From Sphingomonas sp. LaA6.9 (GTDB taxonomy: Bacteria > Pseudomonadota > Alphaproteobacteria > Sphingomonadales > Sphingomonadaceae): DNA of 54,831 bases. The DNA is taken from positions 1 to 54,831 of the forward strand of contig NZ_JAKVIO010000030.1 in assembly GCF_022601895.1 (NCBI RefSeq), read 5' to 3'. A program made the position numbers and the translations under genes. The notes under the pieces are model-generated. The model was not told the DNA's origin. It saw only the letters and a list, made by a program, of their open reading frames with translations, and ran no database searches. Positions 1 to 54,831 of this stretch are shown here, one piece after another (positions within the stretch are counted from its first letter, which is position 1; every line of letters begins with the position of its first letter).

Positions 1-40
1 TTTTAAGCTAAGTGATTGAAAAATATGCAGCGGGCTCAAA

Positions 41-77
41 TTGGAAGGCTTCTGCTCTACCATTGAGCTACACCCGC
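41..77 (-). tRNA. 5' half of tRNA-Gly(UCC), truncated in the anticodon loop
   Basis: Read on the minus strand from 77 to 41 this is a perfect tRNA-Gly 5' half: acceptor strand GCGGGTG, D arm GCTC...GAGC, anticodon-stem 5' strand and the loop CTTCCAA (anticodon TCC). From position 40 downward the sequence no longer matches a tRNA: no anticodon-stem partner, T arm or acceptor 3' strand is seen in the 40 bases available. It is therefore a tRNA remnant or the junction of something inserted in the anticodon loop. Confidence 0.65.
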
Positions 78-111
78 GCGGCGGCCCTCTTCCTTGGCCG
101 GCACCGATTTG

Positions 112-540
112 TCAATGGGGCGCGTTTTCCAGAGCGATCGGGTCGGCGAGCGTGATGCCGTCAAGCACATGCGCAGTTTCGTCGCGCACGCGCAGCATGA
201 GCTCGCGCAGGCGGCACTTGCTCTCTTCGAGGCAGTTCTTGCATGTCTCATGCGCGAAGCGGCTGGCGCAGGGGACGAGAGCAAGCGACCCGCGCGTCAG
301 CCTGACGATATCGCCATAGCTTATGTCGACCGGAGCAAGCGCAAGCCAATAACCGCCATCCTTGCCGCGAAGCGTCGCCACAAGGCCGGCGCGGCTCATC
401 TCGGAAAGGATCACCGTCAGGAACTTTGCCGGAATATTCTGCGCGTCAGCTATCTGTGTGAGCTGGATTGGGCCTTCACCATAATGGTCGGCCAGGTGCT
501 GGAGCGCTCGGATTGTGTACCGGGTCCGTTGAGAAAGCAT
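112..540 (-). CDS. Rrf2-family transcriptional regulator with a Cys cluster
   Basis: 142-aa Rrf2 winged-helix protein. The N-terminal MLSQRTRYTIRALQHLA and the wing segment GKDGGYWLA are typical of the family. A C-terminal cluster with four cysteines (in CASRFAHETCKNC and ESKC) could hold an Fe-S cluster or sense thiols. The spacing differs from IscR and NsrR and is closer to the Rrf2 proteins often found beside sulfur-assimilation genes, which is my recollection of the family. No clear Shine-Dalgarno precedes the ATG. It stands next to the tRNA-Gly remnant and no target operon is adjacent, so its regulon cannot be inferred. Confidence 0.85.
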   Translation of the reverse strand: MLSQRTRYTIRALQHLADHYGEGPIQLTQIADAQNIPAKFLTVILSEMSRAGLVATLRGKDGGYWLALAPVDISYGDIVRLTRGSLALVPCASRFAHETCKNCLEESKCRLRELMLRVRDETAHVLDGITLADPIALENAPH

Positions 541-589
541 ATTGCGTCAATGAACCCGAAGGCGCGCGATTGCAACTGGCCTGACGCAA

Positions 590-892
590 TCAGCCAATCC
601 CCGGATTGAACGACGGTGGATCGCTGGCTGGGAAGGATTCGTCCGAGGCCTCGTCAACCTCGTGCCAGGCGCGGTTCGCGCCGTCACGCATCGCCGCCGG
701 GCCGGCATTGCGGACCTGCGCATGCGCTTCACGCTCGCTCTCGCCGGGCGAAAAGGCGGCTGCGTGTCCATTCACGGAATCGCGCGATCCGGTCCGCTTG
801 CGAACGAAAAGCCAGCCCGCCAGCAAACCGAGTCCGGCCGACGAAAGTCCGACCATCCATTTGTCGACCTTGATGCTCCGCGCCTTCGCCAT
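590..892 (-). CDS. Small membrane protein with C-terminal SFPASDPPS motif
   Basis: 100-aa protein with one N-terminal hydrophobic segment (about residues 13-29, MVGLSSAGLGLLAGWLF) followed by a basic KRK-type stretch, which predicts a single-pass membrane anchor. The C terminus carries the acidic motif DEASDESFPASDPPSF, which recurs in small uncharacterised alphaproteobacterial proteins. A GGGAG Shine-Dalgarno lies 8 nt before the ATG and supports this start. Function is unknown. It stands alone between the Rrf2 gene and the Gln-rich gene. Confidence 0.75.
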   Translation of the reverse strand: MAKARSIKVDKWMVGLSSAGLGLLAGWLFVRKRTGSRDSVNGHAAAFSPGESEREAHAQVRNAGPAAMRDGANRAWHEVDEASDESFPASDPPSFNPGIG

Positions 893-1080
893 GTCGCAAC
901 TCCCATGTCCGATGCCGCATCACCAACCCGGCAATGCGCGGCACGTTCCGTTCTATCGCCAACCCTTCTATTCGGGTCGGGGGCGCTTTCCAACGGCCCG
1001 CCGCACAAATCGGAACATCCCCTTCGAGCCGCGGGTTGCTTCCCTATCCCGATGACGGGACGATGCAGGAGGACCTTGCA

Positions 1081-1242
1081 ATGCCTGACAAGAAAAAGCA
1101 GCAGCAGCAACAGCCCCAGCGGCAGCAACCCGGACGCGACGATCGCCAGCAGCAGCAGCAGCAGCCCGACCGTCAGCGCCAGATGGGTGATGATGATCGC
1201 CGCCAGGACCATCAGCAGGGCGGTTTCGACCGCGACCGTTAG
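1081..1242 (+). CDS. Small Gln-rich, highly charged hypothetical protein
   Basis: 53-aa protein starting MPDKKKQQQQQPQ, made almost only of Gln, Asp, Arg, Lys and Pro, with two glutamine tracts. It is probably disordered and soluble. The reading frame stays open upstream to 934, but a strong AGGAGG Shine-Dalgarno at about 1067-1073 places the start at 1081. A Rho-independent terminator follows the stop by 21 nt, so this looks like a complete one-gene unit. I do not recognise a family. Proteins of this kind have been seen among stress-induced genes, but that is no evidence of function here. Confidence 0.6.
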   Translation: MPDKKKQQQQQPQRQQPGRDDRQQQQQQPDRQRQMGDDDRRQDHQQGGFDRDR

Positions 1243-1263
1243 GGCAATCGCTCAAGAAACGTC

Positions 1264-1290
1264 GGGGGCCGCCACGCGGCCCCCATTTTT
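1264..1290 (+). terminator. Rho-independent terminator after the Gln-rich gene
   Basis: A perfect 9-bp stem, GGGGGCCGC (1264-1272) pairing with GCGGCCCCC (1276-1284), has a CAC loop and is followed by ATTTTT. It overlaps the 3' end of the convergent nsrR-like gene. Confidence 0.9.
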
Positions 1291-1729
1291 ATCCGTCGCC
1301 GACCATGGCGCTTTCAGTGGAGAACAGCAGCGCAAGGTCGCTGCGCTTCACGAGAAGGTCATCGAGCGAATAGCCGTCGAGCACGGCCATGAATGCGGCC
1401 AGCGCCTCCCTGAGCGCGCCGGTCAATCCGCAGGCGGGTGCGATAATGCAGCTGCCGCAATCGACGAGATCGAAGCCGTCCTCGGTATGCCGCACCACCG
1501 CGCCGACATTGATATCCATGGCTGGGCGGCCCAGTCGCACACCGCCGAAACGGCCACGCACGCTGGTGACATAACCCGCATTCACCAGATCGTTGACGAC
1601 CTTCATCAGGTGGTTCTGCGAGATGCCATAGGCGCGCGAAATTTCGGCAATCGAGCATAGCTGTTCGGGGCGCGCGCCGAGATAGAGCAGCACACGCATT
1701 GCATAGTCGGTGTAGCGCGTAAGGCGCAT
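1289..1729 (-). CDS. nsrR: NsrR-like nitric-oxide-sensing Rrf2 repressor
   Basis: 146-aa Rrf2 regulator starting MRLTRYTDYAMRVLLYL. Three cysteines, C91, C94 and C100 (CGSCIIAPAC), and an N-terminal Asp at position 8 match the ligand set described for [4Fe-4S] NsrR proteins, although the first spacing (C-x2-C) is shorter than in the best-studied members. NsrR represses NO-detoxification genes until NO destroys its cluster. The divergent neighbours (truncated haemoglobin, DUF1971, Hmp) are classic NsrR targets and an inverted repeat lies between the two start codons, so autoregulation and control of hmp are likely. The symbol is assigned on context as well as sequence. Confidence 0.85.
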   Translation of the reverse strand: MRLTRYTDYAMRVLLYLGARPEQLCSIAEISRAYGISQNHLMKVVNDLVNAGYVTSVRGRFGGVRLGRPAMDINVGAVVRHTEDGFDLVDCGSCIIAPACGLTGALREALAAFMAVLDGYSLDDLLVKRSDLALLFSTESAMVGDG

Positions 1730-1785
1730 CTCATTCCCTTGTTTCTCGCCGTCTACTGACGTGGCGCCGTTATATGTATTTTTGT

Positions 1786-1825
1786 TGCATGTTTCAAATC
1801 AGCTGATACATGCACATAATACATG
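1786..1825. promoter_or_regulatory. Putative NsrR operator between nsrR and the haemoglobin genes
   Basis: A perfect 7-bp inverted repeat, TGCATGT (1786-1792) and ACATGCA (1808-1814), is separated by 15 bp. A third ATACATG copy lies at 1819-1825, just before the Shine-Dalgarno of the haemoglobin gene. ATG-centred AT-rich palindromes are typical of NsrR sites. Its position in the divergent promoter region supports a shared operator. Confidence 0.6.
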
Positions 1826-1840
1826 ATTGGAGCGTGAGTC

Positions 1841-2245
1841 GTGAACGATGCAGCACAGATCGACGATACGGGGCTCGAACGGCTCGTCGCGCTGTTTTAT
1901 GGCCGCGTCCGCGAAGACGCCGAGCTAGGCCCCGTCTTCAACGACGCCATCCACGATTGGCCCGAGCATCTCGACAAGCTTGTCGCCTTCTGGTCGTCGG
2001 TGATGCTGACAACGGGGCGCTACAAGGGCAACCCGATGGCTGCGCACCTGAAACATGCTGCACGGATAACCCCCGAACTCTTCGAGCGCTGGCTGACGCT
2101 GTGGAATCACACTGCGGCCGAGGTGATGGCGCCCGATGCGGCGGCTGCACTTCAGGGCAAGGCGGCACGCATCGCCGAAAGTCTGCAACTCGCACTGTTC
2201 TTCAGGCTCGAACCCCGTCCTGCTTCGAAAAAGGCGGCCGCGTGA
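1841..2245 (+). CDS. Group III truncated haemoglobin
   Basis: 134-aa globin of the short 2-on-2 class. The segment YKGNPMAAHLKH with H69/H72 contains the expected proximal haem histidine, and LFERWLTLW is the conserved helix that follows. The start is GTG, with GGAG 8 nt upstream in the operator region. Group III truncated globins are linked to NO or oxygen chemistry. Here the gene is the first of a three-gene unit with DUF1971 and Hmp, and its stop is one base from the next ATG. NO or peroxide detoxification is inferred from context. Confidence 0.85.
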   Translation: MNDAAQIDDTGLERLVALFYGRVREDAELGPVFNDAIHDWPEHLDKLVAFWSSVMLTTGRYKGNPMAAHLKHAARITPELFERWLTLWNHTAAEVMAPDAAAALQGKAARIAESLQLALFFRLEPRPASKKAAA

Positions 2246-2246
2246 C

Positions 2247-2516
2247 ATGACCGAGCCCTATCGCTCCACCGCGGTTTTCGACGAAACCACCCTCCCCGCA
2301 GCGCTGCGCGCGGAGCACAGCACCAAGGCGGGTGTATGGGGCATGGTGCGCGTCCTTGAAGGACGGCTGAAGCTGACCTGGCTCGATCCCGAAGGCGAAG
2401 CGATCCTTACGCCCGACACGCCCGGACTGCTTCACCCTCAGCAGCCGCATTTCGTTACGCCACTGGGACCGGTGAAGATGCGCGTCGAATTCTACACCGG
2501 CCCACCCGACGGCTGA
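2247..2516 (+). CDS. DUF1971 (YeaR/TehB-like) cupin-type protein
   Basis: 89-aa protein starting MTEPYRSTAVFDETTLPAALR. The pattern FDETTLPAALRAEHSTKAGVWG...LL.PQQPHFVTPLGPVKMRVEFY is that of the DUF1971 domain found in E. coli YeaR and at the N terminus of some TehB proteins, a small beta-barrel related to cupins. E. coli yeaR is induced by nitrate and NO under NsrR, which fits the location between a truncated globin and hmp. The ATG begins one base after the globin stop, so translation is probably coupled. The biochemical role of the domain is not known. Confidence 0.8.
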   Translation: MTEPYRSTAVFDETTLPAALRAEHSTKAGVWGMVRVLEGRLKLTWLDPEGEAILTPDTPGLLHPQQPHFVTPLGPVKMRVEFYTGPPDG

Positions 2517-2558
2517 TCCCCGCCTTTCGCAATTTCCCAACCCGACAAGGAAACGCTG

Positions 2559-3770
2559 ATGACCCAGTCTCTCAGCGAGCGCACGATCGCGCTCGTCAAA
2601 GCCACCGTCCCCGCGCTCGAGGCGCACGGTCTCGACATCGTGCGCGAAATGTATGCGCGCATGTTTGAAAATCCCGAGATCCGCGACCTGTTCAACCAGT
2701 CGCATCAGGGGGCGGACGGCGCACAGCCTCGCGCACTGACAGGCGCGATCCTCGCCTATGCGGCCAATATCGACAATCTTGGCGCGCTGGCGGCCGCGGT
2801 CGAGCGGATCGCGCAGAAGCATGTCGGGCTGCAGATACTCCCCGAACATTATCCGCACGTCGCGAACGCACTGCTCGGCGCGATCAAGGCGGTACTCGGC
2901 GACGCTGCGACCGACGAGATTCTCGCGGCCTGGGGTGAAGCCTATTGGTTCCTCGCCAACATCCTGATCTCGCGCGAGAACAATATCTATGGTGAACTCG
3001 CTGCGGCAGAGGGCGGCTGGGCCGGATGGCGCGATTTCGTGATCGAGAAGGTGCAACCCGAAAGCGCGGTAATCACCTCGTTCATCCTGCGGCCCGCCGA
3101 TGGCGGCGGGGTCATCCGTCACAGGCCCGGCCAGTACCTCACTTTCTGGCTCGAAATTCCCGGGAATCCGCCGATCAAGCGCAACTATTCGATCTCCAGC
3201 GCCCCCAATGGCGAATATTACCGCATCTCGGTGAAGCGCGAGCCGATGGGCCTTGCCTCGGGCTGGCTGCACGATCACGCGACGCCGGGGACGGTGCTGA
3301 AGGTTGCCCCGCCTGCGGGCGAGTTCTTCCTGCCCGAACGGCCCGAGCGCCCGGTGGTGCTGCTATCAGGCGGCGTCGGGCTGACGCCGATGGCGGCGAT
3401 GCTCGAGAGCGCGGCCGAGCGCCATGCCGATCTGCCGATCCACTATATCCATGGCACGCATGACGGCACGACGCATGCGATGCGCGCATCGGTGAGCGCA
3501 CTCGCGATGGCGCGCCCCGGCATCAAGGTGACGACCTTTTACCAGACGCCGCGCGCTGAGGACGTCATCGGAGAGCATTATGACCGCGCGGGACTGATCG
3601 ACCGTGACTGGCTGGAATCCGAGACGCCCATCGAGCAGGCGGACTATTTCCTGTGCGGCCCGCGACCGTTCCTGCGCACATTTGTTACCGCGCTGTCGCA
3701 AGCCGGAGTACCGGCCGACCGCATCCACTACGAGTTCTTCGGCCCCGCCGACGAACTGCTCGCGGCCTGA
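2559..3770 (+). CDS. hmp: Flavohaemoglobin, nitric oxide dioxygenase
   Basis: 403 aa, the usual length for Hmp. The N-terminal globin domain has B10 Tyr32, distal Gln56 and proximal His88. The FAD-binding domain has RNYSIS (208-213) and the NAD-binding domain has GGVGLTPM (271-278) and a C-terminal LCGPRPFL motif. It converts NO and O2 to nitrate using NAD(P)H in the cytoplasm. The Shine-Dalgarno AAGGAA precedes the ATG. It is the last gene of the putative NsrR-controlled unit. All expected catalytic residues are visible and I see no truncation. Confidence 0.96.
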   Translation: MTQSLSERTIALVKATVPALEAHGLDIVREMYARMFENPEIRDLFNQSHQGADGAQPRALTGAILAYAANIDNLGALAAAVERIAQKHVGLQILPEHYPHVANALLGAIKAVLGDAATDEILAAWGEAYWFLANILISRENNIYGELAAAEGGWAGWRDFVIEKVQPESAVITSFILRPADGGGVIRHRPGQYLTFWLEIPGNPPIKRNYSISSAPNGEYYRISVKREPMGLASGWLHDHATPGTVLKVAPPAGEFFLPERPERPVVLLSGGVGLTPMAAMLESAAERHADLPIHYIHGTHDGTTHAMRASVSALAMARPGIKVTTFYQTPRAEDVIGEHYDRAGLIDRDWLESETPIEQADYFLCGPRPFLRTFVTALSQAGVPADRIHYEFFGPADELLAA

Positions 3771-3775
3771 CGATG

Positions 3776-3801
3776 GGGGGACGCGCCTCGGCACGTCCCC
3801 C
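3776..3801 (+). terminator. Hairpin between convergent hmp and chemoreceptor genes
   Basis: An 8-bp perfect stem, GGGGGACG (3776-3783) and CGTCCCCC (3794-3801), has a 10-nt loop and sits 6 bp after the hmp stop. There is no U-run, so its strength as an intrinsic terminator is uncertain. Confidence 0.45.
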
Positions 3802-3809
3802 TATACCCA

Positions 3810-5957
3810 TCAGGCAACCGAGCGAAGTCGCGCCTTCGGGCGCTCGTCGCCGGTGTCGAAACGTTCGGCCTGTTGCGCGAGCCCGACCGCTTCGGTGGTG
3901 AGATTGCGCGCTGCGGCGGAGGTTTGCTCGACCATCGCGGCATTTTGCTGGGTCGACTGATCCATCGTGGTCACCGCGACGCTGATCTGCGTGATTGCGG
4001 AAGACTGCGCCTGATTGTCCTCGGCCATCTGGCCGAGCAGGCCATGGACCTCGCCCACCCCGCCCGAGATCGTCTCGAGCGCGCCGTCGACGCGTTGCAC
4101 CGCATCGACCGCTGTGACGATGTCCGACTGCGTCACCGTCAGCTGCTCGCGCGCACGCTTGGCCTCTTCCTCGGCGCGCATCGCGAGCGCCGAGACGAGA
4201 TCGGCGACCACCGCGAAGCCGCGGCCGGCATCGCCGGCCCGCCCAGCCTCGACCGCCGCGTTCATCGCGAGCACGCGCGTCTGGAAGGCGATCTTGTCGA
4301 CCCCCTCGATCACCTGGTCGATGCCCTTGGCGCTCTCGATCACACGGTCCATCGCCTGCACCGCCTCGACCGCGATCGCACGGCCGTCCGACACCGTTGC
4401 AAGCGCGTCGTCGGCACGCGCGACGGTCTTCGATGCGGCGACCGCCGAGGCCTTGAGGCGCTCGTCGATCTGGACGAGCGCCGCGGAAGTTTCCTCGAGG
4501 CTTGCCGCATTGCCTTCGGTACGCCGCGCCAGATCCTCGGACGCCTGCGCGATCTCCTGCGAACCCGTGCGGATCCCGCTCGCACTCGCCGTCACCGCGC
4601 CGATCATCTGGCGAAGACCCGCCAGCGCTGCGTTGAAATTGTCCTTCAGCGCCGCATAGCCGGCCGGGAAGGCCACATCGATCTCCGCGGTCAGGTCGCC
4701 ATTGGTTAGCGCGTCGAGGCCCGCACCAACCGCCCCCGTCACCACACGCTGCTCCTCCGCTGCCCGCCGGTCGGCCTCGGCGCGATCCGCCGCGGCGCTG
4801 CGGAAGACGTCCGCCGCACGCGCAAGCGTCCCGATCTCGTCCTCGCGGTCGACATGCGGGATGGCCATATCCTCGCCGCGAGACAGGCGATCGACCGAGT
4901 CGGTGAGCGAAGCGAGCGGACGCCGAACGATCGCACCGATCGCCTGAAAAAGGCTCCACAGCGCCACGCCGAGCAGTGCGATGCCGCCAAGCGTCAGGAT
5001 CCACGCCAGATGGGTTGCCGGCGCAGCGATGGTCGCGCTCGGCACGTCGAGTACGAGTGCCCAGGTCGCATTCAGATCCTTCATCCGGATCGGATAGATC
5101 ACGCGCAGCATGCTCTCGCCGTCGACCTCGAAGTCCTCGATGACCCGCGTCTGTCCGGTCGACAGCGCCTCGCGCACCTGATCGGCACCAGCTTCCTTGT
5201 AGGTCTTCATCCGCACTTCGGCCTTGGGATGCGCCACCCACATCGCAGAGCCCGACAGGAGCATCACGCGCCCGGTGCCGAAAGGCTTCAGCTTGCCAAG
5301 GCGTTCGGAAATATTGTCGAGCGCGATGTCGATGCCGGCAACGCCGATCAGGCGTCCGTCCGATTTCACGGGATAGGCGATAGACGTCATGGTGATCGTC
5401 TTGCCGCCGGTTTCATACGGATAGGGATCGGTGATCGCGGCTTTGCCGGTGTCACGCGCCAGTGCGTAGTAGGAGGCGGAATAGAGTCCGGCCTCGGTAT
5501 TGGGTTCCATCCTGATCGCGCCATTGTCGCGGATCCAGTAGGGCACGAAATTGCCCTTCGGGTTCGAAGCCGGATGACCGGTCATCGCCGGGTCCTGCCC
5601 ATCAAAGCCGTTGGGCTCGGCGAAATACCAGCTTCCGAGCGCCATGTCCGAGACGAACGTGTTGGGCTTGAGCGTCGCCATCACCAGCGAACGATCGCGC
5701 ACGCCCGATTCATGCATCGAGCCGATGTTGACGCTCATCGAGCGGACGGTGCCGCTGATGAGATCGAGATCCGCGCGCAGGCCATTAGCCTGCGATTCCG
5801 CCTGCGCCACCGCGGAGTCCGCCGAGAGCTGCTCGACCACCCCGCTGGTCTTGAGAACGACGCCGGTGAAGCCGATCAACACCAGCGCCCCGATCGCGAG
5901 GCCTGCGACCGTCATCAACTTGCCCGCAATGTTCATGCGGCTGAGCACGCTATTCAT
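3810..5957 (-). CDS. Methyl-accepting chemotaxis protein with Cache sensor domain
   Basis: 715 aa. There is an N-terminal transmembrane helix (about 12-35), a long periplasmic region with Cache-type motifs (SWYFAEPNGFDGQDP, and YPYETGGKTITMTSIAYPVK followed by IGVAGIDIALD), a second transmembrane helix near 315-340, a HAMP domain, and a cytoplasmic signalling domain with the hairpin tip [19 protein letters not shown]. No C-terminal CheR-binding pentapeptide is present. The tip keeps the F, N, E and R residues used in trimer and CheA/CheW contacts. It lies 35 bp after the TorF-like gene and is probably co-transcribed with it. The signalling half is very similar to that of the receptor at 52662-54569. 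The ligand is unknown. Confidence 0.93.
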   Translation of the reverse strand: MNSVLSRMNIAGKLMTVAGLAIGALVLIGFTGVVLKTSGVVEQLSADSAVAQAESQANGLRADLDLISGTVRSMSVNIGSMHESGVRDRSLVMATLKPNTFVSDMALGSWYFAEPNGFDGQDPAMTGHPASNPKGNFVPYWIRDNGAIRMEPNTEAGLYSASYYALARDTGKAAITDPYPYETGGKTITMTSIAYPVKSDGRLIGVAGIDIALDNISERLGKLKPFGTGRVMLLSGSAMWVAHPKAEVRMKTYKEAGADQVREALSTGQTRVIEDFEVDGESMLRVIYPIRMKDLNATWALVLDVPSATIAAPATHLAWILTLGGIALLGVALWSLFQAIGAIVRRPLASLTDSVDRLSRGEDMAIPHVDREDEIGTLARAADVFRSAAADRAEADRRAAEEQRVVTGAVGAGLDALTNGDLTAEIDVAFPAGYAALKDNFNAALAGLRQMIGAVTASASGIRTGSQEIAQASEDLARRTEGNAASLEETSAALVQIDERLKASAVAASKTVARADDALATVSDGRAIAVEAVQAMDRVIESAKGIDQVIEGVDKIAFQTRVLAMNAAVEAGRAGDAGRGFAVVADLVSALAMRAEEEAKRAREQLTVTQSDIVTAVDAVQRVDGALETISGGVGEVHGLLGQMAEDNQAQSSAITQISVAVTTMDQSTQQNAAMVEQTSAAARNLTTEAVGLAQQAERFDTGDERPKARLRSVA

Positions 5958-5992
5958 CCTGTTTCTCCGCCTGAAGGGTGGGCTCGCAAGCC

Positions 5993-6709
5993 TCAGAAGG
6001 CCGCGCTGATCGAGAACAGCGCCGCGGCATCGACCGGCCGTGCGCCGCCGAGATCGGTGTCGACATAGGCGACGCCCAGTGTGAGCGCACTGAATGTGAG
6101 ATCGGCGCCGAGTGACCAGTCGAGATAATCGCCCTGCCCGGGCGCCATCGCGCCCTTGCTGCGCCCGAAATGGCCCTTCAGCGTCAGTGGTGTGCCCGTG
6201 ACGGGCGCGGCTGCGTCGCCGAACAGATAGAGATGATCACCGCCAAGGGCCGATTGATCCCAGCTATAGCCCGCGCCCAGCGTCGCCTTGACCGGACCGA
6301 TCTCGCGATTGAGCTTGGCTATGGTCTCGAAATAGTCGGCATTGCCCAGGCTGTCGTCGCCGGCAGGGTAGCTGTAATAGGTGATCGCAACGTCGAGTCC
6401 GGTCCTGGGCGCGATCGTCCCGGCCCAGCCGGCATAAAGGTCGATCTCGGTCGGCCCGTAGAGCTCGCCCATGTCGAGTGATGAGCCCCAGGCGCCGACA
6501 TAAAGGCCGCTTTCATGCGTAATGTTGATCGTGGCCTGAACTGCAGGATCATTCTCACTCAGCGAGATACCACGGAACCGATAGTCGCTGACGATCGCAG
6601 CGGAGCCCGAGACGGCGACGGACGATGGCGAGTCCTCCGCAAAGGCGGGCGAAGCAGGCAAGACGAGCGTCGTCAGGGCGAGAAATCTCGCCGGAATGAA
6701 AGGGCGCAT
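5993..6709 (-). CDS. TorF-family putative outer-membrane porin
   Basis: 238 aa with a Sec signal peptide ending near ASPAFA. The motif SDYRFRGISLSENDPAVQ and alternating beta-strand pattern to a terminal Phe are typical of the TorF/TIGR02001 family of predicted outer-membrane proteins common in sphingomonads. It is probably a small beta-barrel, but the substrate is not known. It is the first gene of a unit with the downstream chemoreceptor and is preceded by the TCCTATAA element 36 nt before the ATG. Co-expression with a receptor may couple uptake and sensing, which is inference. Confidence 0.85.
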   Translation of the reverse strand: MRPFIPARFLALTTLVLPASPAFAEDSPSSVAVSGSAAIVSDYRFRGISLSENDPAVQATINITHESGLYVGAWGSSLDMGELYGPTEIDLYAGWAGTIAPRTGLDVAITYYSYPAGDDSLGNADYFETIAKLNREIGPVKATLGAGYSWDQSALGGDHLYLFGDAAAPVTGTPLTLKGHFGRSKGAMAPGQGDYLDWSLGADLTFSALTLGVAYVDTDLGGARPVDAAALFSISAAF

Positions 6710-6745
6710 GGTTATCCTGTGCTGTCAGATTGAATGGCACAGTCA

Positions 6746-6753
6746 TTATAGGA
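6746..6753 (-). promoter_or_regulatory. TCCTATAA element upstream of the TorF-receptor unit
   Basis: The minus-strand octamer TCCTATAA, followed by T, ends 36 nt before the TorF start codon. It is one of eight such copies upstream of motility, chemotaxis or envelope genes in this window (see findings). It looks like an extended -10 element, and no consensus -35 is evident. Confidence 0.5.
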
Positions 6754-6870
6754 AGGGGGCCAGCCGCAACGGCCGCACGGCGCAAATTTCGGAAAATCCG
6801 CGAAATAACAGCGCCGCGGCTCCGGCAACCATGGTCAGGCCGGTAGAGTTACGCCTTCGAATTCGGGGGA

Positions 6871-6887
6871 TGGTGGACAGGGCTGGA
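6871..6887 (+). repeat. Distal attachment-site copy of the island
   Basis: The 17-bp sequence TGGTGGACAGGGCTGGA is identical to 21488-21504, the 3' end of tRNA-Tyr. Flanking bases differ on both sides (A versus G before, G versus T after), which sets the limits of the duplicated core. Confidence 0.9.
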
Positions 6888-6950
6888 GAGTCACTATCGC
6901 CAACCATGATATTGATTTTCCTAGGTTCTTACGACCCGGTTGATGCCCAA

Positions 6951-6971
6951 TCCGTACCTGTTTTCCGTACC
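6951..6971 (+). repeat. Left pair of putative integrase arm-type sites
   Basis: TCCGTACC occurs at 6951-6958 and 6964-6971, 13 bp apart in the same orientation, about 65-85 bp inside the left island end. The identical pair with the same spacing occurs at the other end, in the integrase start region. Matching repeats inside both ends are the usual layout of tyrosine-integrase arm-binding sites. Confidence 0.7.
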
Positions 6972-7008
6972 TATCGCAAGCATCCAAGGCGATGCGGACT
7001 CGTGCGCC

Positions 7009-7572
7009 CTAGCGCGCCATCCAATGGACGCGCCACGGGTGCCCTTCCTCATTGGTCGCAGGAAACGAATCCTTGTGGGCAACAAGCACGTTCCAAACGT
7101 CGTCGGGAACAAACATCGGCACATGCTCCATGTCAAAGACCTGTCCCGGACGGAGCGCGTTGCGGATGATCCCGCGCGCGAGAAGCGTGGCGGCGTGCCC
7201 CCCGTCTGCCGCACAATCAAAGCTCTTCTGGTTGTTCGCCAAAAGATAGCCGACAATCTTGCGCTCGTCCTCGGTCATGTGTGGGATGTAATCCGTCACC
7301 GCTTTTCGGCGCGCTCTGGAGTTCCGCCACCGGTTCCAATGCGTGACGAGCCCAATCATTTTCCAAAGGTCTCGAATGATAAGGGAGGCCCACAGTGCCC
7401 CCGCAAAAATGCCGATAAAGACCGCCAGCAACAGCATCCACGGCTCTAGGGGCGGCAAGAGCCCGCTCTTTGCGAGATACACAAAGACGCCACATGCAAC
7501 TGACAGGGCGAACGCTTGCGCCGCCGATGCCTTCAAAATGTCTGGTAGCTTCAAGCTTTCAAGCAATGCCAT
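7009..7572 (-). CDS. SieB-like superinfection-exclusion family membrane protein
   Basis: 187 aa from the ATG at 7572, chosen because GGGGAGGGG lies 6-7 nt upstream; a longer frame to 7605 has no such site. Two transmembrane helices are predicted in the N-terminal 60 residues, followed by a cytoplasmic part with the pattern MTEDERKIVGYLLANNQKSF and GHAATLLARGIIRNA, which resembles the superinfection exclusion B (SieB) family. SieB proteins abort or exclude infection by related phages. The family match is by recollection of pattern, so moderate confidence. It is the gene nearest the distal att site. Confidence 0.65.
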   Translation of the reverse strand: MALLESLKLPDILKASAAQAFALSVACGVFVYLAKSGLLPPLEPWMLLLAVFIGIFAGALWASLIIRDLWKMIGLVTHWNRWRNSRARRKAVTDYIPHMTEDERKIVGYLLANNQKSFDCAADGGHAATLLARGIIRNALRPGQVFDMEHVPMFVPDDVWNVLVAHKDSFPATNEEGHPWRVHWMAR

Positions 7573-7675
7573 GCGTGCCCCTCCCCAAGGCGCTAAACCT
7601 GCCACAGCAATCTCACATAGGATAGGATATCGCTAGGTTTCGAAGGGGCTCTTCAGGCACGGTGAAGGAGATGAC

Positions 7676-8047
7676 ATGGGAGTACGCTTCGAGCAGGGCA
7701 GCACAAGGAAGGTCATCATAATCGGCCCACTCGCGTTCAAGCTGCCCAAGGGTGCCGTCGGCAGGCGCTGCAATCTCCACGAACAAGGGGTCTGGGAGAG
7801 AAATCGGGCTCACGAATCGCGAGGACCACGCCTGTGCCCGGTTCGATGGTGTGCGCCCGGTGGATGGCTGCTGATCATGGCTGCAGCAGCACCTGCTCCT
7901 CTCGACTTCGACATCTGGGCGCTCGATGATTTCTGGGACTACTGTCCGGGTGACGATGAATGGCCGGGGGAGCCTAAAGCGGCTGACTGGGGTGTCTTTC
8001 AGGGGCGACTTGTCATGGTGGACTACTCCACCCCAGCGCTGACCTAA
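7676..8047 (+). CDS. Hypothetical island protein
   Basis: 123 aa starting MGVRFEQGSTRKVIIIGPLAFKLPKG, with a good Shine-Dalgarno (AAGGAG) 8 nt before the ATG. It is the only rightward gene in the island and lies between the SieB-like gene and the resolvase. The sequence is rich in Trp, Asp and Pro near the C terminus (DFDIWALDDFWDYCPGDDEWPG) and has three Cys residues. I do not recognise a family. A shorter minus-strand frame at 7613-7813 overlaps it but has no supporting features. Confidence 0.6.
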   Translation: MGVRFEQGSTRKVIIIGPLAFKLPKGAVGRRCNLHEQGVWERNRAHESRGPRLCPVRWCAPGGWLLIMAAAAPAPLDFDIWALDDFWDYCPGDDEWPGEPKAADWGVFQGRLVMVDYSTPALT

Positions 8048-8068
8048 TGTCCACTCAGGGGAACTAGG

Positions 8069-8089
8069 GCCCTGCGAAAAAAGCAGGGC
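8069..8089. terminator. Hairpin between convergent island genes
   Basis: A 7-bp perfect stem, GCCCTGC (8069-8075) and GCAGGGC (8083-8089), has the A-rich loop GAAAAAA. It lies between the stops of the hypothetical gene (8047) and the resolvase (8111). There is no clear U-tract on either strand. Confidence 0.4.
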
Positions 8090-8110
8090 ATCTCGCCCCC
8101 GAGCGAAAAC

Positions 8111-8665
8111 TTAGGCCACCTCAGCATCCCGCAGGCGGTATATGGTGGACCGAGCGACCCCGAGGCGCTTCGCGAGGGCTGCGGGGCGTTCGCCTCCTGC
8201 CAGCGCGGTCTTGATTTCCGCCGCGTCGATGGTCGCCGGGCGTCCCTTGTAGACCCCCTTGGCCTTCGCGGCCTCGATCCCGTCCTTCTGGCGCTCGGCC
8301 CTGATGTCCGCTTCGAACTCCGCCACGGCAGCCAGGACGGCGAGTGTCAGCTTGCCGGTTGATGTTGAGGTATCAATCCCCGCCTGTTGCAGGACGCGGA
8401 ACGATGCGCCCTTCTCCGTCACGCGGGCAATGATCTGGTGGAGGTCGATGACGGAGCGCGCCAGCCGGTCGAGGCGGGTGACAACGAGGGTGTCCCCTTC
8501 CCGGATGAAGTCGAGTGCAAGGTTCAGCTGCTCACGGTCGCTGGCCTTCCGTCCGCTCTTCTTCTCGGCAAACACCTTGGTGCACCCGGCATCCTTCAGG
8601 GCCTCCAACTGCACCTCAAGGGACTGGCCAGTGGATGATACGCGGGCGTAACCGATAACTGACAT
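8111..8665 (-). CDS. Tn3-type serine resolvase (no transposase nearby)
   Basis: 184 aa starting MSVIGYARVSS. The frame continues upstream to 8731, but GGGAG before 8665 sets the start. Catalytic Ser10 with R8, the TRLDRLARS motif near residues 66-74 carrying the catalytic arginines, the long E helix, and a C-terminal helix-turn-helix (GERPAALAKRLGVARSTIYRL) define a small serine recombinase of the resolvase/invertase class. It would resolve cointegrates or dimers at the res site directly upstream. No tnpA or Tn3-type terminal repeat is recognised, so it is either a transposon remnant or a stand-alone resolution module of the island. Confidence 0.92.
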   Translation of the reverse strand: MSVIGYARVSSTGQSLEVQLEALKDAGCTKVFAEKKSGRKASDREQLNLALDFIREGDTLVVTRLDRLARSVIDLHQIIARVTEKGASFRVLQQAGIDTSTSTGKLTLAVLAAVAEFEADIRAERQKDGIEAAKAKGVYKGRPATIDAAEIKTALAGGERPAALAKRLGVARSTIYRLRDAEVA

Positions 8666-8676
8666 GTGAAACTCCC

Positions 8677-8793
8677 TGTCCGATTTGGGTCTAGAGCCTC
8701 GCCAGTAGCTGTCCGACAAATGACATGTCAACCCATATCGGACGCAATGGCGACAGGGATAGGACGTCCGCTATGAGTATACCCATATCGGAC
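8677..8793. promoter_or_regulatory. res site with three resolvase-binding subsites
   Basis: Site I is 8766-8793 (28 bp; GTCCG and CGGAC ends, central AT at 8779-8780). Site II is 8710-8743 (34 bp; TGTCCGACAAAT with CCATATCGGACG). Site III starts with TGTCCGAT at 8677 and spans about 25 bp. The 22-bp gap between I and II and the subsite lengths copy the Tn3/gamma-delta res plan, with site III nearest the resolvase start. The resolvase promoter must lie within this region. Confidence 0.8.
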
Positions 8794-9343
8794 CATCAGC
8801 TCTGTCGACCCATCCCTCACATTCGAGACCAGTACTCGTCCTCGCCCACTCCGCCCCTACTTTCTTTGCAGGCCGTTTCGACAATGGGCCTCGGCCTAGT
8901 CATTGGGATAGGACCAAGGCGAGTTAGCAACCACGCTCACTGGGCAACCACCCCGATGGGGGGAAATGCGCTGTTGCGAGCGTAGGTATGGGCCTTCGAA
9001 AATCTGCACCAAATCTAACCGGCCTGCATCTCTCGTTGGTCGATGGGTCTCCCGAGGCGAACTGACCTCGGGGTGACCATCGTGACCGAGAGTTGCGGCT
9101 TGTGCCTGAAGACCATCCTGCTCCAGCCCCTTTCCTCGTCCTTTTTGAAGGGGATGGGGAAAGGGTTGGCGAGGTCTGCCCCACGTCGACTTTCTTCCAC
9201 GCCGGTCCGCCTTCGATGCCCCCAAGATTGAAGTGTCCGAAGTGCTCCCGGCATGATGCTTTCTGTCAGGCTTGCTTGACGGTCTTGAGCTTGGTCGAGC
9301 TGTGAGGTGTGGCTCTATAAGAAGGGGTAATTATCGGTGTGCC
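8794..9343. other. 550-bp gap with hairpins, no convincing gene
   Basis: Several overlapping open frames of up to 109 codons exist on both strands, but none has a good start or a recognisable product. The region holds a perfect 7-bp hairpin (CCCGAGG 9051-9057 with CCTCGGG 9066-9072) and a nested hairpin (CCCTTTCC 9128-9135 with GGAAAGGG 9158-9165, enclosing CCTT/AAGG). It lies downstream of the polymerase gene, so the second structure might end that transcript. A small RNA is possible but unsupported. Confidence 0.5.
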
Positions 9344-11854
9344 TCACGCGAACATGTACGTCGCGTCCAGCACGCTTCGAAGATCGAGTTCACCCTTGTT
9401 CGGCAGGGGCGGAACTTTCGCGCGCAGCTTGGCATCGTCGAGTTGTCCAAGAATCTCAGCGCGGAACTGGGCCAACGGGTCTGCTTCGTACATGGTCACG
9501 AAAGTCTCCCGCAGGAGCCGCGAGAGGCAGGCTGTGTCAGCCGCATGCGTTCCGAAGCTGTCATGAATGACGGCGATGTCGGTGATGCCTTCGTCGGCCG
9601 CAGCCAATACGGTCAACATCAGGTGGGCGGAATCCAGCGAGTGGACGAAGTTCGGTGCAATGCCGCTCAGTGCCCGCTTGCCATTTGTGAGGCGAAGGTC
9701 AGGGTCTTCGATGAAGTTCGATAGCGTGGGCGGACGCTCGTCGATCAACCCCAATTGCATGCGCTTTCCGCGAAACATCACCTCGGTCTTTTTCAGCTCG
9801 GTGTTCGGGTAGCGCTGTAGGACCGGAAGCCCTGCAGGCGATGTCCACCATATTGGTTGGTCAGCGTCGTTCATCACCTTGGCGGCGGAACGCAGCCATT
9901 TCATGGCTCCGCTCGCGGCTGGAACCGTTTCTTCAATCAGCTTGAACAGCCGGGTGGACAGCCACCGTGCAGCATCGAAGTTATCGGCACCCAGAAGATG
10001 TGGCGGAGCGCCGCTTGCCTTCGCCGCATCGTCGAGGTCATCCAGTTCCTTGACGATCTGCTCGGTCATGCTGAACGCTTTTGCCGAGTAGACGTACGTC
10101 ATGCACGGACGCTTCACGAGACCTCGGGTAATCTTGCCGCCCTTCCACGATCCAGCGAGGGAGTCGTTGCTCTCGTCCACCATCGCCTGCGCCTTCGCTG
10201 CGACCAAAGCGTAGATGTCCCCCGGCCTGCCTGTGGCAACCAAGTTCACATGCGGGGCCGCATCGGTGTCCCGCAGGAGCGCCGTGAGATGCTGCAGGCC
10301 CGAGTTCGATCCGTCGATGGCGATAGGCAGGCGCGAGACAAGCTCAGCGCCCTGCTCGACATAGCCCGCCCACTCGAAACATGCGGCCAGCGCCGCCCAC
10401 GGTTTATCGGCTCTCGTCCAGAACCGCTGACCGTCCAGCGGGTCTTTCGCGCTGTCGAGGATGGCTGCGGTGTTGGCGTCTACCCACTCAATGCGGTCAT
10501 CGAAGCTGACCTTGTCGATGCCGAACACATTGGCGACGTGGATAGCCAGCCATCGCGCGCCGTTTGCGCCCAGCGCCTTGCCTTGAGAGAACTCCAGCAG
10601 CGAGCGTCCGGTATCGCCAGCCTGCGGATGAGGTCCGGCCTGAGGGATGGGATAGACCCGGCCACGCCAGTCGAGGTCGTGCGGGAAATAGATCGCCGGA
10701 AAATCGGCCAGCTTGCGGGCAACCCAGAGTTGCTGTGCGAGGGCGAAGCGCTTGCTCTTGCCCCTTGCATTGCGGGCGTGGACTTGTGCCCTCGCGCGTT
10801 TCCAGTCGACTTCCAGCTTGGTGCCTTTTGCAGCGGTTTCGGGGCGCTCAGGCAGCGGCTCAAGGTCACGCAGCGGAAGACCCGCCATACCGCCACCGCT
10901 TTCGCTGATGGCTTCCATGACGTCCAGAACGCGCCGGTTGATGCGCCATGCGGTGTTCTGGATTGTGTTCACCCCCCGATAGACAGGGTCGATGTCCATG
11001 CCTTTCAACTCTTCGAGATACGGCCGCGCATAGGATTGCACCAACTGATTGCCGATAGGCGGTTCAAGATAACCGCCATCGGTTGGCGTCGTCCAAGGAC
11101 GTGGCGGGACGACCATCGGCAACGGCAGAGGATCGAGAAGTTCACAGCGTTTGTGCTGTTTTTCGAGCCACGAGAGAGCCTTGTCGGACATTTCCAGTCG
11201 ATATTCGTGACGGTAGTCCTTGCTACGGTTCTTCTTATTCAGCGTAAGCTCGAACAGCCCCGTAGCGTCCGCAGCAAGTTCGAGTAGTTTCGTTCCGAGC
11301 AGCAGCTTCTCCCTTGGCTCCCAATGCAGCGCTACGCCCTCGGCCTCGTGAATGGCCGTAACGGCGCGCTGTCGTTTGGCGCTGACCACCGAACGGCCTG
11401 CAAGGCTCCGCTGAACACCTTCGGCACCGGCGGGGTTCGCTCTAGCGAACTCCATGCCCTGTATGTGGTCCATGACAGCCCGCGCGACCATGTTCGCCGC
11501 GCTCTGTGCGCCAAGCTGTTGAGCGCCTGCCTGAATGGCACAGCGAAGCGTCAGGTACGCAAGCGCCTTCGGGTCTACGTCGTATGGCTTGAGGAGACCG
11601 AAAGCGACATGACGTCGGCCCGCACGGCCTGCCTTGCCTGACGCAAGGAACTCTTCGATTGCTTTGACAGTTGGCTCAAATGCCTGCCGCAGCATGGCCC
11701 GTCCGGGAGGAAGTGATGCTTCGTCAGCCTGTGGCCCGAACGCATCCATCCAAGATGCCGTCCGCTTGTTGCGGTACTGAGCCTGACCGATGGCGCGAGA
11801 CTCCGCTTCGAGGCCCCGCTGGCCCTCCATGAGATCAACTTCGACTTCTGACAT
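9344..11854 (-). CDS. T7-like single-subunit DNA-directed RNA polymerase
   Basis: 836 aa (T7 RNAP is 883). It aligns with T7 from end to end by eye. DWRGRVYP is at 395-402. IAIDGSNSGLQH has catalytic Asp514 (T7 D537). KRPCMTYVY has Lys581 and Tyr589 (T7 K631 and Y639, same spacing). SGIAPNFVHSLDSAH is at 730-744, and IHDSFGTHAAD has Asp765 (T7 D812). The polymerase ends in Phe-Ala as T7 does. The specificity-loop region is divergent, so its promoter should differ from T7. It starts 47 bp after the hsdR stop on the same strand and has only a weak ribosome site; a second in-frame ATG is at 11830. All catalytic residues are intact although no phage structural genes accompany it. Confidence 0.95.
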   Translation of the reverse strand: MSEVEVDLMEGQRGLEAESRAIGQAQYRNKRTASWMDAFGPQADEASLPPGRAMLRQAFEPTVKAIEEFLASGKAGRAGRRHVAFGLLKPYDVDPKALAYLTLRCAIQAGAQQLGAQSAANMVARAVMDHIQGMEFARANPAGAEGVQRSLAGRSVVSAKRQRAVTAIHEAEGVALHWEPREKLLLGTKLLELAADATGLFELTLNKKNRSKDYRHEYRLEMSDKALSWLEKQHKRCELLDPLPLPMVVPPRPWTTPTDGGYLEPPIGNQLVQSYARPYLEELKGMDIDPVYRGVNTIQNTAWRINRRVLDVMEAISESGGGMAGLPLRDLEPLPERPETAAKGTKLEVDWKRARAQVHARNARGKSKRFALAQQLWVARKLADFPAIYFPHDLDWRGRVYPIPQAGPHPQAGDTGRSLLEFSQGKALGANGARWLAIHVANVFGIDKVSFDDRIEWVDANTAAILDSAKDPLDGQRFWTRADKPWAALAACFEWAGYVEQGAELVSRLPIAIDGSNSGLQHLTALLRDTDAAPHVNLVATGRPGDIYALVAAKAQAMVDESNDSLAGSWKGGKITRGLVKRPCMTYVYSAKAFSMTEQIVKELDDLDDAAKASGAPPHLLGADNFDAARWLSTRLFKLIEETVPAASGAMKWLRSAAKVMNDADQPIWWTSPAGLPVLQRYPNTELKKTEVMFRGKRMQLGLIDERPPTLSNFIEDPDLRLTNGKRALSGIAPNFVHSLDSAHLMLTVLAAADEGITDIAVIHDSFGTHAADTACLSRLLRETFVTMYEADPLAQFRAEILGQLDDAKLRAKVPPLPNKGELDLRSVLDATYMFA

Positions 11855-11901
11855 AGACCGGACTTGCTTATCGTGATGGTAGGAAGACTGGGTTGAAGCA
11901 G

Positions 11902-14900
11902 TTACGGTGCCGCCGCTTCCGGCCCCTGCCCAGCCGCTCTCAACGCCTCATAGAGCTGCCCCGGCCCCAGCAGAATGTCCTTGAGACCCGCACGGACCTT
12001 GTCGGACCCGAGTGCCTGTTGGCTCATCTTCTGGTGAGCGTCTAGGGCGTCGATGATGGCGTTCAGGAGTTCATTGTCGAGCGTGGGCGACGAGGCGAAC
12101 TGAGCCTTGCTGTTGTTCTGCGCCTGCGTGACGAGTTCCTCGGACTCCAGCAGCTTGCCCCTGATAACCTCGTTCACATAGACGAGCTGGTCGCCATCGG
12201 TGAGGTCGCCATCGAACAAATCGTTCACGCGCTCGATGATCTCGCGCAGGAGGGCTTTCTGCCTCTCCTGAAGCGTCCCCGAGCCCGCATCCCCCACCGG
12301 CGCGATCTTTGGTGCTTCAGCGTCTCCGAGGATCATCGGCTGCTTGCCGAGCTTCTTGAGGGCGTGGTGGGTGAGGACGAGCTGCGACACGTCGACCGTC
12401 GTCCGCTCGCGCCCGAAATCAAGGAGGCGGACCAGATACTTGAAGAACAGGAAGCGCTTCTCGATGTCCGTGTTGCCGTAGTCGAACATCTGGCTGAGGA
12501 AGGTGTAGATGCGGATGAAGGTCTGCGCATCCGCCTTGAACATACTGAGCGCGTTCATTTCGTCGGACGCCGCAGCCGCTGCCTTCTGATCCTCCAGTTC
12601 CTCGGCGTTAGCCTTCGATTCCTTGGCAGCCGCGAAGCGTTTCAGCAGTCTATCCGCGACGGGCCCGACGGCTCCCGCCAAATCACCTTGAGTGGACTTC
12701 GGGTCCATGACGACGGCAGCGACGCGATCCACTTCAAAGCTGTCGTACCAGCCGCCCGCGTCGAGCTTGGCGCGAAGATCGTAGACGATGTCGGGGTTAG
12801 TCACGCCTTGGAGCTCGGCGGTCTCAAAATAGGTCCGGAACGCGGCGAGCACGTCGTCGGAGCTGTTCACGAAGTCGAGGACGTACGTCGTGTCTTTGCC
12901 TGGATGGGCACGGTTGAGGCGCGACAGTGTCTGCACGGCCTGAACACCCGCCAGCCGCCGGTCGACGTACATGCCGCAGAGCAACGGCTGGTCGAAGCCG
13001 GTCTGGAACTTGTTGGCGACGAGGAGCAGGTGATAGTCCTCCGCCTTGAAGGCGTCGCGTATGTCACTGCCCTTCAGGTTCGGGTTCAACTCCTTGCTCG
13101 CCTCGCTCAGCGGCTCAGGAAAGGAGTCGGGATCATTGACCTCGCCCGAGAAAGCAACGAGCGTTCCGAGCGGGTAACCTTGGCCCTTGATATATTTGTC
13201 GATAGCGAGCTTCCAGCGCACAGCCTCCTTGCGGCTGCTGAGCACGACCATCGCCTTCGCCTTGCCCTCCAGCAGCGGCTGGACGTTCTCACGGAAGTGC
13301 TCGACGACGATCTGGACCTTCTGGACGATGTTGTAGGGATGCAGCGAGACCCACTGCATGATCCCCTTCATCGCGGTCGAGCGCTCGACCTCGTCGTCGC
13401 CCATCTCCTGGCCGCCATGAGCGAGCTTGAAGGCCAGTTTGTAGGGTGTGTAGTTCTTGAGGACGTCGAGGATAAAGCCCTCTTCGATGGCCTGCCGCAT
13501 CGAGTAGACGTGGAATGGCTCGGGGAGCCCGCCGACTTGCTTGGGACGCCCGAAGAGCTGCAGCGTCTTGGCCTTGGGCGTCGCGGTGAAGGCGACGTAG
13601 GTCACGCCCTTGTCACTCGCCCGCGAGGCCATCTGGGCAGCCAGCAGGTCCTCCGTGTCGATCTCGCCGCCGTCGTGCAGTTCGGCGACCTCCTCGGGAG
13701 AGAGCACCTCCTTGAGCTTCGCCGCCGCTTCGCCCGTCTGCGAGCTGTGCGCCTCGTCCGCGATCACCGCGAAGCGCTTGCCCTCGGTTGCCGCCAAGTC
13801 TCGCACGGCCTGCAGTGCATAGGGGAAGGTCTGGATGGTGCAGACTATGATCTTCTTGCCGGCCTTCAGCGCTTCAGCGAGCTGACCGCTCTTACTACCG
13901 CTGTCACTCTTGATCGTCTCGACGACGCCAGTGGTCCGTTGGAAATCAAACAGGGCGTCCTGCAGCTGACCGTCAATCACCCGGCGGTCGGAGACGACGA
14001 TCACCGTAGAGAACAGCTTCTCGTCGTTCTCGTCGTGCAGCTCGGACAGGAAGTGTGCGGTCCATGCGATGGAGTTGGTCTTGCCTGATCCCGCCGAGTG
14101 CTGGACCAGATATTTCCCGCCCACGCCTTCAGCCAACACCGCTGCCTGCAGTTCCCGCGTGACATCGAGCTGGTGGTAGCGCGGGAAGATGATCGAGCGG
14201 ATGTTCTTTTTCTCGTCACGCTGCGTGACGAGGTAGCGGCCGAGCAGTTCGAGCCAGCTGTCGCGCTGCCACACCCGCTCCCACAGATAACCCGTGGGAT
14301 GACCGAAGGGCTGCGTGGGGTTGCCTTTGCCGCCACGGTCGCCCTGGTTGAACGGCAGGAAGAAGGTCTGCGGCCCCGCGAGCTTGGTCGTCATCATTAC
14401 CTCGCGGTTCGACACCGCGAAATGGACGAGCGCCCCCGATGGGAAGCTCAGCAGCGGCTCGCGCTCATGGCCCTTCTGCTGCGGCAGACGATCAAAGCGA
14501 TACTGGTTGACCGCATCCTCGACTGACTGGGTGAAGTCGGTCTTGAGCTCGACCGTGGCGACAGGGATCCCGTTCAGGAAGAGGACGAGGTCGATGCAGT
14601 TCTCTTTGGCGAGGCTGTAACGGACCTGCCGCACGACACGTAGGCGGTTAGCGTTGTAGCGAGCGACGACGTCCGGGTTCATGCCCATAGCCGGCTTGAA
14701 CTGCGCCAGCGCCATCATCCCACGCACGCCAATCGTCTCGACGCCATTGCGGAGCACATCGAGTGTTCCACGGTCATCGAGCGACTTGCGGACGCGGTCG
14801 AGCAGGATGCCCTCCGCAGAAGCCCCGTGGAGCTTGGTCAGACTCTCCCATGCCTTGGGCTGCGTCTCCTGAACCCAAGCGACCAGATCGGCCGGGAACA

Positions 14901-15015
14901 GCGCCCGCTTGCGATCATAGGCCTGCGCGTCGCCGAACTCGTAGAGCCAGCCCTTGGAGGCGAGTACGGCGCAAACCTCGCTCTCGAAGCTGATCTCCTG
15001 ATGCAGCGCGCTCAT
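11902..15015 (-). CDS. hsdR: Type I restriction enzyme, HsdR motor/nuclease subunit
   Basis: 1037 aa, normal for HsdR. The N-terminal PD-(D/E)xK nuclease has Asp142 and VELK (E156, K158). Walker A HSAGSGKT is at 306-313, a DEAH box (IADEAHSSQTGE) near 420, and helicase motif VI-like QTLSRLNRAHPGK follows. It translocates DNA and cleaves at a distance after recognition of unmethylated sites by the HsdS-HsdM complex. Its start overlaps the stop of the GIY-YIG gene by 4 bp, so translation is coupled. The domains look intact. Confidence 0.95.
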   Translation of the reverse strand: MSALHQEISFESEVCAVLASKGWLYEFGDAQAYDRKRALFPADLVAWVQETQPKAWESLTKLHGASAEGILLDRVRKSLDDRGTLDVLRNGVETIGVRGMMALAQFKPAMGMNPDVVARYNANRLRVVRQVRYSLAKENCIDLVLFLNGIPVATVELKTDFTQSVEDAVNQYRFDRLPQQKGHEREPLLSFPSGALVHFAVSNREVMMTTKLAGPQTFFLPFNQGDRGGKGNPTQPFGHPTGYLWERVWQRDSWLELLGRYLVTQRDEKKNIRSIIFPRYHQLDVTRELQAAVLAEGVGGKYLVQHSAGSGKTNSIAWTAHFLSELHDENDEKLFSTVIVVSDRRVIDGQLQDALFDFQRTTGVVETIKSDSGSKSGQLAEALKAGKKIIVCTIQTFPYALQAVRDLAATEGKRFAVIADEAHSSQTGEAAAKLKEVLSPEEVAELHDGGEIDTEDLLAAQMASRASDKGVTYVAFTATPKAKTLQLFGRPKQVGGLPEPFHVYSMRQAIEEGFILDVLKNYTPYKLAFKLAHGGQEMGDDEVERSTAMKGIMQWVSLHPYNIVQKVQIVVEHFRENVQPLLEGKAKAMVVLSSRKEAVRWKLAIDKYIKGQGYPLGTLVAFSGEVNDPDSFPEPLSEASKELNPNLKGSDIRDAFKAEDYHLLLVANKFQTGFDQPLLCGMYVDRRLAGVQAVQTLSRLNRAHPGKDTTYVLDFVNSSDDVLAAFRTYFETAELQGVTNPDIVYDLRAKLDAGGWYDSFEVDRVAAVVMDPKSTQGDLAGAVGPVADRLLKRFAAAKESKANAEELEDQKAAAAASDEMNALSMFKADAQTFIRIYTFLSQMFDYGNTDIEKRFLFFKYLVRLLDFGRERTTVDVSQLVLTHHALKKLGKQPMILGDAEAPKIAPVGDAGSGTLQERQKALLREIIERVNDLFDGDLTDGDQLVYVNEVIRGKLLESEELVTQAQNNSKAQFASSPTLDNELLNAIIDALDAHQKMSQQALGSDKVRAGLKDILLGPGQLYEALRAAGQGPEAAAP

Positions 15016-15971
15016 CTGATCGGTTCGTCAAACAGGGCGTCGACCTCGGCGTTCAATTTCTGCGCCTCCCATTCCTTGTAGCTTCGCCCAGTTGCCACCT
15101 GCTTCCAGTCCTTAGCGCCGTTTGCCGACCGGCCGGTCGCAACAGAGGCAGCCGCACTCGGACTCTTGAAAGCGTAATTCTGCAGAAACTGCCAACGCCC
15201 TTCGGCTTGGCCGATCACTCCTTCGCGACGAAGGTCCCGATAGAGCGATGCATATGAACTCGGCCCATGGGATTCGCGAGCCGAAGAACCGGTCAACACG
15301 ACGAACTCCCCAGCTTCATTCTGCACAGCCTCGGCCTTGAATCCGTCCTTCCGCATTTCTAACACGAACCGTGGCTCCGGATTGAATGGCGCGCTGACAG
15401 TCGATCCGATCTCTGGAACCGAGCTTGCCGGGCGCCGCACCGTAGACTGAGCTGGCACGGGTCGAGTTCGTTGGATGAACATGTCGACGCGAACGGCGGG
15501 AAGGACGATAAAGAGGTTCTCCAAGAACGCTTCCATCTTTGCGATGTCGGCCTCGCTGAGGATGGCGGGCGTTGGGCTCGTGTTGTTGTCGAGCGGCACA
15601 CGACCGATGGTGCGCGCCTCGGCGATCAGCCGAGCTTCAAGGTAGCGCACATGAGCTTTGTTGAGCTTGTTGGCTGCGGCCGTGATCAGGACGGCGCTGG
15701 TCCACCATTCCTTGCGGACGTCGTGACTGCGGATGCGGGCCGAGATGTCCTCGCCCTCGCCCACATAGGCGCGCGGCTCGCCCTCCTCTTCTCCAATTAA
15801 CAGGTAAACGCCCGCATAACTTGCCTCCGGCCGCGCCAGCGCCTCAGCGATCTGGGTGCGCGGAGCCATCAGCACATGGCCGGTCCAGTTGAACAGCTCG
15901 GCCGTCAGCATCCCATCCGGCCGACCGTCGATGTAGTAGAGCTCCAGCGAGCGGCCGACCGCTGAGCTCAT
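15012..15971 (-). CDS. GIY-YIG nuclease-domain protein with C-terminal DUF4357
   Basis: 319 aa. The GIY-YIG core is at about 53-90 (AGVYLLIG, then RAYVGEGEDISARIRSHD, with Arg79 as the likely catalytic arginine). The C-terminal part (FKSPSAAASVATGRSANGAKDW) matches the DUF4357 pattern seen at the end of proteins linked to restriction systems. It overlaps hsdS upstream and hsdR downstream by 4 bp each, so it is an integral member of this type I operon. The role is unknown: an accessory nuclease or DNA-binding adaptor is plausible. Whether the catalytic Glu is present needs an alignment. Confidence 0.8.
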   Translation of the reverse strand: MSSAVGRSLELYYIDGRPDGMLTAELFNWTGHVLMAPRTQIAEALARPEASYAGVYLLIGEEEGEPRAYVGEGEDISARIRSHDVRKEWWTSAVLITAAANKLNKAHVRYLEARLIAEARTIGRVPLDNNTSPTPAILSEADIAKMEAFLENLFIVLPAVRVDMFIQRTRPVPAQSTVRRPASSVPEIGSTVSAPFNPEPRFVLEMRKDGFKAEAVQNEAGEFVVLTGSSARESHGPSSYASLYRDLRREGVIGQAEGRWQFLQNYAFKSPSAAASVATGRSANGAKDWKQVATGRSYKEWEAQKLNAEVDALFDEPIR

Positions 15972-17896
15972 AGCAGCGTCCCCGTGTTTGTTCTAGGACC
16001 CGAGCCGGCGGGGACAATGCCATGCCGACGCATCCAGCCCAGCCACTCGGCTAGCTCATGTGCGTGAAACTTCTCGCGCTTCTCTGGGTGCCAGTCATTA
16101 AGGAATCCAGAGATGATGTCCGCGTCGGTAGGCGATGCACCCTCAATGAGCGCGTCGTTCCACACGCCATAAAGAGTCGCCACAGCTTCAGCTCCTTTGG
16201 TGCTGAGTGTTGCGAAGTCGGCAATCAGCCTGTCAAACTTGGCCGTCCGATCCGCGCCGAGCCAGTCGGCAAACTCTTGGCGATGCGTGCCGCGCTGCTG
16301 ACCGGGTCGATAGTTGACGGTGGTGCCAGGGCCGCCCGGTTGATCGCGCCGGATGTCTGCCATGTTCCGAGCGCTGCTCTCCATCTCGTCGAGCATTGAA
16401 CGGTCGAGTGGGCCGGCAGCCTCGCGCGTGTAAGAGCCAGCAAGTTCGTTTACGCCGACGTGCGCTTCAGTGAGGAAGGCAATCTTCTGGAGCTTCACGC
16501 GGCCGAAGGTCGCCTGATGGGAGGAACGTTCAATGATTTCGACGGCGACCAGTCCTCGCGCACGGGATCGATCCATCGGAAATGTAAGTACCGCAGCTGA
16601 CTCGCGGACATCAATCTTGCCGGTAACGGAAGCGGAGATGAGAGCGGCGCGGTGCTCCTGAAGATAACCTATCGCCCGATTGGCTTCTTTAAGAAGAGCG
16701 TCGAAGCGTTCCACTTGTCCAGAAATGACCGTAGCGATCTGATGCTGTTCTTCCAGAGGGGCCACTGGAATCTTGAAGTTGATGATGTCGGAGATATTTA
16801 TGTGAGGGGAGGTCGCCCCGCCAAGATCAGAGAGGACCTGCTGGTACACTGCGTCGCTGTTGAGCGTCCACATCAGATAGGTCGGTGCAGCGGACGGAGC
16901 GCAACGAAACATCATCATGCGCTGTCCTAGGCAAAGTTCGACGCCCTCGGGGACCAGCGCTGCCAAGCCAAAGCGCTCACCTTCACGCGAATAGAGGACA
17001 TCTCCGGCAAGCGGACGGAGGCGCTGAATCCGCTCCTCGTATATTTCGCGCGACACGAGGCGCGCTTGATCAAGAAGCAACCTTCCTCGTTCGACATCGG
17101 CCGTACGGATCGCGGGGTAGATCAGTTCTCCGTCGTACGTGGGCGTGGTGTGCAGGCAGTCCACGACGTGTGAGCAGAGGTGTTTGAGGCTCCAAATGTC
17201 CCAATGCGCTGGCACGTCGCCCAGCCATTCCACGCCGGAGTCTTTCATGGGCACCGTGGGGTCGAGGCCCTTGGTTACCGCATGGGAGATGACGGCCTGT
17301 CGCTTCTCCTTGAGCAGCTCGATGAGCCGCCGCTGCTCATCCACCAGCGCATCGATCTTGGCCGTCTCGCGGTCGAGGAAGGTGGCGATGCCTGGAACAT
17401 CTTCATCCGGCGGAATGGCAACCCGTACATCAAGCAGATCGCCTGTGTTGAGACGCAAGAATGCCGTCCCCATTCCCCGACAGCGCGTAAATAGTTCTCC
17501 CGCTGCAAGGTCTGTACGAAGCGCCGCACAAAGCAGTGGGCCATACTTTGGCTGTAGGAAAGTGAACACCGAGTAGTCAGGGCTGACCATGCCGTGGTGT
17601 GACGAGATTGCAAACACGCCATTCCACGCCTGCATCTTGTTCATCACGAGCTGGCCGGGCTTTACCAGCTTATATTTCCCGTAGTCGCTGGATTCAGCGG
17701 CCCCCTGACTCAGTTCGGACCGCTTCACCACTCCCGCAGACTTCGACAGTCCAAGAAGTTCCACGTCTTGAGCGCCGACACGCTCGTCCACTTCCTCGAG
17801 CATTGTCTTCAGGCGCACAACTCGCCAATCACTCGGCACAAACCCAAGCCACTCAACGCCGCTATCTTGATAGCTCGGATAGGCCGGAAAGCTCAC
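15968..17896 (-). CDS. hsdS: Type I specificity subunit HsdS with extra C-terminal domain
   Basis: 642 aa, against about 400-450 for a normal HsdS. Two target-recognition domains (about 20-165 and 220-385) each begin with the repeat [10 protein letters not shown] and are followed by the helical spacers (165-208 and 385-425). After residue 430 there is a roughly 210-aa extension ([18 protein letters not shown], then [12 protein letters not shown]) of a different type, with a faint likeness to Panacea/DUF4065-type domains. HsdS determines the bipartite DNA target. It overlaps hsdM by 4 bp and the GIY-YIG gene by 4 bp. Confidence 0.93.
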
Positions 17897-19728
17897 GCCG
17901 CCAGTTCCTCAATCATCGCCTTGATCCGATCGGTCACCTGCTTGAGGTCCGCGTCGATCTCCTCCAGCGGCCGGGGCGGCTCGAAGACGTAGAAGTGGCG
18001 GTTGAAGGGAATCTCGTAACCCACCTTGGTCTTGCTCCCGTCAATCCATGCGTCCTCGGCATGGGGCAGGACTTCGCGGCGGAAGTAGGCCTCCACATCC
18101 TCTCCCAAGGGCACGTTCTCGGTATCGCGCAGGGCGCTGTCGGCCTGCGGCTTGCCCTTGGCCTTGCCGCGTTGAGCCAGCACCACGTTGCCCTCCTCGT
18201 CCCGCTGGGGGCGCTCGACGGTAATCGTGCGGTATCCGAAGGCGCTGTTGGGGAAGAGACGCGAGAGCGGGGCGAGCCTCACCTTGCCGCCCTCAGGCGC
18301 GTCCGGTGCCTTCTCGCCGACCCAAACGATCTCGCGGGCGACCTCCTTGCCGTCGGCGTCCAGCACGGTGGCAACCTCTGCTTCCTCGGCACGGCCGAAG
18401 AGCTGAGTGATCTGGCGGATGTGTTCCTCGCTCAGTTCCTTGCGCTTCGAGCCGAGAGACTTCCTCATCTTCTGCCAGAAGGCCGAACCGTCGATCAGTT
18501 GCACCTGACCCTTGCGGCCGGCCGGCTTACGGTTCGAGACGATCCAGACATAAGTGGCGATGCCGGTGTTGAAGAACATGTCGGTGGGCAGCGCGATGAT
18601 CGCCTCGACCAGATCGTTCTCCAGCATGTAGCGCCTGATCTCGCTCTCGCCGCTGCCAGCGCCGCCGGTGAACAGGGGCGAGCCGTTGAGGACGATTCCG
18701 AAGCGGCAACCGCCCTCGGTCGCCGGCCGCATCTTGGACAACATGTGCATCAGAAACAGCAGCGAGCCATCCGAAACGCGCGGGAGGCCGGGGCCGAAGC
18801 GGCCGTTGAAGCCCTGCTGTTCATGTTCCTTGCGGACTTCCTTTTCGACCTTCTTCCATTCCACGCCGAAGGGCGGATTGGCGAGCATATAATCATAGGT
18901 GTGGCCGTGGTGCCCATCGTCCGACAGTGTGTTGCCAAAGGCGATGTTGGACACGTCCTGCCCCTTGATCAGCATGTCCGCCTTGCAGATGGCGTAGGAT
19001 TCCGGGTTCAGTTCCTGCCCCGACATGGTCAGCCGCGCACCGGGGTTCAGTTCCGCCAGATGCTCCTCGGCCACCGACAGCATGCCGCCGGTGCCTGCGG
19101 TGGGGTCATAGATTGTCCGCACGACGCCGGGTTTCGACAGGACGTCGTCATCCTCAACAAACAGCAGGTTGACCATGAGGCGAATGACTTCACGCGGGGT
19201 GAAGTGGTCACCCGCCGTCTCGTTCGAGGCTTCCGCGAACTTGCGGATGAGTTCCTCGAATACGTAGCCCATCTGGTTGTTCGACACCTTCTCGGGGTGA
19301 AGATCGATACCAGCGAACTTTTCGATGACGAGGAACAGCAGCTTGGCACGGGCCAGCTTGTCGATCTGGTTGTGGAACTCGAACTTTTCGAAGATGTCCC
19401 GTACTTCGGGCGAGAAGCTCTGAACGTAGGACGTGAGGTTCGCGGTGATGTTATCCGGGTCGCCCAGCAGCTTCTGCAGGTCCATCGGGGAGGTGTTGTA
19501 GAAGCTGACGCCCGCCTTGCGGCGCAGGAACGGTTCGGGATTCAGGCCCGCGTTCGAGCGCAGGTCGTATTCGGCCAGAACGTCTGTCTTGGTTACTTCC
19601 AAAACGCAGTCGAGGCGGCGCAGGACGGTGAAGGGCAGGATGACCGAGCCGTAATCGGCTGGCTTGTAATCCCCGCGCAGCAGGTCAGCGACCGACCAGA
19701 TGAATGCGGACAGAGCGGCTTGGTTCAT
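17893..19728 (-). CDS. hsdM: Type I modification methyltransferase HsdM
   Basis: 611 aa. The SAM-binding motif DPTAGTGGM is at 208-216 and the N6-adenine catalytic motif NPPF at 284-287, preceded by the HsdM N-terminal helical domain. AAGGGG lies 11 nt before the ATG. As the first gene of hsdM-hsdS-GIY-hsdR it would let methylation be established before restriction. The gene starts 101 bp after the integrase stop; a weak TTGCAC/TAGCAA pair lies in that gap but I would not call it a promoter. Confidence 0.95.
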
Positions 19729-19829
19729 TACGATGTATTCCCCTTTGGCCGCTTGCTACGCGGGTGCGGCATTCCTGTGCAAGCGAAGAAGCGCGTCATT
19801 CCCCAAGACACAGGCTGGCAGGCGGACCG

Positions 19830-21401
19830 TCAGGAAGTCGCATACCGGGGCAGCTTCTCAACGGCAGCTTGCAGAACTGGAAGCGGCTGCTTGCCGTACT
19901 TCTCGCCTTCGGTGCGCGGCACATGGCCCTGTATGGCGTCCCGAATCTCCGCGTCGATACCTGCAGAGCGCGCCACGGTCTTGAACCGATGTCGCCAGCC
20001 GTGGTTGGGCTGGGGTGTAGTTACGCCAAGTCCCCTGACCCATTCGGCCAGCTTCGAAGCCCGCTGCTTCGGTAGCGGGTTAACCAGCGAGCCACCGTTC
20101 TTCGGCAAGTCGTAGAAGAGCGGCGTAGCATCGCCTGCCTTTGCTAGCTGCAGGATGCCTTGCTCGATCAAGTGCGAATGGATCGGGATGGACCGTGCCT
20201 TGCTGTCCTTAGTGCTGCCCGCCTCTGGCGTGATGTGATAGACCCAGACGCCGCTCTCCTGTCGGATGTCCATTGCCCGAAGTTGGGTCACTTCACCAAC
20301 GCGCGCGCCGGTGTAAGCGCAAATCCACGGCACCCACCGTCGTGCCAGCTTGTGGCGCTCCGTCAGTGCATCCGGCTGGGGCGTAAGGGTCGCCTTCAGG
20401 ATCGTCTCTGCGGCTTCGTCGCTGTGGTCCTTGTCCTTCGTCTCCACGGCCTTCGGAGCGCGGACCTTCAGGCCACTGGCAGGGTTCGACAGGATAAGCT
20501 CATCATCGTAGGCGATACCGAGAGCGACGCGAACGGCAGGGATATAGCTATCGGTGATAGTCTTCTTGGCCAATGGCTTGGCAACCAAAGCTTCAACCCA
20601 TCTATTAAGGTCACCGCGAGTCACCTTGGTGGCATCATCGTGGCCCACATGCTCCACGAAGTTGCGCACCTGCGGCCTCCACTTGCTGCAGGTACGGACG
20701 CTGGCAGCGCCTGACTGGGCGTAACGCTCGAATAGATCGGTGATGGAAACAGCGGCCTTAGGGGGTGTCTTGGGCTTCTGGGGAACCGCTGCGGGGAGTG
20801 TGACGTCCACAGGCGGAAGAGCGACCAGTGCGGGGTCTGGTCGGGTGTCACCAGCTTCACGGCGCTGCAGACGGTCGAAGTAGGCAAGGTGTAGTTGGCC
20901 AAGCTCTTCCAGCAGCATGGCGGCGCTATCGTCGGTGACCTTCAAATCGCGTGACCGGAGCAGCTCGTCCCGCGCGTCGATCAGCTGGAGGCCGGGGACC
21001 AGACGCACCTCTGTCGTCTCGGTGTCGTAGACCTCATCAAACAGAAGAGCGCGGGTGGCCTCCCAGTCCACTTGGGAGCCGTCTGGGGCCGTGAGGTCGA
21101 TCTCCCCTTCCCCGTTAACCGCATCGCGGTACCAGACCCCAGCCAGCGCTTTAGCCTGCTGACGAGTGAGACGGACGAGGCCAGCGCCTGATAGCTTCTG
21201 CTTGTGGAGGTCGATCTCTGATTCAATCTTGGCGCGCCACTGCAGGTATTCTGCCAGCGCCTGCGCGTCTGTCAGGTGAGCGGGCCAAGTGCATTTCTCC
21301 TCCCGCTTGCCGTAGGCAGGACGAATCCCCTCAGGGATTTCCTTGCGGCCCTGCCAGATGCCTGTCTTGGATCGCTTCAAGCTCACACGCGCTATACCCA
21401 T
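19830..21401 (-). CDS. int: Tyrosine integrase of the island
   Basis: 523 aa from the ATG at 21401, which has GGAAGGA upstream; an in-frame GTG at 21425 would add 8 residues but lacks a ribosome site. It has a phage-type N-terminal half (arm-binding and core-binding regions) and a catalytic domain with Arg367 (TGARVGE), the H467-x-x-R470 box, His493 and nucleophile Tyr502 in EKYG. It lies next to tRNA-Tyr, its apparent target, and its first codons overlap the right-hand arm-type repeats, which suggests self-regulation by integrase binding. Confidence 0.95.
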   Translation of the reverse strand: MGIARVSLKRSKTGIWQGRKEIPEGIRPAYGKREEKCTWPAHLTDAQALAEYLQWRAKIESEIDLHKQKLSGAGLVRLTRQQAKALAGVWYRDAVNGEGEIDLTAPDGSQVDWEATRALLFDEVYDTETTEVRLVPGLQLIDARDELLRSRDLKVTDDSAAMLLEELGQLHLAYFDRLQRREAGDTRPDPALVALPPVDVTLPAAVPQKPKTPPKAAVSITDLFERYAQSGAASVRTCSKWRPQVRNFVEHVGHDDATKVTRGDLNRWVEALVAKPLAKKTITDSYIPAVRVALGIAYDDELILSNPASGLKVRAPKAVETKDKDHSDEAAETILKATLTPQPDALTERHKLARRWVPWICAYTGARVGEVTQLRAMDIRQESGVWVYHITPEAGSTKDSKARSIPIHSHLIEQGILQLAKAGDATPLFYDLPKNGGSLVNPLPKQRASKLAEWVRGLGVTTPQPNHGWRHRFKTVARSAGIDAEIRDAIQGHVPRTEGEKYGKQPLPVLQAAVEKLPRYATS

Positions 21402-21402
21402 T

Positions 21403-21423
21403 TCCGTACCATCCTTCCGTACC
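21403..21423 (+). repeat. Right pair of putative integrase arm-type sites
   Basis: TCCGTACC occurs at 21403-21410 and 21416-21423, 13 bp apart, the same as the left pair at 6951-6971. These sites straddle the integrase ribosome-binding region. Confidence 0.7.
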
Positions 21424-21487
21424 ACATTGGGCGAAAGAACCTCGGAAAATCAGCATCTTGTTGAGAAGCCTCGGCTTCTGGGTTTGG

Positions 21488-21504
21488 TGGTGGACAGGGC
21501 TGGA
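21488..21504 (+). repeat. tRNA-proximal attachment core
   Basis: A 17-bp copy of the 6871-6887 repeat, formed by the last bases of tRNA-Tyr including the encoded CCA. The tRNA gene remains intact after integration. Confidence 0.9.
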
Positions 21505-21573
21505 TTCGAACCAGCGTACGCTCTCGCGGGCAGATTTACAGTCTGCTGCCATTAACCACTCGGCCACCTGTCC
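21488..21573 (-). tRNA. tRNA-Tyr(GUA), target of the island
   Basis: A complete type II tRNA on the minus strand. Acceptor GGACAGG (21567-21573) pairs with the 3' strand, the anticodon is GTA within CTGTAAA, there is a long variable arm, the T loop is GGTTCGAATCC, and CCA is encoded at 21488-21490. Confidence 0.97.
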
Positions 21574-21602
21574 AGGGTGCCTGTCATCAGGAAGGCGGCT
21601 CA

Positions 21603-22412
21603 ATGGCGAAACGGCGCTTGCCTGTCAACGCCTCGACGCGCAAAAGCGCCGAGATTATGAAAAGAGGCCATAGACCATCGCAGCAGGCGCACGGACGTCC
21701 CCGTTTCTGGGGTCGGCACGCCGTGCTTGCCGCGCTCGCCAATCCCGAGCGCACCGTCCGTAAAATCTGGGGAACGCGGGAGGCTTTGACAAGGCTCGAC
21801 CTGCCCCCGGTGATTCCCGTCACCTACTGCGATGTCGCTGATCTGGGCCGACTCGTCCCCCCTGACGCGCCGCATCAGGGGATGGTGGCCGAGGTCGATC
21901 CGCTCGAGGATGTGTGGCTGGGCGAACTCCTGGAACGCGGAGCCGAGCAGAATCGGCCGCTCGTGGTGCTCGACCAGGTTACCGACCCGCACAATGTCGG
22001 TGCGATCCTGCGTTCGGCCGCGGCCTTCGACGCGCTTGGCATCGTGACGCAGGACAGGCACGCCCCTCCCGAATCGGGCACGGTGGCGCGTGCGGCTTCA
22101 GGCGCGCTCGAGCTCGTGCCCTGGGTGCGAGTCGTCAATCTGGCGCGCGCACTCGATGAGATCGCGGAAGCCGGCTTCTGGCGCATCGGCCTCACCGGTG
22201 GAGCAACGCGTACGCTGGGTGAGGTGATGGGCACGGCCAAGGTCGCGCTCGTGCTCGGCGCCGAGGGTGAGGGCCTGCGACACAACAGCGCGGCGCATTG
22301 CGACGAACTTGCCAAGCTGCCTATCAGTCCTAAGGTGGAAAGCCTGAACGTATCGAACGCCGCGGCGATCGCGCTCTATGCGGCGGCGACGCGGCCACAA
22401 GTGGGGGGCTGA
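21603..22412 (+). CDS. rlmB: RlmB-like TrmH/SpoU-family rRNA 2'-O-methyltransferase
   Basis: 269 aa. There is an N-terminal substrate-binding domain (FWGRHAVLAALANPERTVRKIW) and a SPOUT domain with the three family motifs: DPHNVGAILRSAAAF, LVLGAEGEGL and LNVSNAAAIALY. It probably methylates the 2'-OH of a 23S rRNA guanosine (G2251 in E. coli). GGAAGG precedes the ATG. The first 30 residues are basic and poorly conserved; a second Met at residue 19 could be the start. It follows tRNA-Tyr in the same intergenic space but on the other strand. Confidence 0.88.
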   Translation: MAKRRLPVNASTRKSAEIMKRGHRPSQQAHGRPRFWGRHAVLAALANPERTVRKIWGTREALTRLDLPPVIPVTYCDVADLGRLVPPDAPHQGMVAEVDPLEDVWLGELLERGAEQNRPLVVLDQVTDPHNVGAILRSAAAFDALGIVTQDRHAPPESGTVARAASGALELVPWVRVVNLARALDEIAEAGFWRIGLTGGATRTLGEVMGTAKVALVLGAEGEGLRHNSAAHCDELAKLPISPKVESLNVSNAAAIALYAAATRPQVGG

Positions 22413-22415
22413 TTC

Positions 22416-23159
22416 ATGCATCACCGGATCGGGCGGCTCGCGCTCGCGATCGTCACGCCCTTGCTGCTGACCGGCTGCCTCCTGACTCCGGGCAAATTCG
22501 CCTCGACGCTGAGCATCAACGCCGATCGCAGCTTCACCTTTGCCTATAAGGGCGAAGTGGTCGCGTTCGATCCGAGCGACGAAATGGGCAAGGCGCTCAA
22601 GGAAGGTTCGGAGGACGAACCGGGTTCGGACAGCGAAGACGGCGACGCCAAGGAAGACGACACCTACTTCACGCCGGCCGCCCTCCAGAGCGAGGACAAG
22701 GACACGGCGGAGACCGATGCCGACAAGGAACGCAAGCATCGCGCAATCGCCGAAGCGCTGACCAAGGAAGCCGGCTATCGCTCGGTGCAGTATATGGGCA
22801 AGGGCAAGTATCTGATCGACTATCAGGTGAGCGGGACGCTCACGCACAATTTCGTCTATCCCTATAATCTCGATGCAGAGGTCGTCTTCCCTTTCATTGC
22901 GATCGAATTGCGCAAGAACGGGACGGTGCGGCTGAAGGCGCCCGCCTTTGGCAACGAATCGACGGGGGACCAGACTCCGGGCCGCAGCGAGGCAACCAGG
23001 CTGCTCGACGGCACCTTCACGCTCGATACCGACGCCGAGATCGTCAGCCAGAACAATGAGGATGGCGTGCAGCTTGTGAGCGGCCGCAAGACGATCGTGT
23101 GGCAGGCCAATCCGCTGAGCAAGGCGGCGCCTTTGGCGGTGCTGAGGATGACGCGCTAG
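22416..23159 (+). CDS. Hypothetical lipoprotein
   Basis: 247 aa with a lipoprotein signal (hydrophobic core then LLLTGC lipobox, Cys at residue 21), so it is lipid-anchored, probably at the outer membrane. There is a strongly acidic low-complexity stretch near residues 60-90, then a beta-rich part. It starts 4 bp after the rlmB-like stop and is likely co-transcribed with it. I recognise no functional family beyond sphingomonad-type uncharacterised lipoproteins. Confidence 0.75.
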   Translation: MHHRIGRLALAIVTPLLLTGCLLTPGKFASTLSINADRSFTFAYKGEVVAFDPSDEMGKALKEGSEDEPGSDSEDGDAKEDDTYFTPAALQSEDKDTAETDADKERKHRAIAEALTKEAGYRSVQYMGKGKYLIDYQVSGTLTHNFVYPYNLDAEVVFPFIAIELRKNGTVRLKAPAFGNESTGDQTPGRSEATRLLDGTFTLDTDAEIVSQNNEDGVQLVSGRKTIVWQANPLSKAAPLAVLRMTR

Positions 23160-23203
23160 GCTCGTCCAAGACCGAGCGAGTCAGAAGACGAACCGCGCGG
23201 GAA

Positions 23204-23223
23204 GCGCCGGCATTGGCCGGCGC
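23204..23223. terminator. Hairpin between convergent lipoprotein and ferredoxin genes
   Basis: An 8-bp perfect stem, GCGCCGGC (23204-23211) and GCCGGCGC (23216-23223), has a 4-nt loop. It lacks a U-run and may be a bidirectional or Rho-assisted terminator. Confidence 0.45.
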
Positions 23224-23232
23224 CGCCGTGAC

Positions 23233-23550
23233 TCAGTCTTCCTGTGCGATCGTGACGCGCAGGCCGTCGAGGCTGTCGTCGAACGGGATCTGGCACGACA
23301 GCCGCGAGGAGTCGTTGCGGTGGTCCGAGCTGTCGAGCAGGTCGTTCTCGTCTTCGCTCATCGACGGCACCTTGTCCGCAAACGCCGTGTCGACATGGAC
23401 ATGGCAGGTTGCGCACGAACAGCAGCCGCCGCAGAGCGCGAGGAGTTCGTCGAAACCGGCGTCGCGGATAACCTCCATGACCGACAGGCCTGTTTCGCCC
23501 TCGATCTCATGCTCGGTCCCATCGCGCGTGACTACCACCAGCTTCGGCAT
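23233..23550 (-). CDS. 2Fe-2S ferredoxin, adrenodoxin/ISC type
   Basis: 105 aa from [11 protein letters not shown]. The start at 23550 is supported by GGGAG upstream, while the frame itself is open to 23652. The cluster ligands are in [15 protein letters not shown] and in the later LSCQIPF Cys, the spacing of vertebrate-type ferredoxins. It is an electron carrier for a P450 or for Fe-S assembly; the partner is not apparent here. Confidence 0.92.
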
Positions 23551-23664
23551 CAACCCGTCTCCCATTTCACTGCGCGCCCTATCCCCGAGCGAAACGCACA
23601 AATCAAGCCGTTTGGGCAAAGCCCGCAAGCTAGGACATATTTTCGGCCGCAAAGCCGGGCTTCG

Positions 23665-26190
23665 TCAGAGTTCCCTGAGCGCGCGCGCGGGCCGGATCGA
23701 CATCAGCGGAATCGAACCGGCGAGACCGATGCCCAGCGTCAACAGTGCCCCCGCGAACAGGGTCGTCAGCACCACGCCCCAGTCAGGCGCCCAGCCGAAA
23801 TCGAACACCTGCACGATAACATACCATGCCGCCGCACTTCCAAGCGCCAGCGACAAGAGCGCCAGGATTGCGGCCAGAAAGCCATATTCGAGCGCCTGCG
23901 TACCGAGCACCTGAAGCCGTGTTGCACCAAGCGTCTTGAGAACGACGCTGTCATAACTCCTCGCCTGGCGTGAGGCTGCGATCGCGCCGATCAAAACGGC
24001 TATCCCCGCAAGAATCGCAACCGACGCCGCGGCGACGATCGCGCCGGACATCTGCGTCAGCAGCGCACTCACCTGCCCGATCACCTCGCCGACCGCGATG
24101 ATCGACACCCCGGCAAAGGCACCAAGCAGCGCGCGCGTGACCGCAGGTTCGCGCTCGGGCGACATAGTGATCGTCGCGGCCAGCGTGTGCGGTGCGTTGC
24201 TCAGCGCGTTGGGAGAGAAAACGAGGACATAGTTGAAGCCCATCGTGTCCCAGTTGACCTGCCGCAGCGAGGCGATCCGCGCCTCGATCTCGCGTCCCAG
24301 CACGCTGACCGTCAGCGTGTCCCCGACCCCGATGCCAAGCGTCTCCGCCGCCTCCCGGTCGAGCGAGATCAACGGCGGGCCCACATAGTCGGCGGGCCAC
24401 CATTTTCCGGCCACGAGATCGCTGCCCTCGGGCAGGGTCGCGCTATAGGTTACGCCGCGCTCGCCGCGCAGGAACCATGCGCCCTCGGGCAGTTCCTTCA
24501 GATCTGCGACGCGCTGGCCGGCATAAGCGACAATCGTACCGCGCAGTGCCGGAACCATGTTGAGTTCGGCGCCCGGCGCTTCCCTTGCGACGATCGCGCG
24601 GAAGCGGGCTTGTTCGGTAGCGGGTATATCGAGCACGAACTGGTTGGGCGCCGTTTTGGGAACAGTACGGCTGATTTCGGCGTCGAGGCTGGTCTGGATG
24701 GCCGCCAGCGTCACGAACAGGGTGAGTGCGAGGCCGAGCGCGACGACGAGTGCCGAGGTCTGCGCGCCGGGCCGATAGAGATTCGCGATTGCCAACCGCC
24801 AGAGCGGCCGTCTTGGGCGGGGCAGCCGTCGCGCCAGCCGACTGACCGCGACGCCCAGCAACAGAAGGAGGAGAAGGACCGCCGCGACTGCCCCCAGCAC
24901 CGCAGCCGAGAATAGGGGTTCGCGGGCGGTCAGCAATGCGAGCGCGATCAACGTAGCGGTCGCGACCGTGACGATGATCGCACTCCGCCGATCGAACCGC
25001 CAGTTTTCCTCGACCAGTGCGCGAAATATCGCGGCGGCAGGCTGGGTGCGTGCGCGCGCCAGCGGCGGCAAGGTGAAGATGAAGGCGATGAGCAGCCCGT
25101 AGGCAGCACTCGTCAGCAACGGCGGGATATGGAGGCGAAACCCGGGACGGACGGGCAATGCATCCCCTGCCAGTGCGACGATTGCGGGCGGCAGCAGCGC
25201 CCCCATCGCAAGCCCGCAGGCAATCGCCAGCATGCCCACGGCGCCGATCTGGAGCAGGTAGATGCGCTGGATGTCGGCAGACGTTGCGCCCAGCACCTTG
25301 AAGGTAGCGATGCTGCCCCGCTTGAGCATCAGGTAGGAGGACACGCCATTGCTGACGCCGATGCCCGCGATCACCAGCGCGGCCAGGCCGATCAGCGACA
25401 GGAACTGGCCCATGCGCTCGAAGAAGCGGTTGGCGCCCGGCGCCGCGCGGTCGCGGTCCTTGAATTCCCAGCCCGCGGACGCGAAGCGCTTTTCGAGTGC
25501 GGCGCGCACCGACGCTGCATCAGCGCCCTGCGCCAGCCGAATGCGGTATTTGCTGGTGTACAGGCTGCCGGGCTGGATGAGCCCCGTGCGTCGCAACCCT
25601 TCGATCGAAGTGAGCGCGACGGGACCCAGTGTAAAGCCTTCGCCGACGCGGTCGGGTTCATCGACGATCACGTCGCGGATCGTGAAGAGCGCGGAGCCAT
25701 AGCGCAGCTGGTCGCCCGGCGAGAGGCCCAGCCGCTCTGCAAGTGAATCACCGATCAATATCTGATCGGGCGCCAGATTGCCCGCATGGGCGCCGCCACG
25801 GAGCACGAGCGTTCCATAGAGCGGATAGGCTGCGTCGACGCCCTTGAGTGCGGTCAGGACGGCGGGGGGGGCAGCGCCCTGCCCCGCCTCCACGCGCTGC
25901 GCCATGGCGCGCATGCGGATCGTTTCACTGAGCCGGCCGGTTTTGCGCAGCGCCTGTTTTTCCGCGTCGCTCGCCTCGCGCTGCGTCATCGCGATCTCGA
26001 TGTCGCCCCCGAGCAGGTTCTGTCCGCGCACGGCCAGTTCGTCGGTGATAGCGGCGGTCAGGCTTCCAATGGCAGCGAGCGTCGCGACGCCAAGGAACAG
26101 GCAGACGAAAAGCAGGCGCAACCCGCGAAAGCCCGCGTGAAGGTCGCGGCGCGCGATCCGCCAGCATGCGCGCCAGCCAAGCGCGGTCAT
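23665..26190 (-). CDS. ybbP: ABC transporter permease, YbbP/FtsX family
   Basis: 841 aa. There is an N-terminal transmembrane helix, a large periplasmic MacB-like domain, then two FtsX-type membrane blocks and a further periplasmic domain, ending with the usual terminal FtsX block (IPLMSIRPARALREL). The start overlaps the ATPase stop by 4 bp. In E. coli ybbP-ybbA stands divergent from tesA, and the same arrangement holds here. It is an unexplored transporter, possibly for a lipid or hydrophobic compound. Confidence 0.88.
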   Translation of the reverse strand: MTALGWRACWRIARRDLHAGFRGLRLLFVCLFLGVATLAAIGSLTAAITDELAVRGQNLLGGDIEIAMTQREASDAEKQALRKTGRLSETIRMRAMAQRVEAGQGAAPPAVLTALKGVDAAYPLYGTLVLRGGAHAGNLAPDQILIGDSLAERLGLSPGDQLRYGSALFTIRDVIVDEPDRVGEGFTLGPVALTSIEGLRRTGLIQPGSLYTSKYRIRLAQGADAASVRAALEKRFASAGWEFKDRDRAAPGANRFFERMGQFLSLIGLAALVIAGIGVSNGVSSYLMLKRGSIATFKVLGATSADIQRIYLLQIGAVGMLAIACGLAMGALLPPAIVALAGDALPVRPGFRLHIPPLLTSAAYGLLIAFIFTLPPLARARTQPAAAIFRALVEENWRFDRRSAIIVTVATATLIALALLTAREPLFSAAVLGAVAAVLLLLLLLGVAVSRLARRLPRPRRPLWRLAIANLYRPGAQTSALVVALGLALTLFVTLAAIQTSLDAEISRTVPKTAPNQFVLDIPATEQARFRAIVAREAPGAELNMVPALRGTIVAYAGQRVADLKELPEGAWFLRGERGVTYSATLPEGSDLVAGKWWPADYVGPPLISLDREAAETLGIGVGDTLTVSVLGREIEARIASLRQVNWDTMGFNYVLVFSPNALSNAPHTLAATITMSPEREPAVTRALLGAFAGVSIIAVGEVIGQVSALLTQMSGAIVAAASVAILAGIAVLIGAIAASRQARSYDSVVLKTLGATRLQVLGTQALEYGFLAAILALLSLALGSAAAWYVIVQVFDFGWAPDWGVVLTTLFAGALLTLGIGLAGSIPLMSIRPARALREL

Positions 26191-26888
26191 GCGCGCCGGT
26201 CCGCGACGATCCGGCCGTCGCGCATCTCGACGATCCGGTCGCAGCGCTCGGCCAAAGACGGGTCATGCGTGATCATGACGAGCGTTGCCGCCGAAGCCGC
26301 CTGGCGGGCAAAGAGCAGGTCGATGATCGCTGCGCCCGTAGTCGCGTCGAGATTGCCCGTAGGCTCGTCGGCAAAAATGATCCCGGGCCGGGGCGCCACT
26401 GCACGCGCGATCGCCACGCGCTGCTGCTCGCCCCCCGAAAGCTGCGCTGGATAATGATCGATGCGGTGGCCGAGCCCGACCGCGGAAAGCTCTTCGGCGG
26501 CGCGCGCAAAGGCATCCTCATGCCCGGCCAGTTCCAGCGGGACCGCAACATTCTCCAGCGCGGTCATCGTCGGCAACAGGTGGAAGGACTGGAGGACGAT
26601 TCCGATGCGGCCACGACGCGCACGCGCCAGCGCGTCCTCGTCGAGCGCGCCATAATCGACGCCGGCGATCGCCACCTCGCCTCCGCTCGCGCGCTCCAGC
26701 CCCGAAAGCACCGCCATCAGTGACGATTTGCCCGAGCCCGACGCACCAAGGATCGCGAGGCTCTCACCACGTCCGATTTCGAGATCGATCCCCTTGAGGA
26801 TTTCGACGCGCGCCTCCCTGCCGCCCAGCGAGAGCGTGACATTGCGCGCGCGGATCGCAATATTGGAGATATCGACAGGTGCATGCAT
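26187..26888 (-). CDS. ybbA: ABC transporter ATPase, YbbA/LolD-like
   Basis: 233 aa with Walker A GASGSGKSS near residue 50, signature LSGGEQQRVAIARA and Walker B GIIFADEPTGNLD. It belongs to the MacB/LolD class and is the energising subunit for the downstream FtsX-type permease, with coupled translation (4-bp overlap). Its ATG overlaps that of the divergent tesA by two bases. Confidence 0.92.
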   Translation of the reverse strand: MHAPVDISNIAIRARNVTLSLGGREARVEILKGIDLEIGRGESLAILGASGSGKSSLMAVLSGLERASGGEVAIAGVDYGALDEDALARARRGRIGIVLQSFHLLPTMTALENVAVPLELAGHEDAFARAAEELSAVGLGHRIDHYPAQLSGGEQQRVAIARAVAPRPGIIFADEPTGNLDATTGAAIIDLLFARQAASAATLVMITHDPSLAERCDRIVEMRDGRIVADRRA

Positions 26889-27603
26889 GAAAAAGGAAAA
26901 CTCCTTGGCGACGAGATTTGCTCAATATGGATTATTGTTTGCACTTGTCCATCTGGCGGCCGGATGTTCTGACGGCGGTACGAAGGAACAGGCCGCGCCG
27001 AGCGGAGTGACCGACGCCGTCGCGTCGACTGCGGTTGCACGGGACACAAAACTCGTCGTCGCCTTCGGAGACAGCCTGTTCGCAGGATACGGCCTTTCAC
27101 AGGAACAGGGGTTCGCGCCCGCGCTCGAACGCGCGCTTGGCGCTGCAGGGACAAAGGCGCAGGTCTTCAACGCCGGCGTGTCCGGTGACACGACCGCGGC
27201 CGGGCGTCAGCGGCTGTCCTTCGTGCTAGACGGCCTTGCCCGCAAACCCGATCTCGTGATCGTTGGCCTGGGCGGCAACGATATGCTGCGCGGGCTTCCC
27301 CCAGAGGCGACGCGCGAAAATCTCGACGCAATCCTCACAGAGCTGGGCAAGCGTGGCATCAAGACGATGCTGACCGGGATGCTCGCTTCCCCCAATATGG
27401 GGGCGGACTATGCGGCAGCGTTCAATCCCATCTATCCCGAACTCGCAAAAAAACACGGCGCGACACTCTATCCCTTCTTCCTGGATGGCGTTGTCGGCCG
27501 GCGCGAACTCCTCCTGCCCGACGGTATCCACCCCAATGACCGCGGCGTGGGCGTTGTGGTGGAGCATATTGTCCCGAAAATATCGGGCGCACTCGCCGGA
27601 TAA
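26887..27603 (+). CDS. tesA: GDSL (SGNH) arylesterase/thioesterase, TesA family
   Basis: 238 aa. It has a signal peptide with a lipobox-like AAGC. The SGNH blocks are visible: FGDSLFAGYG (Ser nucleophile), SGDTTAAG, GGNDMLRG and DGIHPNDRG (Asp-His). It is a periplasmic or lipid-anchored esterase or lysophospholipase. The start at 26887 is chosen because the signal peptide begins there; the frame is open upstream but antisense to ybbA. Divergence from ybbA-ybbP is the conserved arrangement. Confidence 0.9.
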   Translation: MKKENSLATRFAQYGLLFALVHLAAGCSDGGTKEQAAPSGVTDAVASTAVARDTKLVVAFGDSLFAGYGLSQEQGFAPALERALGAAGTKAQVFNAGVSGDTTAAGRQRLSFVLDGLARKPDLVIVGLGGNDMLRGLPPEATRENLDAILTELGKRGIKTMLTGMLASPNMGADYAAAFNPIYPELAKKHGATLYPFFLDGVVGRRELLLPDGIHPNDRGVGVVVEHIVPKISGALAG

Positions 27604-27737
27604 CCGCTGGCGTTATCCCATAGACAGGATCGTCGCCCGACATATCCCATAACATTGACTTCAAAGAAGTAACGACGCTATGCAGTCGCCGGGCGAATGG
27701 ATGCCAAGCAAACAATAAGGACGGAGCGGCACCCGAT
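27604..27737 (+). promoter_or_regulatory. Promoter region of the XRE regulator gene
   Basis: TATCCCATA occurs twice as a direct repeat (27614-27622 and 27643-27651, 29 bp apart). A sigma70-like pair TTGACT (27655-27660) and TATGCA (27679-27684), 18-bp spacing, follows. The repeats could be an operator for the downstream HTH protein. Confidence 0.45.
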
Positions 27738-28955
27738 ATGAAACGAAGTCCTGGCACTTCGTACGCTGATCTGGTTCGCCGCGTCGCCGAGCATCCGCCG
27801 ATGCCCAGATCCCCCGATACCGCTATCATCGACCGGCATCGCTGGACGATCTTTCCCAACAAGATCCGCGAATGGCGCCGGCGTAGCGGCTTTCCAAAGT
27901 TGCTGGCGCTGTCGCAGCGTATATCCGGCATACCCTATATCCGGCTGTCCAAGATCGAGCGCGGGGAGGTTTTCGCGCGCGCGGATGAGCTTGCCGCGAT
28001 CGCGCGCGCTCTGGGGGTCAAGCCGCAGCAATTGCTGATCGACATTGACGATCCCGGCTTCGACATCGCGCGATGGGCATCCGATTTCCAGGATCCCGCA
28101 GCTTTCGATGTTACCGAGGACACGTTCGCGGTCCTGCTGGCCGCGGCTTTGCGTGCGCGACGCGATGCCGATGCGCGGCTTTCGATTGCTGCCATCGAGA
28201 CGGAATACGGGATCCCGCCGGTGATCCTTTCGCGTCTGGAAAACGCATACAAGACGCTGGATCGCTGGAATGATGCCACGCTGGCGGCGCTTTGCCGTAT
28301 CTTTGGCGTGCGCGATGTCAAATCGCTTCGTGGGGAGATCGCCGACGCGCACGCGAATGGTACGCTGACACCCTATCTCGCCCAGGTTGCCAATCCAGCC
28401 CTCAGGATCGCCAAGACCCGCGCGAAGGTTTCGGCGTTGCGCGCGGATCTGGCATCGCCCGGGGCCACGGCTTCAAGCCAGACCACGAAGGCGCCGCCGC
28501 CATTGCGCGTGCCCGAAGCCTCCCGTCATGCAAGCGAAACGCCGACATCCCCGGCAGTGATGGCGGCGATCCAGGCCTCGGATATGGCAATGATAAGGTT
28601 GGTGCCTGTCTTTGGCACACCGCTGCACGATGGACTGATCGCACGATCAGCCACCGGGGGGACGGTGGAAGCGCCGCGCATCGCGGGCCCCAATGCATTC
28701 GGGTTGCGCGTCTGCCGTCCGTCACTCGGAGCGGCCTTGCCCGGCCGGGCCACGGTGATCGTCGATCCCGATCGTTTCCCTTCGGCCGGCGGCATTGCGG
28801 TGGTGCGGGAAGAGGGCGGTCTGCGCCTGCTTTCCGTAACCTTCGACCGCGACGGCCGCATGATGGGCCACAGCCTCAATCCAGACCGCGAGATGGCCAT
28901 AGACAGCCTCGACCCCAGCGATGTGGCAACGGTGATCGGCGCGGTCTTCGAATAG
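27738..28955 (+). CDS. XRE-family HTH regulator with LexA/S24-like C-terminal part
   Basis: 405 aa. An XRE-type helix-turn-helix is seen at about 50-100 (NKIREWRRRSG, IPYIRLSKIERGEV) and a second HTH-like repeat at about 150-200 (AIETEYGIPPVILSRLENAYKTLDRWNDATLAALCRIFGV). A linker rich in Ala, Pro and Thr leads to a C-terminal beta-rich domain with ARSATGGTVEAPRIAGPNAFGLRVCRPSL, reminiscent of S24/LexA-type sensing domains but without a clear Ser-Lys dyad. It lies just upstream of the motility genes and may control them. The role is inference. Confidence 0.7.
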   Translation: MKRSPGTSYADLVRRVAEHPPMPRSPDTAIIDRHRWTIFPNKIREWRRRSGFPKLLALSQRISGIPYIRLSKIERGEVFARADELAAIARALGVKPQQLLIDIDDPGFDIARWASDFQDPAAFDVTEDTFAVLLAAALRARRDADARLSIAAIETEYGIPPVILSRLENAYKTLDRWNDATLAALCRIFGVRDVKSLRGEIADAHANGTLTPYLAQVANPALRIAKTRAKVSALRADLASPGATASSQTTKAPPPLRVPEASRHASETPTSPAVMAAIQASDMAMIRLVPVFGTPLHDGLIARSATGGTVEAPRIAGPNAFGLRVCRPSLGAALPGRATVIVDPDRFPSAGGIAVVREEGGLRLLSVTFDRDGRMMGHSLNPDREMAIDSLDPSDVATVIGAVFE

Positions 28956-28999
28956 ACTGGGCCACCGGTACTCCGATCGGCTGCGGCCGCCCGCATTTG

Positions 29000-29007
29000 T
29001 CCTATAA
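29000..29007 (+). promoter_or_regulatory. TCCTATAA element upstream of the GGDEF-EAL gene
   Basis: TCCTATAA (followed by T) ends 33 nt before the ATG at 29040. It is a copy of the shared motility-class element described in the findings. Confidence 0.5.
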
Positions 29008-29039
29008 TACATCCGTAGAGGATCGAGTAGGACAGTGGC

Positions 29040-30407
29040 ATGCGCGTACCACGCTGGGCGGAATGGTTATTGTCTGCCCCGACGCACGAACCGGCTCCCG
29101 ACCCAATCGGCGCGCCCAATGATCCGCTGACGGGTCTGCCACCGCGCCCGATGCTTGCGGAATTGCTCGCGGAAGCGCGGCAAGCTGGCCAGCCGGACGG
29201 CGTAATTTCGATGATCGTCGTGAACCTTGATCGCTTCAGGCTCGTCAATGATCTTTGCGGGCATGCCGCCGGCGATCAGGTGCTCAGGGTCGCCGCCGAG
29301 CGCCTCCGTCGGATGGTGGAGGCGCATATGCGCCTGCTCCATCTGGGTGGCGACGAGTTCGCCTTGCTCGTCGCACATCAACGCAGCGATCACACGCTCG
29401 ACGGCCTGGCACGGAGCATCCTCCACGCGGTCACGATGCCGATCGACGTCTGCGGCCGCGTCGTCGACGTCGGGGCTTCGGCGGGCTCCGCGACCGACGA
29501 GACCGGTGCAAGCCCCGCTACTGACCTTCTGCGCGCGGCGTGCATCGCGATGTCGCGCGCCAAACGCGATGGAGGCGGAAGCTTCTGCGCCTTCGAACCT
29601 TCGATGGACATCGATCTGCGCGATCGCGCAGCGCTGGAGGAGGACCTGCGATCGGGTATCCAGTGCGGCGAGCTCGTCCCGTTTTACCAGCCGATCTTTT
29701 CGCTGCGTTCCGCGGATCTGGTGGGCTTCGAAAGCCTCGCGCGGTGGAACCATCCCGGTCGCGGCATGCTCGATCCCGGCACCTTCATCCCGATCGCGGA
29801 GGATCTCGACGCGATCAACGACCTTTGCTTCACACTGCTGCGTCAGGCGTGCCGGGACCTCAGAAGCTGGCCGGCGCACCTGACGCTGTCGATCAACGTC
29901 TCTCCCATCCAGATCTGCGATCCCGAACTGCCGCTGCGGCTGCTCCAGATCCTTTATGCGGGCGGAATCGCGCCCGGAAGGCTGATCGTGGAAATCACCG
30001 AAAGCGCGCTGGTGCGCGACGTCGAACTGGCGCGCGCGACGATCACGTCGCTGCGCAATGCCGGGGTCAAGGTCGCGCTCGACGATTTCGGGACGGGCTA
30101 TTCGAGCCTCCATCATCTGCGCGAGTTGCAGTTCGACCGCATCAAGATCGATCGATCCTTCATCCACGCGCTCGACGGGTTTGCCGGGAGCAAGATCGTC
30201 AAGGCAATCGTCGATCTGGGACAGAGTCTCGGCATGCCGGTCACGGCGGAGGGAATTGAAACGCTTGAACAGGCGACGATGCTGTCGAGCCTGGGCTGCA
30301 CCTATGGGCAGGGATTTCTGTTCGGCCGCCCCCTGCCCTCAGCCGCGACGCTGCGCATGGTGATCGAGCTTGAGGACGACACCGGACCGCGCCGCGCGGC
30401 GGGTTGA
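29040..30407 (+). CDS. GGDEF-EAL cyclic-di-GMP enzyme
   Basis: 455 aa, apparently cytoplasmic (no transmembrane segment). The GGDEF domain has an intact GGDEF motif (103-107) and DRFRLVND, but no RxxD inhibitory site is visible. The EAL domain has ESLARW at about 237, EITESALV, LDDFGTGYSSL and KIDRSFI, so phosphodiesterase residues appear intact. It could make or degrade c-di-GMP; in most dual proteins one activity dominates. It stands beside the flagellar operon and the tandem PilZ protein lies in the chemotaxis operon, so control of motility is a reasonable inference. Confidence 0.93.
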   Translation: MRVPRWAEWLLSAPTHEPAPDPIGAPNDPLTGLPPRPMLAELLAEARQAGQPDGVISMIVVNLDRFRLVNDLCGHAAGDQVLRVAAERLRRMVEAHMRLLHLGGDEFALLVAHQRSDHTLDGLARSILHAVTMPIDVCGRVVDVGASAGSATDETGASPATDLLRAACIAMSRAKRDGGGSFCAFEPSMDIDLRDRAALEEDLRSGIQCGELVPFYQPIFSLRSADLVGFESLARWNHPGRGMLDPGTFIPIAEDLDAINDLCFTLLRQACRDLRSWPAHLTLSINVSPIQICDPELPLRLLQILYAGGIAPGRLIVEITESALVRDVELARATITSLRNAGVKVALDDFGTGYSSLHHLRELQFDRIKIDRSFIHALDGFAGSKIVKAIVDLGQSLGMPVTAEGIETLEQATMLSSLGCTYGQGFLFGRPLPSAATLRMVIELEDDTGPRRAAG

Positions 30408-30482
30408 CGCCAATTCCGCCAATTCCCAGGAAATGTCGCCACCGGTGGCGAGGACTTTGCGCCAACCTTGTTGTAGGACGGT

Positions 30483-30501
30483 GGGAGGGGCATGCCCTCC
30501 C
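30483..30501. terminator. Hairpin between convergent EAL and flgN genes
   Basis: A 7-bp stem, GGGAGGG (30483-30489) and CCCTCCC (30495-30501), has a 5-nt loop and lies just after both stop codons. No U-run is seen. Confidence 0.45.
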
Positions 30502-30506
30502 CCGGT

Positions 30507-30929
30507 TCAATATTCCGAGTTGATCGAAATCGGTGTGGCCATTTCCATGTGCGACACGTTGCCCTGCGCCCCATAGGTCGAGGTTCGGCTGCCCGACAGC
30601 CGCTTCGCCTCGGCAGCGACCGCGCCCATCATCTCGGCCGAGAGGTCGATCTGGCGCTCAAGGATCGCGGCATTGGCGGTCGATGCGTCGCCGAGCGCGA
30701 TCAACGCGTTGGCGAGCGCATCGCGCTGTTCGTCGTCGAGCGCCTCGGTCCAGCCCGGCTGTTCGCGATTGATCCGTGCAAGCTCAGTTTCGAGGACGCC
30801 CACAAGGCGCACCTTGGCGGTCGCGAGTTCCGCGAGATCGAGCGCGCGTTCGTGGCCGCGCAACCGATCCGTTTCCTCATTCATGATCAGCGTCAACGAA
30901 GCCATGACATCGATCACATTACTGGCCAT
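30507..30929 (-). CDS. flgN: FlgN-like flagellar export chaperone
   Basis: 140 aa, mainly helical (MASNVIDVMASLTLIMNEETDRL...). A long amphipathic helix pair rich in Glu and Ala fits the FlgN family of chaperones for hook-associated proteins. It is the last gene of the flgC-to-flgN operon and overlaps the rod-binding gene by 11 bp. Sequence similarity in this family is weak, so position carries much of the call. Confidence 0.75.
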   Translation of the reverse strand: MASNVIDVMASLTLIMNEETDRLRGHERALDLAELATAKVRLVGVLETELARINREQPGWTEALDDEQRDALANALIALGDASTANAAILERQIDLSAEMMGAVAAEAKRLSGSRTSTYGAQGNVSHMEMATPISINSEY

Positions 30930-31221
30930 TGGCCGATCCCTCCTGCATCTTGATCATCTGATCCAGCACCATCGGCGCCAGCCCGAAATTGCCGCGTTTC
31001 GCGATCTCATTGCCCATCTGCTCGGCAAGTATGCCGCGGAACATCTCCTCGGCATGACCACCTGAAAAGCCGGTGTCGGTTTCCACCATCTCGACCATGA
31101 GCTTGGTCATCTGCCCGACGAACACCGCCTCGAACTCGCGCGCGGTGGTTGCCATGTCGCGGGTCGGCCTGGGCATCTGCGGCGCCTGTGGCGGCGGCAG
31201 CGAAGACGTCGGATCCATCAT
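30919..31221 (-). CDS. flgJ: Rod-binding protein (FlgJ N-terminal domain type)
   Basis: 100 aa. The pattern AREFEAVFVGQMTKLMVEMVE...GHAEEMFRGILAEQMGNEIAKRG is the FlgJ rod-binding domain. As in other alphaproteobacteria it lacks the muramidase domain, so a separate enzyme must open the peptidoglycan. It overlaps flgI by 4 bp. Confidence 0.9.
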   Translation of the reverse strand: MMDPTSSLPPPQAPQMPRPTRDMATTAREFEAVFVGQMTKLMVEMVETDTGFSGGHAEEMFRGILAEQMGNEIAKRGNFGLAPMVLDQMIKMQEGSANGQ

Positions 31222-32354
31222 TGCACCTCGATTTCGGCCTGAAGCGCGCCCGCGCTGCGCAGCGCCTGGAGAATGGTAATGAGATCGCGGGGGCTGACGC
31301 CCAGCGCGTTGAGTCCCGAGACGAGCGACTGGAGCGAGGCACCACCGCCAACCATCGCGAGCGCGCGGCCGCTGCCGTCGTCGACATCGATCTGCGTACG
31401 CGGCAGCACCACGGTTTCGCCCTCCGAAAAGGGTGCGGGCTGCGACGCGATCGGAGACTCGGAAACGCTGATCGTGAGCCCCCCTTGCGCAATCGCGACC
31501 GGGCTCACGCGCACGTCGGACCCCATCACCACGGTGCCCGACGCCTCGTTGATCACGACGCGTGCGGGCAGATCGACCTCAACGGGCAGGTTCTCGATCC
31601 GTGCGACCAGTTCGATCACGGCCCCGGGGGCACCGCTGCGCGAGCGCAATTCCACGGTGGCCGGATCGAGCACCTCCGCCGCACCCATTTCCTGGCGGTT
31701 GATCGCCGCGGCAATGCGGTGCGCAGTCGTGAAGTCGGGGTTCTTGAGCGCCAGCTTCAGGCTGGCCGCCGATTTGAGCGCATAGGGGACCTCGCGCTCG
31801 ATGATCGCGCCGCCCGCGATCCGGCCCGACGTGCTCACGCCGCGCGTCACGCTTGCCGCCTGGCCGCGCGCCTGAAAGCCCGAAATCGCAACGGGCCCCT
31901 GGGCGACCGCATAGATCTCCCCGTCGAGCGCCCGCAGCGAAGACACCAGCAGCGTACCCCCCTGAAGGCTGGAAGCGTCGCCGAGCGCGGAAACCTGGAC
32001 GTCGATCTTCGAGCCGGCGCGCGCAAAGGCCGGCATCGTCGCGGTCACCGAGACCGCGGCGACATTCTCGGTCCGCATCTGCGTGCCGCGAATGTTGACG
32101 CCCATGCGCTCGAGCATCGCCTGCATCGTCTCTTCGGTGAAGGGCGTGTTCCGGATGCGGTCTCCCGTTCCTGCAAGCCCCACTACAAGGCCGTAGCCGA
32201 CAAGCTGGTTCCCGCGGACGTTCTCGACATCGACGATGTCCTTGATCCGCGGCGCGGGGCCGGCCTGGGCGGGCGTCGCCGCGCACATGGCCAGCCATGC
32301 CGCCGAAGCCGCGAAGAGTGCGCGCACGCTGAAGCTGGATGAGGTTCGCATCAT
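31218..32354 (-). CDS. flgI: Flagellar P-ring protein FlgI
   Basis: 378 aa with a signal peptide ending near TPAQA and the mature start APRIKDIVDVENVRGNQLVGYGLVVGL, which is highly conserved in P-ring proteins. The C terminus (INALGVSPRDLITILQALRSAGALQAEIEV type) is also typical. It forms the periplasmic bushing around the rod. Two tandem ATGs (32354 and 32351) are possible. The TCCTATAA element lies only 5 nt before the first, leaving GGACT as the sole ribosome-site candidate. The open frame extends upstream to 33131 but that part is antisense-frame to flhB. Confidence 0.93.
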   Translation of the reverse strand: MMRTSSSFSVRALFAASAAWLAMCAATPAQAGPAPRIKDIVDVENVRGNQLVGYGLVVGLAGTGDRIRNTPFTEETMQAMLERMGVNIRGTQMRTENVAAVSVTATMPAFARAGSKIDVQVSALGDASSLQGGTLLVSSLRALDGEIYAVAQGPVAISGFQARGQAASVTRGVSTSGRIAGGAIIEREVPYALKSAASLKLALKNPDFTTAHRIAAAINRQEMGAAEVLDPATVELRSRSGAPGAVIELVARIENLPVEVDLPARVVINEASGTVVMGSDVRVSPVAIAQGGLTISVSESPIASQPAPFSEGETVVLPRTQIDVDDGSGRALAMVGGGASLQSLVSGLNALGVSPRDLITILQALRSAGALQAEIEVQ

Positions 32355-32359
32355 AGTCC

Positions 32360-32367
32360 TTATAGGA
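32360..32367 (-). promoter_or_regulatory. TCCTATAA element immediately before flgI
   Basis: Minus-strand TCCTATAA, followed by G, ends 5 nt before the flgI ATG, in the 59-bp gap after flhB. If it is a -10 element, transcription would start at or very near the start codon. Confidence 0.45.
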
Positions 32368-32413
32368 TGAAGGCGCTGTCGAGAACGCGCAGCGGTGCGG
32401 GTTTTTGCGCGCA

Positions 32414-33478
32414 TCATGCGGCCTTTCGCGCCAGCCGCATGACATAGCCGATGATTTCGGCAACCGCGGCATAATGCTCGATCGGGATCGGATGATCGAT
32501 GTCGACCGCCGCATAAAGCGCGCGCGCGAGCGGCGGGCTTTCGACGATCGGGACCTTGTGCTCGCCCGCGATCTCGCGGATCCTGAGCGCGACCGCGTCG
32601 ACACCCTTGGCCACAACGACGGGCGCCGCCATGTCGCCATGCTCGTATCTGAGCGCGACCGCATAGTGCGTCGGATTGGTGATGATCACGCTTGCGCCGG
32701 GTACTGCCGCCATCATGCGCTTGCGCGCGCGCTGCATGCGGATCTGGCGGATCTTGGCCTTGATCTTGGGATCGCCATCGGTCTGCTTCATTTCGTCCTT
32801 CAGTTCCTGAAGGCTCATGCGCATCTTTTTCATGTATGCGCGGCGCTGATAGACGAAGTCGAAACCGGCGAGCAGCAGGACGAGGATCGCGACCGCCTTG
32901 ATCATCTGATAGACCAGTTCGCCCGCAACCTGCCCGATCGCGCCGGGGTCCGAGCCGATGAGCTGATCGAACGCGACAGCCTTGGGCCAGATCACGATCA
33001 CCGCGACAATGCAGATGACGACGAACTTGGCGAGCGTCTTGGCGAATTCGACGAGCGCGCGCTTGCCGAGCAGGCGGCCGAATCCGCTCATCGGATTGAG
33101 TTTGGACCATTTCGGCTTGACGCGTGACCATGACAGCGATGGACGCCCCTGCAGGAACAGCGACAGCAGAGCGCAGCCGACGAGCAGCCCCGCCACCGGC
33201 GCGAGCGATGCCGCGATCTGCGACATGACGCCACCGATAAGGCTCTGCGCGCCTTCGGGTTCAAGCGCGAAATCGTCCGCGCTGCCCCAGAACCGCACAA
33301 ACATCGCGCTCAGGCTCGACAGCGCGATTGCGCCCATCCCGCCCGCCATCGCGACCAGCGCGACGAACATCGCGGCATGGCGCATCTCGGGGGCATTCGC
33401 CACGTCGCCCTTCGCGCGCGCGTCGTCGAGCTTCTTCTGGGTCGGCTCTTCGGTCTTGTTGTCCTTGTCCTCGGCCAT
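32414..33478 (-). CDS. flhB: Flagellar export switch protein FlhB
   Basis: 354 aa with four transmembrane helices and a cytoplasmic C-terminal domain carrying the autocleavage motif NPTH at 268-271. The N terminus (DKDNKTEEPTQKKLDDARAKGDV) is diagnostic. FlhB sets substrate specificity of the flagellar type III export gate. Stop-to-start distance to fliR upstream is 3 bp. Confidence 0.97.
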   Translation of the reverse strand: MAEDKDNKTEEPTQKKLDDARAKGDVANAPEMRHAAMFVALVAMAGGMGAIALSSLSAMFVRFWGSADDFALEPEGAQSLIGGVMSQIAASLAPVAGLLVGCALLSLFLQGRPSLSWSRVKPKWSKLNPMSGFGRLLGKRALVEFAKTLAKFVVICIVAVIVIWPKAVAFDQLIGSDPGAIGQVAGELVYQMIKAVAILVLLLAGFDFVYQRRAYMKKMRMSLQELKDEMKQTDGDPKIKAKIRQIRMQRARKRMMAAVPGASVIITNPTHYAVALRYEHGDMAAPVVVAKGVDAVALRIREIAGEHKVPIVESPPLARALYAAVDIDHPIPIEHYAAVAEIIGYVMRLARKAA

Positions 33479-33481
33479 GAC

Positions 33482-34237
33482 CTAGAGGCTCCATCCATCC
33501 TGGAAATAGGCCGCCATGGCCTGGGCGAACGCGGTCAGCGCCGTGCCGATCGTCACTGCGAAGAGCGACAGACCAAGCAGGATGTTGAGCGGCTGGGTGA
33601 TGAAGAACACCTGGATCGCGGGCGCCATGCGCGCGGCAAGGCCCAGTGCGACGTTGAAGACGATGCCATAGACGAGCAGCGGCGCGGCCAGGCTGAGCGC
33701 CAACGCCAGCGCGCTGCCCGTGGTCTGGACCGCGAGCCGCGCGAAATCCTCGGCCGGGGGCAGCCCTCCGACCGGAAACAGCGCATAGCTGTGCACCATC
33801 GAGGCGATCCAGAGATGATGCACCCCCATCGCCATGCAGGTGACCGCCGCAGCAACCGTGACGAGACGCGACAGCAGGGTCGACTGCCCGCCGGCCGAAG
33901 GATCCGCGATCAGCGCCGACGACAGGCCGACCTGCATCGAGACGATCGCGCCTGCCATGGCCGCGGCATTGAACAGGATGCGGATGATCATGCCCATCGC
34001 GATGCCGACCAACGTTTCCGCGATGATGATTCCCGGCAGCGCAGTATCCGACCGGATCACCGGCGAAACACGCCCTTCTAGCAGCCCGAAAAGCCCCGCG
34101 GTGAACCCCAGCGCGAGCATCAGCCGCACGCGCGGCGGGATCGCATCCTCCGAAAAGGCGGGGAGCAGCATCAGCACCGCCCCGATCCGCGCGAAGAGGA
34201 TCAGGAAGGCAGTCGCGTCGAAGGGCAGGTCGGTCAT
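33482..34237 (-). CDS. fliR: Flagellar export gate protein FliR
   Basis: 251 aa and six hydrophobic segments, typical of FliR. Family patterns include FARIGAVLMLLPAFSEDAIPPRVRLMLAL and the terminal LAAYFQDGW-type ending. It forms the export gate with FliP and FliQ. It is 3 bp from fliQ and 3 bp from flhB. Confidence 0.95.
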   Translation of the reverse strand: MTDLPFDATAFLILFARIGAVLMLLPAFSEDAIPPRVRLMLALGFTAGLFGLLEGRVSPVIRSDTALPGIIIAETLVGIAMGMIIRILFNAAAMAGAIVSMQVGLSSALIADPSAGGQSTLLSRLVTVAAAVTCMAMGVHHLWIASMVHSYALFPVGGLPPAEDFARLAVQTTGSALALALSLAAPLLVYGIVFNVALGLAARMAPAIQVFFITQPLNILLGLSLFAVTIGTALTAFAQAMAAYFQDGWSL

Positions 34238-34240
34238 CGA

Positions 34241-34504
34241 TCAGCCCGCGACGATGATGTCCGCGATCCGCGCCATGAAGGCAGAGAGCGCCGAACCGAT
34301 CATCGGCAACGAAAGCAGCATGACGATCCCCATCACGACGATCTTGGGAACGAAGGTGAGCGTCATCTCCTGGATCTGCGTCAATGCCTGGAACAGGCCG
34401 ATCGCGACACCGACGATCAGCGACGCAATCAGCATCGGCCCGACGATCGTGAGCGTGAGCAGCAGCCCGGCCTTGGCCAGCTCCATTGCCTGAAAGGAAT
34501 CCAT
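34241..34504 (-). CDS. fliQ: Flagellar export gate protein FliQ
   Basis: 87 aa, two transmembrane helices, starting MDSFQAMELAKAGLLLTL; this start gives the normal FliQ length, and the open frame beyond it runs into a repeat element. The motif GLFQALTQIQEMTLTFVPK is a FliQ hallmark. It is separated from fliE upstream by 169 bp holding a large palindrome. Confidence 0.95.
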   Translation of the reverse strand: MDSFQAMELAKAGLLLTLTIVGPMLIASLIVGVAIGLFQALTQIQEMTLTFVPKIVVMGIVMLLSLPMIGSALSAFMARIADIIVAG

Positions 34505-34537
34505 GAGTGTGTTGCCTTTGAATGTCCGGCTAAGCCG

Positions 34538-34646
34538 CTCGTCCTGAGGAGCCGTTGAGCGAAGTCGAAACGGCGTCTCGAAGGGCACATGGGAGCCGGT
34601 CCTTCGAGACGGGACTTCGCCACGCTCAGTCCCTCCTCAGGATGAG
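34538..34646. repeat. REP-like imperfect palindrome inside the flagellar operon
   Basis: The left arm 34538-34584 (CTCGTCCTGAGGAGCCGTTG..., ending CTCGAAGG) and right arm 34601-34646 (CCTTCGAGACGGG... ending CTCAGGATGAG) are imperfect inverted repeats around a 16-nt loop. The arm sequence resembles the repetitive extragenic palindromes (TCCTGAG...GTCGAAG) that are abundant in sphingomonad genomes. In the fliE-fliQ RNA it would fold into a long hairpin. Confidence 0.8.
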
Positions 34647-34673
34647 CGGAGGGTGGTCGTGGCTTGCCAGCCG

Positions 34674-35000
34674 TCAGATCTGCATCCGCATGATTTCGGA
34701 ATAGGCGCTGACCACCCGGTCGCGCACCGCAACCACGGTGTCGAGCGCGGTTTCGGCCGCGCCGATTGCGGTGACGACGTCGATCAGGTCGCCCTTGCCC
34801 GCAACCTGCTGCGCGCTGGCGGCCTCGGCCTGGCGGAGCGATCCCGCAGCGTCGGTCACCATGGTCTCGATCATCGCGCCGAAGCCGCCCGATGCGGGCG
34901 CGGTGGCGGGGCCGGCGTTTCCGACGTCCCCTGATTTGGACGCGATACCGGTCATCGCGCGTCCATAGGCGGACGCGGCGTCAAGAGCTCCAATGGACAT
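34674..35000 (-). CDS. fliE: Flagellar hook-basal body protein FliE
   Basis: 108 aa. The C-terminal pattern GDLIDVVTAIGAAETALDTVVAVRDRVVSAYSEIMRMQI is characteristic of FliE, which joins the MS ring to the rod. It lies 12 bp after flgC. Confidence 0.93.
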   Translation of the reverse strand: MSIGALDAASAYGRAMTGIASKSGDVGNAGPATAPASGGFGAMIETMVTDAAGSLRQAEAASAQQVAGKGDLIDVVTAIGAAETALDTVVAVRDRVVSAYSEIMRMQI

Positions 35001-35012
35001 CTGTTTATCCTC

Positions 35013-35420
35013 TTACTTGAGCAGGTCGATGGTGCGCATCGTCAGGCCGCGCGCGGCCTCGATCGCGTTGAGATTGGCTTCATAGGAACGCTGTGCCGCC
35101 TTCATGTCGGCGGTCTCGATGAGCCCGTTGACATTGGGACGCAGGACATAGCCCTGCGCGTTGGCGGCGGGATTGCCGGGCTGATAGACCTGCTGGAACG
35201 CGGTCTTGTCGCCTTCGATCGATTTGACGGTGACGTTGGTCGCACCCGTATTGCGGTCGACCTCGGCCTTGAAGGTGGCGACGCGGCGGCGATAGGGATC
35301 GCCACCCGCGGTCCGGGCGACCGAATCCTGATTGGCGAGATTCTCGGCGATCACGCGCATGCGGAGCGACTGCGCACGCAGGCCCGAAGCGGATACGCCG
35401 ATCGAAGACTTCAAATCCAT
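35013..35420 (-). CDS. flgC: Flagellar proximal rod protein FlgC
   Basis: 135 aa. It starts MDLKSSIGVSASGLRAQSLRMRVIAENLANQDS, the typical rod-protein N terminus, and ends RSYEANLNAIEAARGLTMRTIDLL, the FlgC-type C terminus. GGAGG precedes the ATG. It is the first gene of the eight-gene operon; flgB, which normally precedes flgC, is not in this window. Confidence 0.95.
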   Translation of the reverse strand: MDLKSSIGVSASGLRAQSLRMRVIAENLANQDSVARTAGGDPYRRRVATFKAEVDRNTGATNVTVKSIEGDKTAFQQVYQPGNPAANAQGYVLRPNVNGLIETADMKAAQRSYEANLNAIEAARGLTMRTIDLLK

Positions 35421-35454
35421 GGTTCCTCCAGCAAGTACGCTGCCGACCTCTCCC

Positions 35455-35507
35455 TTATAGGCATTTTTTGCCTAGTGCCGGCGGATCCCGTAAAATTAAT
35501 CCTATAA
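35455..35507. promoter_or_regulatory. Divergent promoter pair for flgC and fliN operons
   Basis: Minus-strand GCCTATAA (35455-35462), 34 nt before the flgC ATG, and plus-strand TCCTATAA (35500-35507), 21 nt before the fliN ATG, lie back to back with 37 bp between them. Both match the recurrent motility element; the shared upstream sequence could serve both promoters. Confidence 0.55.
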
Positions 35508-35528
35508 CGCCCTTGAAAGGAGACACTC

Positions 35529-35762
35529 ATGTCAGTGCTCGAGGGCATTCCCATTGACCTGTCGATCGTGCTTGGATCGACCGATATTCCCATCCGCCAG
35601 GTGCTCAAGATGAGCCGCGGCGCCATGATCCCGCTCGATTGCGGGCACAATGATCCGACATTGGTCTATGTGAACGACGAACTGGTCGCGAAGGGCAAGG
35701 TGCTCGTCGACGGCGAGCACATGTCGCTCGAGATCATCGAAGTCGTGCAACGGACGCGCTGA
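35529..35762 (+). CDS. fliN: Flagellar switch protein FliN (short)
   Basis: 77 aa, little more than the SpoA/FliN C-ring domain: IDLSIVLGSTDIPIRQVLKMSRGAMIPLD, then DPTLVYVNDELVAKGKVLVDG. AAGGAG precedes the ATG. It is part of the rotor switch complex bound by CheY-P through FliM; fliM and fliG are not in the window. Confidence 0.93.
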   Translation: MSVLEGIPIDLSIVLGSTDIPIRQVLKMSRGAMIPLDCGHNDPTLVYVNDELVAKGKVLVDGEHMSLEIIEVVQRTR

Positions 35763-35763
35763 G

Positions 35764-36078
35764 ATGGACTTCCTCTCGCTGCTCCGCACGCTGGGCGCGC
35801 TGGGCGTCGTGCTCGGTCTGCTCGCGGGCGCGCTCTGGGCGGTACGCCGCTATGACATCAAGCTGCCCGGCGGAATGATCGGTGGCCTGATCGGCGCCGG
35901 TACGGGCACCCGCCGCATCGAACTCGTCGAGCGGCTCCCCATCGATGCGCGCCGCTCGGTTGCGCTCATCCGCCGCGACAACAAGGAACATCTGGTGATG
36001 ATCGCCCCCGAAGGGCTGCTGATGCTCGAAGCCGCGATCGCGTCAAAGCCCGCTACCAAGGCAAAGCCCCATGCGTAA
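35764..36078 (+). CDS. fliO: Flagellar biosynthesis protein FliO
   Basis: 104 aa, one N-terminal transmembrane helix (LLRTLGALGVVLGLLAGALWAV region), then a basic cytoplasmic domain with IELVERLPIDARRSVALIRRDNKEHLVMI, the FliO pattern. It assists FliP assembly. The start follows the fliN stop by one base and its end overlaps fliP by 8 bp. Confidence 0.88.
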   Translation: MDFLSLLRTLGALGVVLGLLAGALWAVRRYDIKLPGGMIGGLIGAGTGTRRIELVERLPIDARRSVALIRRDNKEHLVMIAPEGLLMLEAAIASKPATKAKPHA

Positions 36079-36802
36079 GCAATCTCTGTTCGCAGCCGCC
36101 GGACTGCTGCTGCTGTTCGCAGAGCCCGCGCTCGCCCAAAGCGTTTCCGCCAATCTTGGCGAAGGTTCGATTTCGGGGCGCGCCATCCAGCTCGTGATGA
36201 TGCTGACCGTGCTGAGCCTTGCGCCCGGCATCCTGATGACCGTCACCTCGTTCACGCGCATCGTCGTTGCGCTCTCGCTGCTGCGCACGGGTATCGGCGC
36301 GCCCGGCGTGCCGCCCAATCCGGTGATCATCAGCCTCGCGCTGTTCCTGTCCTTCTTCGTGATGGCGCCGACCTTCGACCAGGCCTGGAAGCAGGGTGTG
36401 ACGCCCTATAACGAAGGCCGCATTTCCGAGGCGCAGGCCTTCGAGCGGACGTCGAAGCCCTTTCATGCGTTCATGCTCAAGCATGTCCGCGATGAGGATG
36501 TGCAACTGTTCGTCGAACTTTCAGGAAAAACCCCGAAAACGCGCGCAGAGCTGCCGATGACGACGCTGATGCCCGCCTTCATGATCTCCGAGCTGCGCCG
36601 CGCCTTCGAGATCGGCTTCCTGCTCCTGCTGCCCTTTCTCGTCATTGATCTTGCGGTTGCCGCGGTGCTGATGGCGATGGGCATGATGATGCTGCCACCT
36701 GCAACCATATCGTTGCCAATGAAGATCATATTCTTCGTGCTCGTCGACGGGTGGGCGTTGATAGCGGGGTCGCTGGTCAAGAGCTTCGGCGGTTCGGGCT
36801 GA
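36071..36802 (+). CDS. fliP: Flagellar export gate protein FliP
   Basis: 243 aa with a signal peptide and four transmembrane helices. The conserved blocks LSLAPGILMTVTSFTRIVV, LSLLRTGIG and MMLPPATISLPMKIIFFVL are diagnostic. It builds the export pore with FliQ and FliR, which are encoded in the divergent operon. Confidence 0.96.
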   Translation: MRKQSLFAAAGLLLLFAEPALAQSVSANLGEGSISGRAIQLVMMLTVLSLAPGILMTVTSFTRIVVALSLLRTGIGAPGVPPNPVIISLALFLSFFVMAPTFDQAWKQGVTPYNEGRISEAQAFERTSKPFHAFMLKHVRDEDVQLFVELSGKTPKTRAELPMTTLMPAFMISELRRAFEIGFLLLLPFLVIDLAVAAVLMAMGMMMLPPATISLPMKIIFFVLVDGWALIAGSLVKSFGGSG

Positions 36803-36824
36803 GCTGCCCCACCCGCCCCGGTCC

Positions 36825-36854
36825 GGCCCGGTCCGTCAATCGGGCCGGGCCTTT
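36825..36854 (+). terminator. Terminator after fliP
   Basis: An 11-bp GC stem (36825-36835 with 36841-36851, one G-T wobble) has a 5-nt loop TCAAT followed by TTT. It lies 22 bp after the fliP stop, between convergent genes. Confidence 0.7.
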
Positions 36855-36859
36855 CCGTG

Positions 36860-37519
36860 TCACACGGCGGCATAGCGCGTCGCCGGATCGTCGAGCCAGG
36901 CCGCCAGCGTGGCAAAGGCGATCGGCTCGAAGAAGGCGATCCCGGCATTCTCGCCGCGCACCCAGCGCACCACCGCACGCATGGGTTCGAGCCCCGGCAC
37001 CGACAGCGTCAGCATCGCGCCCATCTCCAGCGCCGTCCTGGTCCGCAACTTGGCCCCGCCCTGCGACAGATCGAGCAACGATGCGCGCTGAGGATGGCCA
37101 TCGATGCGGATATCCGCCCAGCAACTCGTCGGCAGGCGCGGTGCGCGCGGTGCCGGCGCGCCCTTGCGCCGGACCGTCGACGATTCGGCCAGCAAGCGCT
37201 CGACATCGACGGGTGCGTCGAACTGCGCGCCGATCGCCTTGCGATCGGTCCAGCGCACGACGCCCGCCACAGCGTCGCTGTTACGGAATTCGATGCGAAC
37301 GCGCTCGCCGATCATGAAGCGTGCGCGGACCTCCGCCCGCAACCCACCTTCGGAAAGGTTACGGATGCGGCACAGGGCGTCCCGCTTGTCCCCGATGATG
37401 CGACCGACAAGCAGCAATGTCAGAGTCCGTGGCGCGCGTGGTGCCAATGATGCAACGGGCTCGTCGCGCGACGTCGGTTCGGCGCTGTTCCCGGGATGCT
37501 CGAACGACAGCAAGGTCAT
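36860..37519 (-). CDS. Tandem PilZ-domain protein
   Basis: 219 aa; the start at 37519 has GAGGAGAG upstream. Two PilZ-like domains follow one another. The first has CRIRNLSEGGLRAEV and the second RASLLDLSQGGAKL, each giving the N/DxSxxG part of the c-di-GMP site; the RxxxR part is less clear, so binding by both domains is uncertain. As the last gene of the motA-to-motB operon it may act as a YcgR-like brake at the stator or rotor. Confidence 0.85.
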   Translation of the reverse strand: MTLLSFEHPGNSAEPTSRDEPVASLAPRAPRTLTLLLVGRIIGDKRDALCRIRNLSEGGLRAEVRARFMIGERVRIEFRNSDAVAGVVRWTDRKAIGAQFDAPVDVERLLAESSTVRRKGAPAPRAPRLPTSCWADIRIDGHPQRASLLDLSQGGAKLRTRTALEMGAMLTLSVPGLEPMRAVVRWVRGENAGIAFFEPIAFATLAAWLDDPATRYAAV

Positions 37520-37541
37520 GGATCTCTCCTCGAAAACCATA

Positions 37542-37964
37542 TCAAACGGGTGAAGCCTGGGTGACCACGGCGCGACGCACCATGTCTTTGCCGTAGGTCT
37601 CGTTGGCGGCTTCGACGACGACCTTCCGAAAGGCGGTCAGGCTGGGGATCAGCCCGTCGCGACCGCTGGCCATCGGCGTGCGATAGGTCCGCATGTTGAT
37701 CGCGTTGAGCAGGATCGGCAGACGCGCCTCGACATCCTCGCGCGCGCTCGAAGGAACTTCGAGCTGGACCTCGAACGAGACATAGCCCGAAAGGCGGCCA
37801 TCGGCGAAAACGAGCGGCGCCAGCACCGTGCCGGTGGGCACGAACTCGGTCGACTCGTACGATTGCGGCCTGGCGCCGAGCATCATGCTCGTACCGAACG
37901 CAGCCCCACCGCCGACGCCCATGCCGAGCGTCAATACCAGCGCGGAAACCAGTAACCCTTTCAC
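37542..37964 (-). CDS. FliL-like membrane protein (tentative)
   Basis: 140 aa with a GTG start supported by GGGAGG. One N-terminal transmembrane helix, then a periplasmic domain (SGYVSFEVQLEVPSSAREDVEARLPILLNAINMRTY) whose layout resembles FliL: short cytoplasmic tail, one helix, and a stomatin-like periplasmic part ending in an amphipathic helix. It follows motB directly, which fits a stator-associated role. Primary-sequence support is modest. Confidence 0.6.
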   Translation of the reverse strand: MKGLLVSALVLTLGMGVGGGAAFGTSMMLGARPQSYESTEFVPTGTVLAPLVFADGRLSGYVSFEVQLEVPSSAREDVEARLPILLNAINMRTYRTPMASGRDGLIPSLTAFRKVVVEAANETYGKDMVRRAVVTQASPV

Positions 37965-37980
37965 GATACGCCTCCCGCGA

Positions 37981-38841
37981 TCAGAATGTGAAGCTCGCGT
38001 CGCGCGGCAGCGACGACGATTCCGCGAGGATCACGATCGTGATCCGGCGATTTTCAGGACGATCGGGGCGATCGGGATAGATTGGCTCCGATCCTGCCTT
38101 GGCGACGACCTCCGAAAAGCGATCGGGTGTGAGCCCCGCCGCCACCATTGCGGTCCGCGCTGCGAGCGCGCGCTCGCTTGAAAGCCGCCAGTTTGCATCG
38201 CCCTGCCCGCCCGCGGAATCGGTGTGTCCCTCGATCGCGATCTGTGCGCCGGTCTTGACCAGCTTGCGCGCAATCCGCGTCAGCATCTGGCGCGCATAGT
38301 CGTTGAGTTCGGCGGTCGGCCCCTTGAACATCGACCGATTGGCGCTGTCGACAAGGTGGACGCGCACGCCTTCCCGCGTCGGTTCGACGCGGACATTGCG
38401 CTTGCCCTCGGGCGTCTCGGCGGGCGGCTCGATCGAGATCATCATCTCGTCGGCCAGCACGCGCAGCGCTGCCTCGGGTATCTCCGCAGTACCGCCGCGC
38501 GCCGCACCACTGGCACCCGCTTCGGCCGAAGGCTGGCCGACGCTCTGCGAGTCATCGGACTGTGCACGGCGGCTGCGCCCACCAAGACCCGGCTGGCTGC
38601 CGGGTGACGTGGTCATCGTCGTTGCGGGGGAATCCTTGGCCGGCGAAGGCGAGAAATATTCGGCCAGCCCCTTCAATTGCGCCTTGTTGGGATTGGCGAG
38701 CAGCCAGAGCAGCATGAAGAACGCCATCATCGCGGTCACGAAGTCCGCATAGGCGACCTTCCAAGCGCCGCCGTGATGCGCGACAGGCTTGTGCTTCCTG
38801 ACCCTGCGTATGATGATGGGCGCGTATTCGTCCTGTGCCAT
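37981..38841 (-). CDS. motB: Flagellar stator protein MotB
   Basis: 286 aa. The single transmembrane helix AYADFVTAMMAFFMLLWLL carries the proton-binding Asp33. The C-terminal OmpA/peptidoglycan-binding domain has IAIEGHTDSAG and NWRLSSERALAARTAMV. It pairs with MotA, which is encoded 7 kb upstream at the head of the same operon instead of next to it. Confidence 0.95.
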   Translation of the reverse strand: MAQDEYAPIIIRRVRKHKPVAHHGGAWKVAYADFVTAMMAFFMLLWLLANPNKAQLKGLAEYFSPSPAKDSPATTMTTSPGSQPGLGGRSRRAQSDDSQSVGQPSAEAGASGAARGGTAEIPEAALRVLADEMMISIEPPAETPEGKRNVRVEPTREGVRVHLVDSANRSMFKGPTAELNDYARQMLTRIARKLVKTGAQIAIEGHTDSAGGQGDANWRLSSERALAARTAMVAAGLTPDRFSEVVAKAGSEPIYPDRPDRPENRRITIVILAESSSLPRDASFTF

Positions 38842-38849
38842 GGCGTGCC

Positions 38850-39140
38850 TCAGCCGATCGCGGCGCGCAGCCGCTCCTGTATCACAGTCAGGCGGACGCG
38901 TGCGATTGCGTCATGGATGTCCTGTCCCTGCGCGACGCGATCGAGCAGATCGGCACTCTCATCGGCCTGCTGGATGACGAGGTCGAACGCCTGGAGCTGG
39001 TCGAGATAATCGGTCGCAAAGCGCTCATCGGCGACGAGCGTCTCCGCAAGCTGCTCGATCATCGCGCGAACGCCGCGAATTTCCTCGGCAACCGCCGCGC
39101 ACAGCGACGTGCTCAGCTGATCAATCTGCGTCATCATCAT
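38850..39140 (-). CDS. Small helical chemotaxis-operon protein of unknown function
   Basis: 96 aa, starting MMMTQIDQLSTSLCAAVAEEIRG, all helical with regular hydrophobic spacing (IEQLAETLVADERF, YLDQLQAFDLVIQQADESADLLDRV). It sits between cheD and motB and is 8 bp from motB. The FDxxxQ pattern recalls CheZ-type proteins, but length and overall sequence do not allow a call. Confidence 0.7.
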   Translation of the reverse strand: MMMTQIDQLSTSLCAAVAEEIRGVRAMIEQLAETLVADERFATDYLDQLQAFDLVIQQADESADLLDRVAQGQDIHDAIARVRLTVIQERLRAAIG

Positions 39141-39171
39141 CGTTTCGACCGATCTCGTATCCGTGGGTTGC

Positions 39172-39693
39172 TCAGAACAGTTCGACGTCGCCGGCGGGTT
39201 CGGCGACAGGCTTTGACTTGATCACAAGGGGTGGCGCTTCGGCGACGCTTGTCGCGCGCACGCGCCCCTCATAGGGCATGAACTCGACCTTGCGCGCTTG
39301 CGTCCCGCCCAGCTCGCAGCGCCCGATCTCAATACCTTCGGTTTCCATGAACTGCCGCGCGAACGCGGCGTTGCTGCTCCCGATCGCGCCCAGCCCCGCA
39401 ATAATGTTCGCGCCGCCGTAAAGGTGCGCGCGCAGACGCGAGCGCAGCGCACCATATTTCATCATCGCGTTGATCAGCAGCTCCATCGCGTGCACGCCAT
39501 ATCGCTGCATCTCGTTCGCCCCCACCTTGCTGTCCACGCCGGGTTCGCCGAGCAGAAAGTGGTTCATGCCCCCCACCCGCGCCACCGGATCCTGCAGGCA
39601 AACCGCCACACAGGATCCCAGCAGCGTCGAGATGACGACATTGGGTTCGGCGACTACGCGATGTTCGCCCTGGACGATCGGAATGCGGCGCAT
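39172..39693 (-). CDS. cheD: Chemoreceptor glutamine deamidase CheD
   Basis: 173 aa from MRRIPIVQGE; the start at 39693 is 4 bp after the cheY stop. The catalytic set is present: STLLGSC with Cys28 and GGMNHFLLG with His45. CheD deamidates receptor glutamines and can be controlled by CheY-P. It lies among cheY, cheB and cheR. Confidence 0.94.
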   Translation of the reverse strand: MRRIPIVQGEHRVVAEPNVVISTLLGSCVAVCLQDPVARVGGMNHFLLGEPGVDSKVGANEMQRYGVHAMELLINAMMKYGALRSRLRAHLYGGANIIAGLGAIGSSNAAFARQFMETEGIEIGRCELGGTQARKVEFMPYEGRVRATSVAEAPPLVIKSKPVAEPAGDVELF

Positions 39694-39697
39694 GGGA

Positions 39698-40087
39698 TCA
39701 GGTGAGCTCGCCGAAGACGCGCTCGATCTTTTCCTTGAGCGCTGCCGGCGCAAAGGGCTTCACGACATAGTTGTTGACGCCCAGCGCCGCCGCCTTCTGC
39801 ACGACCTCGCGGTCGGCGGAGCCGGTGAGCATGATGAACACTGTCTTGCCGATCACCGGATCGGCGCGCACCGTCTCCAGAAACTGGAGCCCGTCCATAT
39901 CGGGCATGTTATAGTCCGAGATGATGAGGTGGACGCGATCGCTCTTGATCGCGGCGAGCGCTTCGACCGGACCCGCCTTGTCGCGAATGTCCTTGAATCC
40001 CAGATCCTGAAGCGTGCGCCGGATCATCGCACGCATACTCGTCTGATCGTCGACCACCATAACCTTAATTGCAGACGCTGCCGGCAT
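39698..40087 (-). CDS. cheY: Chemotaxis response regulator CheY
   Basis: 129 aa receiver. The acidic pair is in VMVVDDQTS, the phosphoacceptor is Asp58 in IISDYNMPDMDG, the Thr is in FIMLTGSA and the Lys in YVVKPFAP. GGGAG precedes the ATG. It is one of two CheY-like proteins in this operon; position after cheB and before cheD suggests this is the motor-directed copy, though that is inference. Confidence 0.95.
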   Translation of the reverse strand: MPAASAIKVMVVDDQTSMRAMIRRTLQDLGFKDIRDKAGPVEALAAIKSDRVHLIISDYNMPDMDGLQFLETVRADPVIGKTVFIMLTGSADREVVQKAAALGVNNYVVKPFAPAALKEKIERVFGELT

Positions 40088-40103
40088 GACCCGCTCCCAA
40101 AAA

Positions 40104-41129
40104 TTACTTCCGACATGCCGCGAGGATCGCCTCGGGCATTGCCGACAAACTCAATTCCCGCTCGACCGCCCCGATTTCGAAGGCTGCACGCGGCATTCCA
40201 TAGACAACACAGCTCGCCTGATTCTGGCCGAGCGTCCGGGCGCCCGCGAGGCGCATGGCCCTGAGGCCGTCCGCACCGTCGCTGCCCATCCCCGTCAGGA
40301 TCACGCCCACGGCGCGCGCACCGAGCGGCACGACCGAATGGAACAGCACATCGACCGATGGGCGATGGCCGCCGACAGGGTCGGTCGGGCGCAGGCGGAT
40401 ATGGCCGGTCGTGCCGCCCACCAGCTCCATATGGTTGTCTCCCCCAGGAGCAATATAGACGGTCCCGCGCTGGATCGGCATGCCGGCCGCCGCTTCGACG
40501 ACGGTCACGCGCGCCTCGCGGTCGAGCCGCGTCGCAAAACCGCGGGTGAACGCTGCCGGCATGTGCTGGACGACAAGTACGGGCGGGCAATCGGGCGGCA
40601 GCGCGCCGATCACCGAGAACAGCGCCTCTACCCCGCCCGTCGATGCTCCGATCGCGATCACGACGTCGCGCTGCGTGCCGGGCTGCGCCGGGGCTACGGG
40701 CGCGAGCTGCGAAGGCCCGCGACGCACCGAAGAGCGCTTGGCTGCCTTCACCATCTTGCGCAACAGCGCACCGTCCTGCGCGATCTCGAGCGGATTGCCT
40801 GTCGGCTTGGCGATGCAGTCCACCGCGCCCAGCCGCAGCGCCTCGATCGTCACTTCGGCGCCGCGAGCGGTCAGCGTCGAGCACATGATCACAGGCATCG
40901 GGCGCAACCGCATGATCTTCTCAAGGAAGGACAGGCCATCCATTCCCGGCATCTCGACGTCGAGCGTGACAACATCGGGATTGAGATCCTTGATCATCTC
41001 ACGCGCGGCGTGCGGCTCGGGCGCCATGCCGACGACCTCGATCTCGGGATCGCTCGACAGGATGCGGTTGAGCACCGCGCGCATCGAGGCGCTGTCGTCG
41101 ACGATCAGGACCCGGGTGCGGTCAGTCAT
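40104..41129 (-). CDS. cheB: Chemoreceptor methylesterase CheB
   Basis: 341 aa. The receiver domain has Asp57 (TLDVEMPGMDG), followed by a linker and a methylesterase domain with IGASTGG (Ser), VVQHMPAAFT (His) and MGSDGADGL (Asp). The start overlaps the cheR stop by 8 bp. Confidence 0.96.
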   Translation of the reverse strand: MTDRTRVLIVDDSASMRAVLNRILSSDPEIEVVGMAPEPHAAREMIKDLNPDVVTLDVEMPGMDGLSFLEKIMRLRPMPVIMCSTLTARGAEVTIEALRLGAVDCIAKPTGNPLEIAQDGALLRKMVKAAKRSSVRRGPSQLAPVAPAQPGTQRDVVIAIGASTGGVEALFSVIGALPPDCPPVLVVQHMPAAFTRGFATRLDREARVTVVEAAAGMPIQRGTVYIAPGGDNHMELVGGTTGHIRLRPTDPVGGHRPSVDVLFHSVVPLGARAVGVILTGMGSDGADGLRAMRLAGARTLGQNQASCVVYGMPRAAFEIGAVERELSLSAMPEAILAACRK

Positions 41130-42015
41130 TGCGCGCTCCCGGCTTGACGTAGATTGTCTGTCCGACGGGTTCCATCACGCCCGCCGCCGCACCGATCAGC
41201 CTTTCGGAATGACCGATGTAGAGGAAGCCGCCGGGCGCGAGCATGTCGACGAAGCGCGCTTCAAGCTCTGCCTTCGCGACATCGTCGAAATAGATCATCA
41301 CATTGCGGCAGAAGATCGCGTCGTATTTCTGGCGCATCGGCCAGGGATCGAACAGGTTGAGCACGCGCGCGGTCACCAGCGACCGAAGTTCCTCCGCCAC
41401 CGCATAGCCGTCGCCCTCGGGCTTCAGCCAGCGGCTGCGATAGCTCGCGGGTATCGGCTCGACCGTCGCCGCCGAATATACGCCGCGTGCAACTGAATCG
41501 ACGACATGCGGCGCGATATCGGTCGCGAGCAGCTTCACATCGCCCTGGCGCAACCAGCCCGCGCTTGCCTGGGCGTCGCCGGCAAGGCACATCGCGATCG
41601 AGTAGACCTCTTCGCCGCTCGAACAGCCTGCCGACCAGATTCTGACCGGCCGGCCGATCCGCGCCCGCCCCTGCAATGCGGGAAGCAGCTTTTCGCGAAG
41701 ATGGTCGAAATGGTGGTTCTCACGGAAGAAGTGCGTGTGGTTGGTCGTCAGTGCGACAACCATCGCCTCGCGCTCGACCGGGTCGTTGTGCACCAGCGCG
41801 ACATAGTCGGCGAAACGCGTCAGCCCATGCTCGCGCAGTCTCCGCGACAGCCGCGAATGAACCAGCGTCATCTTGCTTTCGACAAGATGGATGCGCGCTT
41901 CTTCCTGCATGATCGCGGCGATCGCGCGGAACTCGGACAGACCGAGTTCCGCGGTTGCGGCGAGCGTCGAGGGTTCGGGCGCTTCACCAGCAACGGGGAT
42001 GACGCTGTGTTTCAC
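41122..42015 (-). CDS. cheR: Chemoreceptor methyltransferase CheR
   Basis: 297 aa from a GTG that overlaps the cheW stop as GTGA. The N-terminal helical domain is followed by the SAM-binding fold with RIWSAGCSSGEEVYSIAM and the later FCRNVMIYFD. It methylates receptor glutamates; neither receptor in this window carries the pentapeptide tether. The frame is open well upstream of this start, but only inside cheW. Confidence 0.95.
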   Translation of the reverse strand: MKHSVIPVAGEAPEPSTLAATAELGLSEFRAIAAIMQEEARIHLVESKMTLVHSRLSRRLREHGLTRFADYVALVHNDPVEREAMVVALTTNHTHFFRENHHFDHLREKLLPALQGRARIGRPVRIWSAGCSSGEEVYSIAMCLAGDAQASAGWLRQGDVKLLATDIAPHVVDSVARGVYSAATVEPIPASYRSRWLKPEGDGYAVAEELRSLVTARVLNLFDPWPMRQKYDAIFCRNVMIYFDDVAKAELEARFVDMLAPGGFLYIGHSERLIGAAAGVMEPVGQTIYVKPGARND

Positions 42016-42503
42016 GCGGCGAGATCCGTCAGATGGCGGGTGAGGCTGAGCGCGTCGAGATCGAGCAGCAGCACCATGGCTTCGGTGCTGTCCGCATCGG
42101 TCGTGCGACGCTCGATCTTGACGAGGCCGGCGATGACGCTCTCGTCGTTGACCTCGACGTCCGGCGCCGGCTGGATGTCGCCGCCGTTGATGACGACGAT
42201 GTCGGCGACCTCGTCGACCAGGAAGCCCGCCTGGCGCCCCGCGATGCTGACCACGAGAATGCACGAGCGCGAATGAAGCACACTCGGCGTCCAGCCCAGC
42301 CGCTCGGACAGGCCCACCACCGGGACGACCGAACCGCGCAGGTTGGTGACGCCCTTGATGAAGGCGGGCACGCTCGGGAGCGGCGTCGGCTCTTCCCATT
42401 CGCGGATCTCGATCAGCGAGCGCATGTCGATACCGAACATCTGCTCGCCAAGCGTGAAGGTGACGATCTTGCGTTCGTCGTTATTCTCTTCGGTCGTGCT
42501 CAT
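42012..42503 (-). CDS. cheW: Chemotaxis coupling protein CheW
   Basis: 163 aa. The CheW fold is marked by FTLGEQMFGIDMRSLIEIREW, FIKGVTNLRGSVVPVVGLSERLG and GFLVDEVADIV. Start and cheA stop overlap as ATGA. It couples receptors to CheA. Confidence 0.95.
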   Translation of the reverse strand: MSTTEENNDERKIVTFTLGEQMFGIDMRSLIEIREWEEPTPLPSVPAFIKGVTNLRGSVVPVVGLSERLGWTPSVLHSRSCILVVSIAGRQAGFLVDEVADIVVINGGDIQPAPDVEVNDESVIAGLVKIERRTTDADSTEAMVLLLDLDALSLTRHLTDLAA

Positions 42504-44674
42504 GCTGCCATTCCTTTCAGAGCGAATTTGGTGAGAGTGCCCGGGGTCGCGACAAGCGCGTCGATGTCGAGGATCAGCGCGATGGAGCCGTCGCCCAGAA
42601 TGGTCGCGCCGCCGAGCCCGCGGATCGGATGGAGATTGTCCTCGAGGCTCTTGATGACGACCTCGCGGCGGTTGTCGATCGTGTCGACCATCAGGCCGAC
42701 ATGGCCGGCGGCCTCGCTTTCGACTATGATGACCACCGATTCCTCGGGGCTGCGGCGATCGTTGGCGGCAAAGCCGAACATCTCGTCGACCCGCTTGATC
42801 GGCAGATATGCGCCGCGCAGCTCGATCACCTCGGCGGTGGGCGATGTGGGCTTGACCTGGCCGGGCTCGGGGCGCACGGTCTCGATCACGTTGCCAAGCG
42901 GCACGACATAGCGCTGGTCGCCCAGGCGCACGATCATGCCGTCGAGGATCGCGAGCGTCAGCGGCAGGGCCATGACAAAGGTCGTCCCCTCGCCCGGCGT
43001 CGAGTGGATCTCGACACGCCCGCCCAGTGCCTCGACGTTGCTGCGCACCACATCCATGCCGACGCCGCGGCCCGATATGTTGGAGATCGTCTCCGCGGTC
43101 GAGAAGCCCGGCGCGCAGATCAGGCCGTCGATCTCTTCGTCGGAAAGCTGCGCATCAGCGCTGATGATGCCCTTTTCGATCGCCTTGGCGCGCACCCGGG
43201 CACGGTTGATGCCGCGGCCGTCGTCGCTGACACGCACGACGATGCGCGCGCCCTTCTGCTCGGCGGACAGGCGGATCGTGCCTTCGGCGGGCTTGCCCGC
43301 GGCGATGCGTTCCTCGGCACTCTCGATGCCGTGGTCGACCGCGTTGCGGATCATGTGCGTCAAGGGATCGCCGATCTTCTCGATCACGCCCTTGTCGACC
43401 TCGGTCATCTCGCCGCTGGTCTCCAGCACAACCTTCTTGCCGGTCTCGGCCATCAGGTCGCGCAACATGCGCGGCACGCGCGAGAATGCCTGCTTGATCG
43501 GCTGCGCACGCAGCGACATGACATTGTCCTGGATCTGGCGCGTCAGGCGCGACAGTTCGGGCAGTTCGACGCGCTCTTGGTCGGCGGGCGAAAGCCGGTC
43601 CGACAGGATCGATCCGCGGATCACCAGCTCGCCGACAAGGTTGAGCAACTGGTCGAGCTTGGACAGGTCGACGCGGATCGTCTGCGCTGCGGGCTCGGCG
43701 GTGCGAACCTCGGCGACAGGCGCGGCCGCAGCTGCGGGCGGCACCGCGAGGGTTGCCGGCGCCACGAGCGTCAGCGTCGGGGCCTCGGCCTTGACCGCCA
43801 CCGCCTCGACCACAGGCTGCGCTACCGCCGCCATCGCTGCATCACGCGTGACCTCTATAATCGAGTCGGGTGCGACGAAATCGAAGCACTCACGGATGTC
43901 CTGCTCGGCAATCGTGCCGGGCAGGCTGAGCGTCCAGACCAGATACCCCTCTTCGGGATCGAGATCGCGCAAGCCCGGCAAGGTCGTGGCGTCGACCGCA
44001 ACGATCGCGGCGCCAAGCCCTTCGAGCTCGCGAATGATGAACATGGGTTCGCCGCCATTGGCGAGCGCCGCGCGCGATGGGCCGAAGCGTACCGTCCAGC
44101 CCAGCGGCTCCTGCGGCGCGACATCGTCGAGCTCGACGGCCACGGGTTCGAAGCCAAAGGGATCGAACTCCTCGACTTCGACGGCCACGGGCACAAAGCC
44201 AAACGCGTCTTCATCGACGGCGGGCGGCGCTGCGGCGACCGGCACTGCAGGCGCCTCTGCGGTCGCCCCACCGGGAACGCCCTTGTGCTCCAGGATCGCG
44301 TCGAGCTGCTCGAGCATGGCGCCGTCCGCGGGCACCGCTGCGGTTCCCTGCGCCGCGGCGACATGATCCGACAATATGTCGAATGCATTAAGCATCACCT
44401 TGGTGACCTCGGCGCTCGCGGCGATATGACCCGAGCGCACCTCGTCGAGCACGTTCTCGAAGCGGTGTGAGAAGGCGAGCAGCGCGGCATGGCCGAACGC
44501 GCCCGAACCGCCCTTGATCGAATGGACCGCGCGGAAGACGCCAGCAATCACATCGGCCGAGACGTCGCCTGCGGCCATTGCCGACAGACCCTGCTCGGCG
44601 ACGACGAGACCTTCGGCGCATTCCTCGAAAAAGATCGCCTGGATTTCGTCCAGTTCGTCGTTCCCGGTGCTCAT
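42500..44674 (-). CDS. cheA: Chemotaxis histidine kinase CheA
   Basis: 724 aa from the ATG at 44674, which overlaps the upstream cheY stop by 4 bp; a GTG 6 nt earlier is less likely. P1 Hpt has His51 (AVHSIKGGSGAFGH). A P2-like region starts WTVRFGPSRAALANGGEPMF. P3 dimerisation follows, P4 ATPase has HMIRNAVDHGIE and GRGVGMDVV, and a P5 CheW-like domain ends the protein. All expected domains are present. An Ala/Pro/Val-rich linker joins P2 and P3. Confidence 0.96.
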   Translation of the reverse strand: MSTGNDELDEIQAIFFEECAEGLVVAEQGLSAMAAGDVSADVIAGVFRAVHSIKGGSGAFGHAALLAFSHRFENVLDEVRSGHIAASAEVTKVMLNAFDILSDHVAAAQGTAAVPADGAMLEQLDAILEHKGVPGGATAEAPAVPVAAAPPAVDEDAFGFVPVAVEVEEFDPFGFEPVAVELDDVAPQEPLGWTVRFGPSRAALANGGEPMFIIRELEGLGAAIVAVDATTLPGLRDLDPEEGYLVWTLSLPGTIAEQDIRECFDFVAPDSIIEVTRDAAMAAVAQPVVEAVAVKAEAPTLTLVAPATLAVPPAAAAAPVAEVRTAEPAAQTIRVDLSKLDQLLNLVGELVIRGSILSDRLSPADQERVELPELSRLTRQIQDNVMSLRAQPIKQAFSRVPRMLRDLMAETGKKVVLETSGEMTEVDKGVIEKIGDPLTHMIRNAVDHGIESAEERIAAGKPAEGTIRLSAEQKGARIVVRVSDDGRGINRARVRAKAIEKGIISADAQLSDEEIDGLICAPGFSTAETISNISGRGVGMDVVRSNVEALGGRVEIHSTPGEGTTFVMALPLTLAILDGMIVRLGDQRYVVPLGNVIETVRPEPGQVKPTSPTAEVIELRGAYLPIKRVDEMFGFAANDRRSPEESVVIIVESEAAGHVGLMVDTIDNRREVVIKSLEDNLHPIRGLGGATILGDGSIALILDIDALVATPGTLTKFALKGMAA

Positions 44675-45036
44675 GGGCACACCCGGCGGATCGCCGCCCC
44701 CAGCTTGGTGGCGTCGAAGGGCTTGGTGATCCAGCCCGTAGCCCCCGCCTCACGCGCCCGCGCCTTCTTGTCGTCCGAGAACTCGGTCGACAGCACAAGG
44801 ATGGGTGTGCCGCGGAACGTGGGCACCGCGCGGACGGCTTCGATGAGCTCGAAGCCATCCATCTTGGGCATGTTGATGTCGGTGATCAGCAGGTCGGGCT
44901 GCACCTCGTGCATACGCTCGAGCCCGTGCTCGCCGTCATTGGCGCTCTCGATCCGAAAGCCCTGCGCGGTCAGCGATGTCTTGAGCAGCATCCGCATGCT
45001 CGCAGAGTCATCGACGGTCAGGATTAACTTGCTCAC
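44671..45036 (-). CDS. cheY: Second CheY-like response regulator
   Basis: 121 aa from a GTG overlapping the STAS-gene stop (GTGA). It has TVDDSASMRM, Asp53 in LLITDINMPKMDG, ILVLSTEFSD and GWITKPFDAT. Position between a STAS protein and cheA is common in the Tar-type che operons of alphaproteobacteria. It may be a phosphate sink or the motor regulator. Confidence 0.94.
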   Translation of the reverse strand: MSKLILTVDDSASMRMLLKTSLTAQGFRIESANDGEHGLERMHEVQPDLLITDINMPKMDGFELIEAVRAVPTFRGTPILVLSTEFSDDKKARAREAGATGWITKPFDATKLGAAIRRVCP

Positions 45037-45353
45037 TGAACGGTTTCCTCTTCCGTTGCGAGGCCGATGGCGTCGCCCAGCCGGCAAGCGGCCACACGTG
45101 CGACAAAGGCGGGACTGGGATTGGCGATCACGAAGCTCTGTCCGGCGCTGTCGGCCTCGGCCTTGGCGGCGATCAGGAGCTGGAGCACGGCCTGGCCGAC
45201 GCTCTCTACTTCGCTGGCATCGACCACCATCTCGCCGTCGAGATCGCTTGCGAGCACGAGCCTGACGCGGAGGTCTTCGGCGGTGGTGGTGGAACCGTGG
45301 ACAGGCAGCCTGAGCGAACGGTCATCGCCGGGCATATCAGACGGGTGTTGCAT
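45033..45353 (-). CDS. STAS-domain protein of the chemotaxis operon
   Basis: 106 aa from the ATG at 45353, chosen for the AAGGA upstream; it then overlaps the motA end by 17 bp. The STAS pattern is visible in DLDGEMVVDASEVESVGQAVLQLLIAAKAEADSAG, with Ser as the possible phosphorylation residue. Such small STAS proteins are frequent just upstream of cheY-cheA in related operons. The function is unknown. Confidence 0.85.
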   Translation of the reverse strand: MQHPSDMPGDDRSLRLPVHGSTTTAEDLRVRLVLASDLDGEMVVDASEVESVGQAVLQLLIAAKAEADSAGQSFVIANPSPAFVARVAACRLGDAIGLATEEETVQ

Positions 45354-46221
45354 AGATTTCGTCCTTGGCTTGATCGAGCGCGATCTCGAGCTGCGAGAAG
45401 GAAGGCGCATAGGTCGACGGGGTCATCCGGCGCGCCAGTTCGATCGCCACCTGCGTCGGCAGGTTCTGCGCATGCCCCAGAATTGCGGTCTTCACGATAT
45501 TGTAAGGCTTGAAGTCGGCATCGATGATCTGGTGTAACTTCGAGGCAATCGGGCCAACCAGGCAGTAAGCGAGAAGGACGCCCAGAAAGGTCCCGACAAG
45601 CGCCCCGCCGATCATCGCGCCGAGGATCTCGGTCGGCTGGTCGATCGAGCTCATCGTCTTGATGACGCCCAGAACCGCCGCGACAATGCCTAGCGCCGGC
45701 AGGCCGTCAGCCATCACCTGAAGCGAATGCTGGGGCTGCAGCTCTTCGGCATGATGACGCTCGATGTCGTTCTCCATGGCCTCCGAAAGCTGATGCGGAT
45801 CCTCGAAATTGACCGTCATCATCCGCAGATAGTCGCAGATGAACTCGATGAGCCCCTTGTCTTCGAGAAGACGTGGGTAGCGGCCGAAGATCGTGCTGTT
45901 TTCCGGCGCGTCGAGATGGCTTTCGATCGCTGTGGCACCGCCCTTGCGAAACGTCGCCAGCAGCGTGAACATCAGCGCGAGGAGGTCGCGATAGTCCGCC
46001 TCGGTCCAGCGCGGCCCCTTGAAAACACGGATGACCCCTGCCCACGCCTTTTTCGCGGTAGGCAGCGAGTTACCCAGAATGAAGGCGCCGATGGCAGCCC
46101 CCGCGATCGCCATCATTTCATGCGGCAATGCGTGGGCGATGACCATCAGGTTGCCTCCCGACAGCAAGAAGCTGCCAAAGACGCAGACCAGGATAATGAC
46201 GAGGCCGATACCGTTGAGCAT
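45337..46221 (-). CDS. motA: Flagellar stator protein MotA
   Basis: 294 aa from MLNGIGLVIILVCVFGSFLLSGG; the open frame reaches 46347 but homology begins here. It has four transmembrane helices, with GLPALGIVAAVLGVIKTM holding the conserved Pro and a large cytoplasmic loop (about 75-170). It is the first gene of a 13-gene operon ending in the PilZ gene. The TCCTATAA element is 43 nt upstream. Confidence 0.95.
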   Translation of the reverse strand: MLNGIGLVIILVCVFGSFLLSGGNLMVIAHALPHEMMAIAGAAIGAFILGNSLPTAKKAWAGVIRVFKGPRWTEADYRDLLALMFTLLATFRKGGATAIESHLDAPENSTIFGRYPRLLEDKGLIEFICDYLRMMTVNFEDPHQLSEAMENDIERHHAEELQPQHSLQVMADGLPALGIVAAVLGVIKTMSSIDQPTEILGAMIGGALVGTFLGVLLAYCLVGPIASKLHQIIDADFKPYNIVKTAILGHAQNLPTQVAIELARRMTPSTYAPSFSQLEIALDQAKDEIYATPV

Positions 46222-46264
46222 GAACAGATCCGGTGAAGGTGGATGGCCGAGGCCGGTCCCCTGA

Positions 46265-46272
46265 TTATAGGA
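46265..46272 (-). promoter_or_regulatory. TCCTATAA element upstream of the motA-che-motB operon
   Basis: Minus-strand TCCTATAA followed by T ends 43 nt before motA, preceded by TTCA as at flgI. It is the likely promoter core of the chemotaxis operon. Confidence 0.55.
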
Positions 46273-46404
46273 TGAAGTTCGAGGGGGTGGCTCGGCAGCC
46301 CCGCTTTTTCCGCAATCGACGACGAAGCACGAAAAATGCGACGCCACATGCCCCCCGGCACCGCCTTCGTTCTAAAATGCCTCTGGATATTCCAGGGAGA
46401 TACC

Positions 46405-46764
46405 ATGTCGCTCAACGCCTATCGCCGCGCGCAATCTATCGCGGAGACCCCCAGGGCCACTGAATATCGGTTGATGAACCAGATCACCGGCGAGATGATC
46501 GACGCTCGCGATGCAGGCCTTTCCGGCGCTGCGCTGATGCCCGCCCTGCACCGCAACCGAGAAGCCTGGAGCACCTTCTCCGCCATGTGCGGAACGCCTG
46601 GGAACCGGCTGCCCGAGGAACTGCGCGCGCGGATCATTTCACTCGCGCTCTGGGTCGAACGTTACACCAGCGAAGTAATCACGGGGCGGGATTCCATTGA
46701 GGATCTGATCGCCGTCAACCGCGCCGTGATAGATGGCCTCGCGCGCGAAAACATTGCGAACTGA
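46405..46764 (+). CDS. flaF: Flagellar biosynthesis regulator FlaF
   Basis: 119 aa from MSLNAYRRAQSIAETPRATEYRLM, with AGGGAG before the ATG. The pattern TPRATEYRLMNQIT and the later LWVERYTSEV match FlaF, which in Caulobacter acts with FlbT in flagellin expression and secretion. No flagellin or flbT gene is in the window. It is divergent from motA, 183 bp away. Confidence 0.88.
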   Translation: MSLNAYRRAQSIAETPRATEYRLMNQITGEMIDARDAGLSGAALMPALHRNREAWSTFSAMCGTPGNRLPEELRARIISLALWVERYTSEVITGRDSIEDLIAVNRAVIDGLARENIAN

Positions 46765-46949
46765 TCGCAAAAACTCGGTATCGCGTAATTTGTTGTTCTT
46801 TATTGTCGAAAATTTTTTAAATAATGACAGATGGTTGCATTAAACTGACGAATTGACGTCATCTAGACGTACAAATCTGTCTTTTACAACATTCCACATT
46901 CAGCTAGCGACCAAGCCTCGACATATTTTGAGGCAGTCAGCAAACCGGA
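46765..46949 (+). promoter_or_regulatory. AT-rich promoter region before the FixL-like gene
   Basis: An unusually AT-rich stretch for this genome (for example AAATTTTTTAAATAATGAC near 46810-46830), with repeated GACGT. It lies between flaF and the FixL-like gene and presumably holds the promoter of the latter. No confident -35/-10 pair is assigned. Confidence 0.4.
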
Positions 46950-49688
46950 ATGCAGTCATTCAGTGCAGTCGGGCAGATCGCAAACCGATCCGCGGCGCCC
47001 GATGCGGGACCTACCCCAGTCCTTTTCTCGACGATCGCGTTCGGATGCTGCGCGCTGGTTCTGGCGGGCTGGTTTCTGGGCGTGCCCGAGCTCACGGGAT
47101 TCGGAAATCATCACTATCCGATGCAGCCGCTGACCGCTGCGGCGCTGGCGCTGGTTGCACTGGCTCAGGCTGCGGCGATGCGTGGCCGCCGGGTGCTGAC
47201 CGTCGCAATTCTCCTTGCGCCCGTGAGCATCGCGGCCGCGGCACTGGCCGAACACGCCACCGGCGTTCCAGCCTGGTTCGACGCAAGCCTTTTCGGCGAC
47301 ATCGTTTCGCGCAAATCCGCGCTGATACCCAAGCACCCGGGGACCATACCTGCAGTCGCAGTTCTCATGGTCGCAGCGGCCACGCTCATTTCGCTCGGCA
47401 ACCGACGGCATCACGGACAATTGGTTGTCCTGATCGCAAGCCTTACGCTGGGTGTCGCGGTCATTGCCGGAGCTTCGATACCGCTTGGCCTGGATGCGCC
47501 TCCCCTGTGGGAGCGACACGCGAGCATGTCCATCCCCACCGCAGCGTCGATTGCAGCGCTTGCGATGGCGCTGATAAGCTGGCGCCGCTATTTTGGGTGG
47601 CTTGGCCTGCTTTCGACGCATGGCCTGGAGGGGCGTACGCTACGCACCATCTTCGGCCTGTGCGTGCTGGCCCCCATCGTGTTCGCGCTTGCCCAGCTTT
47701 GGGCATTGAACAACACTGCCATACCGTTAAACGCGGTGGAAATCCTGCGCGCGAGCGCACAGATCACCATATCCGCTGCGATCCTGATCTGGGCATGGTC
47801 GCGACTGGCGCGCGAACATGTGGCGCGCTGGGAAGTGACCCGCGCACTCGATTCCGCCCCCGTCGTCCTTGTCGATGTGAATGGGCGCGTCGTGCACTGG
47901 TCCGAAGGATGTGAGCGACTTTATGGCTGGGCGGCAGCCGAGGCTCTCGGCCAACCCAAGCATGTGCTGACGGGTGCGGCCGATGCCAGCCGTTGGGAAA
48001 CGATCGTCAGGGCGCTCGATGCAGGCCGGCCTTGGGAGGAAGAAGTCACCGAATTCGCGCGCTGGGGAGCGCAGTTGCGTGTGATCGAACAAGCACGGCT
48101 TCTGCAGGCGCGCGAGGATAGCGATCCGGTCATCGTGCTGTCGATGACAGATATAACCGCACGAACAAATGCCGAAGAGGCGTTGCGCGCCAGCGACGCG
48201 CGTCTTGGGCTTGCGGTGGAATCGCTCGAAATCGGAATCTTCGAATGGGAAGTGGCCACCAATCAACTGCGTCTGTCCGGTGATGCCGAACGGCTGCTCG
48301 GCCCCGCTCCCGCCATGCCTGGATTCAGGCGCTGGCGCGAACAGGTCCGGCAACATTTCGACAGCAAGATCGTCCCGAGCGAGCGCGAAGTGGCTGAGCA
48401 CAGATTGCCGCGCTTCAGTTTCCGGCTAAGCTCGAAAGCCGGCGCTACAAGGACGCGGACGATCGAAGGATGGGCGCGCTGCGTCTATTCCCCCGAGGGC
48501 AGGCTGATGCGCATGATCGGCATCATGTTCGACGCCACCGAGCGCGAAGAGCGTGAAGCCACGCTGCAAGCCCGCGAATCCGAACTCCGCTCAATCCTCG
48601 AGACGGTGCCCGATGCCATGGTCACGATCGACGAGCAGGGCCATATTCGATCCTTCAGCGCGACGGCCGAAGCGCTGTTCGGATACAAGGCCCACGAGGT
48701 CCTGGGCCACAATATCACGTTGCTGATGCCCGAACGCTATCGCAATCACCATGACGAACTGCTGACACGCTACTTGAAGACCGGTGAACCCTATCTGGTT
48801 GGCCGCACCCGAACGATGACAGCATTGCACCGTAACGGTGCCGAGATCCCGATCGAACTCGCGGTCGGTGAAGCGTACAACGGAAATGTGCGCGTTTTCA
48901 TCGGCTTTGTGCGCAACATCAGCGAGCAACTGGCGGCGCAGGCGCGACTTGGCGAGTTGCGCGACCAATTGCTTCATGTGTCGCGGCTGAGCGCGATGGG
49001 CGAAATGGCGGCTGGCCTCGCACACGAGCTCAATCAGCCGCTCGCCGCCATCACCAATTTCCTGGGTGCCGCGGAAATGCTCCTCGCAGAAGACGCTCCC
49101 CGGGGCGAGCATGTCAGGGACCTCGTGCAACTGGCTTCCGGGCAAGTGCTGCGTGCCGGCAACATCATCCGCCGCGTGCGCAATTTCGTTGCCAAGGGAG
49201 AGGTCGAGATCGGCGTCGAGCCGCTCGAGGAAATCGCCAGCGAAGCGGTCCATCTCGTTCTGGCCGGCGCGCAGAATCAGAAGGTCAACATCCGCTACGA
49301 CCTCGATCGCGCGCACCCGCTGGTCCTTGCGGACCGGGTGCAGGTGCAACAGGTGCTCGTGAATGTCGTGCGCAACGCGCTCGAAGCATTGCGCGACGGA
49401 AGCGATGGTCCGGCCGAGATCGTGCTGGCCTCCCGCGGGATCTCCGACGGCATGGTCATGATGAGCGTCAGCGACAACGGTCCCGGGATTTCGACCGACA
49501 TACTGGAGCGGCCGTTCGAGCCATTCGCTTCGACCAAGGCCTATGGGATGGGGGTGGGGCTTTCGATCTGCCGGCGTATCATCGAATCCCATGGCGGCAG
49601 CTTCTCGGCGCAAAACAGGCCCGGCGGTGGGGCCGTGATTTGCTTCTCCCTCCCCGCCGTTGCCCAGACGGAACTCATGGCAGGATGA
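46950..49688 (+). CDS. FixL-like membrane histidine kinase with haem-PAS domain
   Basis: 912 aa. The N-terminal third has about eight hydrophobic helices (to about 290). Three PAS-type domains follow, at about 295-400, 405-535 and 545-665. The last closely resembles the FixL haem PAS: AEALFGYKAHEVLGHNITLLMPERY, with the expected haem His601 in NHHDELLTRY, Arg in VGRTRTM, and IGFVRNISE. HisKA has phosphoacceptor His692 in LAHELNQPLAAI, and HATPase has NVVRNALEAL and GMGVGLSICRRIIESHGG. It should autophosphorylate when deoxygenated. Its stop overlaps the regulator start (ATGA). Confidence 0.9.
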   Translation: MQSFSAVGQIANRSAAPDAGPTPVLFSTIAFGCCALVLAGWFLGVPELTGFGNHHYPMQPLTAAALALVALAQAAAMRGRRVLTVAILLAPVSIAAAALAEHATGVPAWFDASLFGDIVSRKSALIPKHPGTIPAVAVLMVAAATLISLGNRRHHGQLVVLIASLTLGVAVIAGASIPLGLDAPPLWERHASMSIPTAASIAALAMALISWRRYFGWLGLLSTHGLEGRTLRTIFGLCVLAPIVFALAQLWALNNTAIPLNAVEILRASAQITISAAILIWAWSRLAREHVARWEVTRALDSAPVVLVDVNGRVVHWSEGCERLYGWAAAEALGQPKHVLTGAADASRWETIVRALDAGRPWEEEVTEFARWGAQLRVIEQARLLQAREDSDPVIVLSMTDITARTNAEEALRASDARLGLAVESLEIGIFEWEVATNQLRLSGDAERLLGPAPAMPGFRRWREQVRQHFDSKIVPSEREVAEHRLPRFSFRLSSKAGATRTRTIEGWARCVYSPEGRLMRMIGIMFDATEREEREATLQARESELRSILETVPDAMVTIDEQGHIRSFSATAEALFGYKAHEVLGHNITLLMPERYRNHHDELLTRYLKTGEPYLVGRTRTMTALHRNGAEIPIELAVGEAYNGNVRVFIGFVRNISEQLAAQARLGELRDQLLHVSRLSAMGEMAAGLAHELNQPLAAITNFLGAAEMLLAEDAPRGEHVRDLVQLASGQVLRAGNIIRRVRNFVAKGEVEIGVEPLEEIASEAVHLVLAGAQNQKVNIRYDLDRAHPLVLADRVQVQQVLVNVVRNALEALRDGSDGPAEIVLASRGISDGMVMMSVSDNGPGISTDILERPFEPFASTKAYGMGVGLSICRRIIESHGGSFSAQNRPGGGAVICFSLPAVAQTELMAG

Positions 49689-50305
49689 CGACCAGAAACC
49701 TCTACATCGTCGATGACGACGATATCGTGCGTTCGTCGCTCCAGAGCCTGATGTCGGTCATGCCCGACATGGCCATTCGCGGTTTTCGATCGGGCGACGC
49801 CTTTTTGGCCGCGGCAGATGCACTGGCACCCGGCTGCCTGTTGCTTGACCTGCATATGCCCGGCGCGTCGGGAATAGACGTGCTCAAGGCCATCGGCCCC
49901 GAATGCTCCAGGTTCGTGGCCATCGTCCTGACCGGCCAGGGCGATGTCTCTCTGGCAGTGCTTGCGATGAAGGCCGGGGCGATCGACTTCATCGAAAAGC
50001 CTTGCGATCACCTCGCGCTCATCCAGGCGATAGATCTCGCCTTCTCGCGCCAGGCGCACTCGAGTCAGGAGGCCGCGCGCATCGAGGTCGCCGCCGCAAA
50101 GCTCGCATTGCTGTCCTCGCGCGAGCGCGACGTGTTGCGCGGCCTCATCGATGGCCGCTCGAACAAGGCGATCGCCTATGATCTCGACATCAGTCCGCGC
50201 ACGGTGGAGATCTATCGTGCGAAGGTCATGGACAAGCTCGAGGTACGGAGCCTCTCCGAAGCGCTGGGCATTGCTTTCGCGGGCGGCTGGTTTCCAAGGA
50301 ATTAG
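49685..50305 (+). CDS. FixJ-family response regulator
   Basis: 206 aa. The receiver domain has LYIVDDDDIVRSSLQ and phosphoacceptor Asp in LLLDLHMPGASGID, with VLTGQGDV and FIEKPCD. A LuxR-type HTH at the C terminus has LSSRERDVLRGLIDGRSNKAIAYDLDISPRTVEIYRAKVMDKL. It is the partner of the upstream haem kinase, with coupled translation. Typical FixJ targets are fixK-type regulators of low-oxygen respiration; none is adjacent. Confidence 0.93.
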   Translation: MTTRNLYIVDDDDIVRSSLQSLMSVMPDMAIRGFRSGDAFLAAADALAPGCLLLDLHMPGASGIDVLKAIGPECSRFVAIVLTGQGDVSLAVLAMKAGAIDFIEKPCDHLALIQAIDLAFSRQAHSSQEAARIEVAAAKLALLSSRERDVLRGLIDGRSNKAIAYDLDISPRTVEIYRAKVMDKLEVRSLSEALGIAFAGGWFPRN

Positions 50306-50682
50306 ACCGCAGCGCCCAACGTGCGCTCGCACCGCCACGCCCTGAGCAGCGCTACCACCACCCTGGTCTCCGCATTTCGCGCCACCATGACGGCTAGCGG
50401 ATCGCCGCAATCGGTCTGCGGGTTGGAAACCAGCAGGATGACGCCGTTGCACCAGCCCTGGCGGCGCACGGCCGCAATTCGCTCTGACGGTCCGGTGCAG
50501 GGTACGCCGAGGTCCGTGATCAGCGTTGCAGCGTTGCGCATCGCTGCATCGAGGGCGGGCTCGTCGCATCTATCCACGATCACGAGGATTTCACCCGCAA
50601 GACCCAGCCGCGCCGACCACATGCTGCGTAGCGCCCGATCAGCGATCGCAAGCACCACGATCTCTTCATCAAGGCTGGACAT
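50302..50682 (-). CDS. Hypothetical protein, possible degenerate receiver fold
   Basis: 126 aa from MSSLDEEIVVLAIADRALRSMW, with GGAG before the ATG. Alternating beta and alpha segments (ILVIVDRCDEPALDAAM, GVILLVSN, VVVALLRAW) suggest a receiver-like fold without the usual Asp cluster. Its stop overlaps that of the convergent fixJ-like gene by 3 bases. It lies 117 bp downstream of the porin gene on the same strand. The function is unknown. Confidence 0.6.
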   Translation of the reverse strand: MSSLDEEIVVLAIADRALRSMWSARLGLAGEILVIVDRCDEPALDAAMRNAATLITDLGVPCTGPSERIAAVRRQGWCNGVILLVSNPQTDCGDPLAVMVARNAETRVVVALLRAWRCERTLGAAV

Positions 50683-50799
50683 GAAACGGGGCACTCCGGG
50701 AGGTCGGCAGAAGTGGCGCGAGGACGGATCAAGGCTGAAGCACGCGGTGCCGACCAGCGAAGCCATGGCTCCGCCGATCGGCACGCTCGTCGAGCAGGT

Positions 50800-52239
50800 T
50801 CAGATCTCGAAGGTCAGATCCATATAGGCGTAGCGCGTATCGCCGGTGTCCGGCGCGTTGGGCGCATCGTCCAGGAAGCGGCGCTTGGCGAGATAGGCAG
50901 CGCCCGTATCGATCCGCAGAAGCTCGGGGACGATCCAGTAGCGCACGCGCGCTTCGAGCTGATGGCCGGCAAAGCGCCCCGAAGCACCCGTACGGTCACG
51001 CACGCCGGTGGATGCGAAGCTGTCCGTCGTTGAATCGAGCCAGAGCGCACGGTACATGGCCGACGCGTCGAGACGCTTGTCAGGCTTCACATCGAGCCGA
51101 ACGCCGGGCGACAGGAGGTTGGCACGGCCGATCGGCCCGTAGAGTCCCGTCGGCCCGTAATCGAAGCGGCGCGCGCCGAAGAGCGTGTCGAAACGGTTGT
51201 ACGTGCGCGACGAGGCTTCGTCACCGCTGGCCAGGTCGTAATGGACTGAAAGCCTCGGATTCAGAGGGCCTGCAAAGGTCTTTCCGATTTCGGCATGAAC
51301 CAGATAGGCAGAGACATCGAGATCGTTGACGTCGCCGACTGCAGTGCTTCCGCGGGTTTCACCAAATTGATAGGCAGCTTCGATATCGAAATCGATCGCT
51401 CCCTTTGCGGGCTTGCGAAACAACCGCATGCCCGGCGTGAAGAGCCTCCGGTTGCGTGTCTGGCGTTCCGTGGAATCGCGCTCCATCAAGCGATAGCCAT
51501 AGATTTCCAGCGTCCCCTTGCCGAACACGCCCGCCTTGGTGAAGCTGCCGCCGAAGAGCTGCAGATCGGTGGTTTCCTGATCCCACTCCACCTCGTCGTC
51601 GCGGATGCCGTCGGCATCGTCGGGCAAACGAATCTGCGGCATCGACCACAGCAGGATCAGCCGGTCGCCTCCGCGTCCCGTCCAGTCGACATAGGCGCCG
51701 GTATAAGCATTGGTCGTATTCCGGAATGCCTGACGCGCAACGAGCCTGCGCGAACCGATGTCGAGCGTGAAGCGTCCCGCACGCGCGACAGCTTTCGAAC
51801 CTCCGCCGAGATCGTCGATGTCCACGCCCAGATAGGCTTGCACGAGTTCCATCGCGTTGACTTCGTTGGTGCCTGCCGAAGAGTTGCGCTTCTGACCATA
51901 ACTGCGCGCGTCCCACAGCTCGGCGCCTGCCCTTACCGGCCCGGCGTCATACTCCGCCACCACCGTCGTCTTGAGCGAGAACATGAAATCGTCCTCGGCC
52001 ACATTGGGGCGAAACTGGCCGTCAATGCCCTCGACGCGTGACCGCACGCTGGCGGTCAGGGTCAAGTTCTCGGGCGCGCCCACCGCCTCATGCAGTGGAT
52101 TGGTGTTGGCATGGGCGACACCGGCCGGAAACGCGACAAACGCCGCATGAAACAGCGCGGCCGAGAGTAGCCAGCGTGTGGAGGACGGTGTGCGGCGCTC
52201 AGTCGGCCGCTGGTCATTCGGACCGGTCTCGAAGGGCAT
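50800..52239 (-). CDS. Alginate-export-type outer-membrane porin
   Basis: 479 aa from MPFETGPNDQRPTERR, start supported by GGAG 8 nt upstream. Signal peptide ends near GVAHA. The mature part is a beta-barrel (LTLTASVRSRVEGIDGQFRPN, AGAELWDARSYGQ, FRNTTNAYTGAYVDW) ending ...YAYMDLTFEI, matching the alginate_exp (AlgE-like) family. The substrate is not predictable; many members in sphingomonads are uncharacterised. The TCCTATAA element lies 31 nt upstream. Confidence 0.82.
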   Translation of the reverse strand: MPFETGPNDQRPTERRTPSSTRWLLSAALFHAAFVAFPAGVAHANTNPLHEAVGAPENLTLTASVRSRVEGIDGQFRPNVAEDDFMFSLKTTVVAEYDAGPVRAGAELWDARSYGQKRNSSAGTNEVNAMELVQAYLGVDIDDLGGGSKAVARAGRFTLDIGSRRLVARQAFRNTTNAYTGAYVDWTGRGGDRLILLWSMPQIRLPDDADGIRDDEVEWDQETTDLQLFGGSFTKAGVFGKGTLEIYGYRLMERDSTERQTRNRRLFTPGMRLFRKPAKGAIDFDIEAAYQFGETRGSTAVGDVNDLDVSAYLVHAEIGKTFAGPLNPRLSVHYDLASGDEASSRTYNRFDTLFGARRFDYGPTGLYGPIGRANLLSPGVRLDVKPDKRLDASAMYRALWLDSTTDSFASTGVRDRTGASGRFAGHQLEARVRYWIVPELLRIDTGAAYLAKRRFLDDAPNAPDTGDTRYAYMDLTFEI

Positions 52240-52270
52240 TGAACGAAACTCCAATGGGGATCAGCTTCCC

Positions 52271-52278
52271 TTATAGGA
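52271..52278 (-). promoter_or_regulatory. TCCTATAA element upstream of the porin gene
   Basis: Minus-strand TCCTATAA followed by G ends 31 nt before the porin ATG. Confidence 0.5.
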
Positions 52279-52661
52279 ACGTCCCGTGCTCGCTGGCGCG
52301 ATTTACACAAATCTAACCAAATTGACTTTCAAGCACACTCGCCCGCGTCGTCCGATCTGCAATCGGCCGCTCCGCGCTCTCCTCATCCTATAATTGAACT
52401 GGCTGCGAGCGCATGCGCGGAGCCCGGATATCGCCTCCACAGGATTTCTTGCCATGACCACCATGCCTGCGAACGTCGTATTTTTGTACGTTCCCAACCG
52501 GTTGTCCGCCGATCCGCATGCGGCGCAACCGGGTCCGACGCTTCGCTCGAATGGCGTTGCTGCCACCATATCCCGCTCAGCACTGCCCTCCACCAAACCC
52601 TTCCGGGCGCAGAATTTCGTCTGACCCGGCAAGCTACCCTCCAGACTGAAGGAAATTCGAG
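52279..52661 (+). promoter_or_regulatory. Leader region of the second chemoreceptor
   Basis: This 383-bp gap between divergent genes holds a plus-strand TCCTATAA at 52386-52393, 268 bp before the receptor ATG, giving either a long leader or a separate small gene. A 56-codon frame at 52454-52624 (MTTMPANVVFLYVPN...) has an AGGAT 9 nt before its ATG, but no recognisable product. AAGGAA just before 52662 is the receptor's own ribosome site. Confidence 0.4.
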
Positions 52662-54569
52662 ATGCAAGATGCTCTCCAGAACTGGCGACTGCCTCGAAAG
52701 ATGCTGGTCGCATTTTCACTGATCGCCCTGCTTGTCGCAGCTCTGGGCGCAGCAGCAATCATTTCCAACAATCAGATCAGCGCCGCTGGCGCTCGTCACA
52801 TCACGCGCGGGTTGCCGACCACCGGTTCGCTCGCCAGGATTCTCGGCTATCTGCGCGAATACCGTATCATGGTCTATTCGCACATGACCGCGGTAAGCGC
52901 AGAGGAAACGAGCAGCCTCGACAAGCGGATCGAGAAGAACCACGAGGACATCGGCGCCGAACTCGACAATCTTGAAAAGGTTGCGGGAGAAGATTTCGCC
53001 GGCGAAGTCGCGACGCTCAAGGAAAATGTCGAGAAGCTGCAGAGCGTCAACGCCGGGATCCTCGATCTCAGCCGCCAGCAGCGCGACGCCGAAACGCTCG
53101 ATCTTCTGAAGACCGACGGCAAGGAAGCTTCGCACGCCGCGCTGAAGCAGGCCAACAAGCTGATCGAAATGGCGCTGGAACGCGCGCGCAAGGGCGGCGA
53201 GACCGCCGATGCGTTCGCGCATTCGGCTCTGATCTTCATGTCGGTGATGGCGCTGCTTTCGATCGGTGTTCTCGTGTTCATCTGGAACGCGCTCAACCGC
53301 ACCGTTTCGCGCCCGTTGAGCGAACTGACCGGCGTGACGACCGCGCTTGCCGAGGGTCGCGAAGCCGTGGTGCCGCATCGTGATCGCGGCGACGAGCTCG
53401 GGGAAATAGCCCAGGCGGTCGAACAATTCCGCCTCGCCGCCGTCGCGCGTCAGGAAGCCGATCGCAAGCTCGCCGAGGAGCAGCAGCTTGTCACCACCAC
53501 GCTTGGCGACAGTCTTTCGTCACTGGCGCAGGGTGACCTGACGACCGAGGTGAAGGCCGAATTCCCCGTCGCCGTCGCCAGCCTCAAGACCAACTTCAAC
53601 GAGGCGGTCGTGCGCCTGCGCGAGATGATCGGTGCCGTTTCGGAAAGCGCGACGGGCATCCGCACGGGTTCGCAGGAAATCGCGCAGGCATCGGAAGATC
53701 TCGCGCGCCGTACCGAGGGCAATGCTGCAAGCCTCGAGGAAACCTCCGCCGCGCTGGTCCAGATCGACGATCGTCTCAAAGCCACCGCGGTTGCCGCAGG
53801 TCGCACCGTCGCGCGTGCCGACCAGGCGATCGCCACCGTCAGCGGTGGCCGCTCGATCGCCGACGAGGCGGTCCAAGCGATGGAGCGCGTACGCGAAAGC
53901 GCGACGGGCATCGACTCGGTCATCGAAGGTCTCGACAAGATCGCCTTCCAGACACGCGTTCTCGCGATGAACGCTGCGGTCGAAGCTGGCCGCGCGGGCG
54001 ATGCGGGCCGCGGGTTCGCGGTCGTCGCCGACCTCGTCTCCGCGCTTGCGATGCGTTCGGAAGAAGAGGCCAAGCGCGCCCGCGAACAGCTGACCGCCAC
54101 CCAGGCCGATATCGTGATGGCCGTGGGCGCGGTACAGAAGGTCGACGGTGCGCTCGCCGACATTTCGGGCGACGTGGGTGAAGTCCACACGCTGCTCGGC
54201 AGCATGGCTGCGGACAATCAGGCGCAGTCGTCGGCGATCAGCCAGATCAGCGTCGCGATCAGCACCATGGACCAGTCGACCCAGCAGAATGCTGCCATGG
54301 TCGAGGAGACTTCGGCCGCTGCGCGCAACCTGACGACCGAAGTCACGTCGCTCGCCGAGCAGGCCGCTCTGTTCAAGGTGAGCAATGAAACCCGCTCGAC
54401 CTTGCGCAAGCCCGCAGCCCCGGCCAAGGCCAGCGTCAAGACGGGCGTCAGCGCGACCTCGAATCCCTATGTCTCGCCGGTCAAGCCGCTGCCCGTTTCG
54501 GCAATGGCAAAGACGAACGGTGCTTCAAACGGCCATGCCGCGAGCAGTGAGGACTGGTCGGACTTCTGA
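52662..54569 (+). CDS. Methyl-accepting chemotaxis protein with four-helix sensor domain
   Basis: 635 aa. Transmembrane helix at about 14-37, a short periplasmic helical-bundle domain (about 40-185, [20 protein letters not shown]), a second transmembrane helix (about 190-212), HAMP, and a signalling domain with tip [19 protein letters not shown]. The last 60 residues form an Ala/Pro/Lys-rich tail ending SSEDWSDF; this is not a classical CheR pentapeptide. It shares a near-identical signalling half with the receptor at 3810-5957. The ligand is unknown. Confidence 0.93.
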
Positions 54570-54616
54570 GCCCTTCACGCTTCAGGTCGACCTGGACTGA
54601 AATACAGACCTGACAA

Positions 54617-54651
54617 GGCGCCCGGCGGGATCAACCGCCGGGCGCCTTTTT
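54617..54651 (+). terminator. Rho-independent terminator after the second chemoreceptor
   Basis: A perfect 12-bp stem, GGCGCCCGGCGG (54617-54628) and CCGCCGGGCGCC (54635-54646), has a GATCAA loop, followed by five T. Confidence 0.95.
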
Positions 54652-54815
54652 CTTGTCCCTCGACAGCGCCATCTTTTCGTGCGCGATCCCGGATCAGGGC
54701 ACCATCGATGACCGAAGACGCAAATTTCCGGCGTTAACGGAACGTCCGGACCCGCCGGGCGGGTTCAACTGGTCATCGCAACACCTTCTAATCATGCTGA
54801 TGAAGGAGGTGTTCT

Positions 54816-54831
54816 ATGGTGACGTCGCGGA
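54816..54831 (+). CDS. Start of a gene cut by the window end
   Basis: ATG GTG ACG TCG CGG follows a very strong Shine-Dalgarno, AAGGAGGTG, 5-6 nt upstream. Only five codons are visible, so nothing can be said of the product. Confidence 0.5.

Follow-up and report, generated by a model that had tools for sequence, protein, structure and literature searches.

A T7-like single-subunit RNA polymerase gene of Sphingomonas sp. LaA6.9 was found to lie in a tRNA-integrated island, and the order type I restriction operon (hsd), polymerase, serine resolvase holds in 5/5 islands, that of the window included (the window is the whole stretch analysed, 54,831 bp of contig NZ_JAKVIO010000030.1). A promoter-like element 3′ of the polymerase gene, recognised from sequence, is new here. 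The best explanation, to which we give about an even chance, is that a captured polymerase-promoter pair serves tRNA-integrated hsd islands of ~14 kb, with a benefit to their expression or upkeep. Our literature search, restricted to papers outside subscription journals and preprint servers, found no description of an island joining hsd, a phage-type RNA polymerase and a resolvase. In PMC5512222 a single-subunit polymerase appears only as one reference title, and PMC10134795 describes temperate T7-like phages with an integrase near the RNA polymerase and T7-like prophages as widespread.

The polymerase gene and its island

The polymerase gene (9344–11854, minus strand) starts with ATG and encodes 836 aa. 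Pfam searches of this ORF returned RNA_pol (E 7.4e-106) and RPOL_N (E 3.1e-10), and PHROG 414 (RNA polymerase) covered residues 7–836 (E 1.8e-227), a full-length domain match. The best match among solved structures was T7 polymerase, over both halves of the protein, and D514, K581, Y589 and D765 aligned with T7 D537, K631, Y639 and D812, while the final residue aligned with T7 A883. The gap between hsdR and the polymerase gene spans 11855–11901. The sequence-only reading had described an intact T7-like polymerase with all T7 catalytic residues and a T7-like C terminus, lying 47 bp after hsdR on the same strand, and the alignment, the domain matches and the gap agree with this description. The protein is assigned to the T7-like single-subunit RNA polymerases, with putative transcription from a cognate promoter.

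Because 17-bp copies of the tRNA-Tyr 3′ end occur at 6871–6887 and 21488–21504 (both minus strand), the island measures 14,634 bp (window 6871–21504). The right-hand copy lies within the integration target, tRNA-Tyr (GTA) at 21488–21573 (minus strand; ARAGORN and Rfam, the Rfam search finding this tRNA alone), and its exact repeat forms the distal, left island end. Next to the tRNA is a gene for a 531-aa tyrosine integrase (19830–21425), with a Pfam Phage_integrase score of 24.3 bits, below the cut-off of 27.1, and a match to phrog_1 integrase (E 1.5e-23); an integrase and direct repeats of the tRNA end together mark a tRNA-integrated genomic island. All three genes of a type I restriction-modification system are present: hsdM (17893–19728; N6_Mtase E 2e-59, HsdM_N E 2.2e-28), hsdS (15968–17896; Methylase_S E 1.9e-10) and hsdR (11902–15015; HSDR_N E 4.3e-16, SWI2_SNF2 E 3.2e-19). 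Between hsdS and hsdR lies a gene (15012–15971) for a DUF4357 protein (E 4.9e-15) of the PADLOC candidate defence family PDC-S14 (E 4.7e-109). An 838-codon open frame antisense to hsdM and hsdS (17599–20115, plus strand) is probably a by-product of GC-rich coding.

On the other side of the polymerase gene is a serine resolvase gene (8111–8731, Resolvase E 1.7e-41), whose likelier start is the ATG at 8666. Putative res subsites adjoin it on the minus strand: site I (8766–8793), 28 bp with 10-bp inverted arms of which 9/10 positions are complementary, read from the sequence and conserved in part across the other four islands; site II (8730–8743), a conserved motif; and site III (8678–8695), also a sequence reading. 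The resolvase and these adjacent inverted-repeat subsites have the make-up of a res-resolvase unit. The distal arm ends with a gene for a 123-aa protein of a phage family of unknown function (7676–8047, plus strand; phrog_4301 E 5.9e-8) and one for a borderline SieB-like (superinfection exclusion) protein (7009–7605), which scored exactly the Pfam SieB cut-off of 26.0 bits and had no match in PADLOC, PHROGs or NCBIfam. Integrase, hsdM, hsdS, DUF4357, hsdR, polymerase, resolvase and SieB-like genes all lie on the minus strand, and the 123-aa gene runs opposite. A DNA search with 6888–9340 returned resolvase relatives only. Outside the island, two Rrf2-like regulators, a truncated globin and a flavohaemoprotein-like gene, recognised by eye at 112–3770, resemble nitric-oxide detoxification clusters.

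Recurrence of the island and absence of phage genes

A pattern scan of GTDB contigs gave 10 relatives, four of which (L002–L005), all from Sphingomonas, were 64–66% identical to the window polymerase. In each of these four, hsdM and hsdR precede the polymerase gene and a resolvase gene follows it, and since the arrangement recurs in four other genomes, it is more than chance. All five islands are bounded by tRNA-derived end repeats, L002 and L004 at tRNA-Gln (17-bp repeats) and L003 and L005 at tRNA-Leu (24 and 14 bp), and the four others measure 14.06, 13.82, 14.17 and 14.49 kb, so that all five span 13.8–14.6 kb. HsdR of L003–L005 is 88–89% identical to that of the window, while L002 has hsdM, hsdS and hsdR of another type I family (hsdR 22% identical), with a 108-aa ORF between hsdR and the polymerase gene. 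The resolvases of the four others, in the same position, are 47–50% identical to the window's. The polymerase gene of L005 is broken into two frames, whether by decay or by error being indistinguishable since L005 is a metagenome assembly; the other four copies are intact. Between L002 (12515–14517) and L004 (12506–14264) the resolvases are 99% and the next genes 96% identical, whereas the polymerases share only 71%, and this pattern points to a recent exchange whose breakpoint lay near the polymerase 3′ end.

In a census that scored each genome for a polymerase match of any kind (the own genome included where present, sets overlapping), matches occurred in 4/59 relatives, 7/397 genomes of the family and 4/385 of the class. 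The genus Sphingomonas had matches in 8/295 genomes, four of which are the islands, and the other genomes of the window's own genus had 0/4. Four plasmid records matched the polymerase, all at <35% identity.

We searched by tblastn (E ≤ 1e-6) with proteins of the temperate Autographiviridae S2B (TerL, capsid, portal, large tail-region protein, DNA polymerase, primase-helicase and integrase) and jiawei (TerL, capsid, portal, DNA polymerase and primase-helicase). None of these queries had a match in the 54.8-kb window, and capsid, portal, terminase, DNA polymerase and primase-helicase had none in L002–L005 either, so the gene set of an Autographiviridae prophage was found in none of the five. 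A packaging, capsid-size or capsid-remodelling, or replication-initiator (rep) gene was likewise not recognised in the island. That the polymerase is unaccompanied by phage structural or replication genes had been read from the window's sequence, and the same now holds for its co-occurrence across the islands: hsd in 5/5 and phage structural genes, by tblastn, in none.

The hsd operon without the polymerase

HsdR of the window's type was found in 14/295 Sphingomonas genomes (E ≤ 1e-200), six loci being 87–90% identical. Three of these six are the polymerase islands L003–L005, and the other three (L111–L113) have no polymerase near hsdR. The integrase stretch of L111 is 84% identical to the window's over residues 366–528 (163 residues), and the place after hsdR is taken there (original coordinates 6599–10639, minus strand) by an 849-aa DpnII-nuclease/AAA (ATPase) fusion and an AAA_35 protein, a possible defence pair. 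L114 and L116 (hsdR 72%), the two read among the 68–72% hsdR loci, also had no polymerase. Given the gene content of these five loci, the hsd operon exists without the polymerase and other genes can fill the place after hsdR; such relatives, one of them beside an 84% identical integrase, suggest that the polymerase joined a pre-existing hsd island.

Ancestry of the polymerase and selection on it

In a quick maximum-likelihood tree of polymerases (64 rows), the five island polymerases formed one clade (SH-aLRT 100), which joined S2B, jiawei and the genomic copies G029, G643 and G369 (support 98) and sits beside the temperate Autographiviridae. Identity of the island polymerase to those of S2B and jiawei is 46%. 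Phage DNA polymerase and primase genes lie near the polymerase in G029 and G643. In G369, an S2B-like integrase was the only match to the phage queries in the 19.9 kb read, and the C-terminal part of its polymerase aligns poorly. An arrangement with the polymerase always inside prophages and never near hsdR, which would have spoken against the sequence-only reading, does not hold for the island clade, though it largely does for the outgroup. The phage jiawei (our L057, OR464703.1) is recorded from Mycolicibacterium smegmatis, yet its proteins are 56–68% identical to those of a Caulobacter phage, and this host label may be wrong.

The four intact island polymerases (pairwise identity 64–95%) are under purifying selection, with dN/dS of 0.12–0.19 in their six pairs (NG86; dS >1 in 5/6 pairs); hsdR gave 0.05–0.09 by the same method. 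Between the window and L003, dS is 1.64 for the polymerase and 0.85 for hsdR, about twofold apart, so the two genes seem of different history, which suggests that the polymerase was reassorted among hsd islands.

A promoter-like element 3′ of the polymerase gene

The window carries the promoter-like site AATTACCCCTTCTTATA followed by GAGCC (9311–9332, minus strand), with −17 at 9332 and a proposed +1 at 9315; it points away from hsd. It begins 11 bp after the polymerase stop codon, where T3 has phi1.05. Alignment of the DNA 3′ of the polymerase among the islands revealed a shared block, and the element was kept while the flanking DNA diverged. In S2B a AATTACCCCATGTCCTAGGAGC-like site occurs three times, before the polymerase gene, after it and in the gap 26121–26233 towards the head genes, and the window's AATTACCCCTTCTTATAGAGCC has 15/22 bases in common with the S2B element. 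The jiawei site nearest the polymerase gene lies about 380 bp after it. These phage promoters came from reading the intergenic regions; repeat counting had returned GC-rich coding repeats only.

A phage-only matrix was built from three S2B and two jiawei sites, and it also finds a third jiawei site. The window site was the top hit in its island, with 17.6 vs 8.5 for the next, and 7/1000 random islands reached the window's best score anywhere, position not being required. In the whole host genome, ACCCCTTCTTATAGAG occurs once at ≤2 mismatches, against four occurrences of the reversed control. Counterparts stand at the same place in the other islands, CCCCTTCTCTATAGAG in L002 and CCCCTTTTTAGTAGTG in L003–L005, similar to the window site and differently spaced; the runner-up sites there have 6–8 mismatches. 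Counted from the stop codon, −17 lies 11 bp away in the window, 14 bp in L002, L003 and L004 and 15 bp in L005, compared with 11 for T3 phi1.05 and 8 for T7 phi1.1A. The ungapped phage matrix placed the L002–L005 sites outside the top five, because the spacing from the C run to TA is one base longer there, and found no such site in the prophages G029 and G643. Among 16 resolvase loci (one, L119, covered by just 420 bp of upstream sequence), the element was present in 4/4 beside a polymerase gene and in full in 0/12 without one, two of the twelve having loose partial matches >1 kb upstream. The prediction of an island-specific promoter class, with a motif conserved across homologous islands, was partly supported by the putative site and its four counterparts, which lie 3′ of the polymerase; the matrix ranking of the counterparts speaks against it.

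Residue 748 of T7 RNA polymerase reads promoter bases −11 to −9, and N748D shifts its specificity towards T3 promoters. This position is D in T3 and jiawei, E in the window, L002, L003, L004, S2B and G029, and K in G643. T3 promoters have CCC at −11 to −9, as does the window site, and a C run is common to the island and the S2B and jiawei promoters. Around the specificity loop the island enzymes are longer by about 13 residues.

Downstream of the promoter there is no conserved ORF, and the RNA of this segment folds no better than shuffles (z −0.77, −1.21 and +1.85); a conserved small gene or RNA was dropped for lack of conservation. Searching viral_contigs with the island promoter patterns gave 7, 8 and 0 contigs with one match each, a chance-like result, and no viral contig with repeated copies; a candidate helper phage was not found in this way.

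Proposed role and alternative explanations

In the best explanation, the core consists of the type I hsd operon, the captured polymerase of phage type, one cognate promoter 3′ of it and a res-resolvase unit. Transcription of the hsd operon by host RNA polymerase would yield the polymerase, whose gene comes last in it; the search for a host promoter of hsd identified none, with a single weak match upstream. The polymerase would then fire from its single promoter into the distal arm and transcribe, with no need of the host enzyme, first the res-resolvase unit and after it the variable accessory genes. Owing to a terminator-like hairpin 3′ of the window's resolvase gene and to the last gene of L003, which runs the opposite way, accessory genes may escape this transcript, and the resolvase is the sole downstream gene in promoter direction in 5/5 islands. 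On the excised circle the same transcript could cross the att junction back into hsd, because in 5/5 islands hsd and the polymerase gene are read the same way and the promoter points that way too. The idea that the polymerase transcribes the restriction genes is unsupported as it had been put forward, since the only promoter-like site points into the distal arm and hsd could be reached on the excised circle alone. The likeliest benefit would be expression and upkeep of the element during phage shut-off of host transcription, or just after entry into a new cell.

The pair might instead be the replication module of a replicon or satellite, its transcript priming DNA synthesis on the excised island as at the T7/T3 primary origin, perhaps with helper-phage machinery, and the resolvase resolving multimers. 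The site occupies the position of T3 phi1.05, directly after which the annotated primary origin of T3 lies; no other replication protein was recognised in the island; and a plasmid-like resolvase with putative res-like sites follows the polymerase in 5/5 islands. Sizes are uniform, and three copies (41.4–43.9 kb) come near S2B (45.7 kb) and jiawei (41.7 kb), but five sizes are a small sample. Against this, the sequence that follows the promoter is not AT-rich (GC 0.55–0.67 vs 0.30 in T3), no packaging or capsid-remodelling gene was recognised, and the viral contigs gave 0–8 single matches per pattern and no repeated island promoters. We regard this reading as doubtful, yet as the main rival. 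Less probable still is its fullest version, a mobile replicon in which the polymerase and one phi1.1-like promoter act as initiator and origin, transcribe the circle on excision, prime replication and switch on integrase and restriction genes together, with the resolvase breaking multimers and perhaps trimers delivered in T7-like heads.

A fragment of a temperate T7-like phage (polymerase and 3′ promoter) captured with the islands and having no present role would account for the polymerase-promoter order, which is that of T7/T3 and S2B, for the sister position of the island clade to temperate autographivirids and for the one broken copy in five. It is nevertheless unlikely, as 4/5 copies are intact at 64–95% identity with low dN/dS, the polymerase was retained with two hsd families, and the element was preserved amid diverged flanks. 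The sequence-only reading had left a choice between a satellite or remnant of a phage and an enzyme recruited into a defence module. Recruitment fits better than a plain phage remnant on the sequence evidence, given the hsd link in 5/5 islands, two unrelated hsd families, selection and the promoter-like element, and the simple remnant was dropped as the main reading in view of purifying selection, the lack of phage genes by tblastn and the polymerase-less hsd relatives. A recruited enzyme could also be a direct anti-phage effector, acting on invading phage DNA with matching promoters and disturbing the phage programme. The coupling to hsd and to the candidate defence gene PDC-S14 speaks for it, as does the DpnII-nuclease/ATPase protein after hsdR in L111; yet a matching set of phage promoters was not found in viral_contigs, and each island keeps its own promoter copy, superfluous for an effector, which makes this role very improbable. 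The captured pair may serve part of the element's own expression or copying without host polymerase.

Relation to known systems and implications

The islands are like temperate Autographiviridae (Caulobacter phage S2B, jiawei, Pseudomonas phage LUZ100) in polymerase family, polymerase-then-promoter order and an upstream tyrosine integrase, but unlike them they had no capsid, terminase, portal, DNA polymerase or primase by tblastn, have the hsd operon between integrase and polymerase and one promoter instead of three, and their integrases are unrelated. With tRNA-integrated islands bearing type I restriction-modification they share integrase, tRNA-end repeats and hsdMSR, and differ from them by the phage-type polymerase with its own putative promoter and by the res-resolvase unit. 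Phage satellites (P4-like, PICI, PLE) are of comparable size, integrate at tRNA genes and carry defence cargo and a phage-derived regulator, as do the islands; in contrast to satellites, replication-initiator, capsid-size and packaging genes were not recognised in the islands, and the promoter search of viral_contigs found no helper.

If true, phages and organelles would not be the only places with a natural polymerase-promoter pair: bacterial islands without phage genes would have kept one, linked to a defence operon. A clean test is possible because there is a single promoter per genome. It would become testable whether an RNA polymerase can act as the initiator of a mobile element, and whether defence islands secure their expression under phage silencing of host transcription.
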